A stretch of DNA of 64,000 bases from Lachnospiraceae bacterium (GTDB lineage: Bacteria; Bacillota; Clostridia; Lachnospirales; Lachnospiraceae), in the NCBI GenBank assembly GCA_024698705.1, contig JAILQX010000027.1, forward strand, positions 1-64,000. Direction: 5' to 3'. Below are positions 1 through 64,000 of this stretch, piece after piece; positions within the stretch are counted from its first letter, which is position 1; every line of letters begins with the position of its first letter. Below the pieces are notes generated by a model. That model had not been told where the DNA came from. It saw only the letters and a list, made by a program, of their open reading frames with translations, and ran no database searches. The position numbers and the translations under genes are program-made.

Positions 1-1
1 A

Positions 2-466
<465 letters not shown>

Positions 467-493
467 GCAACGATCACAAAGACATAAATTAAA

Positions 494-536
494 AAGGCGA
501 GGGCGTCTTTAGTGTGAACAGCACTGAAGATGCCTT
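494..536 (+). promoter_or_regulatory. Leader element and hairpin before glnN
   Basis: A 21-base element starting AAGGCGAGGGCGTCTTTAGT (494-514) begins this leader. It contains the left arm of a 13-bp stem (502-514 with 522-534, two G-T pairs) with a 7-base loop. AAGGC occurs in two overlapping registers, either of which could pair with GCCTT at 532-536. The run of T after it is weak, so it is not a convincing terminator as it stands. The same element occurs before purA (6627-6647), with 17 of 21 bases identical. A weak promoter (TTGTAT 459-464, 18-base gap, CATAAA 483-488) would start RNA near 495, at the element. A role in nitrogen control is inferred only from the genes it precedes. Confidence 0.55.
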
Positions 537-575
537 CCGCTGTTTTAATCAAAAATCTTCAAAGGAGGCAAAATT

Positions 576-2669
576 ATGAAAAATGTAAATGACTATTTCG
601 GCAGTCTGGTATTTGATGACCGAGTAATGAAAGCCATGCTTTCGGCAGACATCTACGCATCGCTCAAGAAGACGATAGACGAGGAAAGCAGGCTTGATCC
701 CAAGGTCGCGGATGCAGTTGCCACAGCCATGAAGGAGTGGGCGCTTTCAAAAGGAGCGACACATTTTACACATTGGTTCCAGCCGTTGACGGGAATCACA
801 GCGGAGAAGCATGACAGCTTTATCAGTCCTGCACCGGATGGCGGTGTCATCATGGAATTTGACGGAAAGGAACTGATCAAGGGCGAGCCGGATGCATCTT
901 CATTCCCCAGTGGCGGACTCAGAGCTACCTTTGAAGCAAGAGGTTATACAGCATGGGATCCCACAAGTTACGCATTCATAAAAGACAAATGTCTGTGCAT
1001 TCCCACCGCATTCTGTTCGTACGGCGGTCACGCACTTGATAAAAAGACACCGCTCTTAAGATCGATGGAAGCACTCAGCAAACAGTCGATCAGGATACTT
1101 AAGCTCTTCGGCAAGACGACCAAATGTGTCAAGACCAGTGTCGGACCCGAGCAGGAGTATTTCCTTATCACAAGAGAAATGTACAATCAGCGTCCGGACT
1201 TAAGATTCACAGGAAGAACCCTTTTCGGTACAAAGCCGCCGAAGGGCCAGGAAATGGACGATCATTATTTCGGAGCCATCAAGCCGAGAGTAGCCGCATA
1301 TATGGCCGAACTCAACGAAGAACTCTGGAAGCTCGGTATACTTGCGAAAACCGAGCACAATGAGGTGGCACCGGCACAGCACGAGCTGGCACCTATCTAT
1401 TCGACAACCAATGTGGCAACGGATCACAACCAGCTGACCATGGAGATAATGCAGAAGGTTGCGGCAAAGCACGGACTTGTATGTCTGCTTCATGAGAAAC
1501 CGTTTGCCGGAGTAAACGGAAGCGGTAAGCACAACAACTGGTCCATGTCAACAGCCGAGGGACAGAACCTTCTTTCGCCCGGCGATACACCGTATGACAA
1601 TGCGCAGTTTTTGCTTTTCCTCTGTGCTGTGATCAAGGCAGTGGACGAGTATCAGGATCTGCTCAGACTCTCAGTCGCAACAGCCGGAAACGATCACAGA
1701 CTCGGAGCAAATGAAGCACCTCCGGCCGTGATATCAATGTTCCTGGGAGACGAACTGAATGCAGTACTTGATGCCATAGAAAATGACACACCTTATGCGG
1801 GAGTCGATAAGACGCCCATAAAGCTCGGAGTAAATGTACTGCCCAGAGTAAGCAAGGATTCAACAGACAGGAACAGAACTTCACCTTTTGCATTTACGGG
1901 CAATAAGTTCGAGTTCAGGATGCTCGGGTCATCAAACAGTATCGCATGTGCAAATATAATGCTCAACTCCGCAGTAGCGGAAGTGCTCAAAGAGTTTGCC
2001 GATGAGCTTGAAGGCGCAGATAAGTTTGAAGACAGTCTGCATGAACTGATAAAGGAAACCATAAAGAAACATAAGAGGATCATCTTTAACGGCAACGGCT
2101 ATGATGACAAATGGATCGAAGAGGCTACCAAGGTAAGAGGTCTTTCAAACTTAAGGACAACAGCCGATGCAATGCCACGCATACTTGATAAGAAAAATGT
2201 TGAGATGCTCACGGGACTTGGAGTATTTACGGAGGATGAGATCAGATCGCGTTATGAGATCATGCTTGAGAACTACTGCAAGACGATAATCATAGAAGCC
2301 AACACGATGATCGAGATGGCAAAGACACAGATCGCACCGGCGGTTGAATCATTTACCGCAGAGCTGGCAAAGAACGCAGCTTACAAGAAGGCGGTCGACC
2401 CGAACCTTGCATGTGAATATGAGGTAGGACTTGTAAGAAAGCTCTCTTCACTGACAGACAGGATCATGGCAAAGGTTGAGGAATTAAAGGATGCCGTTAT
2501 TTATCTTGACAGGGCAGAGGACATCGGATCCGAAGCTGATATGATCAGGGACACGGTACTTGTCAAAATGGGCGAGTTGAGACTTGCCTGCGACGAAGCA
2601 GAGGTAGTTACCGATAAGAGGTATTGGCCATACCCTTCTTACGGAGATCTGCTTTTCGGAGTTTATTAA
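576..2669 (+). CDS. glnN: Glutamine synthetase type III
   Basis: ATP-dependent synthesis of glutamine from glutamate and ammonia in the cytoplasm. At 697 residues it has the length of the GSIII family, much longer than GSI (about 450). Visible active-site segments in order are [10 protein letters not shown] (about residue 190), [17 protein letters not shown] (about 260), [18 protein letters not shown] (about 310) and [17 protein letters not shown] (about 435). The C-terminal third is rich in charged helices. The start is supported by an AAAGGAGG site eight bases upstream. It follows gdhA and leads a run of glutamine-using enzymes, which suggests it supplies them. The leader hairpin shared with purA is the likely control point. 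Confidence 0.96.
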
Positions 2670-2729
2670 AATGTAGTGCCCCAAAGGGGCGCTATGCAGC
2701 CACTTCGCTTCGCTATATGCGTGGTGGGT
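2670..2729 (-). repeat. Palindromic intergenic repeat, divergent copy
   Basis: The copy starts one base after the glnN stop. It carries the head hairpin of the repeat family seen at 13066-13171 (AATGTAGTGCCCC, three-base turn, GGGGCGCTA), then TGCAGCCAC and a second weaker inverted repeat (CCAC with GTGG). The second half differs from the 8 kb and 13 kb copies and resembles the GCAGCCAC unit of the repeats at 42335-42462. It may act as a 3' hairpin for glnN RNA. The strand follows the 8 kb copies, which are taken as +. Confidence 0.6.
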
Positions 2730-2794
2730 TAAGATCAGAAGATCATTGCGCAATGATTAAATAAAAAAATTCTAGCTAGGAGACAAAAAAGAAA

Positions 2795-3508
2795 ATGAAA
2801 AAACTGGAAATGGTTTACGAAGGTAAAGCAAAGAAGGTCTTTAAGACCGACGATCAGGAACTGTTCATCGTGGATTACAAGGATGATGCCACGGCATTTA
2901 ACGGATTGAAAAAAGGTACGATCACGGGAAAAGGCGTTATCAACAACAAGCTCAGCAATCATATCATGAAGCTGATCGAAAAAGAAGGGATCCCAACACA
3001 TTTTGTGGAGGAACTCAGTGACAGAGAGACGCTTGTAAAGAAAGTGAGCATCGTACCGTTGGAGGTTATTGTCAGAAATATTGCTGCAGGTTCATTTTCC
3101 AAGCATTACGGTGTGGAAGAGGGCAAGGTGTTCAAAGAACCCGTTGTTGAATTCTCTTATAAAAATGATGCGCTGGGAGATCCGCTGTTAAATACGAGAC
3201 ATGCTTTGGCTTTGGAGATCGCTTCCAGAGAAGAGATTGACACCATCATAGATTATGCACTTCGCATCAATGAGATCATGAAAAGCTTCTGGAAGGAATG
3301 CAACATAACACTGGTTGATTTCAAGATCGAATTCGGAAGAACAAGTGACGGAACCATCATACTCGCAGATGAGATCAGTCCCGACACTTGCAGATTATGG
3401 GACAGCACTACCGGAGAGAAGCTTGATAAGGACAGATTCCGCAGGGATCTCGGCGGTGTTGAGGAAGCGTATGCAGAGGTTATGAAGAGAGTGCTTTCAC
3501 ATGATTAA
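2795..3508 (+). CDS. purC: SAICAR synthetase
   Basis: Phosphoribosylaminoimidazole-succinocarboxamide synthase: ATP-dependent joining of aspartate to CAIR in purine synthesis. The 237-residue length fits the single-domain bacterial family. The N-terminus MKKLEMVYEGKAKKVF carries the classic YEGKAK motif, and the SLPEVIVRN-type segment appears as PLEVIVRNIAAGSF. The substrate and metal region is VDFKIEFGRT followed by LADEISPDTCRLWD. TAGGAG at 2775-2780 is the likely ribosome site, rather distant from the ATG. It overlaps purF by 8 bases, so the two are translated together. Its product is cleaved by PurB, encoded 4.7 kb downstream. Confidence 0.96.
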   Translation: MKKLEMVYEGKAKKVFKTDDQELFIVDYKDDATAFNGLKKGTITGKGVINNKLSNHIMKLIEKEGIPTHFVEELSDRETLVKKVSIVPLEVIVRNIAAGSFSKHYGVEEGKVFKEPVVEFSYKNDALGDPLLNTRHALALEIASREEIDTIIDYALRINEIMKSFWKECNITLVDFKIEFGRTSDGTIILADEISPDTCRLWDSTTGEKLDKDRFRRDLGGVEEAYAEVMKRVLSHD

Positions 3509-4937
3509 AGACAGGCAGGATGAGCATCCTCACGAGGAGTGTGGGGTGTTCGGTATATTTGCTGAAAAGAAGACAGATGTTGCGATGCTAGCTTACTACG
3601 GACTGTTTGCCCTGCAGCACAGGGGACAGGAAAGTGCCGGGATGGTTGTCAACGATGACGGAGTTTTCACGGCACACAAGGACGAAGGTCTGGTCAATGA
3701 AGTATTTACTCACGAGAAACTGAAACAGCTCGGAGAAGGCAACATTGTAGTAGGTCATGTAAGATATGCGACGACGGGTGCGGATTGTGTACGCAATGCG
3801 CAGCCGCTCGTCATAAATCACCATAAGGGTCGTATGGCGCTGGCCCACAACGGCAACCTGACCAATTCGTATGAACTCAGGGAGGAACTGGAGAGAAACG
3901 GTTCCATATTTCATACAACAACGGACAGTGAGGCCATTGCATATATCATAGTGCAGGAGCGGTTAAAGAGCGCATCCATAGAGGAAGCCGTATACAGGGC
4001 AATGGGCAGGCTTGAAGGAGCATATTCGCTTGTGATATCTTCACCGTCCAAGCTGATCGCGGTGAGAGATCCTCACGGATTCAGACCGCTGTGCATGGGA
4101 GAAACAGCAGACGGAAACATCTGCTTTGCCTCGGAATCCTGTGCACTTGATGCGATAAATGCAAGGTTTGTAAGGGATATCATACCCGGTGAGATAGTGG
4201 TGGTAAGCACAGAAGGTGTAAGGTCGGATACTCGCAGGTCCGGCAGCGCACCCAAATCTCTGTGTGCATTCGAATTTGTATATTTTGCAAGACCGGATTC
4301 GGTCATTGACGGGGTGCCTGTAAATACGGCCAGACGAAGAGCGGGAGAGTTTCTTGCAAAAGAGCATCCGGTGGAGGCCGACATCGTTATAGGAGTTCCC
4401 GATTCGGGGCTGGATGCGGCTCTGGGTTATTCAAAAGCATCGGGGATCGATTATGCTGTCGGTTTTACAAAGAACCGATATGTGGGAAGGACTTTTATAA
4501 GCCCCACACAGGAACAGAGAGAAGAAGGGGTCAATATAAAACTGAACCCCATCAGAAATGTGGTAGAAGGCAAAAGAATAGTATTGGTGGACGATTCCAT
4601 AGTAAGGGGAACAACATGCAGAGGCATCATTGAGATGCTGAAAAAAGCAGGTGCAAAAGAGATACATATGAGGATAAGCGCACCGCCTTTTATTGCCCCC
4701 TGTTATTACGGTACGGATATAGACAGTTCGGGTGATCTGATAGCAAACCATCACAGCGTGGAACAGATCGCGGATATCATAGGAGTGGATTCGCTTGGAT
4801 ACCTGAGCATAGATAATCTCATAAGAATAGCCGGAGGCTACGGAGACATGTGTACCGCGTGCTTTAGCGGCAAATATCCCACACCGATTGGAAATACGAA
4901 AAAGAACAGATTTGAGACCAGGATCTCGGAATCCTAA
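3501..4937 (+). CDS. purF: Amidophosphoribosyltransferase
   Basis: First committed step of purine synthesis: glutamine amide nitrogen is moved to PRPP. The N-terminus MIKDRQDEHPHEECGVFGIF shows a 13-residue propeptide before the nucleophile Cys14, as in the Bacillus-type enzyme. The class II glutaminase domain is followed by a phosphoribosyltransferase domain with the PRPP loop VLVDDSIVRGTT (about residue 360). Cysteines consistent with the structural [4Fe-4S] cluster of that type are present in SLCAFEF, IAPCYYG and MCTACFSGKYP, implying oxygen sensitivity. The start overlaps purC, which suggests translational coupling. The 478-residue length is typical. Confidence 0.97.
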   Translation: MIKDRQDEHPHEECGVFGIFAEKKTDVAMLAYYGLFALQHRGQESAGMVVNDDGVFTAHKDEGLVNEVFTHEKLKQLGEGNIVVGHVRYATTGADCVRNAQPLVINHHKGRMALAHNGNLTNSYELREELERNGSIFHTTTDSEAIAYIIVQERLKSASIEEAVYRAMGRLEGAYSLVISSPSKLIAVRDPHGFRPLCMGETADGNICFASESCALDAINARFVRDIIPGEIVVVSTEGVRSDTRRSGSAPKSLCAFEFVYFARPDSVIDGVPVNTARRRAGEFLAKEHPVEADIVIGVPDSGLDAALGYSKASGIDYAVGFTKNRYVGRTFISPTQEQREEGVNIKLNPIRNVVEGKRIVLVDDSIVRGTTCRGIIEMLKKAGAKEIHMRISAPPFIAPCYYGTDIDSSGDLIANHHSVEQIADIIGVDSLGYLSIDNLIRIAGGYGDMCTACFSGKYPTPIGNTKKNRFETRISES

Positions 4938-4964
4938 TAAATGATCAAAGCTTGGAGGTTTTTT

Positions 4965-6548
4965 ATGTGTTCCATCATGTGTTACACAGGTAAATATATT
5001 GATAAGGATAAGTTTTTGGAAGGATTTGAAAAAACGGTTTCCAGAGGACCCGATATGAGCCGTATCAAAGATACGGGAAACGGACTTATGGGCTTTCACA
5101 GACTTTCCATCATGGGACTTACTGACGAAGGCATGCAGCCGTTTGAACTGGACGGCAGCCATGTGATATGCAACGGAGAGTTGTACGGATTTGAATCCAT
5201 GAGGGAAGACCTTATCAAAAAGGGTTATACATTTGCAAGCGACAGCGATTGTGAAATATTGTTACCCCTCTATAAGGAGTACGGTACCGACATGTTTGCA
5301 ATGCTGGACGCGGAATTCGCATGTGTCATATATGACGGAGAGACCTCTGAATTTATAGCAGCAAGGGATCCCATAGGGATCAGGCCGCTGTATTACGGAT
5401 ATGATGATAACGGAAATATGGTATTGGCAAGTGAAGCCAAGAACCTCACGAATATATGCAGTAAGATAATGCCGTTTCCTCCCGGCTTCTTCTGCAAAAA
5501 CGGTGAATTCACCTGTTACAATGATATTGCAACCCCGCAGACGGTTTTGGGTGATGATCTTGAAACCGTATGCAGCAATATACATGACAAACTTACGGAA
5601 GGTGTCCGCAAAAGGCTCATAGCCGATGCCAAGGTGGGATTTCTCCTTTCCGGAGGACTTGATTCATCACTTGTATGTGCGATAGCCGCCAAGGAGCTCA
5701 AACAGCCGATCAGGACATTTGCGATAGGCATGAGCGAGGATGCGATCGACCTTAAGTATGCAAAGCAGGTAGCGGATTTTATAGGAAGTGAACATACCGA
5801 GGTTTACATGACACCCGATGAGGTCATCTCATCACTGGAAGATGTAGTTCATCTTCTCGGAACATATGATATAACAACGATAAGAGCGAGCATGGGTATG
5901 TACCTTGTGTGCAAGGCCATTCACGAGCAGACTGACATAAGGGTGCTGCTTACCGGAGAGATATCGGATGAACTGTTCGGATATAAATATACCGATTTTG
6001 CACCGGACGCAGATGCATTTCAGAAAGAATCGGAAAAGAGGATCCGAGAACTTCACATGTACGATGTTCTGAGGGCGGACAGATGTATATCTGTAAACTC
6101 GCTTGAAGCAAGAGTGCCCTTCGGAGATCTGGATTTTGTAAAATACGTGATGGCGATCGATCCGAAGTTAAAGATAAACACATATAACAAAGGAAAATAT
6201 CTTTTAAGACATGCATTTGAGAAGGACGGCTGTCTGCCGGAGGAGATACTCTGGAGGGAGAAGGCAGCTTTTTCGGATGCAGTGGGACATTCGATGGTCG
6301 ATTATCTCAAGGAGTACGCCGAGAAGCAGTATACCGATGAGGAATTTGCCGCAAAGGCAAAGAAGTATACATATGCGACACCATTTACAAAGGAGTCGCT
6401 TTTGTACAGAGAGATATTTGAAAAATACTATGAAGGTCAGGCCGAGATGGTCGTTGACTTCTGGATGCCCAACAAGGAGTGGGAAGGCTGCAACGTAAAC
6501 GATCCTTCAGCAAGAGTTCTGTCGAATTACGGAGCAAGTGCGATATAA
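4965..6548 (+). CDS. asnB: Asparagine synthetase (glutamine-hydrolysing)
   Basis: Moves glutamine amide nitrogen to aspartate with ATP. The start is placed at 4965, not at the upstream in-frame ATG at 4941. Only this start puts the nucleophile cysteine at residue 2 (MCSIMCYTG), and GGAGG at 4954-4958 is well spaced for it. That gives 527 residues. The N-terminal class II glutaminase domain shows RGPD, FHRLSIMG and CNGEL. The synthetase domain shows the pyrophosphatase loop LLSGGLDSSLVCAIA (about residue 230), then LTGEISDELFGY and SLEARVPFGD. It lies 27 bases after purF and is probably the last gene of a purC-purF-asnB unit. A non-asparagine amide product cannot be excluded by sequence alone, but all AsnB core motifs are present. 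Confidence 0.92.
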   Translation: MCSIMCYTGKYIDKDKFLEGFEKTVSRGPDMSRIKDTGNGLMGFHRLSIMGLTDEGMQPFELDGSHVICNGELYGFESMREDLIKKGYTFASDSDCEILLPLYKEYGTDMFAMLDAEFACVIYDGETSEFIAARDPIGIRPLYYGYDDNGNMVLASEAKNLTNICSKIMPFPPGFFCKNGEFTCYNDIATPQTVLGDDLETVCSNIHDKLTEGVRKRLIADAKVGFLLSGGLDSSLVCAIAAKELKQPIRTFAIGMSEDAIDLKYAKQVADFIGSEHTEVYMTPDEVISSLEDVVHLLGTYDITTIRASMGMYLVCKAIHEQTDIRVLLTGEISDELFGYKYTDFAPDADAFQKESEKRIRELHMYDVLRADRCISVNSLEARVPFGDLDFVKYVMAIDPKLKINTYNKGKYLLRHAFEKDGCLPEEILWREKAAFSDAVGHSMVDYLKEYAEKQYTDEEFAAKAKKYTYATPFTKESLLYREIFEKYYEGQAEMVVDFWMPNKEWEGCNVNDPSARVLSNYGASAI

Positions 6549-6589
6549 AAGGGTACCTGAATCTGAAACATAAAAATATACGGTTTGCA

Positions 6590-6617
6590 TTGACAAATTT
6601 GCCATATAGGGTATAAT
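6590..6617 (+). promoter_or_regulatory. Strong promoter for purA
   Basis: Consensus -35 TTGACA (6590-6595), 16-base spacing, and consensus -10 TATAAT (6612-6617). Transcription would begin near 6624, three bases before the leader element. This is the best match to a housekeeping promoter in the nitrogen island. Confidence 0.85.
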
Positions 6618-6626
6618 CTTCGTGTG

Positions 6627-6678
6627 AAGGCAAAGGCGTCTTCAGTATTAGTACTGAAGGGGCCTTTATCTTTTTTTG
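6627..6678 (+). terminator. Attenuator-like terminator in the purA leader
   Basis: The leader element AAGGCAAAGGCGTCTTCAGT starts at 6627. A 16-bp stem with one mismatch (6632-6647 with 6652-6667) and a four-base loop is followed by ATCTTTTTTT, the form of an intrinsic terminator. It lies after the promoter and 54 bases before purA, so it should stop most transcripts unless disrupted. The doubled AAGGC allows a shifted pairing. A second small hairpin (CGGCCC 6688-6693 with GGGCCG 6705-6710) lies between it and the ribosome site. No known riboswitch was recognised. An antiterminator protein or RNA switch is inferred. Confidence 0.7.
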
Positions 6679-6731
6679 TAAACATGCCGGCCCGTTCGCC
6701 TACAGGGCCGCATTGAGCGGAGGTTTAATTT

Positions 6732-8012
6732 ATGTCTAATTGTGCAATTGTTGGAATCAACTGGGGAGATGAAGGAAAGGGAAGAATGGTCGACCTTCTG
6801 ACGGAGAAGTTCGATGTCGTTGTCCGTTTTCAGGGCGGTGGAAATGCCGGCCATACGGTTATCAACGACAGAGGAAAGTTTGCCCTTCATCTGCTTCCGT
6901 CAGGTATCTTCAGGGATGGTGTTGTCAATATCCTTGGCAACGGTGTGGCTCTGGATCCTGAAAATCTTTGGGCTGAGATGAAGGATATCATGGATAAGGG
7001 AGTTGAGATATCGCCGAAGAATCTTAAGATAAGCAATCGTGCTTCACTTCTTTTACCTTGGCACAGAGAACTCGACGGGCTTGAAGAGCAGCGTCTTGCC
7101 GATAAGAAATACGGTTCTACGAAGCAGGGTATAGCTCCTTTTTATTCTGACAAATATCAGAAGAAAACGATCCTTGCGGGAGAACTGTTCTATCCCGAAG
7201 AAATGAAGAGTCATCTTGCCAATCTGCTTGAGTGGAAGAACCTGACACTCACAAAGGTATACGGTGCGAAGCCATATACCATGGAGGATCTTGAAAAATG
7301 GATCGGTGAGTATTGTGAGAAGATCAAACCGTATGTATGCGATACGGCAGAGTTTCTGGCGGAATCGGAAAAGAGCGGCAAAAAGATATTGTTTGAAGCG
7401 CAACTCGGTTCACTGAGAGATATAGATTTCGGTATTTATCCTTATACGACATCTTCCAATACGTTAGCGGCCTATGCACCCATAGGAGCAGGTGTTCCGT
7501 TTATGAAGATAAACGAGGTTGTCGGTGTTGTTAAGGCTTATTCGACATGCGTAGGTGAAGGGCCGTTCGTATGCGAAATGTTCGGGGACGAAGCCGAAAC
7601 GCTCAGAAAAGAAGGCGCCGAGTATGGTGCAAAAACAGGAAGACCCAGACGTGTAGGACCGGTTGATATAGTTGCCACAAGATACGGAGTCGAATTACAG
7701 GGGGCAACGGACATAGCACTTACAAAGCTTGATGTCTTAAGTTACATGGATAAGATACCCGTCTGCACAAAATACATTGTTAACGGTAAAGAGACCGAAA
7801 GATTCCCGTTCAATACCGAACTGGATCAGGCTGAGCCGGTAATAGAATATATGGATGGCTGGAAATGTGATATTTCCGGTATACGCAACTGGGAAGATCT
7901 TCCGAAACAGGCAAAGGACTATGTTACTTATATAGAAAAGAATATCGGATGCAGGATCAAATACGTTTCCGTTGGTGCCAAGAGAGAAGAGATAATCATA
8001 CGAAATGTGTAG
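6732..8012 (+). CDS. purA: Adenylosuccinate synthetase
   Basis: GTP-dependent joining of aspartate to IMP, the first step from IMP to AMP. The N-terminal motif INWGDEGKGRMVDLL holds the catalytic Asp and the P-loop-like GDEGKG. FQGGGNAGHTV follows, with the catalytic His. TSSNTLAAYAPIGAG and TGRPRRVGPVD are further family blocks, and TKLDVL precedes the GTP-base contact region. The 426-residue length is normal. GCGGAGG upstream supports the start. It is the first gene after its own promoter and attenuator, and purB, which acts on its product, follows across two repeat copies. Confidence 0.97.
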   Translation: MSNCAIVGINWGDEGKGRMVDLLTEKFDVVVRFQGGGNAGHTVINDRGKFALHLLPSGIFRDGVVNILGNGVALDPENLWAEMKDIMDKGVEISPKNLKISNRASLLLPWHRELDGLEEQRLADKKYGSTKQGIAPFYSDKYQKKTILAGELFYPEEMKSHLANLLEWKNLTLTKVYGAKPYTMEDLEKWIGEYCEKIKPYVCDTAEFLAESEKSGKKILFEAQLGSLRDIDFGIYPYTTSSNTLAAYAPIGAGVPFMKINEVVGVVKAYSTCVGEGPFVCEMFGDEAETLRKEGAEYGAKTGRPRRVGPVDIVATRYGVELQGATDIALTKLDVLSYMDKIPVCTKYIVNGKETERFPFNTELDQAEPVIEYMDGWKCDISGIRNWEDLPKQAKDYVTYIEKNIGCRIKYVSVGAKREEIIIRNV

Positions 8013-8090
8013 AAAAGAACGCTCGCCCATGTACAATTCGCCTTCGGCGAGGGGCTCGCGCTACATAATGCTCCTGCGGAGCATTACAAC
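8013..8090 (+). repeat. Palindromic repeat, copy 1 of a tandem pair
   Basis: It begins directly after the purA stop. The first 61 bases match the next unit with a single difference at base 51. It is built of an opening GAACGCTCGCC, a hairpin ATTCGCCTTCGGCGA, the block GGGGCTCGCGCT, and a terminal hairpin ATGCTCCTGCGGAGCAT. The same layout occurs in reverse at 13066-13140, so this is a dispersed element and not local noise. Confidence 0.8.
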
Positions 8091-8165
8091 AAAAGAACGC
8101 TCGCCCATGTACAATTCGCCTTCGGCGAGGGGCTCGCGCTGCATAATGCTCTTATGAGCATTACA
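8091..8165 (+). repeat. Palindromic repeat, copy 2 of a tandem pair
   Basis: It follows copy 1 directly and ends just before the purB ribosome site (AAAGGAG at 8168-8174). The terminal hairpin is altered (ATGCTCTTATGAGCAT) but still pairs, so base changes in the arms have been matched by compensating changes. This points to selection for structure or to movement of structurally intact copies. Confidence 0.8.
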
Positions 8166-8182
8166 TTTAAAGGAGAACATTC

Positions 8183-9598
8183 ATGAAAGATACATATGAA
8201 TCACCCCTGGCATCACGATACGCATCAAAATACATGCTGGGGTTATTCTCATCAGATGAGAGATACAGAACATGGAGAAAATTATGGGTTTCACTTGCAA
8301 GAGCGGAGATGAAACTCGGACTTCCGATCACTGAAGCTCAGGTGGCTGAGCTGGAAGCCCACATCGATGATATAGACTATGATTGCGTCGCAGCCAGAGA
8401 AAAAGAGGTGCGCCACGATGTCATGGCTCATATATATGCTTACGGTAAGGTAGCACCTTCGGCAGCGGGAATAATACATCTCGGTGCCACAAGCTGTTAT
8501 GTAACGGACAATGCGGATCTTGTCATTTACAGGGACGCCCTTCGTTATCTGCGTAAGGAACTGTTGAAGGTGATCAGGAATCTGGCTGATTTTGCAGAGC
8601 AGTACAAGGCACTTCCGACACTCGGCTATACTCATTTTCAGCCCGCGCAGCCGGTTACCGTGGGTAAGCGTGCGACACTCTGGATGCAGGATCTTATCGC
8701 TGATATAGATGAGATAGATTTTGCGATAAAGGGCATAAAGTTCCTTGGCTGCAGAGGTACAACAGGTACGGAAGCAAGCTTTATGGATCTGTATGAAAAG
8801 GATACAGCCAAGATCGATGAAATGAACAGGCTCATTGCTGCAGACTTCGGATTTGAAGAATGCTTTGATGTATGCGGTCAGACTTATCCCAGAAAGGTTG
8901 ACAGCAGGATAATGAGTGCCCTCTCCGCTATAGCACAGAGCTGCTACCGTATGGGCAATGACATAAGACTTTTACAGCACGATCATCAGATCGAAGAGCC
9001 TTTTGAGAAGAACCAGATAGGTTCATCAGCCATGGCTTACAAACGTAATCCGATGCGTTCGGAGCGTATGTGTTCACTTGCACGTTACCTGATGTGCGAC
9101 AGCATGAACACAGCCATGACGGCTTCTGTACAGTGGCTTGAGCGTACACTTGACGATTCGGCCAACAGAAGGATCTCTCTTCCGGAAGGTTTCCTGTGTG
9201 CGGATGCGATCATACGTCTTGCACAGAACATAACGGATGGGATCCATGTCAATGAAAGTATCATAACAAAAAATCTCGTGGAATATCTGCCTTTCATAGC
9301 AACGGAAAATATCCTAATGGAAGCAGTCAAGAGAGGCGGAGACCGTCAGAGCGTACATGAGGTTATCAGAAGCTGTTCAATGCAGGCCATAGAACAGATC
9401 AACAAAGGCGAAAAAGGAGATCTGCTGAGGCGTCTTGCCGCAAGCGACCAGATAGGGCTTACGGAGGAAGAACTTTCTTCATGCCTGAATCCTGCGGACT
9501 ACATCGGAAGATGCGCGGAACAGGTTGAAAGGATAGTTGCCAAGACGAGACCTCTTACAGAGGGTATAGAAGGCGGAAGTGAAGCTATAAATCTTTAG
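8183..9598 (+). CDS. purB: Adenylosuccinate lyase
   Basis: Removes fumarate from SAICAR (made from the PurC product) and from adenylosuccinate (the PurA product). It belongs to the fumarase/aspartase superfamily. The catalytic-loop signature is [16 protein letters not shown] (about residue 280), with the mobile-loop serine and the substrate lysine. [14 protein letters not shown] (about residue 100) and [16 protein letters not shown] (about residue 150) are the other two conserved blocks. The 471-residue length resembles the longer AMPS lyase subfamily. AAAGGAG supports the start. It forms a likely unit with guaA, 34 bases downstream. Confidence 0.95.
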
Positions 9599-9632
9599 AA
9601 TTCCCCCTTCGGCAGAAAGGATAAAACATATA

Positions 9633-11165
9633 ATGGATAAGATACTTGTACTCGATTTCGGTGGTCAGTACAATCAGTTGATAGCAAGAAGAGTCAGAGA
9701 GAATCATGTATTTGCCGAGATCAGAGCATATAACAGGATCACGCCCGATGAGATCGGGAAAGAGGGTTATAAGGGTGTGATATTTACCGGCGGACCCAAC
9801 AGTGTATACGACCCCGCGTCGCCGCATTATGACAGAAAGGTATTAAACCTCGGGATCCCGGTTCTGGGTATCTGCTACGGTGCACAGCTCACAGCCTATA
9901 TGGAGGACGGAGTTGTGACAAGCGCGGAGGATTCCAGTGAGTACGGTAAGACCGTTTATCACCTGGATGATAAGGAAAACCCGCTTTTTAAAGGCACAAA
10001 GGAAACAGCGATCTGCTGGATGAGTCATACGGATTATATAAAGGAGGCACCGAAGGGCTTCGAGATAACGGCGCATACAGACAAATGCCCCTGCGCCGGC
10101 ATGTGTGACAGAAGCAGAAATATTTATGCTGTCCAGTTCCATCCTGAAGTTACGCATACCGAGTTCGGACAGCAAATGATAACCAATTTTGTCATCGACA
10201 TCTGCGGATGCGCACAGGATTGGAAAATGGATTCGTTTATTGAGGATACCGTGGCTGCTTATAAAGAAAAGCTTGCGGGTAAGAAAGTCCTGCTCGCACT
10301 CTCCGGCGGTGTTGACTCTTCGGTTGCCGCCATACTGCTCCACAGGGCAGTAGGAGACGATCTGGTATGCGTATTTGTCGATCACGGACTTTTGCGCAAA
10401 AACGAAGGCGATTATGTTGAAAGCGTGTTCAAAGGAAAGTTCGGCCTTAACATGATCAGAGTAAATGCCGGAGAACGTTTCCTCGGCAGATTAAAAGGAG
10501 TGACCGAACCGGAGAAGAAGAGAAAGATAATCGGTGAGGAGTTCATACGTGTTTTCGAAGAGGAAGGACGTAAGCTCGGTAAGATAGATGTGCTTGCACA
10601 GGGAACCATTTATCCGGATGTGGTTGAGAGCGGACTTGGTGATTCGGCAGTCATCAAGAGTCATCATAATGTCGGAGGACTTCCGAGCGTTATCTCATTT
10701 GATGAGATAGTCGAGCCGCTGAGAGAGCTTTTCAAGGACGAGGTAAGAGAAGTCGGCGAAAAGCTTGGCATACCGAAGGAACTGGTATGGAGACAGCCGT
10801 TCCCCGGACCGGGTCTGGCAGTCCGTGTCATCGGAGAGATAACTGAGGAGAAACTTGCGATACTCAGGGATGCAGATGCTATCTTCAGAGAAGAAGTAGA
10901 TGCTTCAAAGACCGATGCCAATCAGTATTTTGCGGTACTTACCGACAATCGTACTGTCGGTGTCATGGGTGATGCGAGGACCTACGGATATACGGTCGCA
11001 CTAAGAGCGGTGACCACGGACGATTTCATGACGGCGGAATGGACAAGGATCCCTTACGAGGTGCTTGAAAGAGCCAGTGTGCGTATCACAAATGAAGTAA
11101 AGGGCATATCAAGAGTTGTATATGACATAACTTCAAAACCGCCGGCAACAGTCGAGTGGGAATGA
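9633..11165 (+). CDS. guaA: GMP synthase (glutamine-hydrolysing)
   Basis: Converts XMP to GMP using glutamine and ATP. The N-terminal class I glutaminase has the nucleophile in LGICYGAQL (about residue 83) and the His/Glu pair in [11 protein letters not shown] (about residue 170). The ATP-pyrophosphatase domain starts with [14 protein letters not shown] (about residue 220). The C-terminal dimerisation domain has [16 protein letters not shown] and ends with the XMP-contact segment [19 protein letters not shown]. The 510-residue length is normal. It is flanked by purB and glmS with short gaps. Confidence 0.97.
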
Positions 11166-11201
11166 TAAAAGCATACTGAGTGTAAGATTGGAGAAAATGT
11201 T

Positions 11202-13067
11202 ATGTGCGGAATAGTCGGATATACGGGAAAGGATCAGGCAGCCCCCATTTTGCTTGAAGGCCTTTCCAGACTTGAATACAGAGGATATGATTCGGCAGGT
11301 ATTGCCGTAAGAGATGATGATTCACCGGTAAGCGTGGTCAAGGCAAAAGGCAGGCTGAAAATACTTGTCGAAAAGACGGACGGCGGCAAGACCGTTCCGG
11401 GAACCTGCGGTATAGGCCATACAAGATGGGCTACACACGGAGAACCATCGGAAACAAATGCACACCCTCATATTTCAGGGTGTGCCGCGGATGTTAACGG
11501 CATCGATGAATCAAACGTTGTCGGAGTTCACAACGGTATCATAGAGAACTATGTGGAATTAAAGGAAAAACTCAAACGTCACAATTATGAGTTTTATTCG
11601 GAAACGGACACCGAAGTTGCAGTCAAACTGGTTGATTATTATTACAACAAATACAAGGTAGGACCCATCGATGCACTTGCAAAGACCATGGTCCGTGTAA
11701 GAGGCTCATACGCCCTGGCTGTAATGTTTAAGGATTACCCGGGTGAGATATGGGTTGCAAGAAAAGATTCACCGATGATCATAGGTGTGTCAAAAAAAGA
11801 GAGCTATCTTGCGAGCGATGTTCCTGCGATCCTTAAGTACACGAGACAGGTTTACTACATCGGAAATCTCGAGATAGCAAGACTCACACCGGGACAGGTA
11901 AATTTTTACAACCTCGACGGTGATGAGATACAGAAGGAACTGACAGAGGTTGCATGGGATGCCGAGACAGCCGAAAAGGGCGGCTTCGAGCATTTTATGA
12001 TGAAGGAGATCTATGAGCAGCCAAAGGTTGTCGGAGATACCGTTTCATCACTCATCAAGGACGGAAAGATCAATTCGGAAGCGATAAGTCTCACCGATGA
12101 GGAAATAGCTGCGATCGATCAGATATACATTGTTGCCTGCGGATCGGCATATCATGTGGGAATGGCCGCAAAATATGTATTCGAAGACATGGCAAGGATA
12201 CCCGTGAATGTGGATCTTGCAAGCGAATTCCGTTACAGGGATCCCATAATGACAGAGCATACGCTTGTCCTGGTGATAAGCCAGTCGGGTGAAACAGCAG
12301 ATACGCTCGCTGCCCTCAGACTTGCCAAGGAGAGAGGCGTCAGAACATTTGCCATAGTCAACGTGGTTGGCTCATCCATTGCAAGAGAAGCGGACAATAC
12401 GTTCTATACCCTCGCGGGTCCCGAGATCAGTGTTGCGACCACAAAGGCATATTCGACCCAGCTCATAGCATGTTATGCAATGGCAATGGAATTTGCATTC
12501 GTAAGAAATAAGATCACGGAAGAGTATTATAAACAGCTCATAGAGGAACTCACATCACTTCCGCAGAAGATAGAAAAGATACTTGAAGATAAAGAGAGGA
12601 TACAGTGGTTTGCTGCAAAGTATTCTCATGCACACGATATCTTCTTTATCGGAAGAGGACTGGATTATGCCATAAGTCTTGAGGGTTCACTCAAGATGAA
12701 GGAAATATCATATATACATTCGGAAGCATATGCAGCCGGTGAGCTTAAGCACGGTACCATAAGTCTTATAGAGGACAATACACTGGTGATCGGTGTGTTG
12801 TCACAGAAGAAACTGTACGAGAAGACCGTTTCCAATATGGTGGAGTGCAAGGCCAGAGGTGCATACCTTATGGGTCTCACCACCTACGGCAATTATATGA
12901 TAGAGGATGTGGCCAACTTTGTGGCTTACATTCCGAAGACGGATGAACATTTTGCTACAAGTCTTGCGGTGATCCCGCTTCAGCTCATGGCATATTACAT
13001 TTCGGTAGCCAAGGGCCTTGATGTGGATAAGCCCAGGAATCTGGCAAAGAGTGTGACTGTAGAATAA
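11202..13067 (+). CDS. glmS: Glucosamine-6-phosphate synthase
   Basis: Makes glucosamine 6-phosphate from fructose 6-phosphate and glutamine, the entry to peptidoglycan and amino-sugar synthesis. Residue 2 is the nucleophile cysteine (MCGIVGYTG). GIGHTRWATHGEPSETNAHPH completes the glutaminase site. Two SIS isomerase domains follow, with ACGSAYHVGM, SQSGETADTLAALR and EISVATTKAYSTQ, and the end DVDKPRNLAKSVTVE holds the C-terminal loop. The 621-residue length is slightly above the usual 600. The upstream gap is only 36 bases, so the glmS ribozyme found in many Bacillota is absent here. Control is more likely shared with the neighbouring glutamine users. Confidence 0.97.
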   Translation: MCGIVGYTGKDQAAPILLEGLSRLEYRGYDSAGIAVRDDDSPVSVVKAKGRLKILVEKTDGGKTVPGTCGIGHTRWATHGEPSETNAHPHISGCAADVNGIDESNVVGVHNGIIENYVELKEKLKRHNYEFYSETDTEVAVKLVDYYYNKYKVGPIDALAKTMVRVRGSYALAVMFKDYPGEIWVARKDSPMIIGVSKKESYLASDVPAILKYTRQVYYIGNLEIARLTPGQVNFYNLDGDEIQKELTEVAWDAETAEKGGFEHFMMKEIYEQPKVVGDTVSSLIKDGKINSEAISLTDEEIAAIDQIYIVACGSAYHVGMAAKYVFEDMARIPVNVDLASEFRYRDPIMTEHTLVLVISQSGETADTLAALRLAKERGVRTFAIVNVVGSSIAREADNTFYTLAGPEISVATTKAYSTQLIACYAMAMEFAFVRNKITEEYYKQLIEELTSLPQKIEKILEDKERIQWFAAKYSHAHDIFFIGRGLDYAISLEGSLKMKEISYIHSEAYAAGELKHGTISLIEDNTLVIGVLSQKKLYEKTVSNMVECKARGAYLMGLTTYGNYMIEDVANFVAYIPKTDEHFATSLAVIPLQLMAYYISVAKGLDVDKPRNLAKSVTVE

Positions 13068-13140
13068 TGTAGTGCCCCGAAGGGGTGCTATGCAGCGCGA
13101 GCCCCATTCGCCTAAGGCGAATTTAAAATGGCGAGCGTTC
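13066..13140 (-). repeat. Palindromic intergenic repeat, full copy in reverse
   Basis: Read on the minus strand it runs GAACGCTCGCC, hairpin ATTCGCC-TTAGGCGAAT, GGGGCTCGCGCT, then head hairpin GCACCCCTTCGGGGC, the same order as the copies at 8013-8165. It begins within the glmS stop codon. Its position directly after the gene suggests it serves as the 3' hairpin of glmS RNA, though no T-run follows. Confidence 0.8.
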
Positions 13141-13145
13141 CAACC

Positions 13146-13171
13146 AATGTAGTGCCCCGAAGGGTGCTATA
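13146..13171 (-). repeat. Partial palindromic repeat (head hairpin only)
   Basis: A second copy of the head hairpin (AATGTAGTGCCCCGAAG and on to GGTGCTAT), missing one G of the arm and the rest of the unit. It ends a few bases before the pyrG ribosome site (GAGGGAGG), so it could influence pyrG translation. Confidence 0.65.
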
Positions 13172-13190
13172 TCTTGAGGGAGGCGATGTT

Positions 13191-14804
13191 ATGACAAAGT
13201 ATATTTTTGTGACCGGCGGTGTTGTTTCAGGACTTGGCAAGGGCATAACGGCTGCCTCGCTCGGAAGACTTCTTAAAGCCAGAGGTTTAAAGGTTGCGGC
13301 CCAGAAGCTGGATCCCTATATCAATGTGGATCCGGGGACGATGAGCCCGTTTCAGCACGGTGAAGTTTACGTGACGGAAGACGGAGCAGAAACCGATCTG
13401 GATCTCGGACATTACGAAAGATTTATAGATGAAGATCTGAATAAATTTTCAAATCTTACGACCGGTAAAGTATACTGGAACGTTCTTAACAAAGAGAGAA
13501 GGGGCGAATACCTGGGTTCAACAGTTCAGGTCATCCCTCATATCACGGGAGAGATCAAGGAATTTATATACAATCTGAGCAAAAAGACGGAAGCTGATGT
13601 GATCATAACTGAGATAGGCGGAACCATAGGCGATATCGAGTCTCAGCCCTTTATAGAGGCTGTAAGACAGATATCACTGGAAGTGGGTCGTGAGAACAGC
13701 CTGTTCATACATGTCACACTCGTACCGTATCTCCACGGTTCTGACGAGCATAAGTCAAAGCCTACACAGCATTCGGTCAAGGAACTTCAGGGAATGGGCG
13801 TCAATCCGGGGATCGTGGTCTTAAGATGTGATGAAAAACTTGAGGAGTCCATTTTCAAAAAGATCGCTCTGTTCTGCAACGTAAAACCGGATTGTGTGAT
13901 CGAAAATATCACTCTGCCGATACTGTATGAAGCACCCCTTATGCTGGAAGAATCTCATTTTTCTGAAATAGTATGCAGGGAGCTTGTAATAGACGCACCT
14001 AAGCCGGATCTGGAAGAGTGGCGGGCGATGGTCGAACAGGTGAAGAACAGACCGTATACGGTTACCATAGGTCTTGTCGGAAAATATGTCGGTCTGCACG
14101 ATGCTTACCTGTCAGTGGCGGAAGCCCTTAATCATGCGGGTTATGCCCACAATACAAGGGTTAAGATCAAATGGATAGATTCGGAAAACCTCAGTGAAGA
14201 AAATCTGTATGCGGAGATGGACGGAGTGGACGGTATCCTGGTTCCCGGAGGCTTCGGGAACAGAGGCATAGAGGGAATGGTCCTTGCGGCGAGATACGCC
14301 AGAGAACATGATCTGCCTTATTTCGGGATATGTCTCGGAATGCAGATACTTGTTATCGAATATGCAAGAAATATACTCGGCATCAGGGATGCCAATTCCG
14401 GAGAATTTGATGAGAACTGTGCTCATAAGGTCATAGATTTCATGCCGGGTCAGAGTGATGACATCGATAAGGGCGGAACATTGAGACTGGGTGCATATAC
14501 ATGCATGATAAAGCCGGGTACCACCATGGAAAAATGCTATGGCAAAAGAGAGATAAGTGAAAGACACAGACACAGGTATGAGTTCAATAACGAATACAGG
14601 GAAAGCCTTGCGGATAAAGGACTTACACTCAGCGGAGAATCGCCTGACGGCAGACTTATCGAGACGGTTGAACTTTCGGAGAGACCGTTCTATGTAGGAG
14701 TCCAGTATCATCCCGAATTCAAGAGCAGACCCAACAGACCTCATCCGCTCTTCAGAGGTTTTGTCGGAGCGGCACTCAATTCTCACAACAGCAGGCAGGA
14801 ATAG
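13191..14804 (+). CDS. pyrG: CTP synthase
   Basis: ATP-dependent amination of UTP to CTP with glutamine as nitrogen donor. The frame is open further upstream, but the start is placed at 13191: GAGGGAGG sits just before it, and the protein then begins [18 protein letters not shown], the family's conserved start. This gives 537 residues. The synthetase half shows [15 protein letters not shown] and [11 protein letters not shown]. The C-terminal class I glutaminase has GICLGMQ (about residue 380) and [10 protein letters not shown] (about residue 510). The upstream part of the frame runs through repeat DNA and is not coding. It leads a pyrimidine set with carA and carB. No PyrR-type leader was seen. 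Confidence 0.96.
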
Positions 14805-14828
14805 GTACCATAAGGGAGACAGTCGATT

Positions 14829-15929
14829 ATGGAACACAGCTTTGATCGAAAAATTGTATTTGAAGACGGCAGAGAAGTATACGGGTACGGCTTTGGGTCG
14901 TATTCCGAAAAGATATGCGAGATAGTATTTAACACGTCAATGGTCGGATATCAGGAAATACTGTCAGACCCGTCATATACATATCAGGCGGTTGTCATGA
15001 CCTATCCCTGGATAGGAAATTACGGTATAAATGATGACGATCATGAAACAAGAGTTCCGACCATCGGAGGGATGATAGTACGTGAGTACAATGACGATCC
15101 GTCTTATTTTCGTGCAACAAAGACTGTTGATGAGCTGATGAAAGCCTATGATATCGTGGGTATTGAAGGTGTTGACACAAGGGAACTCACACGTCTGATC
15201 AGGGATTTCGGAAGCAGAAAGGTACTTATCACCGATGCTTCAAAGCCCTTACATGAATGCCTTGAGTTACTCGGTAACGGTGAGGTACCGACGGATGCGG
15301 TAAGCAGGGTAAGCTGTAAGAAAATATGGGAGTCTCCGGCAGACAGCAGCATAAAAGCGGCGGATATAAAGCATGTAGTAGCAATAGACTGCGGCATGAA
15401 GCTGAACATAGTAAGATCGCTCAACAAACTCGGATGCAGGGTGACTGTTGTCCCGTGGAACACCTCTGCCGATGATATAAAAGCGATGAAACCGGATGGG
15501 ATATTTGTTTCAAACGGCCCGGGTGATCCCACGGACATACCGGAGACCATAGCAACGATCAGGCAGCTTATCGGGTTTAGGCCCATTTTCGGTATATGTC
15601 TCGGACATCAGCTCATAGCACTTGCTTACGGGGCAAAAACCTATAAACTCAAATTCGGTCACAGAGGCGGCAATCATCCCGTGAAAAACGCTGCGGGGAA
15701 GATAGAGATCACGTCACAGAATCACTCATACGCGGTCGAGGCGGATACACTTAAGGGAACCGGACTGAATGTTACGCATGTGAACCTTTTGGACAATACC
15801 GTAGAGGGTATGGAATGCGTCGAGGACAGTGTCTTCAGCGTTCAGTATCATCCGGAAAGCGCGCCGGGACCGCAGGACAGCCGTTATCTGTTTTCTCATT
15901 TCACTGAATTGATGGAGGAAAGATCATGA
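14829..15929 (+). CDS. carA: Carbamoyl-phosphate synthase small chain
   Basis: Glutaminase subunit that supplies ammonia to CarB for carbamoyl phosphate, used for pyrimidines and arginine. The N-terminal CarA-specific domain is followed by a class I glutaminase with FGICLGHQLIA (nucleophile about residue 258) and the His/Glu pair in VQYHPESAPGP (about residue 343). The 366-residue length is typical. GGGAGAC upstream supports the start. It overlaps carB by four bases (ATGA), so the subunits are translated together in the needed ratio. Only one car pair is seen, so no pathway assignment between pyrimidine and arginine is possible, though adjacency to pyrG favours pyrimidines. Confidence 0.96.
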   Translation: MEHSFDRKIVFEDGREVYGYGFGSYSEKICEIVFNTSMVGYQEILSDPSYTYQAVVMTYPWIGNYGINDDDHETRVPTIGGMIVREYNDDPSYFRATKTVDELMKAYDIVGIEGVDTRELTRLIRDFGSRKVLITDASKPLHECLELLGNGEVPTDAVSRVSCKKIWESPADSSIKAADIKHVVAIDCGMKLNIVRSLNKLGCRVTVVPWNTSADDIKAMKPDGIFVSNGPGDPTDIPETIATIRQLIGFRPIFGICLGHQLIALAYGAKTYKLKFGHRGGNHPVKNAAGKIEITSQNHSYAVEADTLKGTGLNVTHVNLLDNTVEGMECVEDSVFSVQYHPESAPGPQDSRYLFSHFTELMEERS

Positions 15930-18900
15930 AACGAAATGATATTCATAAAGTCATGGTCATAGGCTCGGGGCCGATAGTCATCGGTCAGGCAGCGGAATTT
16001 GATTATGCCGGAACACAGGCATGTCTTGCACTCAGGGAAGAAGGATATGAGGTCGTTCTGTGCAACTCAAATCCGGCTACGATCATGTCCGATACAGCCA
16101 TTGCGGATAAGATCTATATGGAACCCCTGACTCTGGAGTTCATGTCAAAGATCATCAGACAGGAAAGACCGGATGCGATACTTCCCGGTATAGGAGGTCA
16201 GACAGGCATCAACCTTGCGGTCGAGCTTGAAAAGTCCGGAGTATTGAAGGAGTGTCGTGTCGAACTGCTCGGTACTTCGATAGAAAGTATAGAACAGGCA
16301 GAGGACAGGGAAAAATTCAAGGAACTCTGCATGAGTCTCGGAGAACCCGTATTACCGTCAAAGATCGCCGGAAGTATGGAAGAAGGATTGGAGGTCGCAG
16401 AGGAGATCGGATATCCGGTCGTACTCAGACCTGCATTTACCCTCGGAGGTACAGGCGGAGGGTTTGCGGAAAATGACAGCGAATTTAAGGAACACATGAA
16501 AAATGCTCTTGAACTTTCTCCGGTAAAACAGGTCCTTATAGAAAAGAGCATTAAAGGTTTCAAGGAAATAGAATACGAGGTTATGAGGGACAGCAATGAT
16601 ACTGCCATAACCATCTGTAACATGGAAAATATCGATCCCGTCGGCATACATACCGGCGATTCGATAGTCGTATGTCCGTCCCAGACCTTATCCAATAAGG
16701 AATATCAGATGTTAAGGGACAGTGCGCTCAGGCTCATAAGGGCGTTAAAGATAGAAGGCGGATGCAACGTGCAGTTTGCCCTGGATCCGGTATCATTTGA
16801 TTATTATCTGATCGAGGTAAACCCCAGAGTATCCAGATCTTCCGCGCTTGCTTCAAAAGCGAGCGGATACCCCATAGCCAGGGTATCGGCAAAGATAGGC
16901 GTGGGTATGACATTGGATGAGATACCGATAGCCAATACACCGGCATCATTTGAACCGACACTTGACTATGTGGTTTGCAAGATGCCCAGATTCCCGTTTG
17001 ATAAATTTACCGATGCCGACAATTCACTTTCCACACAGATGAAAGCGACCGGTGAGGTCATGAGCATCGGAAGGACATTTGAGGAAAGTTTACTTAAGGC
17101 AGTCAGCTCACTTGAGACCGGAGTATATCACATAAAAAATCATAAGTTCGACAGTATGGATACGGCTGAAATGCTTGTCTACATAAGGGAAGGCAGGGAT
17201 GACAGACTCTATGCAATAGCAGAACTTTTGAGACGCGATGTGCCGGTATCCGACATAATAAATGCTACAGGTATAGACAGACTTTATATCGATAAATTCA
17301 AGAGTATCGTTGAGACGGAAAAGAAGATAAGTGCGGCGGTATATGATGAAAACATCCTGTATGAGGCCAAGCGTATGGGCTTTGCCGACAGGACGATAGC
17401 AGACTTATGGAACAGTACGGAAAGTGAAGTAAGAGCATTCAGGACCGAACACGGTATCAGGCCCGTTTACAAGATGATCGATACCTGTGCATCGGAATTT
17501 GACAGCTATATCCCGTATTTTTATTCGACATATGAACATGAAAATGAATCCGTTATCCTTCCGGATAAAAAGATTATCGTTATCGGTTCGGGTCCCATCA
17601 GGATCGGACAGGGTGTGGAATTCGATTATTCGACCGTACATGCGGTGATGACGATAAAAGCAAACGGATATGAAGCCATAATAATCAATAACAATCCGGA
17701 AACCGTATCCACCGATTATACCTGCTCGGACAAACTGTATTTTGAACCTCTGGATTTCGAGCATGTAATGAACGTCATAGATATGGAGAAGCCCGACGGT
17801 GTGATAGTTTCCCTCGGAGGACAGACAGCAATAAATCTGGCTGACAGGCTGAGTGAATACAATGTTCCGATCATCGGTACCGACCGTGCTGCCATAGATA
17901 TGGCTGAAGACAGGGATCTGTTTGAAAAACTGCTGATAGATCTGAACATACCGAGACCGCTCGGAGAAGCTGTAACCTCAATAGATGAAGGCATAGAGGC
18001 TGCAGGAAGGATAGGCTATCCCGTACTTGTGAGACCGAGCTTTGTTCTCGGCGGAAGAGCGATGCAGATAGTCGCAAAGGAAGCCGAACTGCTCCATTAC
18101 TTAAAGACGGCGGTTGAGATCGATAAGGACAAGCCGGTACTGGTTGATAAATACATCAGGGGCAAAGAAGTCGAAGTTGACGCAGTCTGTGATGGCAAAC
18201 AGGTATTTGTTCCAGGTATCATGGAGCTCGTTGAGAGGACCGGCGTTCATTCCGGTGATTCTATCAGCGTATATCCTTCATACAGCATAAGCGGAGCAGT
18301 CAAGGCAAAGATACTTGAGTATACCGAAAAACTGGGACTTGCTATAGGTATAAGAGGACTGTTCAACATCCAGTTCATAGTCGATCCGGATGATGAGGTA
18401 TATATCATAGAGGTAAATCCGAGATCCTCAAGGACGGTACCTTTCTTATCAAAGTCGACCGGCTTCAGCCTGGCCGATATAGCGACAAAGGTCATGATGG
18501 GTATCGACCTCAAAACGCAGGGGATCAAGGATATATATCCAAGGGAAAAAGACAGATATTATGTGAAGGTTCCGGCATTTTCATTTTTGAAGCTGCAGGG
18601 CATGGATGCATATCTTTCACCCGAGATGAAATCCACAGGCGAAGCCATAGGTTATGACAGAAAGATCCACAGGGCGGTTTATAAGGCGCTTATCGCATCC
18701 GGACTTAAGATACAGGATTACGGAACGGTTATATTTACTTTGGCGGACGAGGACAAGGAAGAGGCGCTTGACCTGGCAAGGAGATTTCTTCATCTTGGTT
18801 TCAATATAGAGGCAACGAGCCTGACGGCAACGGTATTCAGGGAACACGGTATTCCGACAAAAACACTTCACAAGATGAGCGAGGGCAGCGAGGAAATACT

Positions 18901-19102
18901 TGACGCCATACGTTCGGGACACACCAGTTATGTGATAAATACACGTGCCATATTGTCGGGGATCCATTATATGGACGGTGAACTTATAAGAAAATGTGCG
19001 GTACAGAACAATGTGACGATGTTCTCTTCACTCGACACCGTAAGAGTGCTTCTGGATGTACTTGAAGAGATCTCGATCGGAGTATCGATGATAAACAGTT
19101 GA
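15926..19102 (+). CDS. carB: Carbamoyl-phosphate synthase large chain
   Basis: Makes carbamoyl phosphate from bicarbonate, ammonia and two ATP. The 1058 residues form the usual duplicated ATP-grasp layout. The first half starts VMVIGSGPIVIGQAAEFDYAG and has RPAFTLGGTGGG. The second repeats this as IIVIGSGPIRIGQGVEFDYS (about residue 550) and RPSFVLGGRAM. Each half has an EVNPR metal and ATP motif (LIEVNPRVSRSSAL and IIEVNPRSSRTVPF). The final 150 residues form the MGS-like allosteric domain. It is coupled to carA by a four-base overlap and followed 16 bases later by dapF. Confidence 0.97.
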   Translation: MKRNDIHKVMVIGSGPIVIGQAAEFDYAGTQACLALREEGYEVVLCNSNPATIMSDTAIADKIYMEPLTLEFMSKIIRQERPDAILPGIGGQTGINLAVELEKSGVLKECRVELLGTSIESIEQAEDREKFKELCMSLGEPVLPSKIAGSMEEGLEVAEEIGYPVVLRPAFTLGGTGGGFAENDSEFKEHMKNALELSPVKQVLIEKSIKGFKEIEYEVMRDSNDTAITICNMENIDPVGIHTGDSIVVCPSQTLSNKEYQMLRDSALRLIRALKIEGGCNVQFALDPVSFDYYLIEVNPRVSRSSALASKASGYPIARVSAKIGVGMTLDEIPIANTPASFEPTLDYVVCKMPRFPFDKFTDADNSLSTQMKATGEVMSIGRTFEESLLKAVSSLETGVYHIKNHKFDSMDTAEMLVYIREGRDDRLYAIAELLRRDVPVSDIINATGIDRLYIDKFKSIVETEKKISAAVYDENILYEAKRMGFADRTIADLWNSTESEVRAFRTEHGIRPVYKMIDTCASEFDSYIPYFYSTYEHENESVILPDKKIIVIGSGPIRIGQGVEFDYSTVHAVMTIKANGYEAIIINNNPETVSTDYTCSDKLYFEPLDFEHVMNVIDMEKPDGVIVSLGGQTAINLADRLSEYNVPIIGTDRAAIDMAEDRDLFEKLLIDLNIPRPLGEAVTSIDEGIEAAGRIGYPVLVRPSFVLGGRAMQIVAKEAELLHYLKTAVEIDKDKPVLVDKYIRGKEVEVDAVCDGKQVFVPGIMELVERTGVHSGDSISVYPSYSISGAVKAKILEYTEKLGLAIGIRGLFNIQFIVDPDDEVYIIEVNPRSSRTVPFLSKSTGFSLADIATKVMMGIDLKTQGIKDIYPREKDRYYVKVPAFSFLKLQGMDAYLSPEMKSTGEAIGYDRKIHRAVYKALIASGLKIQDYGTVIFTLADEDKEEALDLARRFLHLGFNIEATSLTATVFREHGIPTKTLHKMSEGSEEILDAIRSGHTSYVINTRAILSGIHYMDGELIRKCAVQNNVTMFSSLDTVRVLLDVLEEISIGVSMINS

Positions 19103-19118
19103 CAACGAGGAAATGATT

Positions 19119-19910
19119 ATGAAATTTACAAAAATGCAAGGCCTGGGCAATGATTATCTGTACGTATACGATGAAGTTCCGGAGGATATAGAGGAACTTT
19201 CAAGGAAGATGTCGGACAGACATTTCGGTGCCGGATCGGACGGGATGATCTATATCACAAAGTCTGATATCGCTGATTTCAACATGCGCATATTCAATGC
19301 GGACGGAAGCGAAGCGAAGATGTGCGGTAACGGTATCCGATGCGTGGGTAAATATGTCTACGAGAAGGGCTACACCGACAAAAGAGAACTCAAGATAGAA
19401 ACCCTGTCCGGGATAAAATATCTTAAATTGAATTTCTGCGGTACCTGTGTCAAATCGGTAACCGTCAACATGGGGACGGTTACCGTTATGAAGGATAAGA
19501 TCATAGATACAGATCTCGGAGAGATATATCTGACACCGGTTTCCGTCGGCAATCCGCATGTGGTCATATTTACGGAGGACATAGAGGCCGTTGAACTGGA
19601 GAAGATAGGACCGTTGATCGAGACGCACAGGGAATTTCCTGATGGAGTCAATGTGGAATTTGTTCAGACTCTCGGTGAAAATGAAATACGCATGCGTGTG
19701 TGGGAAAGAGGCAGCGGCATAACAATGGCCTGCGGAACGGGGGCCTGTGCATCCACAATGGCTGCGGTAAGCAAAGGCATATGTGACAATGATACGGATA
19801 TCAGGGTTCATCTGGACGGCGGAGTTCTTACGACAAAGGTTACTGCGGGTGACTGCCTGCTAATGACCGGACCGGCCGAATTTGTATACGAAGGAGAAAT
19901 AAAACTATGA
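19119..19910 (+). CDS. dapF: Diaminopimelate epimerase
   Basis: Interconverts LL- and meso-diaminopimelate for lysine and peptidoglycan. The two catalytic cysteines are visible in NADGSEAKMCGNGIRC (about residue 70) and ACGTGACAS (about residue 210). KMQGLGNDYLYV is the conserved N-terminal block. Two starts are possible. The ATG at 19113 is only two bases from CGAGG, while the ATG at 19119 has eight-base spacing and is preferred, giving 263 residues. It overlaps dapL by four bases, so the last two enzymes of the aminotransferase lysine route are coupled. Confidence 0.95.
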   Translation: MKFTKMQGLGNDYLYVYDEVPEDIEELSRKMSDRHFGAGSDGMIYITKSDIADFNMRIFNADGSEAKMCGNGIRCVGKYVYEKGYTDKRELKIETLSGIKYLKLNFCGTCVKSVTVNMGTVTVMKDKIIDTDLGEIYLTPVSVGNPHVVIFTEDIEAVELEKIGPLIETHREFPDGVNVEFVQTLGENEIRMRVWERGSGITMACGTGACASTMAAVSKGICDNDTDIRVHLDGGVLTTKVTAGDCLLMTGPAEFVYEGEIKL

Positions 19911-21088
19911 TGATGCCCAATATGAACTATGCGGATCTGAAGGATTCTTATCTGTTTTTTAACATCAGCAAGAAGGTAAATACTTATCTTGAAAAGAATC
20001 CCGATAAGCATATATACCGTTTGGGGATAGGTGATGTATCACTTCCTCTCTGCGATACGGTAATAGAAGCTCTTCACGGTGCTGTGGACGATCAGAGCGA
20101 TAAGAGCCGTTTCCACGGATATATGCCGGAGATCGGCGCCGATTTCATAAAAGAAAGGATCGTTGACTACTATGCCGGACGCGGTGTTAAACTGTCAGCT
20201 GATGAGGCATTTGTTTCAAGCGGAGCAAGTGATGAGTTAAGTGACATACTCGATCTGTTTGACCGTTCAAATACGGCCCTTATCATGGAGCCCGCATATC
20301 CTGCATATGTTGATGCCAATATCATGGCGGGAAGAAAGATTATCCATCTTGCTTCCGGAGTTCATAACGGATTTCTTCCGATGCCGGATCCGTCCATAGA
20401 AGCGGACCTTATATATCTGTGTTCACCAAACAATCCGACCGGAGCGGTATATACGAAAGAAGGACTTAAAAAATGGGTTGATTATGCCAACAAAAGAGGA
20501 GCGGTCATCCTGTTTGATGCAGCCTATGAAGCATTTATCGAGGACGAAACACTTCCTCATTCCATATTTGAGATAGAAGGTGCAAGAACCTGTGCGATAG
20601 AGATATGCTCTCTGTCCAAGACGGCAGGCTTTACGGGAACCAGACTCGGTTATACCGTCATTCCGAACACACTTGAACGAAACGGCATGAACTTAAACAG
20701 CATGTGGGTAAGAAACCGTACGACCAAGACCAACGGTGTTTCCTACATCCTTCAGCGTGGAGGAGCTGCTGTTTTCACTCCCGAAGGCCGTGAGCAGATC
20801 ATGGAAAATATCAATGTCTACAAGAACAATGCCAGGGTTCTGATGAAACCGTTGGATGAAAAGAATGTATGGTATTGCGGCGGTCACAACGCACCCTATA
20901 TATGGCTTAAATGTCCCGGAAATATGGGAAGCTGGGAATTCTTTGATATGCTCCTTAACGAAGTACAGATCGTGGGTACACCGGGTGAAGGCTTCGGAGC
21001 CTGCGGAGAGGGCTTCTTCAGATTCTCCACCTTCGGTGACCCCGCCGATACAGCGGAAGCGGCCCGCAGACTTCTTACGGTACTTTAA
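19907..21088 (+). CDS. dapL: LL-diaminopimelate aminotransferase
   Basis: PLP aminotransferase that makes LL-diaminopimelate from tetrahydrodipicolinate and glutamate in one step, bypassing succinylated or acetylated intermediates. It is a fold type I enzyme. YLCSPNNPTGAVYTKEGL holds the cofactor-site Asn, and ICSLSKTAGFTGTRLGY the Schiff-base lysine (about residue 235). The start RLGIGDVSLPLCDTVIEAL and the substrate block FRFSTFGDP near the end match DapL and not general aspartate aminotransferases. The 393-residue length fits. GGAG about nine bases upstream supports the first of three clustered ATGs. It uses glutamate as donor, which links it to the nitrogen island. Confidence 0.93.
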   Translation: MMMPNMNYADLKDSYLFFNISKKVNTYLEKNPDKHIYRLGIGDVSLPLCDTVIEALHGAVDDQSDKSRFHGYMPEIGADFIKERIVDYYAGRGVKLSADEAFVSSGASDELSDILDLFDRSNTALIMEPAYPAYVDANIMAGRKIIHLASGVHNGFLPMPDPSIEADLIYLCSPNNPTGAVYTKEGLKKWVDYANKRGAVILFDAAYEAFIEDETLPHSIFEIEGARTCAIEICSLSKTAGFTGTRLGYTVIPNTLERNGMNLNSMWVRNRTTKTNGVSYILQRGGAAVFTPEGREQIMENINVYKNNARVLMKPLDEKNVWYCGGHNAPYIWLKCPGNMGSWEFFDMLLNEVQIVGTPGEGFGACGEGFFRFSTFGDPADTAEAARRLLTVL

Positions 21089-21140
21089 CGAGCACTGGGA
21101 TGGCCGGTTTATACGATCAAATATAATGACAGAAGATCAG

Positions 21141-21164
21141 GGATGCTTCCGACAGGGAGCATCC
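21141..21164 (+). terminator. Hairpin after dapL
   Basis: A 7-8 bp stem (GGATGCT with AGCATCC) lies about 50 bases past the dapL stop. It is not followed by a T-run, so it is a weak terminator candidate that may instead protect the 3' end. Confidence 0.4.
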
Positions 21165-21229
21165 TTGATGCATATCCGGTAAATATGGTAAAATGAAGGT
21201 TGTGCGTCACCGACCGGCCACGATGGCCG
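21165..21229 (+). promoter_or_regulatory. Promoter and leader hairpin of the 21-26 kb operon
   Basis: TTGATG (21165-21170), 18-base gap, TAAAAT (21189-21194) is a reasonable promoter. It is followed by a perfect six-bp hairpin with a three-base turn (CGGCCA 21215-21220 with TGGCCG 21224-21229). It marks the start of a new unit after dapL. No known riboswitch or operator was recognised in the leader. Confidence 0.45.
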
Positions 21230-21282
21230 ACTGTCGGGCCATGAAGCCGATGAGATACAAAAGAAAAGGATAGAGAAGGATT

Positions 21283-22539
21283 ATGAGTATTATCACTATC
21301 GATGACAGGATCAAAACTCTTGCGGCCGAGGCCGACGAGGAGTTGAAAACGTATTTTGAAAAAGTAGATGAAGTGTGTCGGTACAATTCCGAAAAGGTTC
21401 TCAGCGCATTTCTTGACAAGGGTGTATCCTATCAGGACTTTACGGAGATCAACGGATATGCTTTTTTCGATGAAGCCAGGGATAAGATAGAAGCGGTATT
21501 TGCCGATGTACTCGGAAGCGAGGATGCTCTCGTCAGAGCACAGATCATGTCGGGTACCAACGCAATCTATCTCACGCTTTCGGGACTGCTTCATCCCGGA
21601 GATGTCATGGTAGCGATCTCAGGCCCTCCGTATGACCCTTTGCAGGAAATAGTAGGCAGCCGCGGCGACAGCCCGCTGTCACTCACCAGAAACGGTGTGA
21701 CCTACGAGGAAATAGATCTGGATGGTGATGATTTCGATTATGATGCCATCAGAAAAAGAATAGAGAAAAAAGATGTCACTCTTGTGGAAATACAGCGTTC
21801 CTGCGGTTATTCACACAGAAAAGGCCTTACGATCGCTCAGATAGAGAAGGTATGCTCACTCATCAGATCGATCGACGATAAGGTCATCATCATGTGTGAC
21901 AACTGCTACGGTGAACTTGTGGAAAGACAGGAACCTACGGGAGTAGGTGCAGATATAATGGCGGGCTCGCTCATGCATAACCTGGGCGGAGGTATCGCTA
22001 CATCGGGCGGTTATATCGCCGGAAGGGCGGATCTCATCGAACAGGTCGCAGACAGGCTCACTTCACCCGGTATGGGCAAATATCTAGGTGCAAATTACAA
22101 TCAGAACTTAAAGTTTTTAAAGGGATTGTTCATGGCACCGCATACCGTGGCAAACGCCGTTAAAACGGCTATATTTACATCATACCTTGCGGAAAGACTC
22201 GGATATAAAAATGTTGTTCCGGACTTTAGATCGGTGCGCAGCGACATAGTCCAGACATTTTGTTTCGATACTGCAGACGAGCTGGTTAGATATTGCCGGT
22301 CATTGCAGTCATTTTCGCCCGTGGATTCCATGTATGCATCGGTTCCGTGTGAGATGCCGGGGTATCCGCACGATGAGATCATGTCAGCGGGAACATTTGC
22401 ACAGGGATCAACGATAGAGATGACCTGTGACGGCCCCGTTGTAAGCCCCTACACTGTATACATGCAGGGGGCATTAACCTACGAAAGTGCCAGAATAAGC
22501 ATAATGGCGGCATTTTCTAAAATGATGAACAAAGATTAA
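21283..22539 (+). CDS. YnbB / methionine gamma-lyase-fold protein lacking the PLP lysine
   Basis: A 418-residue homologue of the YnbB family (often named methionine gamma-lyase or aluminium resistance protein), a fold type I PLP group. Family blocks are clear: AQIMSGTNAIYLTLSGLLHPGD, QRSCGYSHRKGLTI, IIMCDNCYGELVERQEPT and GGYIAGRADLIEQVADRL. The cofactor-lysine segment, usually GSLIKNPGGG, reads GSLMHNLGGG here, putting His232 where the Schiff-base lysine is expected. If this recollection of the family is right, the protein cannot form the normal internal aldimine and may have changed or lost catalysis. The frame is intact and GC-balanced like its neighbours, so it is not an evident pseudogene. 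It starts a five-gene operon of unknown purpose. Confidence 0.8.
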   Translation: MSIITIDDRIKTLAAEADEELKTYFEKVDEVCRYNSEKVLSAFLDKGVSYQDFTEINGYAFFDEARDKIEAVFADVLGSEDALVRAQIMSGTNAIYLTLSGLLHPGDVMVAISGPPYDPLQEIVGSRGDSPLSLTRNGVTYEEIDLDGDDFDYDAIRKRIEKKDVTLVEIQRSCGYSHRKGLTIAQIEKVCSLIRSIDDKVIIMCDNCYGELVERQEPTGVGADIMAGSLMHNLGGGIATSGGYIAGRADLIEQVADRLTSPGMGKYLGANYNQNLKFLKGLFMAPHTVANAVKTAIFTSYLAERLGYKNVVPDFRSVRSDIVQTFCFDTADELVRYCRSLQSFSPVDSMYASVPCEMPGYPHDEIMSAGTFAQGSTIEMTCDGPVVSPYTVYMQGALTYESARISIMAAFSKMMNKD

Positions 22540-22550
22540 GGAGATATATT

Positions 22551-23354
22551 ATGAACGCAAAAGTTGATTCAGAGGTTAAGTTATCGGAAAAGGGCAGTTT
22601 TGCCTCAAGACTTAAAAAATATTTCACCACCTATGAGAAGTGGTGGATGATCGGTATAATCGCATTGGCAATCCTTGTTGCGGTTATCGCACCGGAGGAT
22701 GATGCCAATGGTGTGAGCGGTATCGTGATCACGGTACTTTATGTATTTGATGTTATCATCGGATGTTTCTGCGAGTTATTGTTCTCAAAGCAGAATAAAT
22801 GGGGATTTCTTATCTACAACATAGTGGAGATCATTGAGATCACTACTATGATCATACTCCGTACACGCTGGACGTCCATGGCGGTAGCGGCCCTTTACTG
22901 GATACCGGCACACACGCTGGGCTTCTTCCAGTGGCGCAGATTCATGGACAAAACGGAAAAGGAAAAGACAGTCGTAAGACGTCTTAAGACATGGCAGACA
23001 ATAGTCATTATGGCCGGAACGGTAGTGCTTTCGCTCGTTATCGGATACATAGTGGCACGTGTCAGCCCCGATACGGATTTTTACAGCAATGAAAAGCTCA
23101 TCGTCGTTATCGCATATCTTGATGCATGCCTGGGCGTTATGAGCATACTTGACGGTATACTCATGTTCTTCAGATCGAGAGAGTCATGGTGGACATGGTA
23201 TCTGTATATCATCATTGAAACTATCGTCAATATCATATCCGGACAATGGGTACTTCTCGTATACAAGCTCGGATATTTCACAAATACCACTTACGGTATG
23301 ATAGAATGGACCAAATATATCAGGAAGCAGGAAGCCGCCGGAGAAGACGGCTGA
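22551..23354 (+). CDS. PnuC-like membrane protein
   Basis: A 267-residue inner-membrane protein with about seven hydrophobic segments and a charged N-terminus. The end matches the layout of the PnuC family (nicotinamide riboside and other vitamin-nucleoside carriers): ESWWTWYLYIIIETI, then ISGQWVLLVYKLGYF, then NTTYGMIEWTKYIR, with aromatic residues at PnuC-like positions. AAGGAGAT gives a strong ribosome site, 11 bases after the previous stop. Its substrate is unknown. Within this operon it may import a precursor or cofactor for the surrounding enzymes, which is inference. It is less similar to classical PnuC in the first third. Confidence 0.7.
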   Translation: MNAKVDSEVKLSEKGSFASRLKKYFTTYEKWWMIGIIALAILVAVIAPEDDANGVSGIVITVLYVFDVIIGCFCELLFSKQNKWGFLIYNIVEIIEITTMIILRTRWTSMAVAALYWIPAHTLGFFQWRRFMDKTEKEKTVVRRLKTWQTIVIMAGTVVLSLVIGYIVARVSPDTDFYSNEKLIVVIAYLDACLGVMSILDGILMFFRSRESWWTWYLYIIIETIVNIISGQWVLLVYKLGYFTNTTYGMIEWTKYIRKQEAAGEDG

Positions 23355-23375
23355 TGCTTTCCGGAAAGAGAGTAT

Positions 23376-24188
23376 ATGAAACTTGGGGTTATGACCGATC
23401 TGGGTGCAAAGTCAGCTGATGACTGGGCAGCAAAGCAGATCGAACTGGGGTGTGAAGCAGTTTCGTTTCCGATAAACTGCGAGGCGGATGAAAAGGATAT
23501 AACCGCCTATAAGGAGGCAGCCGACAGGGCAGGACTTGTGATAGCTGAGGTCGGAGTATGGCGCAATACTCTTGCTGTCGATCTAGAGGAACGGAGCAGA
23601 ATGATCGATTATGCAGCGGATCAGCTGTCGCTTGCCGAAAGGATAGGCGCAAGGTGCTGTGTGAATGTTGCCGGAACACCGCACGGACCGAGATGGGACG
23701 GCGGATATGCAGGCAACTTTGATGCTGAGACCAGACGTGACATAATCTCTATGGTCAGAAATATAATAGACCGTGTCGAGCCGAAGAATACCAAATTCAC
23801 GCTTGAACCGATGCCGTGGATGGTACCTTCGGGACCCGACGATTATCTGAGACTTCTGGGTGAAGTGGAACGTGACGGATTCGGGGTGCATCTCGACCTT
23901 ATCAATATGGTCACGAGTCCGGAAAGATATTTTCATCTGGATGAATTTATGGATGAGTGTTTTGAGAAGCTGGGAGATAAGATCTGCAGTATCCATCTCA
24001 AAGACATACGACTTCTTGAGGATTACACATTTCAGCTTAAGGAATGTGCATGCGGAGAAGGTATCATGAATATCAAGCGATACCTGGAAAAGGCTACCGC
24101 CGTAAGAGAGGATATGCCGGTTATCATAGAACATCTTAACAGTGATGAAGAATACAGGAGGAGTTTTGCATATGTCAGAAGCTTATGA
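23376..24188 (+). CDS. Sugar-phosphate isomerase/epimerase-like TIM-barrel protein
   Basis: 270 residues of the xylose-isomerase-like TIM-barrel superfamily (AP endonuclease 2 type). Likely metal ligands are spread as expected: the Glu of FTLEPMPWM (about residue 150), the Asp and His of FGVHLDLINM (about 175), the His of CSIHLKDIRL (about 210), and the Glu of VIIEHL near the end. It starts 21 bases after the PnuC-like gene and overlaps the next gene by 17 bases. The family covers many isomerases, epimerases and dehydratases, so the substrate cannot be named. Its place in the operon suggests small-molecule metabolism. Confidence 0.75.
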   Translation: MKLGVMTDLGAKSADDWAAKQIELGCEAVSFPINCEADEKDITAYKEAADRAGLVIAEVGVWRNTLAVDLEERSRMIDYAADQLSLAERIGARCCVNVAGTPHGPRWDGGYAGNFDAETRRDIISMVRNIIDRVEPKNTKFTLEPMPWMVPSGPDDYLRLLGEVERDGFGVHLDLINMVTSPERYFHLDEFMDECFEKLGDKICSIHLKDIRLLEDYTFQLKECACGEGIMNIKRYLEKATAVREDMPVIIEHLNSDEEYRRSFAYVRSL

Positions 24189-25056
24189 TTCAAACAGGAT
24201 CACAAGAGATTATTTTGATTCACTCTTGCTTGAAACAAGATATATAGATGCGGATCTGCCGAGTACTGAGATCGAGATGTTCGGAAGGACCTACCAAATG
24301 CCGATCATGACAGCGGCCCTGTCGCATCTGCATTCGGTCTGTGAAAACGGGATGAGTGAATTTGCACTCGGTGCGAAAAAAGCCGGAGCACTCTGCTTTG
24401 TCGGTATGGGAGAGGATAAGGATCTTGAGGAAATGGCAGCGACGGGTGCGGATATCGTCAAGATAATCAAGCCCCACGAAGATAATGCGGAAGTATTCCG
24501 CAAGATAGAACACGCTGTGAGTCAGAAGGTTGTTGCAGTAGGAATGGATATAGATCATGTATTTGCAGGTAACGGCAGATATGACGTGGTCTGCGGACTT
24601 CCGATGAAGCCTAAGTCATATGAGGAATTAAAGGGATTTGTGAATGCATCACCGGTTCCGTTTGTGGTAAAAGGAGTGCTGAGCGTCAGAGATGCCATAA
24701 AATGTGTTTCCATGGGAGCATCCGCGATCATAGTGTCGCACCATCACGGCATCATGCCTTATTCGGTCCCGCCGCTCATGATCTTACCGGATATAGTCAG
24801 AGCGGTCGGAGGACAGATAAAGATCATAGTCGACTGCGGTATAGAGAGCGGTATTGACGTGTTCAAGGCACTGGCACTGGGTGCGGATGCAGTCTGTGTG
24901 GGACGTGACCTTATGGAAAGACTTAAGGATGGGCACGAAGGTGTAACTGAAAGACTCTGGGAATTGAATGACGAGTTAAAGAGCATCATGGCAAGGACCG
25001 GGTCACCAAGCCCTTCAATGATAGATCCTTCTGTGATCCACAGGAAATATTTTTAA
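24172..25056 (+). CDS. FMN-dependent alpha-hydroxy-acid oxidase-fold protein, atypical
   Basis: 294 residues. The start is placed at 24172, eight bases after AGGAGGAG, and not at the upstream in-frame ATG at 24142. The TIM-barrel FMN fold is shown by PFVVKGVLSVRDAIKCVSMGASAIIVS, then IIVDCGIESGIDVFKALALGADAVCVGRDLME, the FMN-phosphate region of lactate oxidase, glycolate oxidase and IPP isomerase 2. The catalytic segment usually reading SNHGGRQLD is SHHHGIMPYSVPP, so a histidine stays but the substrate-carboxylate arginine is missing. It is also shorter than typical oxidases (about 350-380). Its substrate is therefore unlikely to be a plain 2-hydroxy acid. Coupled to the isomerase-like gene by overlap. 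Confidence 0.75.
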   Translation: MSEAYDSNRITRDYFDSLLLETRYIDADLPSTEIEMFGRTYQMPIMTAALSHLHSVCENGMSEFALGAKKAGALCFVGMGEDKDLEEMAATGADIVKIIKPHEDNAEVFRKIEHAVSQKVVAVGMDIDHVFAGNGRYDVVCGLPMKPKSYEELKGFVNASPVPFVVKGVLSVRDAIKCVSMGASAIIVSHHHGIMPYSVPPLMILPDIVRAVGGQIKIIVDCGIESGIDVFKALALGADAVCVGRDLMERLKDGHEGVTERLWELNDELKSIMARTGSPSPSMIDPSVIHRKYF

Positions 25057-25062
25057 CGCTTT

Positions 25063-26175
25063 ATGAAAAATAATGAGATATTAAGAACATACGGAAAAAA
25101 TTATAAGGAAATGACGATGAGTCTACTCGAAGAAGCAGACTTAAAGTCTCTAATTGACGCAAAGGGTACAGACAGACCAAGGATAGGTATAAAGCCGAAT
25201 CTCGTATCGCCGACCCCTGCCGATTACGGGGCAACAACACACCCCGAAGTCGTTGAGGGTATTGTTGAATACCTTCAGAAGAACGGATTTGACAGGATCG
25301 TCATCATGGAAGGTTCATGGATCGGTGATACCACAGAGGACGCATTTGAGTACTGCGGCTACAATTCTCTTGCTGCAGCTTATGGGATAGAACTCATCGA
25401 TATGCAGAAGGAAAAAGGTGTCGAGGTCGATGCCGGGGATATGACACTCAAGGTCTGCAAATGTGCAAAGGATGTTGATTTTCTCATCAACGTCCCTGTC
25501 CTTAAAGGACATTGCCAGACTAAGATAACCTGTGCCCTCAAGAATATGAAGGGACTGATACCAAATTCCGAAAAGAGACGTTTTCACACAATGGGACTTC
25601 ATGATCCCATAGCACACTTAAACTTTTATATCAGACAGGATTTTATAGTAGTAGATCATATATGCGGAGATCTGGATTTTGAAGGAGGAGGTAATCCGTA
25701 TGTATCGGATTGTGTCATGGCGGCTGTCGATCCCGTGCTGACAGATGCTTATGTTTGCGATCTCTTAGGGTATAAGACGGAGGATGTGAAATATATAGTC
25801 GAAGCGGCAGAGCTGGGTGTCGGAAGCATGGATCTTAACGGTCTTGAGCTTAAGACTGTCGGTGAGGATGATCATGAGGAGGTATTGCCGCATATCCACA
25901 GGGTGTTGGAACTTGGTTACGTTGCGGAAGACATAGATACCTGCAGTGCCTGCTATGAGGGACTCATGGAGGCGCTGGATATGATGGATAAGGAAAATCT
26001 TCTTGAAATGTTCAAATCAAAGATCTGCATAGGCCAGGGCTACAGAGGAAAGACGGGTGATTTTGGCGTGGGTAACTGCACCAGACTGTTTAAACATACC
26101 GTGGCCGGATGTCCGCCCAAGGCAGAGGATATATTTGAAGCTATGAAAAAATGGGTAGAGACAGACAATGAGTAA
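25063..26175 (+). CDS. DUF362 family protein
   Basis: 370 residues starting six bases after the previous stop. The DUF362 domain is recognisable from IGIKPNLVSPTPADYGATTHPEVVEGIVEYL, then FLINVPVLKGHCQTKITCALKNMKGLIP, and a C-terminal AAVDPVLTDAYVCDLLGY. The last hundred residues carry spaced cysteines (DTCSACYEGL, SKICIGQG, VGNCTRLF, VAGCPPKAE) that could bind metal or an iron-sulfur cluster. The domain is common in anaerobes, often beside ferredoxin-like modules, and has no agreed reaction. With an FMN protein next door, an electron-transfer or redox role is a reasonable guess but no more. Confidence 0.8.
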   Translation: MKNNEILRTYGKNYKEMTMSLLEEADLKSLIDAKGTDRPRIGIKPNLVSPTPADYGATTHPEVVEGIVEYLQKNGFDRIVIMEGSWIGDTTEDAFEYCGYNSLAAAYGIELIDMQKEKGVEVDAGDMTLKVCKCAKDVDFLINVPVLKGHCQTKITCALKNMKGLIPNSEKRRFHTMGLHDPIAHLNFYIRQDFIVVDHICGDLDFEGGGNPYVSDCVMAAVDPVLTDAYVCDLLGYKTEDVKYIVEAAELGVGSMDLNGLELKTVGEDDHEEVLPHIHRVLELGYVAEDIDTCSACYEGLMEALDMMDKENLLEMFKSKICIGQGYRGKTGDFGVGNCTRLFKHTVAGCPPKAEDIFEAMKKWVETDNE

Positions 26176-26223
26176 AGACCCGTGATTCGGCGATACGCTG
26201 TATGGCCGCACTCTTGATGTAAT

Positions 26224-26269
26224 GATCTGCGGAAATAATGTATCTCGACCGATCTGCGGAAACTATGTA
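26224..26269. repeat. Short direct repeat in the DUF362-bioY gap
   Basis: GATCTGCGGAAATAATGTA (26224-26242) and GATCTGCGGAAACTATGTA (26251-26269) match at 17 of 19 bases with a 27-base period. They lie between the convergent ends of the DUF362 gene and bioY. No hairpin with a T-run was found, so the terminator for either gene is unclear. Confidence 0.5.
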
Positions 26270-26279
26270 CGTCTGTATA

Positions 26280-26807
26280 TCAGATACGGGATCTGACGGC
26301 TTTGCCCAAAAGGACCGCGATGACGATCTTTATCAGGTCAAATATGACAAACGGAAGGACTGCGACCGCAAGAGCTTCTTTGATCGACATGGAAGCCTGG
26401 AAGGAAAGCCATATCGTACCTATCGTATAGGACACTGTAAGTCCAAGCAGACAGCCGAGCATCTGAAGGGGCACATTATCAAACTTTTCAATAAATATAC
26501 CTGCGATATAAGCCATAAGGAAAAATGAGACAAGATATCCGCCGGTGGGACCGAGCAGTTTGCCGGGACCGCCTGTAAAGCCGGAAAATACCGGGAGCCC
26601 GACAAGACCGATCAGAAGATATAGGATCGTCGCGAAGGTTCCTTTATTTTTGCCTATGATACATACGGTCAGAAATATCGCGAGAGGTGTGAGCGATACC
26701 GGTATCGGGCCGATCGGAACGGACAGAGGACCGCATATGCAGATTATCGCTGTCATCATACCGATGAGTGCCATGTTTTTTGCTGAAAATCTTTTTGTTT
26801 CCGTCAT
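26280..26807 (-). CDS. bioY: Biotin transporter substrate-binding membrane subunit BioY
   Basis: 175-residue, six-segment membrane protein of the ECF-type biotin uptake family. Conserved features are the N-terminal AxxxAxx-like helix, PLSVPIGPIPVSLTPLAIFL, LIGLVGLPVFSGFTGGPGKLLGPTGGYLVSFFLMAYIAG, and a GTIWL segment. The start is placed at the ATG at 26807, because CGAGG is eight bases upstream; an in-frame TTG at 26813 is too close to it. No ECF ATPase genes lie nearby, so it must use a shared energising module or act alone. It is controlled by a BirA-type operator overlapping its promoter, and faces a BirA-like gene. Confidence 0.95.
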   Translation of the reverse strand: MTETKRFSAKNMALIGMMTAIICICGPLSVPIGPIPVSLTPLAIFLTVCIIGKNKGTFATILYLLIGLVGLPVFSGFTGGPGKLLGPTGGYLVSFFLMAYIAGIFIEKFDNVPLQMLGCLLGLTVSYTIGTIWLSFQASMSIKEALAVAVLPFVIFDLIKIVIAVLLGKAVRSRI

Positions 26808-26832
26808 GATCAATACCTCGTTGTTTATTTAT

Positions 26833-26850
26833 GTCCTGTTATTTCAGGAC
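26833..26850 (-). promoter_or_regulatory. Small hairpin in the bioY leader
   Basis: A six-bp inverted repeat (GTCCTG with CAGGAC, six-base loop) lies between the bioY -10 box and ribosome site. It has no T-run and its role is unknown; mRNA stability is one possibility. Confidence 0.35.
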
Positions 26851-26857
26851 CCTGCTT

Positions 26858-26886
26858 ATTATATGTTATGCATGTTTTATTGTCAA
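26858..26886 (-). promoter_or_regulatory. bioY promoter
   Basis: On the minus strand TTGACA (complement of 26881-26886), exactly 17 bases, then TATAAT (complement of 26858-26863): both hexamers are consensus. The -35 box lies inside the near arm of the palindromic operator, so repressor binding would block RNA polymerase. Confidence 0.9.
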
Positions 26887-26911
26887 CCTAAAATTTATAA
26901 AGGTTGACAAT
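26879..26911 (-). promoter_or_regulatory. BirA-type biotin operator
   Basis: A perfect inverted repeat with arms ATTGTCAACC (26879-26888) and GGTTGACAAT (26902-26911), separated by 13 bases. This is the layout and sequence type of Bacillota BirA operators (TTGTTAACC-like arms, 13-16-base gap). It overlaps the bioY -35 box. The far arm also contains TTGACA on the + strand, but no -10 box is well placed for it towards the BirA-like gene. Confidence 0.9.
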
Positions 26912-27043
26912 TGCGAAAGATAAAGCTCCGTTCGGTATAGTGAAAAGGCATAAAACTGAAAAGCGGATATCAATCCTGTTAATTGTATTTGTACGTGTTA
27001 TGAAGTAAAATTGTAATAGCAGATAACATTAGCGGAGGCCGGA

Positions 27044-27775
27044 ATGACGGGTTCAAAGTATCCAGTGCTCAACCAAATATTGAGAGCGACATGTGACGGA
27101 AGGTATATTTCCGGTCAGGAGATCGCAGACAGCCTCAGGCTCACGCGAAGTGCAGTCAACAAAGCTGTGGCCGCATTGAGAGAAGAAGGCTATGTGATAG
27201 ATGCGGTAAAGCATAAAGGATATCGCATTGAGAACGATCCGGACCTTATAAATCCCGGCGAGTTGCTTACCTTTCTTGATGAAGACAGGGTGGAGAAGAT
27301 AGCGATATATGATTCGGTCGTATCTACCAATGTAATATTGCATGAACTTGCCGAGAATGGTGCCGAAACCGGGCAGGTGGCAGTTGCTTCCTCGCAGACT
27401 TCGGGCAGAGGCCGCAACGGAAGCAGATTCGATTCACCCGACAATAAAAGCATTTACATGTCATATCTGCTGCGTCCGTCGGATGATACGGATATCAAAG
27501 GCATCACTCCTTCCGTGGCTCGTGTCGTCGCAGATGTGATAAATACCGAAACCGGTGCTAAGGTAATTGCCGATGAGTCCGGTGATGTAAAGCTTAAAGG
27601 AAAGAAGATATGCGGAGTGCTGACAGAGATACTGTCCGAAGCCGAAAGCGGATATATCAGATATATCATGATAGGTGTCGGGATCAGACCGGTAAATGTA
27701 AAGCGTGCCGCACTTCTGGCCGGTGTGATAAAGGGAATTGACGATATTGGGACGATTAAGATAAAGGATCTGTAA
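27044..27775 (+). CDS. Reduced BirA-like protein, probably without ligase activity
   Basis: 243 residues against about 320 for a bifunctional BirA. The N-terminal winged helix is intact (ISGQEIADSLRLTRSAVNKAVAALREEGYVIDAVKHKGYRI). The ligase domain follows with VVSTN and SSQTSGRGRNGSRFDSP, a variant of GRGRxGRxW. The KWPND segment, which holds the catalytic lysine, aligns with DESGD (residues 177-181) before KKICGVLTE. After IGVGIRPVN most of the helical part and C-terminal SH3-like domain are missing, leaving KGIDDIGTIKI. It may still bind biotin or biotinyl-AMP and DNA, acting as a dedicated repressor of bioY. A likely promoter is TTGTAT 26983-26988, 17 bases, TAAAAT 27006-27011. Confidence 0.8.
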   Translation: MTGSKYPVLNQILRATCDGRYISGQEIADSLRLTRSAVNKAVAALREEGYVIDAVKHKGYRIENDPDLINPGELLTFLDEDRVEKIAIYDSVVSTNVILHELAENGAETGQVAVASSQTSGRGRNGSRFDSPDNKSIYMSYLLRPSDDTDIKGITPSVARVVADVINTETGAKVIADESGDVKLKGKKICGVLTEILSEAESGYIRYIMIGVGIRPVNVKRAALLAGVIKGIDDIGTIKIKDL

Positions 27776-27778
27776 AAC

Positions 27779-28882
27779 ATGAAAAGGTGGATCAAAGCCT
27801 TGATAACAACGATCATCGTGATCATTACGATCATAATATTTGTCTTACTCATCCTCAGATTCTGGCCTTCGTTCGGAGGACAGTCTTCCTCAAAGGATGA
27901 AAAGGATTATGCCGCACGTTCGGCAGTTTTTGAAAACGGTAAATTTGGGGACCTTATGGGATCATTTTCGGGGGATGAGGTTTCGTATCCGAATACCGTT
28001 TCCGATAAGGGGGCAACACCGACGGACCCCATACCGGTCAGAAAGCCGTCATTTGATGAAGCAGACCCTGAGGATGTCAGCATCACATGGATGGGACACT
28101 CAACGGTGCTCATACAGATGAGCGGGAAGAATATACTGATAGACCCGATATTCAGTGACAGGAGTTCACCCGTCGGATTTGCCGGCCCGAAGAGGTTCAG
28201 TGAGCCGCCGGTCACTTTCGAAGAACTGCCCAAACTTGATTATATCCTGATAACACACGATCATTTCGATCATCTGGACATGGCGGCCATAAAGCAGCTG
28301 GATGAAAAGACAGACAGATTCTTAGTACCCCTCGGGATAGAAAACGATCTTGAAAGATGGGGAGTTCCCGCTGACAAGATCATTGCGGTCGCATGGTGGG
28401 AATCCGAAAAGACGGATGACCTGGAGATAGTATGTGCGCCTTCAAAGCATTATTCCATGAGAAATATGATGGACAGGAACGAGACATTGTGGTGTTCATG
28501 GATATTTGTCAATGACTCATGCAGGATATATGATACCGGTGATACGGGATACGGAGATCATTTTAAGGAAATATATAAGAGGTACGGCTCATTTGATCTT
28601 GTACTCTCCGACGGAGCCCAGTACAACAGTCAATGGGCCAATGTCCATATGTTCCCCGAACAGGAGGCGCAGGCCATGGAGGATATGCACAGCACCGTTG
28701 TCTGGCCGGTGCATTGGGCAGCATATTCACTGGCTCCCCACGCGTGGGATGACCCTGCGGAAAGGATAGTCACGGCAGGAGAAGAGAAAGGTCTTGATGT
28801 TGTTACACCTTATATAGGAGAGACGGTCAAACTGTCGGAGATATCGGATCATAAAGAACGCTGGTGGAAGGACATCCGATAA
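27779..28882 (+). CDS. Membrane-anchored metallo-beta-lactamase-fold hydrolase (NAPE-PLD-like)
   Basis: 367 residues. The first 30 form a hydrophobic signal-anchor (KALITTIIVIITIIIFVLLILRFW), so the enzyme domain probably lies outside the membrane. The metal site is visible: ITHDHFDHLD (about residue 160), the His of CAPSKHYSMR, the Asp of IYDTGDTGYG, and VHWAAYSLAPHAW near the end. WMGHSTVLIQMSGKNILIDPIF is the conserved opening of the NAPE-phospholipase D-like group. Bacterial members are thought to act on phospholipid-like or lactone substrates, but specificity cannot be read here. It starts three bases after the BirA-like gene and is probably co-transcribed. Confidence 0.85.
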   Translation: MKRWIKALITTIIVIITIIIFVLLILRFWPSFGGQSSSKDEKDYAARSAVFENGKFGDLMGSFSGDEVSYPNTVSDKGATPTDPIPVRKPSFDEADPEDVSITWMGHSTVLIQMSGKNILIDPIFSDRSSPVGFAGPKRFSEPPVTFEELPKLDYILITHDHFDHLDMAAIKQLDEKTDRFLVPLGIENDLERWGVPADKIIAVAWWESEKTDDLEIVCAPSKHYSMRNMMDRNETLWCSWIFVNDSCRIYDTGDTGYGDHFKEIYKRYGSFDLVLSDGAQYNSQWANVHMFPEQEAQAMEDMHSTVVWPVHWAAYSLAPHAWDDPAERIVTAGEEKGLDVVTPYIGETVKLSEISDHKERWWKDIR

Positions 28883-28942
28883 AAATGTCATTTTTCAGGT
28901 TAAAACGGAAGACACCCGAGTGCAAAAAATGCCTTATACCTG

Positions 28943-28998
28943 TTGACAAATCGGACATATATGATAAACTTAAAATCAGTAACCATTACTGATTTTAA
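28943..28998 (+). promoter_or_regulatory. perR promoter with a perfect palindromic operator
   Basis: The -35 box is TTGACA (28943-28948), with a TAAACT -10 candidate at 28965-28970. Directly after it lies a perfect inverted repeat with 13-base arms (TTAAAATCAGTAA at 28970-28982, its complement at 28986-28998) and a three-base centre. It reaches into the ribosome site AAGGAGG. Placement suggests self-repression by the encoded Fur-family protein. The sequence is not a textbook PerR box but shares its AT-rich, short-centre form. Confidence 0.75.
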
Positions 28999-29007
28999 GG
29001 AGGCCAT

Positions 29008-29400
29008 ATGAATCACAGCCGACAAAGGGATCTGATAATGGATTATCTGTCCGGTACGAAATCTCATCCGACTGCGGAGGAAGTGTACGAAAATGTCAGC
29101 AGGGTCGAACCCAATATAAGTCTGGGAACGGTATACAGGAATCTGAAACTGCTTTCCGACAATAAGATGATCATACGTATACATACTCAGGACGGAGTGG
29201 ATCATTTTGATGCCGATACAAGAGATCATTATCATTTTTATTGTACAAAGTGCGGGAGAGTGTATGATCTTGAGATGGATATGTCAGCAACAGTCAGAAA
29301 GCTGGTACGTGAAGCATCTGAAGTGACTGACTGCAGGGTGGAAGGTTGCATGATCTATTTTCATGGGATATGCAACAATTGTGAGCCCACCAGGGGATAG
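29008..29400 (+). CDS. perR: PerR-type peroxide-sensing repressor (Fur family)
   Basis: 130 residues with an N-terminal winged helix and a metal-binding dimer domain. SHPTAEEVYENVSRVEPNISLGTVYRNLKLL is the DNA-binding part and holds the sensing His. DGVDHFDADTRDHYHFYCTKCGRVYDLEMD carries the regulatory-metal His and Asp residues in the PerR pattern (Asp rather than Fur-type Glu in VYDLE). The structural zinc cysteines are CTKCG and CNNCEP. The start follows AAGGAGG. Rubrerythrin, a typical PerR target in clostridia, is 62 bases downstream, so the pair forms an oxygen and peroxide response unit. Fur or Zur function is less likely from these residues. Confidence 0.88.
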   Translation: MNHSRQRDLIMDYLSGTKSHPTAEEVYENVSRVEPNISLGTVYRNLKLLSDNKMIIRIHTQDGVDHFDADTRDHYHFYCTKCGRVYDLEMDMSATVRKLVREASEVTDCRVEGCMIYFHGICNNCEPTRG

Positions 29401-29461
29401 TTATCTACAGAAGGTCCGTCGGGGAACGGCGGCAATTCTTACAAACGAAAGGAGACAGTAG

Positions 29462-30112
29462 ATGAAAACTTACAAATGTTTGGTGTGTGGTGAGATCTTT
29501 ACGGTTGAAGACGGAGTAGAGCCTGTTTGCCCTAAGTGCAAGGCAACCGGAGATAAGCTTGTTGAGATCAAGAACAGCAATCCCTATGCGGGAACGCAGA
29601 CCGAGAAGAATCTTGAAGCAGCATTTGCGGGAGAATCACAGGCAAGGAACAAGTATACATACTTTGCTTCCAAGGCCAAGAAGGAAGGATTCGAACAGAT
29701 CGCAGCCCTCTTTGAACTTACTGCAAACAATGAGAAGGAACATGCAAAAATGTGGTTCAAGGAACTTGGCGGTATCGGAAGTACGGCTGAAAACCTGCAG
29801 GCTGCCGCAGAAGGTGAGAACTACGAATGGACAGACATGTACGAAGGCTTCGCCAAAACAGCTGAGGCGGAAGGATTCCCCGAACTGGCTGCAAAATTCC
29901 GCGGAGTGGCCGCGATCGAGAAGCGCCATGAAGAGAGATACCGTGCATTGCTTCACAATGTAGAGGCTCAGGAAGTCTTCAAAAAGAGTGAAGTTAAGGT
30001 ATGGGAATGCAGAAACTGCGGACACATTGTTGTCGGAACCCAGGCTCCCGATGTATGTCCGGTATGCGCACATCCCCAGAGCTATTTCGAGATCCACATG
30101 GACAATTATTAA
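29462..30112 (+). CDS. rbr: Rubrerythrin with rubredoxin domains at both ends
   Basis: NADH-linked peroxide reductase of anaerobes, cytoplasmic, 216 residues. It begins with a rubredoxin-like module ([10 protein letters not shown] and EPVCPKCKA), continues with the ferritin-like di-iron domain ([46 protein letters not shown]), and ends with a second rubredoxin module ([30 protein letters not shown]). Classical rubrerythrin has only the C-terminal module and reverse rubrerythrin only the N-terminal one, so this is a both-ends form. AAAGGAG supports the start. It is followed by a terminator. Confidence 0.95.
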
Positions 30113-30141
30113 AAACCGCGATATAACTTATAGGATAAACA

Positions 30142-30165
30142 AAAGCACCCTTAGGGGTGTTTTTG
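30142..30165 (+). terminator. Terminator after rubrerythrin
   Basis: CACCC and GGGGTG arms with a short turn, followed by TTTTTGTTT. It closes the perR-rbr unit. The next gene starts about 15 bases later, so that gene either reads through or has its own signal. Confidence 0.75.
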
Positions 30166-30179
30166 TTTGAGGATACGTT

Positions 30180-31289
30180 ATGGCAATATGGAATCCGTGG
30201 CACGGTTGCCACAAGATAAGTCCCGGATGTGCAAACTGTTATGTATACAGGCGGGACGAGAGCATAGGCAAGGATGCGGGCATAGTCGTCAAAACCGGTG
30301 ATTATGACCTGCCTTTAAAGAAAAACAGACAGGGCAGTTATAAGCTTACAGCAGGTGACGGTACGATATTTGCCTGTATGACATCGGATTTCTTTCTGGA
30401 GGAGGCCGATGAGTGGAGGAGAGGTTGCTGGGATATCATCAGAGTGCGAAAAGACCTGAGTTTTCACATCATTACCAAGCGTATAGACCGTTTTGAAAAG
30501 GAACTGCCGCCCGACTGGGGTGACGGCTGGGATCATGTCACGATCTGCAGTACCTGTGAAGATCAGGACAGAGCCGATTACAGGCTGCCTATCATGTTGA
30601 GCTTGCCGATCAGGCATCGTGAGATCATTTCCGAACCGATGCTTGAGGAGATACATATTGAGAAATACCTTGAGAGCGGACTCATAGAGCATGTGACCTG
30701 CGGAGGGGAGAGCGGACCGAAGGCGAGACCCTGTGACTTGAGATGGGTACAGGAACTGAGAAGGCAATGTATCCGCAATGCTGTACCTTTTTATTTCAAG
30801 CAGACCGGTGCCGTGTTTATAAAGGATGGCAGGACTTATCATATAGACAGAAAACTGCAGATGGCGCAGGCTGTAAAGTCAGGCTACAGTTATACGCCCG
30901 GGACGGGATGCGCCGAGGCGATAAGATATGTGCTGCCTGACAGAAAGAGCCTGACTGAGAGGCTTTCAAAGTCGGATTTCAGGAGCAGGTTTCATTTAAG
31001 TGCAGAGGACAGGGCTTATATTGAAGAAAAAGGACTGGAGACCGTAAGTAGTCATGCAAAAGACTTTGTTGCAAAACGTCTTGCGCCGGAAAATCCTGAG
31101 AAAGACGGAAGTCAGACTCCCATGAAGGGACATCCGGTATTTACGGCACAGCACGCTACGGCATGCTGTTGCAGAGCCTGCCTAGAAAAATGGCATAGGA
31201 TACCTTCGGGCAAGCAGTTAAACGGAACCGAGATCTCATATATAACGGATGTGATCATGCAGTGGATAGAAAACGAATACAGAAAATGA
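30180..31289 (+). CDS. DUF5131 (phage Gp37/Gp68-like) protein
   Basis: 369 residues. The N-terminus MAIWNPWHGCHKISPGCANCYVY is the signature of the Gp37/Gp68 family, with a cysteine cluster CxxxxxxCxxC that resembles a radical-SAM-type iron-sulfur site. Further family blocks are FACMTSDFFLEEADEWR, DLSFHIITKRIDR, CGGESGPKARPCDLRWV and VPFYFKQTG. The C-terminal 130 residues have another cysteine and histidine group (TACCCRACLEKWH). The family occurs in phages and bacterial chromosomes without a known reaction; no phage genes surround it here. GAGG precedes the ATG. It is followed seven bases later by an acetyltransferase gene. Confidence 0.85.
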   Translation: MAIWNPWHGCHKISPGCANCYVYRRDESIGKDAGIVVKTGDYDLPLKKNRQGSYKLTAGDGTIFACMTSDFFLEEADEWRRGCWDIIRVRKDLSFHIITKRIDRFEKELPPDWGDGWDHVTICSTCEDQDRADYRLPIMLSLPIRHREIISEPMLEEIHIEKYLESGLIEHVTCGGESGPKARPCDLRWVQELRRQCIRNAVPFYFKQTGAVFIKDGRTYHIDRKLQMAQAVKSGYSYTPGTGCAEAIRYVLPDRKSLTERLSKSDFRSRFHLSAEDRAYIEEKGLETVSSHAKDFVAKRLAPENPEKDGSQTPMKGHPVFTAQHATACCCRACLEKWHRIPSGKQLNGTEISYITDVIMQWIENEYRK

Positions 31290-31296
31290 GGCGGGT

Positions 31297-31785
31297 ATGT
31301 ACAGAGAGATACAACCGAAAGACAATGCAAAACTGGCGGATATCATAAGAAAGAATCTTGAGGCATACGGACTGAATGTCCCGGGAACGGCTTATTTTGA
31401 CCCCGGGCTTGACCGGCTCAGTGATATTTATCTGCCGGGAAGTGACAGGTATTATCTTGTTTTGACTGATGATAACGATGAAGCGGTCGGCGGTGTGGGC
31501 CTTGCGGGAACCGATCTGTTTCCCGAATGTGCGGAATTGCAGAAGCTTTATCTCATCGATGAGATGAAGGGTAAAGGTCTTGGCAGGGAACTGGTCGGAC
31601 GCATAGAGCAAAAGGCTGCGGAAATGGGATTTGAACGCATGTATCTTGAAACGCACACATGTCTTAAAGAAGCCGTAAATTTGTATAAGAGCATGGGATA
31701 TGAACTTATCCCCAGACCCAAAGAAGTCATTCACAGCACTATGAACAGATTTTTCCTGAAAACCCTTGTGGACGGGAACAAATAA
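31297..31785 (+). CDS. GNAT family N-acetyltransferase
   Basis: 162 residues with the GNAT acetyl-CoA fold. CAELQKLYLIDEMKGKGLGRELVGRIEQKAAEMGFERMYLET holds motif A, with the pyrophosphate loop read as KGKGLG (about residue 90). LYKSMGYEL is the usual motif B. The target (small molecule or protein N-terminus) cannot be told. It is adjacent to the DUF5131 gene in the same direction and followed by a strong terminator. Confidence 0.88.
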   Translation: MYREIQPKDNAKLADIIRKNLEAYGLNVPGTAYFDPGLDRLSDIYLPGSDRYYLVLTDDNDEAVGGVGLAGTDLFPECAELQKLYLIDEMKGKGLGRELVGRIEQKAAEMGFERMYLETHTCLKEAVNLYKSMGYELIPRPKEVIHSTMNRFFLKTLVDGNK

Positions 31786-31822
31786 AAAAAACCCGAAATG
31801 ATGTGTATCATTTCGGGTTTTT
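31786..31822. terminator. Bidirectional terminator between convergent genes
   Basis: A 12-bp perfect stem (ACCCGAAATGAT with ATCATTTCGGGT, four-base loop) is flanked by a run of A on the left and T on the right. It would stop both the acetyltransferase transcript and the permease transcript coming from the other strand. Confidence 0.92.
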
Positions 31823-31827
31823 GGTCT

Positions 31828-33099
31828 TTAAGCCCATACAAACCATATAAAGAGATATCCGATAGTTACGGCGGTTAATGTGAACGGGATACCGATCTTG
31901 AAGAAATCGCTGTTCTTTACGGAAAGTCCCTCTTTACGAAGTATGCCGATACCGGTTACATTGGCTGATGCTCCGAAAGGAGTGATATTGCCGCCTAGCG
32001 TCGCACCCGTCAGCAGTCCGAAGTAAAGGACTTCGGGACTGATCCCGAGTTTAACTGCGATGCCCTGAACAACGGGAAGCATGGCGGCTACATAAGGGAT
32101 ATTGTCGATAAAAGCGGAAAGAAGGACCGAACCGAATACTATGATCGTGTACAGCAGGAAGGTATTGCCGTTACCCATTGAAGCAAACCAGTCTGCGATG
32201 ACATCGATTATACCTGCTTCATTGATCGCAGCGATCACTATGAAAAGACCGCATAACATACCGAGCGTCGAATAATCCATTTCCTTGCTGACGAGTTTGA
32301 CGGGTTCGGTGCTTTTCTTTTTGATGCAGCTTCTTACGATATCTATGACAAATAATATGATACAGATCAGACCGTTCTTTATATCATCCACATAAGGTAT
32401 CTCGAAAAATGATGCGATTATGAGGCAGATGACAACCGACAGCATGATGATCCCGGGAACATGATCGTCAACGGGAGTAAGCCTGTCGCTTGTAACGGGT
32501 TCCTTCTGTTTGCGGAACAAAAACAGGAGGATGAATATAGTACCGAGGGCACCGAGTTCAACAGCCCAGAAGATCGAAGGCTTGCCCTGCCACCAGATAA
32601 AGTCGATGAAACTCATGCCGGCATAGCCGCCGAGCAATATACTTGTCGTGTCACCGACCAGTGTTGAGGCACCCTGCAGATTTGAGGAAACCGCTATGGC
32701 TATGATCGCGGGGATCGGATTGATCTTTAATTTCTTACAGATGGCAAGTCCGACAGGCGCTACCATAAGAACTGTCGCAACATTATCAACAAAAGCGGAT
32801 ACGATACCGGAGAATGTCGAAAGCGCTACGATAGCCATGCAAGCATTGGGCACTTTCTGAAGCATCAGATCTGCAAGTCTTGCCGGCATTCCGGTTTCTA
32901 TAAATAATGTGACGATACCCATCGTACCGGATATCATCATTATGACGTTCCAATTTATCGCCCCGGGAACATCTCCTATGGAAATGACACCGAATATCAC
33001 CATACATGCGGCAGCACCGAGTGCAAAGAAAACCCTGAACTTCGAAAAAGCGAGCATCCCTATATACATCAGTACAAATATTATAAGCGCTGTTATCAT
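31828..33099 (-). CDS. SLC13/ArsB-type anion permease
   Basis: 423-residue membrane protein with about eleven hydrophobic segments, of the ion-transporter superfamily that includes ArsB, NhaD and SLC13 carriers. Two inverted halves each show a hairpin block: FSGIVSAFVDNVATVLMVAP and LLSAFIDNIPYVAAMLPVV, both with the FxDN motif typical of this superfamily. LQGASTLVGDTTSILLGGYAG and LGGNITPFGASANVTGIGI are the matching substrate-loop blocks. The substrate (dicarboxylate, arsenite, sulfate or sodium) cannot be decided. Upstream it diverges from the FkbH-like gene across about 190 bases. It ends at the shared terminator. Confidence 0.85.
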   Translation of the reverse strand: MITALIIFVLMYIGMLAFSKFRVFFALGAAACMVIFGVISIGDVPGAINWNVIMMISGTMGIVTLFIETGMPARLADLMLQKVPNACMAIVALSTFSGIVSAFVDNVATVLMVAPVGLAICKKLKINPIPAIIAIAVSSNLQGASTLVGDTTSILLGGYAGMSFIDFIWWQGKPSIFWAVELGALGTIFILLFLFRKQKEPVTSDRLTPVDDHVPGIIMLSVVICLIIASFFEIPYVDDIKNGLICIILFVIDIVRSCIKKKSTEPVKLVSKEMDYSTLGMLCGLFIVIAAINEAGIIDVIADWFASMGNGNTFLLYTIIVFGSVLLSAFIDNIPYVAAMLPVVQGIAVKLGISPEVLYFGLLTGATLGGNITPFGASANVTGIGILRKEGLSVKNSDFFKIGIPFTLTAVTIGYLFIWFVWA

Positions 33100-33291
33100 A
33101 AATGATTCTCCTCAGACATATTAATAAAATGATACACGAGAAATATTGTAGCCTAATTGCCTTAAATTTGCAATCTGACGATTTGGGGTGAAATCCCGCC
33201 GTATTTAGTATAAAATACTAAAGTAGATGTACATATTGGATTACAAAGGGTGATTTATGATAATATATTTCAGACAGGAGAATTGCCCCAT

Positions 33292-35076
33292 ATGAAAGAA
33301 CTTGAATATCCGTTTGATGCGGAGGAAATACTTAGAAAGAAAAAATCCTATAAGAAACAGCTTCTCTCACAGGACCTGAATTGGATGGACAAGAAGGTCG
33401 CCATCCTGGGCGGGCAGACTACGGAAAATATTAAGCTCATGCTTGAACTGTTTCTCCTTAATAACGGCATAAGACCGCAGTTTTACGAGTCCGAGTACAA
33501 TAAGTACTATGAGGACGGGATGTTTCCGAATCCCGAACTTGAATCATTTGCGCCGGACATAATTTACATATGTACCTGCATAAGAAATATAACCGATCTT
33601 CCCTCAATGAGTGATGGGCCCGTGCGGGTTGAAGATAAACTCGAACAGACCTTTATGCGGTTTACGGGACTTTGGGACAGGATTGCCGATACCTATAAAT
33701 GCACAGTGATCCAGAATGATTTCGAACTGCCTTATTATCGTGTGCTCGGCAATATGGATGCAAGCGATATCCACGGCAGGGTTAATTTTGTGACCAGGTT
33801 AAACTGTAAGCTGTATGAATATGCCGTAGCTCATGAGAATTTTCATATTTGCGGTGTTAATTATATCTCGGCAGCATACGGACTTGACAAATGGTCGGAT
33901 CCGTTCTTCTGGCATATGTACAAATACGGCATGGCTCTCCCTGCGATACCGTATCTGGCATTCAACGTGGCAAATATCATAAAATCCGTTTACGGGAAAA
34001 ATAAAAAGGCTTTGAGCCTTGATCTTGACAATACCCTTTGGGGAGGGATCGTCGGAGATGACGGAGCGGACAATATCGAAATAGGCCAGGAAACCCCGGT
34101 GGCCCAGACCTACAGTGAGTTCCAGAGCTACTTAAAGCAGCTTGGAGACCGCGGTATCATGCTCACCGTCAATTCAAAGAATGATGAAGAAAATGCACTT
34201 GCTGGTCTGAACAGACCGGACAGTGTACTTAAGCCGGACGATTTTGCGGTCATAAAGGCCAATTGGGAGCCGAAGAGCAGCAATCTCATAAAGACGGCAG
34301 AGGAGATGAACATTCTGCCGGAGAGTTTTGTGTTTGCGGATGACAATCCTGCGGAAAGAGCGATCGTCGAGGGACAGATACCGGGTATCGCAGTGCCTTT
34401 GCTCGAGCGACCTGAGCATTATGTTTCAGCGATAGACAAAACCGGATATTTTGAGGCGACAACGTTGTCTGACGATGATATCAAGCGCAATGAGATGTAT
34501 ATGCAGAATGCAAAAAGGACAAAGCAGCAGGCTGCATTTGAAAATTATGAGGACTATCTCATTTCCCTTGAGATGCAGGCCGAGATCAGACCGTTCGTGC
34601 CCGAATATATGTCCAGGATAGCCCAGCTTACCAACAAGAGCAATCAGTTCAATCTGACCACAAAAAGATATACGCAAAGCGAGCTGGAAGAGATCGCAGG
34701 CGATAAGGAGCATATCACGCTGTACGGTAAGCTTGTCGATAAATTCGGCGATAACGGTGTGGTAAGCGTTGTGATCGGCAAAAAAGAAAATGATTTACTC
34801 CACATTGAGCTTTGGCTCATGAGCTGCCGTGTGTTAAAGAGAGATATGGAATACGCCATGATGGACAGGCTGATAAAGCTTGCGAAGGACAGGGGTATAA
34901 CAAAGCTTGTCGGATATTATCATCCGACAGCCAAGAATTCCATGGTAAGGACATTCTACGAGACCATGGGCTTTACGAAGACGAAAGAGGATGAGAAAGG
35001 TAATACTGTCTGGGAGTACCGCATTCCCGACGATTATGAAGATAAACAGCACGTGATCGCATACACCATAGGATGA
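33292..35076 (+). CDS. FkbH-like HAD-IIIC / GNAT protein
   Basis: 594 residues from the ATG at 33292, which has GGAG 11 bases before it; an upstream in-frame GTG at 33250 lacks a spaced ribosome site. The N-terminal 230 residues look like a degenerate SGNH module. Next comes a HAD-IIIC phosphatase-like domain (ALSLDLDNTLWGGIVGDDG, about residue 245; FVFADDNPAERAIVE). The C-terminus has a GNAT-like domain (LTNKSNQFNLTTKRY, IELWLMSCRVLKRDMEY, NSMVRTFYETMGF). FkbH proteins are known for loading glycerate from 1,3-bisphosphoglycerate onto acyl carriers in polyketide routes. No carrier protein or ketosynthase is nearby, so a surface-decoration role is a guess. It precedes an SGNH hydrolase. Confidence 0.85.
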   Translation: MKELEYPFDAEEILRKKKSYKKQLLSQDLNWMDKKVAILGGQTTENIKLMLELFLLNNGIRPQFYESEYNKYYEDGMFPNPELESFAPDIIYICTCIRNITDLPSMSDGPVRVEDKLEQTFMRFTGLWDRIADTYKCTVIQNDFELPYYRVLGNMDASDIHGRVNFVTRLNCKLYEYAVAHENFHICGVNYISAAYGLDKWSDPFFWHMYKYGMALPAIPYLAFNVANIIKSVYGKNKKALSLDLDNTLWGGIVGDDGADNIEIGQETPVAQTYSEFQSYLKQLGDRGIMLTVNSKNDEENALAGLNRPDSVLKPDDFAVIKANWEPKSSNLIKTAEEMNILPESFVFADDNPAERAIVEGQIPGIAVPLLERPEHYVSAIDKTGYFEATTLSDDDIKRNEMYMQNAKRTKQQAAFENYEDYLISLEMQAEIRPFVPEYMSRIAQLTNKSNQFNLTTKRYTQSELEEIAGDKEHITLYGKLVDKFGDNGVVSVVIGKKENDLLHIELWLMSCRVLKRDMEYAMMDRLIKLAKDRGITKLVGYYHPTAKNSMVRTFYETMGFTKTKEDEKGNTVWEYRIPDDYEDKQHVIAYTIG

Positions 35077-35152
35077 TTTATTTTGCAAAATATGGTAAAT
35101 TGGTAATATGGGTCGAGAATTCAGAAGAAAAATCACCAGAGGAATAGTGAAA

Positions 35153-36499
35153 ATGTGGATGAGACACAGACTGCTGATGATCGTGGCTATCATAGCCATC
35201 ATCGTCGATATAGTGGGTGTCTGTGTTATTGTCCGTTACACTAAGCCCGCGGATAATATCGCGGTTCCCGAAGAGGTCGCCGGCAATGAAGTGGCTCCTG
35301 TTGCCAATGTGGACAATTACTCGCATATCTTCGGCGGGGAGGGTTCATCAAAAAAGAAATCCACATCAAAGGTTGTAAGCACTGTAAAGGAAGACGGTAC
35401 GGTCGTTGAAGAAGAGGCGCCTACCGTGCTTGAATATAATGCATCTACAAGACCGGGCTATATGAACAACTGTTATTTCCTGGGAGATTCCCGTACGGTT
35501 GCGATGGTCAGCTACGGTTTCATTTCAGATTCACATGTACTGGCCAAGGTAGGTATATCGCACACCTCAGTGGAATCCACAACATTCATGCAGAATTCGG
35601 GAAAACAATATACGGTCAAGCAGTATCTTCAGAATGTAAAACCGCCGGTTGTCTACATTTGCTATGGCGTAAACGGAATGAACGGTATCTCTGAAGAAAA
35701 ATATGAGAAGACATATACGGACCTGGTGGAGCATATCATCGATATGGCTCCGGACAGCAAGATAGTGCTGATGTCCATCTGGCCTGTTGACGATAACGGC
35801 AGGTACAAGGGCTCCGTTAAAAACGAATGGATAAACACATACAATGATTTTCTTCTCGCGCTGGCCGAATACGAAGGAATATATTATCTGAATGTTTCTT
35901 CCGTGCTTACCGATTCCAACGGCTCGATCAAGCGCGAATTTGATTCGGGAGACGGTCTGCACTACAAGGCATCAGCCTACAATACGATCATAGACTATAT
36001 CATGCACCATCCCGTAAAGGGTATATCCGATGAGGGTGAATTCAAGGTGCACTATGTCAAGCCTTCGGGTGAATTCAAGACGGTCATGACCGAGAAGCCG
36101 AAGCTGCCGGATAACGTCGTCGAAACACAGGAACCTGAGACACCCGAGATCCTGCCCACACCGACACCTACCGTCGGCGTAACTGTGACTGTGGCTCCGC
36201 CACCGGCGCCCGTGCTGCCTTCGCCGTCACTCTCACCGAGCCCTACCGCAAAGCCGACTGCAGGGGTTACGGATGCGATAACTCCGGAAGTTAAGCCGAT
36301 TGAAACACCGGCACCGACTGAAACGCCGTCGCCCACACCGACCCCGACCGAACAGCCGACTGAAGAGGTTACACCTGAGGTAACTCCGGAAGATAATCCG
36401 ACTGAATTGCCGGGACCGACCGCTACGCAAAGTACTGAAAGCAGCGAGACCGAGAGTAACGGTGGGTCAGGCAATAACGACAATACAACGGCTCCGTAG
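35153..36499 (+). CDS. Membrane-anchored SGNH hydrolase with Pro/Thr-rich tail
   Basis: 448 residues from 35153, chosen because AGAGGAA is correctly spaced; the earlier ATG at 35108 lies inside a likely -10 box (TAATAT 35104-35109). The N-terminal HRLLMIVAIIAIIVDIVGVCVIV is a signal-anchor. The SGNH domain has CYFLGDSRT (catalytic Ser), YGVNGMNG (Gly/Asn block) and DGLHYKASAYN (Asp-His). From about residue 320 the chain is a low-complexity Pro/Thr/Glu tail that probably spans the wall. The stop at 36497 seems premature: another frame continues with similar composition to 36564. It may act on acyl groups of a surface polymer. It follows the FkbH-like gene by about 75 bases. Confidence 0.85.
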   Translation: MWMRHRLLMIVAIIAIIVDIVGVCVIVRYTKPADNIAVPEEVAGNEVAPVANVDNYSHIFGGEGSSKKKSTSKVVSTVKEDGTVVEEEAPTVLEYNASTRPGYMNNCYFLGDSRTVAMVSYGFISDSHVLAKVGISHTSVESTTFMQNSGKQYTVKQYLQNVKPPVVYICYGVNGMNGISEEKYEKTYTDLVEHIIDMAPDSKIVLMSIWPVDDNGRYKGSVKNEWINTYNDFLLALAEYEGIYYLNVSSVLTDSNGSIKREFDSGDGLHYKASAYNTIIDYIMHHPVKGISDEGEFKVHYVKPSGEFKTVMTEKPKLPDNVVETQEPETPEILPTPTPTVGVTVTVAPPPAPVLPSPSLSPSPTAKPTAGVTDAITPEVKPIETPAPTETPSPTPTPTEQPTEEVTPEVTPEDNPTELPGPTATQSTESSETESNGGSGNNDNTTAP

Positions 36500-36602
36500 A
36501 TGAAGGTGAAAACGGTAATGGCAGTGAGCCGGATACCGGAGGAAATGAAAAGCCAAACACATAGATCATCAGATGTAAGAGTCGAATGTTAACCGGCAGA
36601 TT

Positions 36603-37949
36603 ATGAACCACGAAAACAAAAGTAAGTTAATTAGATCACCGATAACGTATATAATTGGCGCAGGCTTTGCTTTGCGCCTATTGTACGTTTTATTCTCGAC
36701 CATATATGAGAGACAGTATGATATAGGTGCGATAGATCTCGATGCCGGGCATACGGTTTCGGGAGGACATTTGGCTTATATCCAGTACCTGTATGAGAAT
36801 CTCAGATTGCCGGATGTCGATCCGACCACGGTATATCAGTTTCATCATCCGCCGCTACATCATGCAATCTCGGCATTATGGATGCATATAGTCGGTATAT
36901 TTGTGAAAAGCAGCGACGTAATAGAGGAATCAATGCAATTCGTTCCTTTCGTATGCTCGATCGTTATCCTCATCATTGCATCAAAGCTGCTCACACAGCT
37001 TGGAATAAAGGGCAGGGCACACGATCTTGTCATGGTTATCGTTGCTTTTCATCCTGCGCTTATTTTATTGTCCGGAAGTGTCAATAATGATTGTATGGCA
37101 CTGATGTTCACATTGCTCTGCATATACAGGGCACTCGAGTGGTACCGTGAGAGAACGATGAAGAATATCTGCCTGACGGCGCTCTGGCTGGGACTCGGTA
37201 TGTCCACAAAGCAGAATGTGGCCGAACTTGCTCTTCCGCTGGGGCTCATGTTCTTAATCGTCCTCATTCAGACGATCAGACAGAAAGATAATATCCGTCA
37301 GCCGATCATCCAATACATGACATTTCTTGCAATAAGCGTTCCCACGGGAATGTGGTTCTATGTGAGGAATCTTGTAAAATATGACATGAGCATGCTGTGG
37401 GTATATGAACTTTCCGAGGACTCATGGCAATACACCGGAAATGTGCCGGTGATCAACAGATTTTTATGGCCCGTTCCGGCGGAGATGCTGGAAAATATAA
37501 AGAGTTTTAAGATCGGATGCGGATATAATGTCTGGATGCAGCTGATGAGGACCTCTGTCCTCGGTGAATGGGATATGGGCAGTGTAGGCAGGATCATAAA
37601 GCTTGTTGCCGTATTGCTCATGCTCGCGGGAGCGATTCTTGCCATCTCGGCATTTATCGGATATGTCCGCGGGTTTGTCTTTGGGACAAAGTTTAAGGAA
37701 TACAGAGTGTTTTACACAGCCGCATATCTGACGACAATGGTATGCTATCTCATATTTGCATACAATTATCCGCAGGAGTGCAGCATGAATTTCAGATATA
37801 TAGAGGTGGCTCTGTTCTTGCAATCACCCGGCCTGGCCGTGCTTTTTGATGAAGTTAAGTCAAAAGCATTTAAGGTATCGTTTTATACGGTTTTGGGCGG
37901 TTTTGCGATACTGAGCGTTATAATGTGCGGAGTATGGTGTCTTCAGTGA
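36603..37949 (+). CDS. GT-C (ArnT/PMT-like) membrane glycosyltransferase
   Basis: 448 residues with about ten membrane segments. It begins with a short cytoplasmic end and LRLLYVLFSTIYERQYDIGAIDLDAGH, the first extracytoplasmic loop with acidic residues typical of GT-C enzymes that use polyprenyl-phosphate sugars. YENLRLPDVDPTTVYQFHHPPLHH matches the LP...Y..HPPL block of the GT39-like group. GLGMSTKQNVAELALP and WFYVRNLVKYDM are further family-like blocks. It overlaps the next gene, so the two are probably made together. The acceptor is unknown; neighbours suggest a wall polymer or protein on the outer face. Confidence 0.82.
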   Translation: MNHENKSKLIRSPITYIIGAGFALRLLYVLFSTIYERQYDIGAIDLDAGHTVSGGHLAYIQYLYENLRLPDVDPTTVYQFHHPPLHHAISALWMHIVGIFVKSSDVIEESMQFVPFVCSIVILIIASKLLTQLGIKGRAHDLVMVIVAFHPALILLSGSVNNDCMALMFTLLCIYRALEWYRERTMKNICLTALWLGLGMSTKQNVAELALPLGLMFLIVLIQTIRQKDNIRQPIIQYMTFLAISVPTGMWFYVRNLVKYDMSMLWVYELSEDSWQYTGNVPVINRFLWPVPAEMLENIKSFKIGCGYNVWMQLMRTSVLGEWDMGSVGRIIKLVAVLLMLAGAILAISAFIGYVRGFVFGTKFKEYRVFYTAAYLTTMVCYLIFAYNYPQECSMNFRYIEVALFLQSPGLAVLFDEVKSKAFKVSFYTVLGGFAILSVIMCGVWCLQ

Positions 37950-40900
37950 CAGGGAAAAGAAGGACAAACAGCATATTGGTTTTCGGGATAGCGATGCTAT
38001 CCCTTTTGGTCGTTTATGCCCTTGAGGGTTTTTATCCCTTTGGCAGAGGCTCTATCGTTGCTTTGGATCTTTATTCGCAATACACTCCCATACTTTACAG
38101 ATTTTATGACGTCGTAAAGGGCGTTAAAAACATTGCCGTCGACTTTCATATCGGCGGAGGCAGAGGTGTTTTCAATGACACACTTTGTGAACTGATAAAT
38201 CCGTTCAATTACATTCTTCTGTTGTTTCCGAGAGAAAAACTATACCTTGCAGTGAACCTGCTCATGCCGCTTTATGGCGGTGCGGCTTCGCTTACGGCTT
38301 ATTTTGCCCTGGATCGTATATGCGAAAAAGAAGGTCGCAGGAGCGGAGCACTGCAGATGATCCTGGCGCTTGCCTATGGCATGTCTTATTATGTCGCATA
38401 TCAGTATGAGATCATCAGATGGATGTATATCGTGGTCTTATTTCCGTTGTATTATCTTGCACTCAGACGCCTGATCGAAGAGGGAAGATCGGTGGTTGCC
38501 ATCCTGCTGTTGGCTTACATTCTTATGTTAAACGTGCAGTTCGGCTTTCAGATATGCCTTTTTACGGCGGTCTATGCCACCTGCAGGATATGGGAAATGA
38601 AAAAACAGGGAAGCGGCGAAATTGCGGCTGTCAGTCTGCGGATAATAATGCTGGCGATAACGTCAGTGCTCATTTCCGGCATATCCGTTATACCCAATAT
38701 CATAAATCTTGCGGACAGTGCGAGGTCGGTGCAGACGGGTTCGATCCTTACCGTCATGATGCATCACGGACTTGACAACATCGCGGAGCGCTTTCTGGAA
38801 ATATCAAGCCCGATCACGTTGGGCATCATAATTGCCGCCGTCATTGTTCTGAGACGGGATCTTAAGAAACTGATCAGCGCAAATATCGGATCGATAGTAT
38901 GCCTTCTTATCATGCTCTTAACCGTTATATCGGAGCCTGCAAACCTTATGTGGCACCTGGGTTCATACCAGTGCTTTCCCGTGAGATACGGATATATCGT
39001 ATTGTGGCTGCAGATACTTTTGTCTGACAGGCTCGCCGGCAGTATAAATGATCCTCTGCAGAGCGATACGGAGCAGACTGACAAAAAAGAAGAGTCCTCT
39101 GCGAAGATAAAGAACATCATAAACATATGTGTTTCGATGATATGCGTTCTGCCTGCTCTTGCGGCATGTGTGTATATCTTCAAAAACAGGCTTAAGTTTG
39201 CCCAGGCATTTGCAACGCTTGATATAAGCGTGGTCTGCCCGAGGGAGACTTTGGCACTGTATGTCATCCTTATAGCGGATGCGGCGCTTGTTGCGGTCAT
39301 ATTTGCCATGGGAAAGAAAGCATGGAACAAGACGGCGATGATCATGATATGCGTTCTGGCCGGAATGTCAATTGAACTGGCTGTATTTCTGCCGCAGTCA
39401 TCGCCTGCAAGAGCAGCCAATGAAAAAGCATTTGAAGATATGACAAAGACAGTTGTAAGTGAAAAAAGCGAGTGGTACACGGGACATGCTGCCGATAATG
39501 ATGAGTGGCCGAGGAACGCGGCGCTGATCACCGGACAATACTCAATGACGAGTTATATGCCTTCAGGAGAAGGATTGAAATATGCTGCCGCCATGAAAAA
39601 CTTAGGATACGAAACTCCGTGGATAGCGGTTACCAGCAACGGCGGGAGCGAGGTTTCCGACAGATTTCTGGGGATAGGAAATCCGGTGACGGGAGCACCG
39701 GCATTTTCCGCAGACGCATTTAACAGGATCAACGGCATATATGATATGGATACGGATCGTTATGTTCCGTTTTGGTATGACAATAAAGGCGGTAACATCG
39801 GTATAAAGAATGACGGAAGTTATGATGCGGTCATCCTTCCCGTGGCTTATGTCAGAGGATGGAAATGTCGCGGCGGAGAGTTGTTTGCTGCCCTTGACGG
39901 TTTTGTAGGGATAAAGCCGGAGGGGGGAACGGATGACATCATCATCTCATATCACACCCCGGGACTGGGAGCGGGGATCGTACTAAGCGTTCTGGGACTC
40001 ATCCTGATGGCGTTTATGATACGCGGGAAAGAAACCAGGACAAACAAAGCGGCTGTATATATTTACAGGACGGCCGTGATACTTTTGGTCATCGTCATTT
40101 ATATTTTGCCGAATCTCGGTATGGCTGCATACATGGGAGCCAAGGCATTGGGACATGATTACGGGGATGCACTGGAATCATTTGCAAAGAAGAACACCTT
40201 CGACAAGCCATACGTCCTGCTTTCCGAGCAGATGGAGGATGACGGACTCCATGTTCTCATCGGCCGGGATAACCTCATGATGAGCGAAAAGGTGAAGATA
40301 AGTGCATCAAGTATTGAAAATAACAGCTTTAAGCCTTCAAAGGTCGCAGACGGCGACAGGTCAAAAGCTTCCAGATGGTCATCGGCAAATGACTGGGATA
40401 ACAATGAGCATTTGCTTACGGTCGAATTTGAAGGTGTAAGAAATATCAGCGCGGTCAAGATATACTGGGAAAGAAATAACGCCTGTGCATACACCGTAGA
40501 GATCTCTGATGACGGAAAGGAATGGAGCGTTGCAAAAGAATTTGATTCACAGCCGCAAAGCAATCCTCAGACGATCTATTTTGAACGGAATATAAGCGGA
40601 AAGTATCTCAGACTTCATGTTACGGACGTCGTTAAGCACGAAGAGGATGCCACGCTTTATTACCAGAATGTATCCGTTAATGAGCTTGAGGTATATTCAG
40701 ACGAATGTGACAGCTTTGTGATTGCAAAACCCAAACTTACGGCAGGGTATGACAGAGAGATACCCGTTCCCGAGGTCATGGAAGGATACAGTCTGTATTT
40801 CGGCGGTATCAATTACGGTAATCTGGCAGTGGACGGACGGTTTGCCGATACCGTTTCGGATGTGGAGATTAATCTGGGATATATCTTAAGATGCGGCAAT

Positions 40901-42334
40901 TATTCATGGGATCTTCAGGGCTTTGACCTTGTCCTGCCGGCTTCGGAGCCGCTTGGAACGGTAGTTAAGTCCGATATCGGAAGCTATGATACAGAGATTA
41001 AAATGGTGGTTAAGCCCGATATCGGCAGCCATGATACAAGGATCAAAACGGCCGGTGCCATGTATCCCAAGGAATGGAAGCCCGGAAACGGCATATATGA
41101 GATCCCGGATTACGAAGAGGCCATAGTCGTTCTGGACAGGGGAGAGTTTCTGCCGGGTACCAAACTGAGTACGACGAAAGCGGGACTCGGCAGGGAAGGC
41201 TACGAGATCGTGATAAGTGACGGGAACATCAGTATTTGCGCAGAGACCGAAGAAGGCTGTATCAGAGCCGCCACAACATTAAAGCACATGCTTGCCAACG
41301 AAAAGGGTAAGCTGCCTTGCGGTACGCTCAGGGACTATCCGGAGTATGAGGTGCGTGGTTTTGTGCTGGATGTTGCCAGACGACCGATCGAAACGGATAT
41401 GCTTTATGCGATCGTTGATGATATGGCTGACAATTATATGAACACCCTTCAGCTGCACTTCAACGACAATGACATCATATCGAGCAGCGGTTATGACAAG
41501 ACGGTTGCAGGTGCGAGGGAACTTTACAGTGCGTTCAGGCTGGAATCGGATATCGAAGCAAACGGTCAAAAGCTTACAAGCGAAGACCTGTATTATACGG
41601 ATGAAGAGATAAAAGCATTGACAGAGTATGCTGAGGCGCGCGGAGTGAGGATAGTTCCGGAGATAGATACGCCGGCACATTGCATGTCGCTCACCAAACT
41701 CTTCCCCGAAATGGGTTATGATGCTTATCCGGAAATGGCGGATACGCTGGACGTATCAAAGCCCGAGGTACTTGAACTGACAACATCCATCTGGAGAGGT
41801 TATCTGACAGGAGGTCTGTTTGACGAATGCGAGACCATCCATATAGGGGCGGATGAATTCTATGGTGACAATGAAGCCTATGCCGCATACCTGAACGGCC
41901 TTGTCGGCGAACTGAGGAGCATCAGCCCCGACAAAAACATACGTCTGTGGGGAAGCTTCACATATAACGATGTCGATATGTCCGGAATGGATAACGACCT
42001 TGAGGTCATGATCTGGAATCCGTTCTGGGCGGATCCCGAAATGGTCTACGGATCCGGAATGGGTGTGATCAATTGTCTCAACAAAGATCTGTACATAATA
42101 CCCGGAGGAGGCAATGACAGGCTGGATATCGATCATCTTGCAAATGAGTGGGAGCCCAATGTCTTTAAGGACGGGGAGTGTGACGAAACCCTGCCTGCAT
42201 GGAGTGATCGGATGCTCGGAGCATGCTATTCGATGTGGAACGATCATTACAGGCTTGGAAATGCTCCCGATGAAGCGGGACTGATGGAACGAATAGAAGA
42301 ACCGATGAGTATCATTTCACGGAAATTATGGTAA
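37925..42334 (+). CDS. YfhO-like membrane protein fused to discoidin and GH20 domains
   Basis: One continuous 1469-residue frame. Residues about 15-500 are a multi-span YfhO-like GT-C module (PFGRGSIVALDLYSQYTPILYRFYDVV; FHIGGGRGVFNDTLCELINPFNYIL). About 480-660 is a soluble loop, followed by two more membrane spans near 670-735. About 788-928 is an F5/8-type C (discoidin) domain (KVADGDRSKASRWSS, VKIYWERNNACAYTVEIS). A duplicated linker follows (1013-1042), then a GH20 beta-N-acetylhexosaminidase-type region: YEVRGFVLDVARRP (about 1140), VRIVPEIDTPAH, and the catalytic pair D1310-E1311 in HIGADEF. The start is uncertain: GTG 37925 or ATG 37934, neither with a good ribosome site, coupled to the preceding gene. 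YfhO enzymes add sugars to wall polymers and GH20 removes hexosamines. Confidence 0.88.
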   Translation: MRSMVSSVTGKRRTNSILVFGIAMLSLLVVYALEGFYPFGRGSIVALDLYSQYTPILYRFYDVVKGVKNIAVDFHIGGGRGVFNDTLCELINPFNYILLLFPREKLYLAVNLLMPLYGGAASLTAYFALDRICEKEGRRSGALQMILALAYGMSYYVAYQYEIIRWMYIVVLFPLYYLALRRLIEEGRSVVAILLLAYILMLNVQFGFQICLFTAVYATCRIWEMKKQGSGEIAAVSLRIIMLAITSVLISGISVIPNIINLADSARSVQTGSILTVMMHHGLDNIAERFLEISSPITLGIIIAAVIVLRRDLKKLISANIGSIVCLLIMLLTVISEPANLMWHLGSYQCFPVRYGYIVLWLQILLSDRLAGSINDPLQSDTEQTDKKEESSAKIKNIINICVSMICVLPALAACVYIFKNRLKFAQAFATLDISVVCPRETLALYVILIADAALVAVIFAMGKKAWNKTAMIMICVLAGMSIELAVFLPQSSPARAANEKAFEDMTKTVVSEKSEWYTGHAADNDEWPRNAALITGQYSMTSYMPSGEGLKYAAAMKNLGYETPWIAVTSNGGSEVSDRFLGIGNPVTGAPAFSADAFNRINGIYDMDTDRYVPFWYDNKGGNIGIKNDGSYDAVILPVAYVRGWKCRGGELFAALDGFVGIKPEGGTDDIIISYHTPGLGAGIVLSVLGLILMAFMIRGKETRTNKAAVYIYRTAVILLVIVIYILPNLGMAAYMGAKALGHDYGDALESFAKKNTFDKPYVLLSEQMEDDGLHVLIGRDNLMMSEKVKISASSIENNSFKPSKVADGDRSKASRWSSANDWDNNEHLLTVEFEGVRNISAVKIYWERNNACAYTVEISDDGKEWSVAKEFDSQPQSNPQTIYFERNISGKYLRLHVTDVVKHEEDATLYYQNVSVNELEVYSDECDSFVIAKPKLTAGYDREIPVPEVMEGYSLYFGGINYGNLAVDGRFADTVSDVEINLGYILRCGNYSWDLQGFDLVLPASEPLGTVVKSDIGSYDTEIKMVVKPDIGSHDTRIKTAGAMYPKEWKPGNGIYEIPDYEEAIVVLDRGEFLPGTKLSTTKAGLGREGYEIVISDGNISICAETEEGCIRAATTLKHMLANEKGKLPCGTLRDYPEYEVRGFVLDVARRPIETDMLYAIVDDMADNYMNTLQLHFNDNDIISSSGYDKTVAGARELYSAFRLESDIEANGQKLTSEDLYYTDEEIKALTEYAEARGVRIVPEIDTPAHCMSLTKLFPEMGYDAYPEMADTLDVSKPEVLELTTSIWRGYLTGGLFDECETIHIGADEFYGDNEAYAAYLNGLVGELRSISPDKNIRLWGSFTYNDVDMSGMDNDLEVMIWNPFWADPEMVYGSGMGVINCLNKDLYIIPGGGNDRLDIDHLANEWEPNVFKDGECDETLPAWSDRMLGACYSMWNDHYRLGNAPDEAGLMERIEEPMSIISRKLW
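40961..41050 (+). repeat. 45-base tandem duplication inside the fusion gene
   Basis: Two 15-codon units in the linker between discoidin and GH20 regions (residues 1013-1027 and 1028-1042). Both encode VVK-DIGS-DT-IK patterns. It looks like a recent in-frame duplication that lengthens the linker. Confidence 0.85.
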
Positions 42335-42462
42335 CATGCGACGCCAAAATGGCGTTGCAGCCACGCGGTGCTTGAGCCATGCGACGCCAAAATGGCGTTG
42401 CAGCCACGCGGCGCTTGAGCCTTGGCATGCTGAATGGCATGGCAGCCACGCGGCGCTTGAGC
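42335..42462 (+). repeat. Three tandem 43-base palindromic repeat units
   Basis: Units at 42335-42377, 42378-42420 and 42421-42462 (42 bases, more diverged). Each has a hairpin (GACGCCAAAATGGCGTT in units 1 and 2, GGCATGCTGAATGGCATG in unit 3), then GCAGCCACGCGGCGCTTGAGC. Unit 3 keeps pairing despite different bases. They begin one base after the stop of the YfhO-GH20 gene. A spurious 61-codon frame runs through them and is not taken as a gene. The head-hairpin-plus-GCAGCCAC layout resembles the copy at 2670-2729. Confidence 0.85.
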
Positions 42463-42507
42463 GTCACCGACAAATTGTGATATACTTTACCGATAAGGGG
42501 AAAACCG

Positions 42508-43053
42508 ATGGAAGTCGTTAAGAAGATCTTTAAGGAAACAATAGGATATGTGATCGTATTTCTTGTTACATTTATCCTTTTCAGATATATATTTGTCATT
42601 TCCACTGTCATGAGCGGTTCCATGGAGCCTACGATCATGACGGGCAACACGGCATTCTGCAACAGGCTGGCATATCTGTTTTCGGAACCCGAGAGGGGGG
42701 ACAAGATCATATTCTTCTCGGATGAAGCAGGTACGTATTATTTTAAGCGGATAATAGGATTGCCCGGAGACGTGGTGAGCTTCGAGGACGGGAAGGTCCT
42801 TATAAACGGAACGGTCCTCGAAGAGGATTATATACAGCCGGGTGTAAAAACCGAGTGTTCGGAGACATTTACGGTTCCGGAGGGGCATATATTCCTGCTC
42901 GGTGACAACAGGGAAAATTCATATGATTCCAGGTTCTGGAAAGAGCCGTACATAAACTGTGATAAGATCACCGGTAAATTCATGGCGCAGATCAATTTCA
43001 GCTACGAATTTGATATAAAACAACCGATCCGTAAAAAACTTAAAGGAAAATAA
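42508..43053 (+). CDS. lepB: Signal peptidase I
   Basis: Membrane serine protease that removes signal peptides, 181 residues. One N-terminal span (IGYVIVFLVTFILFRYIFVI) is followed by the catalytic Ser in SGSMEPTI (about residue 36) and the catalytic Lys in YYFKRIIGLPGD (about residue 77). The C-terminal GHIFLLGDNRENSYDSRFW block completes boxes D and E. Size and single span fit the SipS-type of Gram-positive bacteria. It lies between surface-glycan genes, suggesting general export and not a dedicated substrate. A terminator follows directly. Confidence 0.95.
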   Translation: MEVVKKIFKETIGYVIVFLVTFILFRYIFVISTVMSGSMEPTIMTGNTAFCNRLAYLFSEPERGDKIIFFSDEAGTYYFKRIIGLPGDVVSFEDGKVLINGTVLEEDYIQPGVKTECSETFTVPEGHIFLLGDNRENSYDSRFWKEPYINCDKITGKFMAQINFSYEFDIKQPIRKKLKGK

Positions 43054-43085
43054 AAAACGTTGCCGTCATCGGCAGCGTTTTTTAA
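43053..43085. terminator. Bidirectional terminator after lepB
   Basis: A stem AACGTTGCCG with CGGCAGCGTT (one mismatch, four-base loop) is bordered by A-runs and T-runs on either side. It serves lepB on + and the convergent glycosyltransferase on -, whose last codons and stop lie within the hairpin. Confidence 0.85.
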
Positions 43086-43998
43086 TGATATATCTCGGTC
43101 TTGCTTTTATCTCATCGTAGATCCTTGCAATATACACACCTATGATACCCAGACTCAGCATTATGATCCCGCTTGAAAGAAGTATGAGCGTAATGACTGT
43201 TGTAAATCCTCCGAGAGCCCTTCCCGTAAAATAAGTGAACAGCGCTTCACCGCCGATGAACAGCGATGCGATGATGAAGATCAACCCCATCGCGGTAACG
43301 AGCTGCAGAGGCTTTGATGAAAAATTGATCATATTGGTTATCGCATATTTTGCAAGTGATCCGATTGACCACTTGGATGAACCGGATTGCCTGTCGGCGA
43401 CCTCAAACGGAACTTTTACCGATCTAAAGCCTATCCAACGGGAAAGGCCTCTGAAAAACGGTGCCCGTTCGGGCATTTCAAGCAGTGAATCCACGGCACT
43501 CCTGTCAAGAAGCATGAAGTCTGAAGCATCCTTAAGATCTATATTTGACAATCCGCAGATCAGTTTATAGAACAGGTTTGCCATGGCTTTGTGGAACACA
43601 TTTTCGTGTCCGCGAGATGATTTGACGCCTTCAACCACCTCGTAGCCCTCTTGCCATAGTCTGATCATTTCCGGAATGACGGCAGGCGGGTGCTGAAGAT
43701 CGCAGTCCATTACTATGCAGCAATCACCTTCGGCTTCCTTAAGGCCTGCAAATATCGCAGCTTCCTTTCCGAAATTTCTTGAAAATGATATCCCTCTGAG
43801 ATCGCTGCAGTCGGGATCGGCTGCCATTTCTTCGATGATCTCAAAGGTCCTGTCTTTCGAGCCGTCGTCCACAAATATGATCTCATGTTTTATATTAAGA
43901 GGTTCAACAACCTCCGTTACGGCTTTATATGCTGTTTTTATAAGATCCTGCTCATTGTATGCAGGTATGATGATTGATAATGCCCCGTCCATACCCAT
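43066..43998 (-). CDS. Polyprenyl-phosphate glycosyltransferase (CsbB/GtrB-like, GT2)
   Basis: About 310 residues. A GT2 domain comes first: LSIIIPAYNEQDLI, HEIIFVDDGSKDRTFE, SRNFGKEAAIFAGLKEAEGD, VMDCDLQHPPAVIPEM (DxD-type metal site), then DASDFMLLDRSAVD. Two C-terminal membrane spans follow (PLQLVTAMGLIFIIASLFIGG and VITLILLSSGIIMLSLGIIGVYIARIYDEIKARP), exactly the CsbB/GtrB plan. Such enzymes load a sugar onto undecaprenyl phosphate inside the cell for use by a GT-C transferase outside. Start is ATG 43998 or 43992, neither with a clear ribosome site. The neighbouring YfhO genes are the likely users, as in the Bacillus CsbB-YfhO pair. Confidence 0.9.
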   Translation of the reverse strand: MGMDGALSIIIPAYNEQDLIKTAYKAVTEVVEPLNIKHEIIFVDDGSKDRTFEIIEEMAADPDCSDLRGISFSRNFGKEAAIFAGLKEAEGDCCIVMDCDLQHPPAVIPEMIRLWQEGYEVVEGVKSSRGHENVFHKAMANLFYKLICGLSNIDLKDASDFMLLDRSAVDSLLEMPERAPFFRGLSRWIGFRSVKVPFEVADRQSGSSKWSIGSLAKYAITNMINFSSKPLQLVTAMGLIFIIASLFIGGEALFTYFTGRALGGFTTVITLILLSSGIIMLSLGIIGVYIARIYDEIKARPRYIIKKRCR

Positions 43999-44124
43999 AA
44001 GTTTATGACAAGTGAAAACAATAATCAATATTTTTCACGCTATACGGGTAAAATTCGGCAGTATTTATATGGTATGCGGGTCAAAATGATGATAATATGA
44101 TTAAGAAGGAAAAACGTTGGTATC

Positions 44125-46731
44125 ATGTATGCTAAGGATGTAAAAGAAGGAAAATCTCATAACTTATATACGCATGCCCTTTTGGCTGCATTGACGGTCA
44201 TATGCATGTTTGCGGTGTATCTTATCATTTGCCGTATCGCGCCTTTCGGTGACAGGACGTGGATGATATTTGACATGAAACGTCAATATGCCGATTTTTA
44301 TTCTTATTACAAAACATATTTCACAGGCAACGATATCTTATATTCATTTGCCATGTCTCTGGGATCGGGAGCAGTCGGTTTCTTTACCTACTACCTTTCG
44401 AGCCCGTGGCTTTTGCTAACCCTTTTTTTTGATAAAGCGCACATACCGGAAGCGGTTACCCTTATGACGACCGTCAAACTGGGCCTTGCCGCGTTCAATG
44501 CAAATCTGTTTCTGGATCATTACAGATACGACTGCAGTCTTGAAAAGGAAGACTATCCCGACAGGAGCATGACGGTTGTTTTTGCGATAAGTTATACCTT
44601 CTGTGCTTTTATCATTTCCAATATCATAAATCCTATGTGGCTCGATGTATTTTATCTGATGCCGCTTGTGATGCTCATGCTTGAGAGGCTGCTCGCCTCA
44701 AAGGGAAATATCGGTTATGTTCTCAGCCTTGCGTTCATGCTGCTCTGCAATTATTATATCTCTTTCATGGTATGCATTTTTATCGTGATGTGGGCGGTCT
44801 ACAGATGTATGATCAAGGGTAAAGGCATAAGATCGCTTGTAAGGACCGGCCTTTGTTCGTTGTGGGCGATCGCCGTGGATGCACTGCTCATGCTGCCAAC
44901 ATTTCTGGAACTTGCAAACAGTCCCAAGGATATAGTTAAACTCGGACTTAAGCTCACGAAGGGCAATCTGTCGGTTCCGACGGTATTGTCGAAGACATTT
45001 TTCATGGCATATGACAGTTATCAGACGATGACGGGAACACCGCTTGTGTATGCGGGAACCCTGGTCACGATCATGACAATTCTTTTTTATCTGAACAAAA
45101 AGATCCCTCTTGACGAAAAGCTGGGCATGGGAGTGATGATGCTCGTATTGATAGTCTCATTTTGCATAGACCGCATAAATCTGTGGTGGCATGCGGGTAT
45201 GGAACCCTCCGGTTATCCGTACAGGGAAGCTTTTCTTCTTGTATTTCTTGCCGTGATCTGCTCAAGCAGATGTGCGGGCAATATGGACGGGTTGAACAAA
45301 CGCAGGATAATGATCGCACTCGCTGTTGTATTGGGAATACTTGGTTATACGGCATCGGAACATTATGCTTATATGTCAAAGACGATGATCACGGCAAATG
45401 TTGTTCTCATCCTCGGTATATCGGTGCTGCTGATGCTCTGCTGCCTGTTTAACAGAGAGAGCATGTCGAGATATCTGGTAATCGTGGCCATGCTATTGTT
45501 CTGTATACAGATGCTGGAACTTACGGCAAATGCCGTTTTCATATATCATAAGCAGACATTTGATTCCGAGGAGCGGACCGGAGTCTACAGGAGAAAGGTG
45601 AGCCGCAGTGAAAGTGCCGTGAAATATATAAAAGATCATGATGATTCATGGTACAGGATGGAGAATCTGGATCCGAGAGAGCAGAACGATGCGGTGATGT
45701 ATGACTACAACGGCATCACACATTACAGTTCGGCGGGAACGCTCGATGTGAGACATTTCCTCGTCAGGCTAGGATTCAATGATGACACGCTTTATACCGA
45801 TTACGGTCGGGACAACACATGTCTGGCAGACTCTATATTAGGTATAAGATATGTGATCGACGGATCGGAAAACACCCATCCGGGTTATGAGATCATGGAT
45901 TTTAGCGGAGAAGACAGGGTGCTTAAGAATCCTTATGATCTTTCCGTAGCTATGGTCGTAAAGAATGTGAATGAAGATGAATATACAAACCCGTTTGATT
46001 ATCAGGAGGGAATTATCGGAAACATGGCCGGGGAGGAGCTTAAGGTATTTGACAGAGGCGAAGAACCGGTAAATATCTTCTACGCGGAGGACGGATCGTA
46101 TGTGGAAGAGTGCAGCTGGACGACCGCATGTGACGGTGAGGTGTTCTTCTATGCGGAAGGAATAGCCGACAGGATACAGAGCCTTGCGATCTACATGGAT
46201 GATGTATTGTTCACGGGCTATGGAAATGACAGCTGTATGAAGGTTTTAAATCTCGGATATCATGAAGCCGGAGATGAGATAGTGCTCAAGATAAAGGCTG
46301 ATTCTGAGGATGCGGATTTCGGTAAGGCAAGGTTTGTCAGTGAAGATATGGACGGACTCAGAAATGCGTATGACAGGTTGAAAGCTTCAAAAGCAGAAGT
46401 CACGGAACTCTCTTCATCAAAGCTTCTGATCACACTTCCGGAAACTGACGGAGAAGGATTACTGCTGACGATACCTTATGAGAAGAGTTGGAAAGCATAT
46501 GCGGACGGTAAGGAAGTCGGTATTGATAAGGCTTATGGTGCACTGATGTATATACCTCTTTCTCAGGTAAAGGGGACTGAAATAGAACTCAGATATATTC
46601 CGATGGGAATGAAGGCAGGCGCGGTGATAAGTATTATCGCTGTGATCATGCTTGCGGCCGATGCTGTTATTTGTTCAAAGAAGAGATCATGTGATATTCA
46701 ACATCGCGATCCCGTGAAAGAAGAAAATTAA
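44125..46731 (+). CDS. YfhO family membrane glycosyltransferase-like protein
   Basis: 868 residues. The first 470 hold about twelve membrane spans, starting with MFAVYLIICRIAPFGDRTWMIFDMKRQYADFYSYY and SLGSGAVGFFTYYLSSPWLLL, the YfhO family opening with its acidic first loop. A soluble region of about 320 residues follows (TGVYRRKVSRSESAVKYIK, YNGITHYSSAGTLDVRHFL, LGIRYVIDG), then a last span (AVISIIAVIMLAADAVICS). In Bacillus YfhO transfers GlcNAc to lipoteichoic acid. It diverges from the CsbB-like gene across about 125 bases, and its 3' end overlaps the convergent YdjC gene by 65 bases. Ribosome site is weak (AAGAAGGA, long spacing). Confidence 0.9.
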   Translation: MYAKDVKEGKSHNLYTHALLAALTVICMFAVYLIICRIAPFGDRTWMIFDMKRQYADFYSYYKTYFTGNDILYSFAMSLGSGAVGFFTYYLSSPWLLLTLFFDKAHIPEAVTLMTTVKLGLAAFNANLFLDHYRYDCSLEKEDYPDRSMTVVFAISYTFCAFIISNIINPMWLDVFYLMPLVMLMLERLLASKGNIGYVLSLAFMLLCNYYISFMVCIFIVMWAVYRCMIKGKGIRSLVRTGLCSLWAIAVDALLMLPTFLELANSPKDIVKLGLKLTKGNLSVPTVLSKTFFMAYDSYQTMTGTPLVYAGTLVTIMTILFYLNKKIPLDEKLGMGVMMLVLIVSFCIDRINLWWHAGMEPSGYPYREAFLLVFLAVICSSRCAGNMDGLNKRRIMIALAVVLGILGYTASEHYAYMSKTMITANVVLILGISVLLMLCCLFNRESMSRYLVIVAMLLFCIQMLELTANAVFIYHKQTFDSEERTGVYRRKVSRSESAVKYIKDHDDSWYRMENLDPREQNDAVMYDYNGITHYSSAGTLDVRHFLVRLGFNDDTLYTDYGRDNTCLADSILGIRYVIDGSENTHPGYEIMDFSGEDRVLKNPYDLSVAMVVKNVNEDEYTNPFDYQEGIIGNMAGEELKVFDRGEEPVNIFYAEDGSYVEECSWTTACDGEVFFYAEGIADRIQSLAIYMDDVLFTGYGNDSCMKVLNLGYHEAGDEIVLKIKADSEDADFGKARFVSEDMDGLRNAYDRLKASKAEVTELSSSKLLITLPETDGEGLLLTIPYEKSWKAYADGKEVGIDKAYGALMYIPLSQVKGTEIELRYIPMGMKAGAVISIIAVIMLAADAVICSKKRSCDIQHRDPVKEEN

Positions 46732-47533
46732 GATCATCCGGACCGAATTCTTCGCTCTTTTCCGATGTGGCCACGATACCCGGATGGCATAATATTTCAA
46801 GATATCTGTCCTTGCGTTTTGCATATTCCTGCATGCGCGGGGACAATTTTTTTACCCTTTCTTCATCCATATGACCGCTCATGATAAGGCCCCAGAGCAT
46901 GGTCTGCGGCAGTGAGTTGCGTCTGCAATAGGCAGAAACCCGATGTGAAAGGATATTGAGGATGATATTCTTAATGACATTTACAGCAGGGAATGTACCG
47001 CATATACCTTTGGTGATAAAGAACATGAACAAAGGCTCCCTTGAATTGCGGATGAATTCGAGATCTTTTTTCAGGCCGAGCTCGTCAACAGCCTCGGTCA
47101 TGGCTTCAAAAACCACGGGGATCATATGCGTATGCACATGACTGTCCAGCCGGAGCGGGAGTTTGACGCACAAAGCATCACAGACCCTGCTTATCTGGGC
47201 TTTGATCTCTTCTTTTATTTCATTTTTAAGCCTTTGACGTGATCGGCCCGGAATATGGGATGATACAAAAAGACTTCCCCATGTGCGGTTCTGGGGAGCA
47301 TTATCCTGTGAAAGGAGCATTCCGTCAATGAGATTTATATGAACGGAAATAAGAGGCTTCTTGGCCCACTTATCCCAATGTCTGTTAAGTTCGGCCATAC
47401 ACTCGTCAAAATGACTCATGTTTGCGATGATGCTTATACTGTCGAGCTGACCGGAATCTATCAACTCCAGCATTCTCGATGAATTATTGGGTGAAACGGC
47501 ATAATCGTCGCCGTGATAGTCCAAAGTATACAT
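46667..47533 (-). CDS. YdjC/ChbG-like polysaccharide deacetylase
   Basis: 288 residues from the ATG at 47533. The frame is open further upstream through the previous gene, but the family start is YTLDYHGDDYAVSPNNSSRML, with metal ligands in the first Asp-Asp pair. RLDSHVHTHMIPVVFEAM gives the His-x-His metal site (about residue 125), and LEILCHPGIVA a further His near the end. ChbG removes acetyl from chito-oligosaccharides; the exact substrate here is unknown. It starts one base after the LacI-GGDEF gene stop, so the two are co-transcribed. Its last 65 bases overlap the 3' end of the YfhO gene on the other strand. Confidence 0.88.
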   Translation of the reverse strand: MYTLDYHGDDYAVSPNNSSRMLELIDSGQLDSISIIANMSHFDECMAELNRHWDKWAKKPLISVHINLIDGMLLSQDNAPQNRTWGSLFVSSHIPGRSRQRLKNEIKEEIKAQISRVCDALCVKLPLRLDSHVHTHMIPVVFEAMTEAVDELGLKKDLEFIRNSREPLFMFFITKGICGTFPAVNVIKNIILNILSHRVSAYCRRNSLPQTMLWGLIMSGHMDEERVKKLSPRMQEYAKRKDRYLEILCHPGIVATSEKSEEFGPDDLNFLLSRDRDVEYHMISSLNK

Positions 47534-47534
47534 T

Positions 47535-49454
47535 TTACCGTTCCTGTTCGGCGGCAGCTTTATCCTTAAGCATCTGCTTATAGGCCGCCTTCTTTTCATA
47601 CATGATCTTATCAGCCTTCTGGAAATACGTACTGAAGGATGTGGCCGAACCATGCGGAATGGTGACGACACCGACGCTCACATGAAGCTTATAGGGAACA
47701 TCCATGAGCTCGTTTTCTATCTCGATGGCCTTGTTCAGATCGGGTTCAAAGGTTTCATGACGGTTCGGATCGGTCTCAGATGTAAGGATTGCGGCAAATT
47801 CATCGCCACCGTATCGCGCTACAACCTCACCCGGAGAAATGACTGATTTGAGCGCTCTGGCAACGGCACAGAGGCAGGCATCTCCGTGATTGTGTCCGAA
47901 GGTGTCATTGATATACTTGAGTCCGTCCATGTCAACGCTGACAACACTGATATAGAGGCTTCGTCTCTTGGCCCTGTCAAGGATGAGCGTAAGTTCCTGT
48001 TCATAGCCTCTCCTGTTATTGATGCCGGTCAGGGGATCGATCAGGTACATCTTTTTGATCTCTTCCATGCCGAGATATTTCTCACGGACATTGAAATCGT
48101 CTATTGCATTACCGAGTGAAACAACATACGACTGGGTAAAATGGAAGGGCCATTCATCCTTGGGATATACCGAAACCATGTAGCCGTAGCATTTGTTCTG
48201 GCTGTGGATAGGATTTACGTAGTAGAGCATGGGCTTGGGCGTATTCATGTATTCTTCCGGAAGGATATTTCTTCTGGGGAAGGTGATATCGGGACTTTCG
48301 TAATTCTTCGAGGTATCCCTGTAGAAGATACGTTTGAGGACCATCTCCTGCGTATATTCATTGACTTTCTCAACGGGACGTTCCAATGCATGGAAAGCGT
48401 CGTCGCAGAGGCAAATATATGCATAATCGGCATAATTGTATTCGAAATAAGAATCTGCCGTATTGAGGATCGTATCAACATCAAAAGCAACCTGATAGCT
48501 GTTGTACATGAATACATTCATGTCAACACCGTAATAATGCCTGGTCAGACGTTTGAATGAGATCTCAAGATTGTCATTGCTGTCACAATGACCGCAGCCG
48601 CAGCTCTGTCTGAAAATAGGAGTCGCATTGACACGCTGTGTCTTGGGAACATTCTCACCGGTTATGGCTCTGTGCAATGTCTGCATGGCAAGCCGGCCGA
48701 ATTTGTCTATGGAAGGTTCAAGAGTGGTGACAGGTACGATGCATGTACCGGATTCATCCTCATTATCAAAGCCGGATATGCATATGTCTTCGGGAATGCG
48801 TATACCTCTGGATACCAGTTCCTCGATAAGAGCCGTAGCCATGAAATCATTGGCGCAGACGATGGCCTGCGGCATCTTTTCGCGCTCGACCGTAAAGAAA
48901 TCTGCGGCTTCCTTACATTGATTCTTCCAGTAATTGCCGTAGAATACCATGTCGGAATTGACTTCCAGACCTGCCTCGAGCATTGCCTCCTCATAGCCGC
49001 GGTAACGCTCCCTGGCATCCTGAAGATCCCAGCGGCCCGTCATGTGGCAGATATCCGTGAAGCCGTGCTTCTCTATAAAATGCTTTGTCATGCCCTTTAT
49101 GGCCTCGCGGTCATCGAGCATGATATCGTAAAAACGTTCCGATTCGCCTTTTAAATATACGACCGGGCAACGTGCCTTGGCACTCAGGTAGTCATATACG
49201 ATCTTCGGCATATTGTCTATATTGAACAGTGTTTCATCAACAATAAAGCCCGCAAATGCATCAAGCACAGGTATTTTGTACACGCTTATCTCACCCTCGG
49301 CATACAGCAGTATACCGCGGTCATAAGTTCCGTAATTTGCAAATACAAACACATCATAATCGTGCTTGACAGCTTCCTCATATATATTGCGGACCAGGAT
49401 AGAAGAGTATGTAGCATCCTGTTCACCTACGATAAGACCTATTTTTTTTCTCAT
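47535..49454 (-). CDS. LacI-type sensor domain fused to GGDEF diguanylate cyclase
   Basis: 639 residues. Residues 1-285 are a periplasmic-binding-protein-like sugar-sensing domain of the LacI regulator type (KIGLIVGEQDATYSSILVRNIYEEA; HMTGRWDLQDARERYRGYEEAML; AIVCANDFMATALIEELVSRGIRIPEDICISGFDNE). There is no helix-turn-helix before it and no signal peptide, so it should be cytoplasmic. A middle region of about 170 residues looks like a GAF-type sensor. The GGDEF domain comes last (DPLTGINNRRGYEQEL, VDMDGLKYINDTFGHNHGD, VARYGGDEFAAIL), with an intact active motif and no clear RxxD inhibitory site. It probably converts sensing of a small ligand, likely a sugar, into cyclic di-GMP. Confidence 0.9.
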   Translation of the reverse strand: MRKKIGLIVGEQDATYSSILVRNIYEEAVKHDYDVFVFANYGTYDRGILLYAEGEISVYKIPVLDAFAGFIVDETLFNIDNMPKIVYDYLSAKARCPVVYLKGESERFYDIMLDDREAIKGMTKHFIEKHGFTDICHMTGRWDLQDARERYRGYEEAMLEAGLEVNSDMVFYGNYWKNQCKEAADFFTVEREKMPQAIVCANDFMATALIEELVSRGIRIPEDICISGFDNEDESGTCIVPVTTLEPSIDKFGRLAMQTLHRAITGENVPKTQRVNATPIFRQSCGCGHCDSNDNLEISFKRLTRHYYGVDMNVFMYNSYQVAFDVDTILNTADSYFEYNYADYAYICLCDDAFHALERPVEKVNEYTQEMVLKRIFYRDTSKNYESPDITFPRRNILPEEYMNTPKPMLYYVNPIHSQNKCYGYMVSVYPKDEWPFHFTQSYVVSLGNAIDDFNVREKYLGMEEIKKMYLIDPLTGINNRRGYEQELTLILDRAKRRSLYISVVSVDMDGLKYINDTFGHNHGDACLCAVARALKSVISPGEVVARYGGDEFAAILTSETDPNRHETFEPDLNKAIEIENELMDVPYKLHVSVGVVTIPHGSATSFSTYFQKADKIMYEKKAAYKQMLKDKAAAEQER

Positions 49455-49600
49455 GATGATCAGTCCCGTAAATACGTGTGTCAGTTATTACATACTAACA
49501 TTTTATCAAATGATCACCCTGTCAACAAGAGAAAACATAGGTATTCGAGAACTTTTTTGGAAAAACGATAAACATATGAAAATTAAAGAAATATATGGAC

Positions 49601-49668
49601 TTTACATTTCAAAATAAGTTGGTTATAATGGTACGGTACTGGTATACAAGTGGCTATGGTATACTAGT
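49601..49668 (+). promoter_or_regulatory. gntR promoter with two UxuR-like operators
   Basis: TTTACA (49601-49606), 17 bases, TATAAT (49624-49629), with RNA starting near 49636. Two palindromic sites follow: ACTGGTATACAAGT (49638-49651) and TATGGTATACTAGT (49655-49668), with centres 17 bases apart. Both share the GGTATAC core of the E. coli UxuR/ExuR operators. Placement over the start of transcription indicates self-repression. Confidence 0.8.
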
Positions 49669-49718
49669 ACACATCCTGTCCGACAGGCGTGGGAATGAAA
49701 TGATAATGGAGACGGACC

Positions 49719-50408
49719 ATGAAAACAGTAGAAAAATTACCTACCGAAACGGCGAGGGAATATGCACTCAGAGCGATCAAGGAAAATATCATTTCGCTTG
49801 ATCTGGCGCCGGGAACGGGGATCAGTGAGAATGAGATCGCCAGCTTTCTCGGTGTGAGCAGGACACCCGTAAGGGAGTCGATCCAGGAATTGAGCAAGGC
49901 ATCCATAATCGAGATCTATCCCCAGAAGGGCAGCTATGTATCACTGATCGACTCACAGTATGTGGAAGAAGCGGTATTCTTAAGGACCGTTCTTGATACA
50001 GCCGTTATAGAAGAGGCCTGTGATCTTGCCACAGAAGCGGATATACAGAAGATTGAGGACAATGTGGCATTGCAGGAGTTCTATCTTCAGAACTATGCTA
50101 CGGACAAGATATATGTCCTGGACAATGAATTCCACAGACTGATCTACGTGGCAGCGAGAAAAGAGACGATACACGCCATGAGATCGACGATACTCATTCA
50201 TTTTGACAGACTACGTTCATTGTCGATGATGACGGTCAAGGATACAAAGATAGTCAACGATCATCGCCTGATGCTCGATGCGATCAAGAACAAGGACAAG
50301 GAAACGGCAAAACAGCTCGTCGAAAAACACCTCAACCGATATCGTATAGATGAGGAAGCGATAAGGGCAAGCCATCCCGAATATTTTAAGGTCAGTGAAA
50401 ATATGTGA
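49719..50408 (+). CDS. GntR/FadR-type regulator of uronate use
   Basis: 229 residues. The N-terminal winged helix is EYALRAIKENIISLDLAPGTGISENEIASFLGVSRTPVRESIQEL, a textbook GntR pattern. The C-terminal FCD domain has metal and ligand residues in LDNEFHRLIY, NDHRLMLDAIK and VEKHLNRYR. UxuR, ExuR and KdgR-like proteins belong to this subgroup. It is transcribed ahead of the importer and uronate genes. Shared operator sites on its own and the importer promoter support a repressor that is released by a pathway intermediate; which one is not shown by sequence. Confidence 0.88.
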   Translation: MKTVEKLPTETAREYALRAIKENIISLDLAPGTGISENEIASFLGVSRTPVRESIQELSKASIIEIYPQKGSYVSLIDSQYVEEAVFLRTVLDTAVIEEACDLATEADIQKIEDNVALQEFYLQNYATDKIYVLDNEFHRLIYVAARKETIHAMRSTILIHFDRLRSLSMMTVKDTKIVNDHRLMLDAIKNKDKETAKQLVEKHLNRYRIDEEAIRASHPEYFKVSENM

Positions 50409-50465
50409 ATGCTTTAACTTTCAAAAGTGATGGTTTAAAAGTCAGCATATAAAAGATTATTGTGC

Positions 50466-50504
50466 AAAACAACCAAATTCGATATATGAATTTGGTTGTT
50501 TTTT
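50466..50504 (+). terminator. Terminator after the GntR gene
   Basis: A long stem (AAAACAACCAAATTC with GAATTTGGTTGTTTT, seven-base loop) leads into a T-run. It separates the regulator from the importer operon. Confidence 0.93.
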
Positions 50505-50509
50505 GCGTT

Positions 50510-50552
50510 TAGACAAAAATATTTTAGTGTGCTAATATACTTGTATACTAGT
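50510..50552 (+). promoter_or_regulatory. Importer-operon promoter with operator
   Basis: TAGACA (50510-50515), 17 bases, TAATAT (50533-50538), with ACTTGTATACTAGT (50539-50552) directly after. This third copy of the GTATAC palindrome links the importer to the upstream GntR protein. Confidence 0.8.
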
Positions 50553-50591
50553 CGAAAAGAAGACGGGATTTTTATCTTTGGAGGTGTTCTG

Positions 50592-51551
50592 ATGAGCGCA
50601 AAGACAAAAGAGCAAAAGTATAAAGCGCCCAAACAGCATGTTAACTGGAAGGTATATCTTAAGAGATACTGGCAGCTGTACGCATTGCTGTTCCTTCCGA
50701 TGGCATATCTTCTTTTGTTCAGATATGTACCGATGAGATACGTTATCATCGCATTTAAGAAATACAGTATCGTACAGAAAATAGGGGAGATGCCCTGGGC
50801 CAAGAACCATGGCATGCAGTATTTTATCCAGGCTTTCCACAACAAGGATTTTATAAATGCATTAAGAAATACGGTCATGTTGAATCTCCTCGATCTTGTT
50901 GTAGGTTTTCCTATACCGATCATATTTGCATTGATCCTTAACGAATTACCGTTCAAGAGATTTAAAAAGACTGTACAGACGATCGCATATATGCCCCATT
51001 TCCTTTCATGGGTCATCATCTACGGATTGGCTATACAGCTGTTCACTCCCACAAACGGACTTGTGAACATGTTCATAGAAAAACTCGGAGGAGAGGCGGT
51101 ACCTTTCCTGAATGAACCGACACATTGGGTGGCAACATATATCTTCCTCGGAGTATGGCAGAGTTTCGGCTGGAACTCGATCGTATATCTGGCAGCAATA
51201 GCAGGTATCTCGCCTGAACTGTATGAAGCGGCCAGTGTTGACGGTGCAGGAAGATTTTCAAAGATATGGCATATTACATTGCCGGGTATCCGCGGAACCA
51301 TAGTTACATTGCTTGTCATGGCTCTCGGTAACATCATCGGTTCGGGATTCGACAGACCGTTTGCTCTTGCAAACAACCTGGTAATGAAGTACGGCGAGGT
51401 TATCTCGACCTTCGTATACAAAAACGGTATCAAAGGTTTACAGTTCTCACTCACGACAGCAGTCGGACTCTTCCAGTCCGTTGTCGGAGTATTCTTCTTA
51501 CTGTTTGCGAACTGGCTTGCCCGCAAGCTCGGCGAGCGAGGAATATGGTAG
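50592..51551 (+). CDS. ABC sugar permease, LplB-type
   Basis: 319-residue inner-membrane subunit of a carbohydrate importer. The frame is open upstream, but the start is at 50592 with GGAGGTG well placed. Six spans begin with YWQLYALLFLPMAYLLLFRYVPM. The EAA loop that docks the ATPase reads YEAASVDGAGRFSKIWHITLPGI (about residue 215). The N-terminal ALLFLPxxxLLLFRYxPM pattern marks the LplB group, which serves oligosaccharides such as aldouronates. No ATPase gene lies in the operon, so a shared MsmX-like ATPase is expected elsewhere. Confidence 0.9.
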   Translation: MSAKTKEQKYKAPKQHVNWKVYLKRYWQLYALLFLPMAYLLLFRYVPMRYVIIAFKKYSIVQKIGEMPWAKNHGMQYFIQAFHNKDFINALRNTVMLNLLDLVVGFPIPIIFALILNELPFKRFKKTVQTIAYMPHFLSWVIIYGLAIQLFTPTNGLVNMFIEKLGGEAVPFLNEPTHWVATYIFLGVWQSFGWNSIVYLAAIAGISPELYEAASVDGAGRFSKIWHITLPGIRGTIVTLLVMALGNIIGSGFDRPFALANNLVMKYGEVISTFVYKNGIKGLQFSLTTAVGLFQSVVGVFFLLFANWLARKLGERGIW

Positions 51552-51563
51552 GAGGTGTGCGGC

Positions 51564-52493
51564 ATGAGTGAGACAAAAAGAATAAATAAAAGAAAAAACA
51601 AACAAGCCGATGAGGTTACAAGGATAATCAAATCAAAGTCGACAAGAAGAGGCGATATGGTCTTCGTTATCATCTGTGTGTTTATCAGTGCGATATGCCT
51701 CATACCGATGATAAACCTGCTGGCCAGATCACTTTCGGAAACAGATTTCCTTGTAAAGCATGAGGTTTACCTCTGGCCCAAGGGCTGGAACATTGAAGCT
51801 TATTCGACAGTGCTCAGTGACCCTAAGTACTTAAAGTCATTCGGATGGACGGCATTGCTCACACTTATATGTACGTTGCTTTCGCTGACGATGACGATGC
51901 TTTGTGCTTACCCGCTTATATATGAAAAACTCAAGGGAAGAGGCATCTTCAACATAATCATTACGATCACGATGTTCTTCAATGCGGGAACGATACCCAA
52001 CTACCTGTTGATGAAGGATTTAAACCTTCTGGATAATCCGCTTGTATTGATCGTTCCGAGTTGTCTGAGCATATACAACATGATCATCATGAGAAGCTTC
52101 TTCTACGGCATACCGGATTCGCTAAGGGAATCCGCCGAGATTGACGGAGCGAGCTTCTTCAGGATACTGATAAGCATCTACATGCCGCTTTCAAAGCCTG
52201 TTATGGCTACGTTGGCTCTGTTCTATGCGGTAGGAAGATGGAACGGTTATTCGGATGCATTGATGTACATGAAAGATAAGAGATTCTATCCCTTGCAGCT
52301 TTTGCTTTACAACATCCTCAACAATATCAACAGCGTTGAGGTTGCAACACAGGAAGGTTTCTCGACACCGGGTCTTGCAGACTCACTGAAGGCTGCGATC
52401 GTTATGTTCTCGACGATACCGATCCTCTGCATATATCCTTTCCTGCAGAAATACTTTATCCACGGCGTAACACTCGGCGCCGTAAAGGAATAG
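51564..52493 (+). CDS. ABC sugar permease, LplC/YtcP-type
   Basis: 309 residues. The ATG at 51564 is used, since AGGAGG lies nine to fourteen bases before it, while the in-frame GTG at 51555 is too close. Six spans start with DMVFVIICVFISAICLIPMINLLARSLS. The EAA loop is LRESAEIDGASFFRILISIYMPLSKPV (about residue 195). MWxGYSDALMYMKD-like GRWNGYSDALMYMKDKRFYPLQLLL is typical of the LplC group. It pairs with the preceding permease, 12 bases upstream, to form the membrane channel. Confidence 0.9.
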   Translation: MSETKRINKRKNKQADEVTRIIKSKSTRRGDMVFVIICVFISAICLIPMINLLARSLSETDFLVKHEVYLWPKGWNIEAYSTVLSDPKYLKSFGWTALLTLICTLLSLTMTMLCAYPLIYEKLKGRGIFNIIITITMFFNAGTIPNYLLMKDLNLLDNPLVLIVPSCLSIYNMIIMRSFFYGIPDSLRESAEIDGASFFRILISIYMPLSKPVMATLALFYAVGRWNGYSDALMYMKDKRFYPLQLLLYNILNNINSVEVATQEGFSTPGLADSLKAAIVMFSTIPILCIYPFLQKYFIHGVTLGAVKE

Positions 52494-52561
52494 TTTTAGT
52501 TACGGAATAACCGGCCGGGCCGTTTATTCATAGATCATTAATCCAAAATGGGAGGTATAAA

Positions 52562-54280
52562 ATGAAGAAGAAAGTTTTAGCACTCGTTCTTGCATGCACA
52601 ATGGTTTTTTCCATGGCAGCATGTGGCAAAGAGACTCCTGCTCCTGAAGGTGAAACAAAGCCTGAAGAAGTTGTGACTGACAACACCGACACGGAAGCAG
52701 ACACAGAAGTAGAAGCTGAACCTGAAGTTGTTTCGGAATTGACAGATGGAAAATTCGCAGAGACAAGACACATCACGGTAGAAGTTTACGATCGTGGTAA
52801 TGACGGCGGTTCAGACCCTACAAACAACATGTACACAGAGTATATCAAAAAGGGTATGCTTGAAGATCACAACGTAGAAGTTGAGTTCGTAGCAGTTCCC
52901 CGTTGGACAGAGACAGAAGAGATCAACAACCTGCTTGCAGCAGGAACAGCTCCCGACATCTGTTTGACATATTCTTATCCTACGATCCAGACATACGCTA
53001 ACATGGGCGGCGTTCTTGATCTTAACCAGTATCTTGAGCAGTACAGATCAGAACTTAACAACCTGTATGACTGGCTCGGTGACACAAACATCTACTGGAA
53101 CCAGGATGATGAGACAAAGACTATCTGGGCAATCGAAGGTAAGAGAGCTAACTCAAGACGTATCCTTACATTCGTTCGTCAGGACTGGCTTGATCAGTTA
53201 AATCTCAAAGAGCCCACAAACAAGAAGGAATTCTATGATACAATCTGTGCATTCAGAGATAACGCAGATACTCTTCTTGGCGGAGACGCAAAGAAGATGG
53301 TTCCTTTCTCAGTATCATATGACGTAGGTTGGAGAGCAGCTCTCCTTATCGAGTCAAATATCGATCCCAAGATCACTGACAAAGAGTATTACTGCAATGG
53401 TTTTGATGACAGAAAACTCACACAGAACGGAACAAAGGAAGCAATCCGTACACTTAATGCTTGGTACAACGAAGGCCTTCTTTGGAAAGATTTCGCACTT
53501 TATTCATCAGGCGATTCAAACGAAGATGATATGATGAAGGCTGGTTATGTTGGAGCATTCCAGCACAACTGGGATTATCCTTTCAGAAACGGTGAAGATT
53601 CGATCCAGGCTAACCTTGCAAGACTTGTAGGAGAAGATGCCAAGTTCGTAGCAGTTGACTGCTTCGAGAACTCAGACGGAGTTACACTTAAGTATGTTGA
53701 CTCTACAGCAGGCGACAGAAAGATCTTCTTCCCCAGCACAAATGACGAACCCCTTGCATCTATGCTTTACTTAGACTGGATCTCAGCTCCCGAGCATGTT
53801 CAGTATCTCCAGATCGGTGACGAAGGCGTTACACATAACGTACTTTCTGACGGCGCTATCGAAACAGTAGCAGCTGAAGGCGATGCTATCATGAACTCAG
53901 GTAACAATATCGACCTTACGATCACATGTAACGGTCTCCGTCTCATGGATGAGAACCTTACAGTTCTTTCAGCAGCTCATGGTTATGCAAACTGCGATCC
54001 CGCTGATGTACAGAAGGCTATCGCATATGCAGAAGCAAACATGAAGCACTCAATCAATGTTAAGACAGGCGAGATCAAAGCTGAAGACGGTATGGGCGAA
54101 GCTCTTTCAGCAAAGAGAGATATCGTATACGATACAGCAGTTGTAGCAGCTCCTGCAGATTTTGATAAGGTTTGGGACGATGCTATCGCTGATTACCTTG
54201 CAAGCGGCGGACAGGCTATCATAGATGAACGTACTTCTGCATGGGAGAAAGTTTACGGCGATTCAACAAGCGTTAAATAA
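52562..54280 (+). CDS. Extracellular solute-binding lipoprotein of the importer
   Basis: 572 residues. The signal peptide ends in a lipobox FSMAACGKE, so Cys21 is lipidated and the protein is anchored outside the cell. An acidic Thr/Glu linker runs to about residue 60. The binding domain has the LplA-type features NNLLAAGTAPDICLTYSYPTIQTYANMGGVLDLNQYL (about 115-150) and TFVRQDWLDQLNLKEPTN. It is larger than ordinary maltose-type binders, as expected for oligosaccharide ligands. GGGAGG precedes the start. Codon choice is plainer and richer in A/T-ending codons than its neighbours, consistent with strong expression. The genomic context points to (methyl)glucuronoxylan oligosaccharides. Confidence 0.92.
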   Translation: MKKKVLALVLACTMVFSMAACGKETPAPEGETKPEEVVTDNTDTEADTEVEAEPEVVSELTDGKFAETRHITVEVYDRGNDGGSDPTNNMYTEYIKKGMLEDHNVEVEFVAVPRWTETEEINNLLAAGTAPDICLTYSYPTIQTYANMGGVLDLNQYLEQYRSELNNLYDWLGDTNIYWNQDDETKTIWAIEGKRANSRRILTFVRQDWLDQLNLKEPTNKKEFYDTICAFRDNADTLLGGDAKKMVPFSVSYDVGWRAALLIESNIDPKITDKEYYCNGFDDRKLTQNGTKEAIRTLNAWYNEGLLWKDFALYSSGDSNEDDMMKAGYVGAFQHNWDYPFRNGEDSIQANLARLVGEDAKFVAVDCFENSDGVTLKYVDSTAGDRKIFFPSTNDEPLASMLYLDWISAPEHVQYLQIGDEGVTHNVLSDGAIETVAAEGDAIMNSGNNIDLTITCNGLRLMDENLTVLSAAHGYANCDPADVQKAIAYAEANMKHSINVKTGEIKAEDGMGEALSAKRDIVYDTAVVAAPADFDKVWDDAIADYLASGGQAIIDERTSAWEKVYGDSTSVK

Positions 54281-54309
54281 TATTATATGAGTTTGAAGTA
54301 ACTTTAATG

Positions 54310-54342
54310 GAGCGCTCCATCGTTGGGTGGGGCGCTCTTATT
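54310..54342 (+). terminator. Terminator after the binding-protein gene
   Basis: GAGCGC-CCA pairs with TGG-GCGCTC, followed by TTATT. The T-run is modest, so partial read-through into uxuA is possible. This would leave high binding-protein and lower enzyme levels. Confidence 0.65.
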
Positions 54343-54429
54343 AAAGAAAAGCAGGTACGATATCCGGTCTACCGCCGAGGTGGTAGTTCATAAGCCGACT
54401 TCTCTTCGAAAGGGCGGTAAAAGGATTGA

Positions 54430-54460
54430 CTTTTCGAAGGAAAGCCGACATAGTAAGGAA
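54430..54460 (+). promoter_or_regulatory. Weak promoter candidate before uxuA
   Basis: TTGACT (starting near 54426) followed after 17 bases by CATAGT is a poor but possible promoter. No GTATAC operator occurs in the 210 bases before uxuA, so the enzyme genes may depend on read-through from the importer promoter. Confidence 0.3.
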
Positions 54461-54489
54461 TGAGATAAGAGATAAACAGGAGAAACGAC

Positions 54490-55560
54490 ATGGAAATGAC
54501 ATTGAGATGGTTTGGTAAAGATTTTGACACTGTTTCGCTCAGACAGATAAGGCAGATCCCCGGTGTGACCGGAGTCATAACCACCTTATACGACACCACA
54601 CCCGGAGAGGTTTGGAGCAGGGAAAGGATACATGCACTCAGGGAAGAGGTTGAAGCACAAGGGCTTCATATCTCCGGCATCGAATCCGTAAACGTCCATG
54701 ATTCGATCAAGATCGGAACTCCTGACAGAGAACAATATATCGATAATTACATAGAAACGCTGAAAAATCTCGGAGAAGAGGACATACATCTTGTGTGCTA
54801 CAACTTCATGCCGGTATTTGACTGGACAAGGACGGAACTCGCAAGAGTCAGACCCGATGGTTCGACGGTACTTGCTTATACGCAGGCAGCCATTGATGCT
54901 CTTAATCCGGAGACCATGTTCGCATCCATCAACAAGGATGCCAACGGAGCCATACTTCCGGGCTGGGAGCCTGAGCGTATGGCTGTCATCAAGGAACTTT
55001 TCGAGATGTATAAAGATGTGGATGAGGAGAAACTATTCGAGAATCTGAAGTATTTCCTCGAAGGGATCATGCCCGTATGCAACAGATATGATATAAAGAT
55101 GGCTATACATCCGGACGATCCCGCATGGTCGGTATTTGGATTACCCAGGATAATAATCAATCTTGAAAATATAAAACGCATGATGAATATGGTCGATGAT
55201 CCGCACAACGGAGTCACATTCTGTGCCGGCTCGTACGGGACCAACAGGAAGAACGATCTACCGGGAATGATAAGAGCCCTTAAGGGTAGGATACATTTTG
55301 CACATGTAAGGAACCTCAAGTTCAATTCAGATGATGATTTTGAGGAAGCAGCTCATCTTTCGAGCGACGGTAGTTTTGATATGTATGAGATCATGAAGGC
55401 TCTTTATGACATAAAGTTTGACGGTCCCATAAGACCGGATCACGGACGTATGATCTGGGGGGAAATTGCCATGCCGGGATACGGATTATATGACAGGGCA
55501 TTGGGGGCGACATATCTGAACGGATTGTGGGAAGCCATAGATAAATCTGAGAGAAAATAA
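54490..55560 (+). CDS. uxuA: D-mannonate dehydratase
   Basis: Dehydrates D-mannonate to 2-keto-3-deoxygluconate in the cytoplasm. 356 residues. The start MTLRWFGKDFDTVSLRQIRQIPGVTGVITTLYD is the family opening. Metal and catalytic residues lie in VCYNFMPVFDWTRTEL (about residue 103), MAIHPDDPAWSVFGLPRI (about 200), FCAGSYGTNRKND and HFAHVRNLK (about 265), and IRPDHGRMIWGE (about 315). AGGAG upstream supports the start. It is followed 18 bases later by uxuB, which supplies its substrate. Confidence 0.96.
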   Translation: MEMTLRWFGKDFDTVSLRQIRQIPGVTGVITTLYDTTPGEVWSRERIHALREEVEAQGLHISGIESVNVHDSIKIGTPDREQYIDNYIETLKNLGEEDIHLVCYNFMPVFDWTRTELARVRPDGSTVLAYTQAAIDALNPETMFASINKDANGAILPGWEPERMAVIKELFEMYKDVDEEKLFENLKYFLEGIMPVCNRYDIKMAIHPDDPAWSVFGLPRIIINLENIKRMMNMVDDPHNGVTFCAGSYGTNRKNDLPGMIRALKGRIHFAHVRNLKFNSDDDFEEAAHLSSDGSFDMYEIMKALYDIKFDGPIRPDHGRMIWGEIAMPGYGLYDRALGATYLNGLWEAIDKSERK

Positions 55561-55578
55561 AGCCGGTTGAGGTGTATT

Positions 55579-57096
55579 ATGCGATTAACGGATAAAGGTC
55601 TTGAAACTAAAGGGGAGTGGGAAGCAAAGGGATACGAACTTCCGCGATATGACAGAGTAGAAGTAAAGAAAAGAACCATGCTTGAACCGACATGGATACA
55701 TTTTGGGGCAGGCAATATATTCAGGGCATTTCAGGCCAATGTATGTCAGAAACTTTTAAATGAAGGCATCATAGATAAGGGCCTGATCGTTGCGGAAGGG
55801 TATGATTATGAGATAGTTGAAAAATACAACAGACCGCACGATGACCTCAGCATACTTGTAACACTCAAGGCAGACGGAACGGTCGAAAAGACAGTTGTGG
55901 GTTCGATAGTCGAATCCTGCATCCTTGATGAGGACAACGAAAAGGAAATAGGTAGGCTCAGAGAGATATTCAGGGCGCCGTCCCTTCAGATCGTAAGCTT
56001 CACGATAACAGAAAAGGGCTACAAGACGGCAGCGTATATGAGTAAAGTCACGAGGCTTTTATATGAGCGTTTTCTTGCGGGTGCACTTCCGGTAGCCATG
56101 GTGAGCATGGATAACTGTTCACACAACGGTGACAAGCTTAAGGAAGCGGTACTTGACCTTGCGAAGAAATGGGAAGATGAGGGAAACTGTGAAAAAGGAT
56201 TTAAGGAATATGTCACGGATCCGTCCAAGGTATCATTTCCTTTAAGTATGATAGATAAGATAACACCCAGACCCGATTCGGTCATAGAAAAGATGCTTCT
56301 TGAAGACGGTATTGAAGATCTCGAGCAGATCGTTACGACTAAGAACACCTATGTTGCGCCTTTTGTAAATGCCGAGGAGACAGAATATCTTGTCATAGAG
56401 GATATCTTCCCGGCAGGAAGGGACAGGCTTGAAAAAGGCGGTATCATATTTACAGACAGGGAAACGGTCGACAAGACCGAAAAGATGAAGGTCTGCACCT
56501 GTTTGAATCCGCTCCATACGGCACTTGCAGTATTCGGATGCCTGCTTGGATATACATCCATCCATGAGGAAATGGATGATGAAACATTGAATAAACTGGT
56601 CCATAAACTGGGGCTCAAAGAAGGAATGCCCGTGGTCGTGGATCCGAAGGTGCTCTCTCCTCAGGACTTTATAGATGCGGTATTGCATAAACGTCTTCCG
56701 AATCCGTTTATGCCCGACACTCCGCAGCGTATAGCCTGTGATACATCACAGAAGCTCCCGATCCGTTTCGGTGAGACCATAAAAGCCTACAGGAAACGTG
56801 ATGACTTGAGTACCGACAGCCTGGTGCTCGTACCGCTCGTACTGGCCGGCTGGTGCAGATATCTCACGGGTATCGATGATAACGGCAATTCATTTGAATT
56901 AAGCCCTGATCCGCTCCTTGGAGAACTTAAGGGTATGGATGTAAAGGATATACTTAAGAGAGAGGATATATTTGCAGTGAATCTCTATGAAGACGGTCTT
57001 GCGGATAAGATCCTCGGCATGTATGAAGAAATGTGCGAAGGCCCTCATGCTGTAAGAAAGGTTTTGGAAAAATATGTGGACACAGTGCTGGATTGA
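55579..57096 (+). CDS. uxuB: Fructuronate reductase / mannonate oxidoreductase
   Basis: NADH-dependent interconversion of D-fructuronate and D-mannonate. It belongs to the long-chain mannitol dehydrogenase family, with the expected length of 505 residues. The ATG at 55579, preceded by GAGGTG, is chosen over the in-frame TTG at 55567. Blocks are PTWIHFGAGNIFRAFQANV (nucleotide-binding), FTITEKGYK, VSMDNCSHNGDKL, ITPRPDS, and KVCTCLNPLHTALAVFG with the catalytic Lys and Asn. The adjacent uxuA makes fructuronate a more likely substrate than tagaturonate. Its last 23 bases overlap the alpha-glucuronidase gene. Confidence 0.92.
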   Translation: MRLTDKGLETKGEWEAKGYELPRYDRVEVKKRTMLEPTWIHFGAGNIFRAFQANVCQKLLNEGIIDKGLIVAEGYDYEIVEKYNRPHDDLSILVTLKADGTVEKTVVGSIVESCILDEDNEKEIGRLREIFRAPSLQIVSFTITEKGYKTAAYMSKVTRLLYERFLAGALPVAMVSMDNCSHNGDKLKEAVLDLAKKWEDEGNCEKGFKEYVTDPSKVSFPLSMIDKITPRPDSVIEKMLLEDGIEDLEQIVTTKNTYVAPFVNAEETEYLVIEDIFPAGRDRLEKGGIIFTDRETVDKTEKMKVCTCLNPLHTALAVFGCLLGYTSIHEEMDDETLNKLVHKLGLKEGMPVVVDPKVLSPQDFIDAVLHKRLPNPFMPDTPQRIACDTSQKLPIRFGETIKAYRKRDDLSTDSLVLVPLVLAGWCRYLTGIDDNGNSFELSPDPLLGELKGMDVKDILKREDIFAVNLYEDGLADKILGMYEEMCEGPHAVRKVLEKYVDTVLD

Positions 57097-59095
57097 TTAC
57101 AGTAATCTACCGAAAAATAGTCAGGCTTATGCCGGCTATTTTTCTGCTTTGTATGTGGATGGATTTAAGAAGGATGAAGTGATCTCGACCGCATACGGAG
57201 AACTTAAGAAGGCGGCCGAAGGCTTGTACGGATGCACTCCGGAGGTTGAACTTGAGGTGCCCGAAAGTGGTATCGCATTCATCAGATCCGAGGATGAAAG
57301 TCTGGGTAAGGAAGGCTACAGGATCCATGTTAAGGATAACGTGGCTTTCATAGAAGCTGCTACGAGTGCGGCTGTGATCTACGCAACTTTCCGTTTGCTG
57401 GCTCTCATAAGAACATCTGCCCTGACGCCCGATACCGACATTACGGAGGTGCCTGACAATCCGATCAGGATGCTGGATCACTGGGACAATATGGACGGCT
57501 CGATCGAGAGAGGGTATTCGGGAAATTCATTTTTCTTCGAAGACAATGATTTGGTCATCAATGAAAGAACAACCGATTATGCGAGACTTATCGCATCTGT
57601 CGGGATCAATGCCGTTGCGATCAACAATGTCAATGTAAAGGATGCGGCCACAGATCTGGTCAATGACAGATTTATAGCCAAAGTTAGTAGGCTCACGGAA
57701 ATATTTGCCTGCTACGGCATAAAGATGTTTCTGAGCCTCAATTATGCCATGCCGATAGAATATGAGCCTGCAAGTGCCGATCCGCTCGATCCCGCGGTAA
57801 GGGAATGGTGGAAGCACAAGATGGATGAGATATACAGGGCTGTTCCCGGACTGGGCGGTTTTCTGGTAAAGGCGGACAGCGAAGGAAGACCGGGACCTTT
57901 TACATACGGAAGGAATCAGGCAGACGGAGCCAATATGCTCGCGGAAGCTATAAAGCCTCACGGCGGCATCATCATATGGAGATGCTTTGTGTATAACTGT
58001 CAGCAGGACTGGAGAGATTTAAAGACCGACAGGGCAAGAGCGGGTTATGATTATTTCAGTTCGCTGGACGGTGAATTTGCGGATAACGTGATATTACAGA
58101 TCAAAAACGGGCCGATGGATTTTCAGCCGAGAGAACCCGTATCACCGTTGTTCGGAGGATTAAGAAAGACCAATCAGATACTTGAAGTGCAGATCGCACA
58201 GGAGTATACGGGTCATCAGATCGATCTGTGTTACCTTATACCGTGGTTTAAGCAGATACTCGCATTTGAAACATATATGAACAACGATCCCGAAAGTGAT
58301 ACAACGGTGGCGGGTATAATCGGCGGACGCGCGAGAAAAGGCTCTACGGGAGGCATGGTCGCCGTTACCAACACCGGAAATGATGAAAACTGGACCGGCA
58401 ATGATCTCGCCGCAGCCAATCTGTACGGCTTCGGCCGTCTCGCATGGGATACGTCACTGGCGGCGGAAGACATAGCGCGCGAGTGGACAAGCCTTACATA
58501 TGCCGGAGATGCGGAAAAGCAGACCGCAGACGGAGAGAGGGCAGGCGATCTCATCCTAAGGCTTCTTATGGGTTCATGGCCGACCTACGAAAAATATACG
58601 GCTCCCCTCGGGATAGGCTGGATGGTCAAGGTTCACGATCATTACGGACCGAGTGTTGAGGGCTACGAATACGACAGATGGGGAACATACATAAGAGCGG
58701 ACTGGGAAGGCCTCGGAGTGGAGAGAGGACCTGAAGGTACGGGCTTTGCGCTTCAGTACAACGGTCCCAATAAGGAGATGTTCAGCGACATAGAAAAGAC
58801 CCCCGATGAACTCATCCTCTTCTTCCACAAGACAAAATACACGCATGTGCTTCATTCGGGAAAGACCGTTATCCAGCATATTTACGATACTCATTTCGAA
58901 GGATATGACGAGGTACTTAAGATGCAGAAGGACTGGCAGAAACTAAAGGGTCTGATCGATGAGAGATCATTTGCAAATGTAAGTGAAAGATTTGAGAGGC
59001 AGGCAGCAAATGCAAGGGAATGGTGCGATATCGTGAACAGCTATTTCCACAGAAGATGCGGAATTGACGACGAAAAAGGCAGAACTATCTATTAA
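57074..59095 (+). CDS. aguA: GH67 alpha-glucuronidase
   Basis: Releases (4-O-methyl)glucuronic acid from the end of aldouronic oligosaccharides derived from xylan. 673 residues without a signal peptide, so it acts inside the cell after import. It begins CWIDYSNLP, as family members do (CWLxY). The catalytic region shows FLVKADSEGRPGPFTYGR (acid, about residue 265), YFSSLDGEFADNVILQIKNGPMDFQPREP (base pair Asp/Glu, about 335-355) and LEVQIAQEYTGHQ. The C-terminal helical domain follows. It overlaps uxuB by 23 bases, and its product enters the pathway at UxaC. Confidence 0.96.
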   Translation: MWTQCWIDYSNLPKNSQAYAGYFSALYVDGFKKDEVISTAYGELKKAAEGLYGCTPEVELEVPESGIAFIRSEDESLGKEGYRIHVKDNVAFIEAATSAAVIYATFRLLALIRTSALTPDTDITEVPDNPIRMLDHWDNMDGSIERGYSGNSFFFEDNDLVINERTTDYARLIASVGINAVAINNVNVKDAATDLVNDRFIAKVSRLTEIFACYGIKMFLSLNYAMPIEYEPASADPLDPAVREWWKHKMDEIYRAVPGLGGFLVKADSEGRPGPFTYGRNQADGANMLAEAIKPHGGIIIWRCFVYNCQQDWRDLKTDRARAGYDYFSSLDGEFADNVILQIKNGPMDFQPREPVSPLFGGLRKTNQILEVQIAQEYTGHQIDLCYLIPWFKQILAFETYMNNDPESDTTVAGIIGGRARKGSTGGMVAVTNTGNDENWTGNDLAAANLYGFGRLAWDTSLAAEDIAREWTSLTYAGDAEKQTADGERAGDLILRLLMGSWPTYEKYTAPLGIGWMVKVHDHYGPSVEGYEYDRWGTYIRADWEGLGVERGPEGTGFALQYNGPNKEMFSDIEKTPDELILFFHKTKYTHVLHSGKTVIQHIYDTHFEGYDEVLKMQKDWQKLKGLIDERSFANVSERFERQAANAREWCDIVNSYFHRRCGIDDEKGRTIY

Positions 59096-59108
59096 GGAAG
59101 GACATAAG

Positions 59109-60767
59109 ATGAAATTATCGGCTCTTATCAGTGACGGAATGGTCTTACAGCGCGGTAAGGAAAATACGGTGTGGGGAAATGAATGCGCAGGCGGAGAGAA
59201 GATCGAAGTCACTATTGATTCAAAGACTGTAACCTGCGTTGCGGATCCAAACGGAGAATTCAAGATCACGCTCCCCGATGTGGATGCGGGCGGTCCGTAC
59301 GAGCTTACGATCGCTGCGGCAAATGAGAAGATCGTCATAAACGATGTATATTGCGGTGATGTCTATCTGCTCACGGGGCAGTCAAATATGGAGATACCGC
59401 TTCAAAGATGCATGGATATGTATGAGGATGAGATCAGACAGATGGATCTGCCGTACATACATTATTTTGAAGTCCCCAAGGAGGGTGCTTTCGGAGAACC
59501 CGTAAAGGATATATACAAGGGAAAATGGCTTCCCGCGACACAGGAAAACCTTTATCCGATGAGTGCGCTCGGAGTGTTTTTTGCACGTCTGGCACATGCG
59601 GATTTCAAGGTACCGATCGGACTGATACAGACAGGCGTCGGCGGAACCCATATCGAATCATATCTCAGTGAAGAGCATGTGATAAAGATGGGCAGGCTTT
59701 TAAGAGAACTTGCCAAAGAGCGAGGTGAAGATATCACTTCCTGCAATTGTGATAAGAACGACAGCTGCAAGGTATGCTACGAAAAGCAGCTTGAGCAGGA
59801 CAAGGATGACGAATGGGTTGCGATGACTGCAAAAAAAGAAGTCGAAGCACAGCAGAAGTGGAGTGAAACGCTCGATTCCAGGGATCCGGGACTTAAGGAG
59901 CACTGGGAAAGAAAGACATCGCTTTATGAAGAAGGTGAAGATGCAAAATTCGTAAATGCCCCCGGTTTCTGGGAAAATATGACCGACAACAAAGAGCTTG
60001 AAACCATAAGAGGAAGCGTATGGCTTCTTAAAAATGTCAATATACCCTCGGGCTGGACAGGGCAGGAGGTCAGACTTTATCTCGGTACACTGGTGGATGC
60101 GGATGATACATATGTCAACGGTGAACATGTCGGCAATACCGGCTACAGATTCCCGCCCAGAAGATACCGCATACCGGCCGGAGTGTTGCATGAAGGCGTT
60201 AATACGATAGTCATAAGACTCATAGTTAACGGAAGAACCGGAGGTTTTGTGCCGGAGATGCCGTATTATCTCTCATTGGGCGATGAGAAGATAGGACTTG
60301 AAGGAAAGTGGGAATTTAAGATCGGAGGTTCCCTCGACAGGGAGAGAGACGGTGATGCATTTGAAATGAGTGATGTCACGTTCTTTAATTGGAAGCCCAC
60401 GGCCCAGTACAACGGAATGGTATATCCGCTCAGGAACCTGAAGTTCAAAGGAGTACTGTTCTACCAGGGCGAAAGCAATTGTTCACATACATGGGAATAC
60501 GAATATCTCATGATCGACATGACCGAGTGCCTGCGAGAGCTTTTAGGTGAAGAGCTGCCGTTCGGATTTATACAGCTGCCGAGATTCGGAGAGCCCGGAA
60601 CAAAGGACTGGGACGAATTGAGAGAATCCCAGGCACGTGCCGCAGCCGTAATACCGAACAGCTGTATCGCGGATATTTACGATCTCGGATTTACTTACGA
60701 GCTCCATCCGCAGACCAAGAAGGAAGCGGCGGAAAGGCTGTATGAAAAGATGAAGCCGTTGCTGTAG
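59109..60767 (+). CDS. SASA-type carbohydrate acetyl esterase
   Basis: 552 residues of the sialate O-acetylesterase-like group. The ATG at 59109 with AAGGAAGG before it is used; an in-frame start at 59064 lies inside the previous gene. MKLSALISDGMVLQRG and VYLLTGQSNMEIPLQRCMD hold the catalytic Ser block (about residue 100). GVGGTHIESYLSEE follows, and a jelly-roll-like insert (VWLLKNVNIPSGWTGQEVRLYLG) lies mid-protein. The catalytic block GVLFYQGESN (about 455) and a final Asp/His segment (FTYELHPQTK) complete the site. No signal peptide is seen. In this operon it most likely removes acetyl groups from imported xylan aldouronates and not from sialic acid. Confidence 0.88.
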   Translation: MKLSALISDGMVLQRGKENTVWGNECAGGEKIEVTIDSKTVTCVADPNGEFKITLPDVDAGGPYELTIAAANEKIVINDVYCGDVYLLTGQSNMEIPLQRCMDMYEDEIRQMDLPYIHYFEVPKEGAFGEPVKDIYKGKWLPATQENLYPMSALGVFFARLAHADFKVPIGLIQTGVGGTHIESYLSEEHVIKMGRLLRELAKERGEDITSCNCDKNDSCKVCYEKQLEQDKDDEWVAMTAKKEVEAQQKWSETLDSRDPGLKEHWERKTSLYEEGEDAKFVNAPGFWENMTDNKELETIRGSVWLLKNVNIPSGWTGQEVRLYLGTLVDADDTYVNGEHVGNTGYRFPPRRYRIPAGVLHEGVNTIVIRLIVNGRTGGFVPEMPYYLSLGDEKIGLEGKWEFKIGGSLDRERDGDAFEMSDVTFFNWKPTAQYNGMVYPLRNLKFKGVLFYQGESNCSHTWEYEYLMIDMTECLRELLGEELPFGFIQLPRFGEPGTKDWDELRESQARAAAVIPNSCIADIYDLGFTYELHPQTKKEAAERLYEKMKPLL

Positions 60768-60787
60768 AAAAGCACGATGATAATACG

Positions 60788-60818
60788 TTGCATTAAGACA
60801 TCAGAGAAAAGTTATAAT
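60788..60818 (+). promoter_or_regulatory. Possible internal promoter before eda
   Basis: A consensus TATAAT (60813-60818) lies before eda, but the best upstream box, TTGCAT (60788-60793), is 19 bases away. It may add low-level expression of eda-kdgK-uxaC. Confidence 0.4.
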
Positions 60819-60835
60819 CATAAGAAGGACAGATC

Positions 60836-61474
60836 ATGAATAAGATACTTGAAGAATTGGGAAACTACGGCGTTGTTCCCGTAGTCGTATTAAACAGGAC
60901 TTCAGATGCTGCCGGGCTCGCGGATGCACTCTGCGAAGGAGGACTTAAATGTGCGGAGGTCACATTCAGGACCGATGCGGCTGAGGAGTCGATCAGGATA
61001 ATGACGAAGAACCATCCGGAAATGCTTGTGGGAGCCGGAACCGTTCTTACTACAGAGCAGGTTGACAGGGCAGTAGATGCCGGAGCAAAATTCATAGTAA
61101 GTCCGGGATTTGATCCGGAGATAGTCGACTATTGCATATCAAATGACATAGTTGTGGTACCCGGGACCGCGACACCTTCTGAAGTTGCATGGGGTGTCAA
61201 GAGAGGACTCGAGGTCGTCAAGTTCTTCCCGGCCGAACAGGCAGGAGGTCTTGCGATGATCAAAGCGATGTCGGCGCCTTACACCGGCGTGAAGTTCATG
61301 CCGACAGGAGGTATAAATGCCGGAAATCTGAAAGAATATCTTTCATTTGAAAGGATAATCGCCTGCGGAGGAAGCTGGATGGTCAAGGCCTCACTTATAG
61401 ACGCGGGAGACTTCGATACTATTAAGAAGATGACAAAAGAAGCGGTTGAACTGGTAAAGAGTTGCCGCGGCTGA
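60836..61474 (+). CDS. eda: KDPG aldolase
   Basis: Cleaves 2-keto-3-deoxy-6-phosphogluconate to pyruvate and glyceraldehyde 3-phosphate, the last step of the route. 212 residues, TIM-barrel class I aldolase. Conserved blocks are EVTFRTDAAEESI (catalytic Glu), VGAGTVLTTEQVDRAVDAGAKFIVSPGFD, and GLEVVKFFPAEQAGG with the Schiff-base Lys (about residue 132), then KFMPTGGINAGNLKEYL. AAGGAC is the ribosome site. It starts the eda-kdgK-uxaC group with 13-base and overlapping junctions. Confidence 0.96.
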   Translation: MNKILEELGNYGVVPVVVLNRTSDAAGLADALCEGGLKCAEVTFRTDAAEESIRIMTKNHPEMLVGAGTVLTTEQVDRAVDAGAKFIVSPGFDPEIVDYCISNDIVVVPGTATPSEVAWGVKRGLEVVKFFPAEQAGGLAMIKAMSAPYTGVKFMPTGGINAGNLKEYLSFERIIACGGSWMVKASLIDAGDFDTIKKMTKEAVELVKSCRG

Positions 61475-61487
61475 AGGAGAGATACGG

Positions 61488-62522
61488 ATGAGCAAAAAAG
61501 TCATAACACTCGGAGAGATCATGCTTAGACTCTCCACACCGAACAATGAAAGGTTCATACAGGCCGATGAATTTGATGTATGCTACGGCGGAGGAGAGGC
61601 AAATGTAGCGGTCTCGCTTGCCGGTTTCGGATACGATACAAGTTTTGTGACTGCCGTACCCGATCAGGCGATCGGTGAATGTGCCGTTGCTGCGCTCAGA
61701 AAATACGGTGTGGGTACGGAACATATAGTAAGATGCGGAGACAGACTTGGGATCTATTTTCTGGAGACAGGTTCCGCAATGAGGGCGAGCAATGTCATTT
61801 ATGACAGGGCTGGAAGCTCGATAGCGACGGTAACAGCCGATAAATTCGATTTCGACAGGATATTCGAGGATGCGGACTGGTTTCATTTTACCGGGATAAC
61901 CCCTGCGATAAGCGACAGTGCGGCGGCACTCGCAAAGGCTGCCTGCATAGCGGCAAAGAAGCATGGGGTGACGGTATCCGTCGATCTCAATTTCAGAAAG
62001 AAGCTGTGGACAAGTGAAAAGGCAAAGGCCGTAATGACCGATCTGATGCAATATGTGGATGTCTGCATAGGCAATGAGGAGGACGCCGATAAGGTACTGG
62101 GTTTCAAGTCAGAGAAAACGGATGTCACTAAAGGTGAACTCAATCTTGCCGGGTATGAGGATGTATTTAACAGGATGGCCGACACATTCGGCTTCAGATA
62201 TATAGTCAGTTCCCTGCGACAGTCATATTCTGCTTCCGATAACGGCTGGTCAGCGTGTATAATGAACGGAGAAACAAGAGAATTCTATCATTCGAGAGTA
62301 TATTCGATCACACCCATAGTGGACAGAGTCGGCGGAGGTGATTCATTTGCCGCAGGTGTCATCTGCGGTATGCTCGACGGTAGGGACATGAAGGATGCTC
62401 TCGAATTCGGTGTTGCGGCTTCGGCATTGAAGCACACGATACCGGGAGATTTTAACCATGTTACCAGAAGCGAAGCAGAGAACCTCGTCAAAGGTGACGG
62501 AAGCGGAAGAGTACAGAGATAA
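61488..62522 (+). CDS. kdgK: 2-keto-3-deoxygluconate kinase
   Basis: Phosphorylates KDG, the UxuA product, to KDPG for Eda. 344 residues of the PfkB/ribokinase family. It shows VCYGGGEANVAVSLAGFGYDTSFVTAVPD (N-terminal signature) and VDRVGGGDSFAAGVICGML (C-terminal signature with catalytic Asp, about residue 282). AKKHGVTVSVDLNFRKKLW and GNEEDADKVLG are typical of KdgK within the family. GGAGAG precedes the start. Its stop shares one base with the uxaC start (TAATG). Confidence 0.95.
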   Translation: MSKKVITLGEIMLRLSTPNNERFIQADEFDVCYGGGEANVAVSLAGFGYDTSFVTAVPDQAIGECAVAALRKYGVGTEHIVRCGDRLGIYFLETGSAMRASNVIYDRAGSSIATVTADKFDFDRIFEDADWFHFTGITPAISDSAAALAKAACIAAKKHGVTVSVDLNFRKKLWTSEKAKAVMTDLMQYVDVCIGNEEDADKVLGFKSEKTDVTKGELNLAGYEDVFNRMADTFGFRYIVSSLRQSYSASDNGWSACIMNGETREFYHSRVYSITPIVDRVGGGDSFAAGVICGMLDGRDMKDALEFGVAASALKHTIPGDFNHVTRSEAENLVKGDGSGRVQR

Positions 62523-63934
62523 TGAAAAGATTCAACGACGAAACATTCATGTTAAACAATGATACGGCGGTGCGGCTTTACAACAATTATGCAAGCATCC
62601 GCAAGGTGCCGATAATAGATTATCATTGCCATATACCCGTGGAGGAGATCAGGTTTAACAAAAGGTTCCGGAACATAACTGAGATATGGCTCGGCGCGGA
62701 TCATTACAAATGGCGTCAGATGCGTGTCTGCGGCATAAATGAGCGCTATATCACCGGGGATGCGTCGGATTATGAGAAGTTTGAAGCATTTGCTTCCATC
62801 ATGCCGAAGCTCATCGGGAATCCGCTCTATCACTGGTCGCATCTGGAACTGGCTTATTATTTTGACATACATGAACCACTGAGTCTGAAGAGCGCACGGA
62901 ACATATATGACAGGGCAAATACGATCATCGAACGTCCGGACTTCAATGCGCGGAGCATGATAAAGGCGTCCAATGTAGCACTTCTGTGTACCACGGACGA
63001 TCCGGCCGATACTTTGGAGCATCATGTGGCGCTGGCCAATGACGATACATTCGATACGAAGGTCCTGCCGGCATTCAGGCCCGATAATGCTCTGGATATA
63101 GAGAAGGCTTCGTGGAAGTCCTATATCGCCAAACTCGGTGATGCTGCAGGCGTTGATATAAACGGAGCGGATGCCCTAAAGGCTGCGCTCGGATCGCGCA
63201 TGGATCATTTTGAAAGATGCGGCTGCAAGATAAGCGATCACGGCCTTTATGATGTAAGATACATGCCGTGTGACGATGCCGCGGCGGACAGGATATGCAG
63301 GGAAGCACTGGCAGGCGGGACACTTTCGGATGAGGATGTAACGGCTTTCAAAACATGGCTGCTTGAATTCCTTGCAGGCGAATACGAGAAGAAGAACTGG
63401 GTGATGCAGTTGCATTACGGTGTGACAAGAAGCATCAATACGAAAGCACTTGAGGCACTCGGAGCCAATACGGGCTTCGACGTGATGCACAATGATACAA
63501 GGGCAACGGAACTGATCGCATTTCTGGATGCGCTTGAGAAAAAAGGAGATCTGCCGAAGACGATACTGTATTCACTGAATCCTAATGACAATGCGGTCAT
63601 AGATTGCGTGATCGGAGCATTTGCCGAAGAAGGGATAAGAGGCAAGCTCCAGCACGGAAGCGCATGGTGGTTCAATGACCATCTCGACGGCATGACGGAA
63701 CAGATAAAGAGTTATGCGGCTCTTTCCACACTGGGCAATCACATAGGTATGCTCACCGATTCCAGATCCTTCCTATCATACACAAGACATGATTATTTCA
63801 GAAGGATATTGTGTAATATCATAGGCGAGTGGGTGGAACTCGGTATGTACCCCGATGATGAGGATGAACTGGCCGCGATCATAGGAGATATCTCGCTTAA
63901 CAATGCGGTAAGATACTTTGGATTTGATATATGA
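62522..63934 (+). CDS. uxaC: Glucuronate/uronate isomerase
   Basis: Converts D-glucuronate to D-fructuronate (and galacturonate to tagaturonate), the entry step. 470 residues, amidohydrolase-like fold. VPIIDYHCHIPVEEI holds the metal His pair near residue 35. TEIWLGADHYKWRQMRVCGI, LCTTDDPADTLEHH and VMQLHYGVTRSIN are family blocks. The end shows FARRDYFRR-like LTDSRSFLSYTRHDYFRRILCNIIGEWVE. It is coupled to kdgK by a one-base overlap and is the last gene before a strong terminator. Confidence 0.96.
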   Translation: MKRFNDETFMLNNDTAVRLYNNYASIRKVPIIDYHCHIPVEEIRFNKRFRNITEIWLGADHYKWRQMRVCGINERYITGDASDYEKFEAFASIMPKLIGNPLYHWSHLELAYYFDIHEPLSLKSARNIYDRANTIIERPDFNARSMIKASNVALLCTTDDPADTLEHHVALANDDTFDTKVLPAFRPDNALDIEKASWKSYIAKLGDAAGVDINGADALKAALGSRMDHFERCGCKISDHGLYDVRYMPCDDAAADRICREALAGGTLSDEDVTAFKTWLLEFLAGEYEKKNWVMQLHYGVTRSINTKALEALGANTGFDVMHNDTRATELIAFLDALEKKGDLPKTILYSLNPNDNAVIDCVIGAFAEEGIRGKLQHGSAWWFNDHLDGMTEQIKSYAALSTLGNHIGMLTDSRSFLSYTRHDYFRRILCNIIGEWVELGMYPDDEDELAAIIGDISLNNAVRYFGFDI

Positions 63935-63948
63935 TATCCGGGTTTATT

Positions 63949-63978
63949 AAAAGCTTTCGGTACCGTCCGAAAGCTTTT
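63949..63978 (+). terminator. Terminator after uxaC
   Basis: A perfect 12-bp stem (AAAAGCTTTCGG with CCGAAAGCTTTT, six-base loop), followed by GGTCATTTTGT. It closes the uronate locus close to the window end. Confidence 0.9.
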
Positions 63979-64000
63979 GGTCATTTTGTATTTATTTGTG

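What the first reader, a model, noticed from the sequence alone, without database searches (positions are those of the whole stretch)
37925..42334. A single polypeptide joining a YfhO glycosyltransferase-like module to a discoidin domain and a GH20 hexosaminidase
Seen: one unbroken 1469-residue frame with YfhO-type spans, an F5/8C-type domain, a duplicated linker, and a GH20 region with catalytic Asp-Glu intact. Known: Bacillus YfhO adds GlcNAc to lipoteichoic acid, while GH20 removes terminal hexosamines. Joining writer and eraser on the outer face would allow trimming or editing of the polymer it builds, with discoidin as substrate holder. The GH20 could instead transfer hexosamine. This fusion was not recognised from known proteins.
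Basis: partly seen in the sequence, partly recalled or inferred. Interest (0 to 1): 0.76.

Follow-up and report, generated by a model that had tools for sequence, protein, structure and literature searches.

The report
Membrane sugar-transferase fused to hexosaminidase
A bacterium related to rumen species makes one long membrane protein that carries both a sugar-adding enzyme module and, probably on the same outer side, a sugar-removing one; relatives keep the two as neighbouring genes, so they probably work on the same surface sugar chain, though what that chain is remains untested.

Summary
Window 37925-42334 (+) is one 1469-aa open frame with a YfhO/GT-C module, an F5/8C (CBM32-like) domain and a complete GH20 hexosaminidase. 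It is not a join artefact: full-length fusions about 50% identical occur in three more genomes of the genus, plus one cut by contig ends; named copies are Lachnospiraceae MAGs. In three other genera, 11 genomes carry the halves as adjacent genes, YfhO then discoidin-GH20, usually behind the same PMT-like GT-C gene. The partner GH20s form one group (98/99), the partner YfhOs another (100/100), and the two trees agree beyond chance. Active-site residues are kept. Topology puts the GH20 outside (inferred). Best reading: a surface-glycan maturation enzyme that trims beta-HexNAc from, and adds a sugar to, one glycan. Substrate and activity are untested; structure prediction failed. A new architecture of known parts.

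The parts
37925..42334 (+). Fusion gene, 1469 aa, GTG start
   Evidence: conserved full length in G007, G009, G010
37925..40129 (+). YfhO/GT-C module, residues 1-735: multi-span membrane enzyme with an outer domain and two final spans
   Evidence: Pfam YfhO 167.3 bits; group of partner YfhOs 100/100; hydropathy
38066..38068 (+). Asp48 in the presumed first outer loop (ALDLYSQY), candidate catalytic base
   Evidence: invariant in alignment A2 of 27 YfhOs; kept in 18 of 18 partner YfhOs
39392..39964 (+). Extracytoplasmic domain of the YfhO module, residues 490-680
   Evidence: long loop between hydrophobic segments; side inferred
39965..40129 (+). Last two membrane segments (681-699, 717-735) with a K/R-rich loop between them
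   Evidence: in unfused relatives the GH20 has its own N-terminal segment before the discoidin domain
40295..40627 (+). F5/8C discoidin (CBM32-like) domain, residues 791-901
   Evidence: Pfam PF00754 63.5 bits; best PDB matches are domains of glycan-active enzymes
40957..41046 (+). 45-nt tandem duplication in the linker before the GH20, seen in the window's gene only
   Evidence: not in the four fused relatives
41168..41338 (+). GH20b accessory domain, residues 1082-1138
   Evidence: Pfam PF02838 36.6 bits
41345..42331 (+). GH20 catalytic domain, residues 1141-1469
   Evidence: Pfam 82.9 bits over 1141-1312; PDB 7ezt/6jqf match to residue 1469
41852..41857 (+). Acidic pair D1310-E1311 (GADE motif)
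   Evidence: kept in 17 of 17 partner and 20 of 20 orphan GH20s aligned
36603..37949 (+). PMT-like GT-C glycosyltransferase, overlapping the fusion by 25 nt; conserved upstream partner
   Evidence: Pfam PMT/PMT_2; relatives directly upstream of the partner YfhO in 14 of 17 genomes where that neighbour can be read
43066..44028 (-). PgfS-like GT2, likely maker of a polyprenyl-phosphate sugar; neighbour, not shown to serve the fusion
   Evidence: NF047588 279.4 bits, cut-off 500
44125..46731 (+). Second, full-length YfhO (868 aa), outside the GH20-partner group
   Evidence: Pfam 506.8 bits; tree

Best explanation
A membrane-embedded surface-glycan maturation enzyme. The N-terminal YfhO/PgfM-type GT-C module takes a sugar from a polyprenyl-phosphate donor and adds it, at the outer face of the cell membrane, to a surface glycan or glycoprotein (inferred from the family). 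The discoidin domain holds that glycan, and the GH20 domain, tethered to the last membrane span on the same outer side, removes a terminal beta-linked N-acetylhexosamine from it. Most likely the two steps are sequential on one glycan (trim, then replace or extend) and not the making and breaking of one bond. The system is a three-part cassette, PMT-like GT-C, then YfhO, then discoidin-GH20, whose last two genes are fused in one Lachnospiraceae genus. Shown: the fusion, its conservation, the unfused arrangement in other genera, co-inheritance and kept active-site residues. Inferred: the outer location, and that both act on one glycan. Not shown: donor sugar, acceptor, either activity.
For: Complete fusion genes in 4 genomes of one genus. 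In 11 genomes of three other genera the halves are adjacent, same strand, same order. In G360, G1112 and G1114 a GH20 start codon overlaps the YfhO stop by 4 nt; in G150 the two genes share a frame with one stop codon between them. 17 partner GH20s (5 fused, 11 adjacent, 1 in the same genome on another contig) form one group, 20 orphan GH20s lie outside (98/99). 18 partner YfhOs form one group, 20 other YfhOs lie outside (100/100); one of the 18, G001, ends at a contig end before any GH20 could be seen. 8 of 14 splits are shared between the trees; shuffled labels give 0.25 on average, and 0 of 1000 shuffles within the unfused rows were as high. Active-site residues kept. The fusion is the only GH20 found in its own 96%-complete genome. 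A hydrophobic segment is called in 10 of 12 unfused partner GH20s (G1110 and G1111 fall below the threshold), and G1108 has a lipobox-like LAGC. In the one fused relative whose downstream genes I scanned with that set, G009, they are a nucleotide-sugar dehydratase type, a DegT aminotransferase, a GT28/DUF354-like protein and an ABC transporter, and in G010 phosphonate-type genes.
Against: No activity, donor or acceptor is known. In G1109 both genes exist but on different contigs, so adjacency is not obligatory. In the genus of G150, 11 of 13 genomes gave a related GH20 but no partner YfhO, and none lies near it in the 9 of these 11 that I fetched. Neighbouring genes that are merely inherited together would also give agreeing trees. 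The distribution is narrow: one family in the samples searched. 14 of 20 genomes of the window's genus show no match.
Confidence: 0.45

Rival explanations
1. Writer and eraser of one bond: the GH20 removes the very HexNAc that the YfhO module adds, so decoration is reversible.
For: Both modules are on one chain with active-site residues kept. B. subtilis YfhO puts GlcNAc on LTA (PMC7389260, passages). A retaining GT-C has been suggested, with AftB as precedent (PMC11127046, passages).
Against: Many structurally characterised GT-C enzymes invert (PMC12041525, passages); a beta polyprenyl-phosphate donor (recalled) would then give an alpha product, which GH20 does not cleave (recalled). A futile cycle would need control, and I saw none.
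Confidence: 0.15
2. The GH20 is a glycan scavenger for diet or host sugars, and the YfhO module merely anchors it or has an unrelated job.
For: Related GH20 proteins without a YfhO match occur in 13 of 397 sampled genomes of the family, many with discoidin domains and long extra regions. The closest solved relatives are beta-N-acetylhexosaminidases and lacto-N-biosidases.
Against: Partner GH20s are a separate group from the 20 orphans in the tree; a multi-span enzyme with its conserved Asp kept is an odd anchor; the pairing is found in four genera; some neighbours are glycan-synthesis genes.
Confidence: 0.2
3. Carrier rescue: the GH20 cleaves stalled polyprenyl-phosphate-beta-HexNAc donor at the outer face, returning the lipid carrier when the acceptor runs out.
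For: The donor bond would be beta (recalled), the anomer that GH20 accepts. Cells need such relief: UshA is reported to free UndP from UndP-GlcNAc in B. subtilis (PMC11898649, passages).
Against: UshA acts on the cytoplasmic face and resembles alpha-beta hydrolases. GH20 cleavage of a lipid phosphosugar is not known to me, and a glycan-binding discoidin domain would be needless.
Confidence: 0.1
4. The GH20 works as a transglycosylase, moving HexNAc between surface glycans.
For: GH20 enzymes use a retaining, substrate-assisted route that allows transfer (recalled); the site residues are kept.
Against: I saw nothing in the sequence that points to transfer over hydrolysis.
Confidence: 0.07
5. Assembly or join artefact.
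For: The window lies in a draft assembly of 54 contigs.
Against: Same architecture at about 50% identity in independent assemblies G007, G009, G010 and, cut by contig ends, G014.
Confidence: 0.005

Closest known systems
YfhO of the CsbB-GtcA-YfhO LTA/WTA glycosylation systems (Pfam PF09586)
   Same: Pfam family, conserved Asp, many membrane segments, outer domain; the genome also holds a PgfS-like GT2 and two GtrA-family matches
   Different: Best Pfam stretch covers only the N-terminal half of the profile; carries discoidin and GH20; separate group from 20 other YfhOs
PgfM1/PgfM2 of the S. mutans pgf operon (NF047589, NF047590)
   Same: Best NCBIfam matches of the YfhO part; the pgf operon modifies the surface proteins Cnm and WapA (PMC5856776, abstract and passages)
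   Different: 52.8 and 44.9 bits against cut-offs of 1400 and 1500
GH20 beta-N-acetylhexosaminidase, PDB 7ezt/6jqf
   Same: GH20 match to the last residue, D-E pair included; the profile match also covers the region between discoidin and GH20
   Different: A chain of 727-737 residues deposited without a glycosyltransferase part
Lachnospiraceae discoidin-GH20 proteins without a partner YfhO
   Same: Discoidin before GH20 in most of those examined; GH20 30-44% identical
   Different: No partner YfhO in the fetched surroundings of L060-L068 and L119-L127 (L081, L086, L087 were not looked at that widely); outside the partner group; several over 1400 aa

Membership tests
YfhO (PF09586), GT-C fold | Profile match above the curated cut-off | tested here: met
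   167.3 bits against 28.5
YfhO (PF09586), GT-C fold | Conserved acidic residue in the first outer loop | tested here: met
   D48 invariant in the 27-row alignment; kept in 18 of 18 partners; the loop's side is inferred
YfhO (PF09586), GT-C fold | Match over the full length of the profile | tested here: inconclusive
   best stretch covers positions 2-448 of 835; a second stretch passes but its place is not shown
YfhO (PF09586), GT-C fold | GT-C fold | tested here: inconclusive
   profile search of solved structures gave only two designed helical proteins at E 0.1; structure prediction could not be completed
YfhO (PF09586), GT-C fold | Sugar transfer from a polyprenyl-phosphate sugar | not testable with these tools
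   needs an assay
Glycoside hydrolase family 20 | Catalytic and GH20b domains above cut-off | tested here: met
   82.9 and 36.6 bits against 22.3 and 26.1
Glycoside hydrolase family 20 | Asp-Glu pair and pocket Arg/His/Trp/Tyr (roles recalled) | tested here: met
   R1144, H1252, D1310, E1311, W1342, W1364, Y1390, W1438 in 17 of 17 partner GH20s
Glycoside hydrolase family 20 | Beta-HexNAc release | not testable with these tools
   needs an assay
NCBIfam GlcNAcase equivalog NF041654 | Score above cut-off | tested here: not met
   26 bits against 1000
F5/8C (CBM32-like) domain | Profile match above cut-off | tested here: met
   63.5 bits against 28.2
F5/8C (CBM32-like) domain | Sugar binding | not tested
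   best PDB matches are domains of glycan-active enzymes
Multi-component transmembrane glycosylation system (GT2 + GtrA + GT-C) | GT2 and GtrA-family protein present in the genome | tested here: met
   GT2 43066-44028; two GtrA matches on contig C17
Multi-component transmembrane glycosylation system (GT2 + GtrA + GT-C) | Those parts serve this YfhO module | tested here: inconclusive
   the GT2 is beside the second YfhO; no relative of it was found next to the other cassettes
PgfM1/PgfM2 equivalogs | Score above the NCBIfam cut-off | tested here: not met
   52.8 and 44.9 bits against 1400 and 1500

The most novel reading that the evidence does not exclude
A single-chain outer-face glycan editor: the GH20 strips a beta-HexNAc cap, possibly one set by the cassette's PMT-like GT-C, and the YfhO module puts another sugar in its place. 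[quoted passage not shown]
Probability: 0.3. Interest if true: 0.8.

Novelty: new variant of a known kind. Interest (0 to 1): 0.6.

Why it matters
[quoted passage not shown] A conserved, co-inherited pairing, and in one genus a fusion, of a surface glycosyltransferase with an exo-hexosaminidase gives a concrete, testable candidate, and names a PMT-like GT-C as a likely third partner. Even if the GH20 acts elsewhere, the fusion and the adjacent pairs suggest that the two enzymes share a place, and probably a substrate, at the membrane.

Tried and rejected
Join artefact: rejected by independent relatives. Anchor-only YfhO: disfavoured because the Asp is kept in 18 of 18 partners and R354 is invariant in the 27-row alignment; my simple pattern for the WH...R motif missed 5 of 18 partners, which I did not inspect further. 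Linker duplication as a conserved feature: rejected, not in the four fused relatives; Tandem Repeats Finder missed it, the repeat finder found it. A single-protein scan of genome contigs found no relative; the alignment scan found four. The profile search of solved structures for the YfhO part gave nothing useful.

Papers: YfhO with GH20 and YfhO with hexosaminidase gave 0 papers; discoidin/hexosaminidase/glycosyltransferase/fusion/Lachnospiraceae gave 0. One search gave 1 and one search gave 2, seen as listings only. One search gave 52 papers with three of four terms, 10 listed, none of those 10 with the GH20 term. This covers only the held open-access library. I recall, and did not find in the passages read, the alpha anomer of LTA GlcNAc and the beta anomer of the lipid donor.

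Limits of the counts: in the broad searches the tables show at most two first-look candidates scored per genome, so a second gene can be missed. The GH20 tree held 37 rows: 17 partners and 20 orphans chosen from more orphan hits; left out were among others G166, G184, G350, G388, G466, G566, G579, G686, G766, G891, G1119, G1125, G1127 and the partial G1113. The YfhO tree held 18 partners and 20 other YfhOs, also a selection. Both trees are rooted at the midpoint for drawing only, so 'group' means one side of a branch.
Full report
What is there. The frame at 37925-42334 (+) is 1469 codons long, begins with GTG and overlaps the upstream PMT-like gene by 25 nt. Pfam finds YfhO (20-492), F5/8C (791-901), GH20b (1082-1138) and GH20 (1141-1312), all above cut-off. 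The GH20 match runs to the last residue in PDB 7ezt/6jqf at E 9e-64. The discoidin domain is closest to domains of a glucanase/chitosanase, a hyaluronidase and the O-GlcNAcase NagJ.

Conservation. Among 61 genomes searched first (own included), G007, G009 and G010 hold a full fusion about 50% identical to the window's, and G014 holds it in two contig pieces; in G001 the contig ends within the YfhO part. Of the 20 held genomes of the genus, own included, 6 have it, counting G014 and G001, and 14 show no match; many of the 14 are incomplete drafts. An assembly join is not a credible explanation.

Unfused form. In 397 sampled genomes of the family, three others (G022, G150, G360) carry the halves as separate adjacent genes. 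Searching their genera added eight: 8 of 13 genomes in the genus of G360 and 2 of 13 in that of G150 have the adjacent pair, and the genus of G022 holds only G022. That makes 11 genomes, each with YfhO first, GH20 second, same strand. In the genus of G360, G1109 has both genes on different contigs, G1113 only a partial GH20 on a short contig, and three have no match. In the genus of G150, 11 genomes gave a related GH20 but no partner YfhO; I fetched 9 of these 11 and none has one nearby. In G360, G1112 and G1114 an ATG of the GH20 overlaps the YfhO stop by 4 nt; in G150 both genes share a frame with one stop codon between them. A relative of the PMT-like gene lies directly upstream of the partner YfhO in 14 of the 17 genomes where that neighbour can be read, counting G007 and G010, where only a C-terminal part was seen; it is three genes away in G1106 and not found there in G1111 and G1114; in G150 the contig ends.

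Outside these genera. Samples of the order (392 genomes), class (391) and phylum (388) listed YfhOs alone and GH20s alone, no further adjacent pair beyond G360 and no other fusion; 295 relatives of G022 gave only the pairs of G022 and G150 again. These are samples with at most two candidates scored per genome, at E 1e-30 or 1e-60.

Co-inheritance. In a tree of 37 GH20 domains the 17 partner ones (5 fused, 11 adjacent, G1109) form one group at 98/99 and the five fused ones one group at 100/100. In a tree of 38 YfhO modules the 18 partners form one group at 100/100. For the 17 genomes with both, 8 of 14 splits are shared; shuffled labels give 0.25 on average and at most 4, and shuffling only the unfused rows gives 4.35 and at most 7, 0 of 1000 as high as observed. 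So the two modules have travelled together. Common descent of neighbouring genes would give this too; the fusion and the overlapping start and stop codons argue for more than neighbourhood.

Are both halves enzymes? Asp48, Gly79 and Arg354 are among the invariant columns of 27 aligned YfhOs, and the Asp is kept in all 18 partners. In the GH20, R1144, H1252, D1310, E1311, W1342, W1364, Y1390 and W1438 are kept in 17 of 17 partners and 20 of 20 orphans; their roles are recalled. The partner group differs from most orphans at a few positions such as Y1190 and L1200, which may reflect a different substrate.

Which side is the GH20 on? A hydropathy scan called 11 segments and may have missed some in residues 36-161. 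It shows a long loop at 490-680, then segments at 681-699 and 717-735 with a 17-residue loop holding five K/R, then the discoidin-GH20 tail. If Asp48 and the 490-680 domain are outside, as expected for this family, the tail is outside too. Among 12 unfused partner GH20s a hydrophobic segment is called in 10 (G1110 and G1111 fall below the threshold); G1108 has a LAGC lipobox and G1112 a near one. Both lines agree, but this is inference; structure prediction could not be completed.

What does it do? The multi-component glycosylation systems use a GT2 that loads a polyprenyl phosphate, a flippase and an outer GT-C (PMC8035078, passages). The window has a GT2 beside a second, full-length YfhO at 43066-46731, and the genome two GtrA matches. 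The fusion's own donor is unknown. Downstream of the fusion G009 has a nucleotide-sugar dehydratase type, a DegT aminotransferase, a GT28/DUF354-like protein and an ABC transporter; G007 and G014 have frames of the same lengths there, not scanned apart from one set; G010 has PEP mutase and other phosphonate-type genes. G150 and G1123 have an SH3/GDSL-like protein next to the GH20, its GDSL score in G1123 just below the cut-off. This speaks for synthesis and decoration of a surface glycan. The fusion is the only GH20 found in its genome, which does not look like a specialised HexNAc scavenger.

The writer-eraser idea. [quoted passage not shown] If the lipid donor is beta, as recalled for CsbB-type enzymes, the product is alpha and a GH20 should not remove it. 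The GH20 could still remove a different, beta-linked HexNAc from the same glycan, or act on the beta donor itself. B. subtilis has a reported relief enzyme for stalled UndP-GlcNAc, the cytoplasmic-face UshA (PMC11898649, passages). I rank trimming of the acceptor glycan first and give own-product erasure and carrier rescue lower odds.

Known or new. I found no paper that holds YfhO together with GH20 or hexosaminidase (held open-access library only). The parts are known families; the architecture and the conserved cassette are, as far as these searches reach, undescribed. The review PMC8035078 names active removal of glycosyl residues as an open question (section 11), which is why the finding deserves follow-up.

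Noticed in passing
window 47535-49454 (-): A 639-aa protein joins a LacI/PurR-type sugar-sensing domain (Peripla_BP_3), without a DNA-binding domain in the Pfam result, to a GGDEF diguanylate cyclase: perhaps a sugar-responsive cyclic-di-GMP maker.
   Followed up: partly
window 30180-31289 (+): One frame joins DUF5131 (3-214) and DUF4186 (258-364).
   Followed up: no
window 33250-36499 (+): FkbH-type protein followed by a GDSL hydrolase just upstream of the PMT-like gene, perhaps acyl decoration of a glycan; GDSL-like genes also lie next to the GH20 in G150 and G1123.
   Followed up: partly
window 42508-43053 (+): Signal peptidase I gene is the next gene after the fusion; no relative of it showed among the neighbours in the other cassettes.
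   Followed up: no
L022 3448-7198 (G010): PEP mutase, a TPP enzyme and an aminotransferase just downstream of the fusion: likely phosphonate decoration genes.
   Followed up: no
L022 11551-12294 (G010): Only a 247-aa C-terminal part of the PMT-like gene was found upstream of this fusion; it may be a decayed or misassembled copy.
   Followed up: no
L119-L127 (genus of G150): A second discoidin-GH20 subgroup (8 rows in the tree, 100/100) without a partner YfhO nearby.
   Followed up: partly
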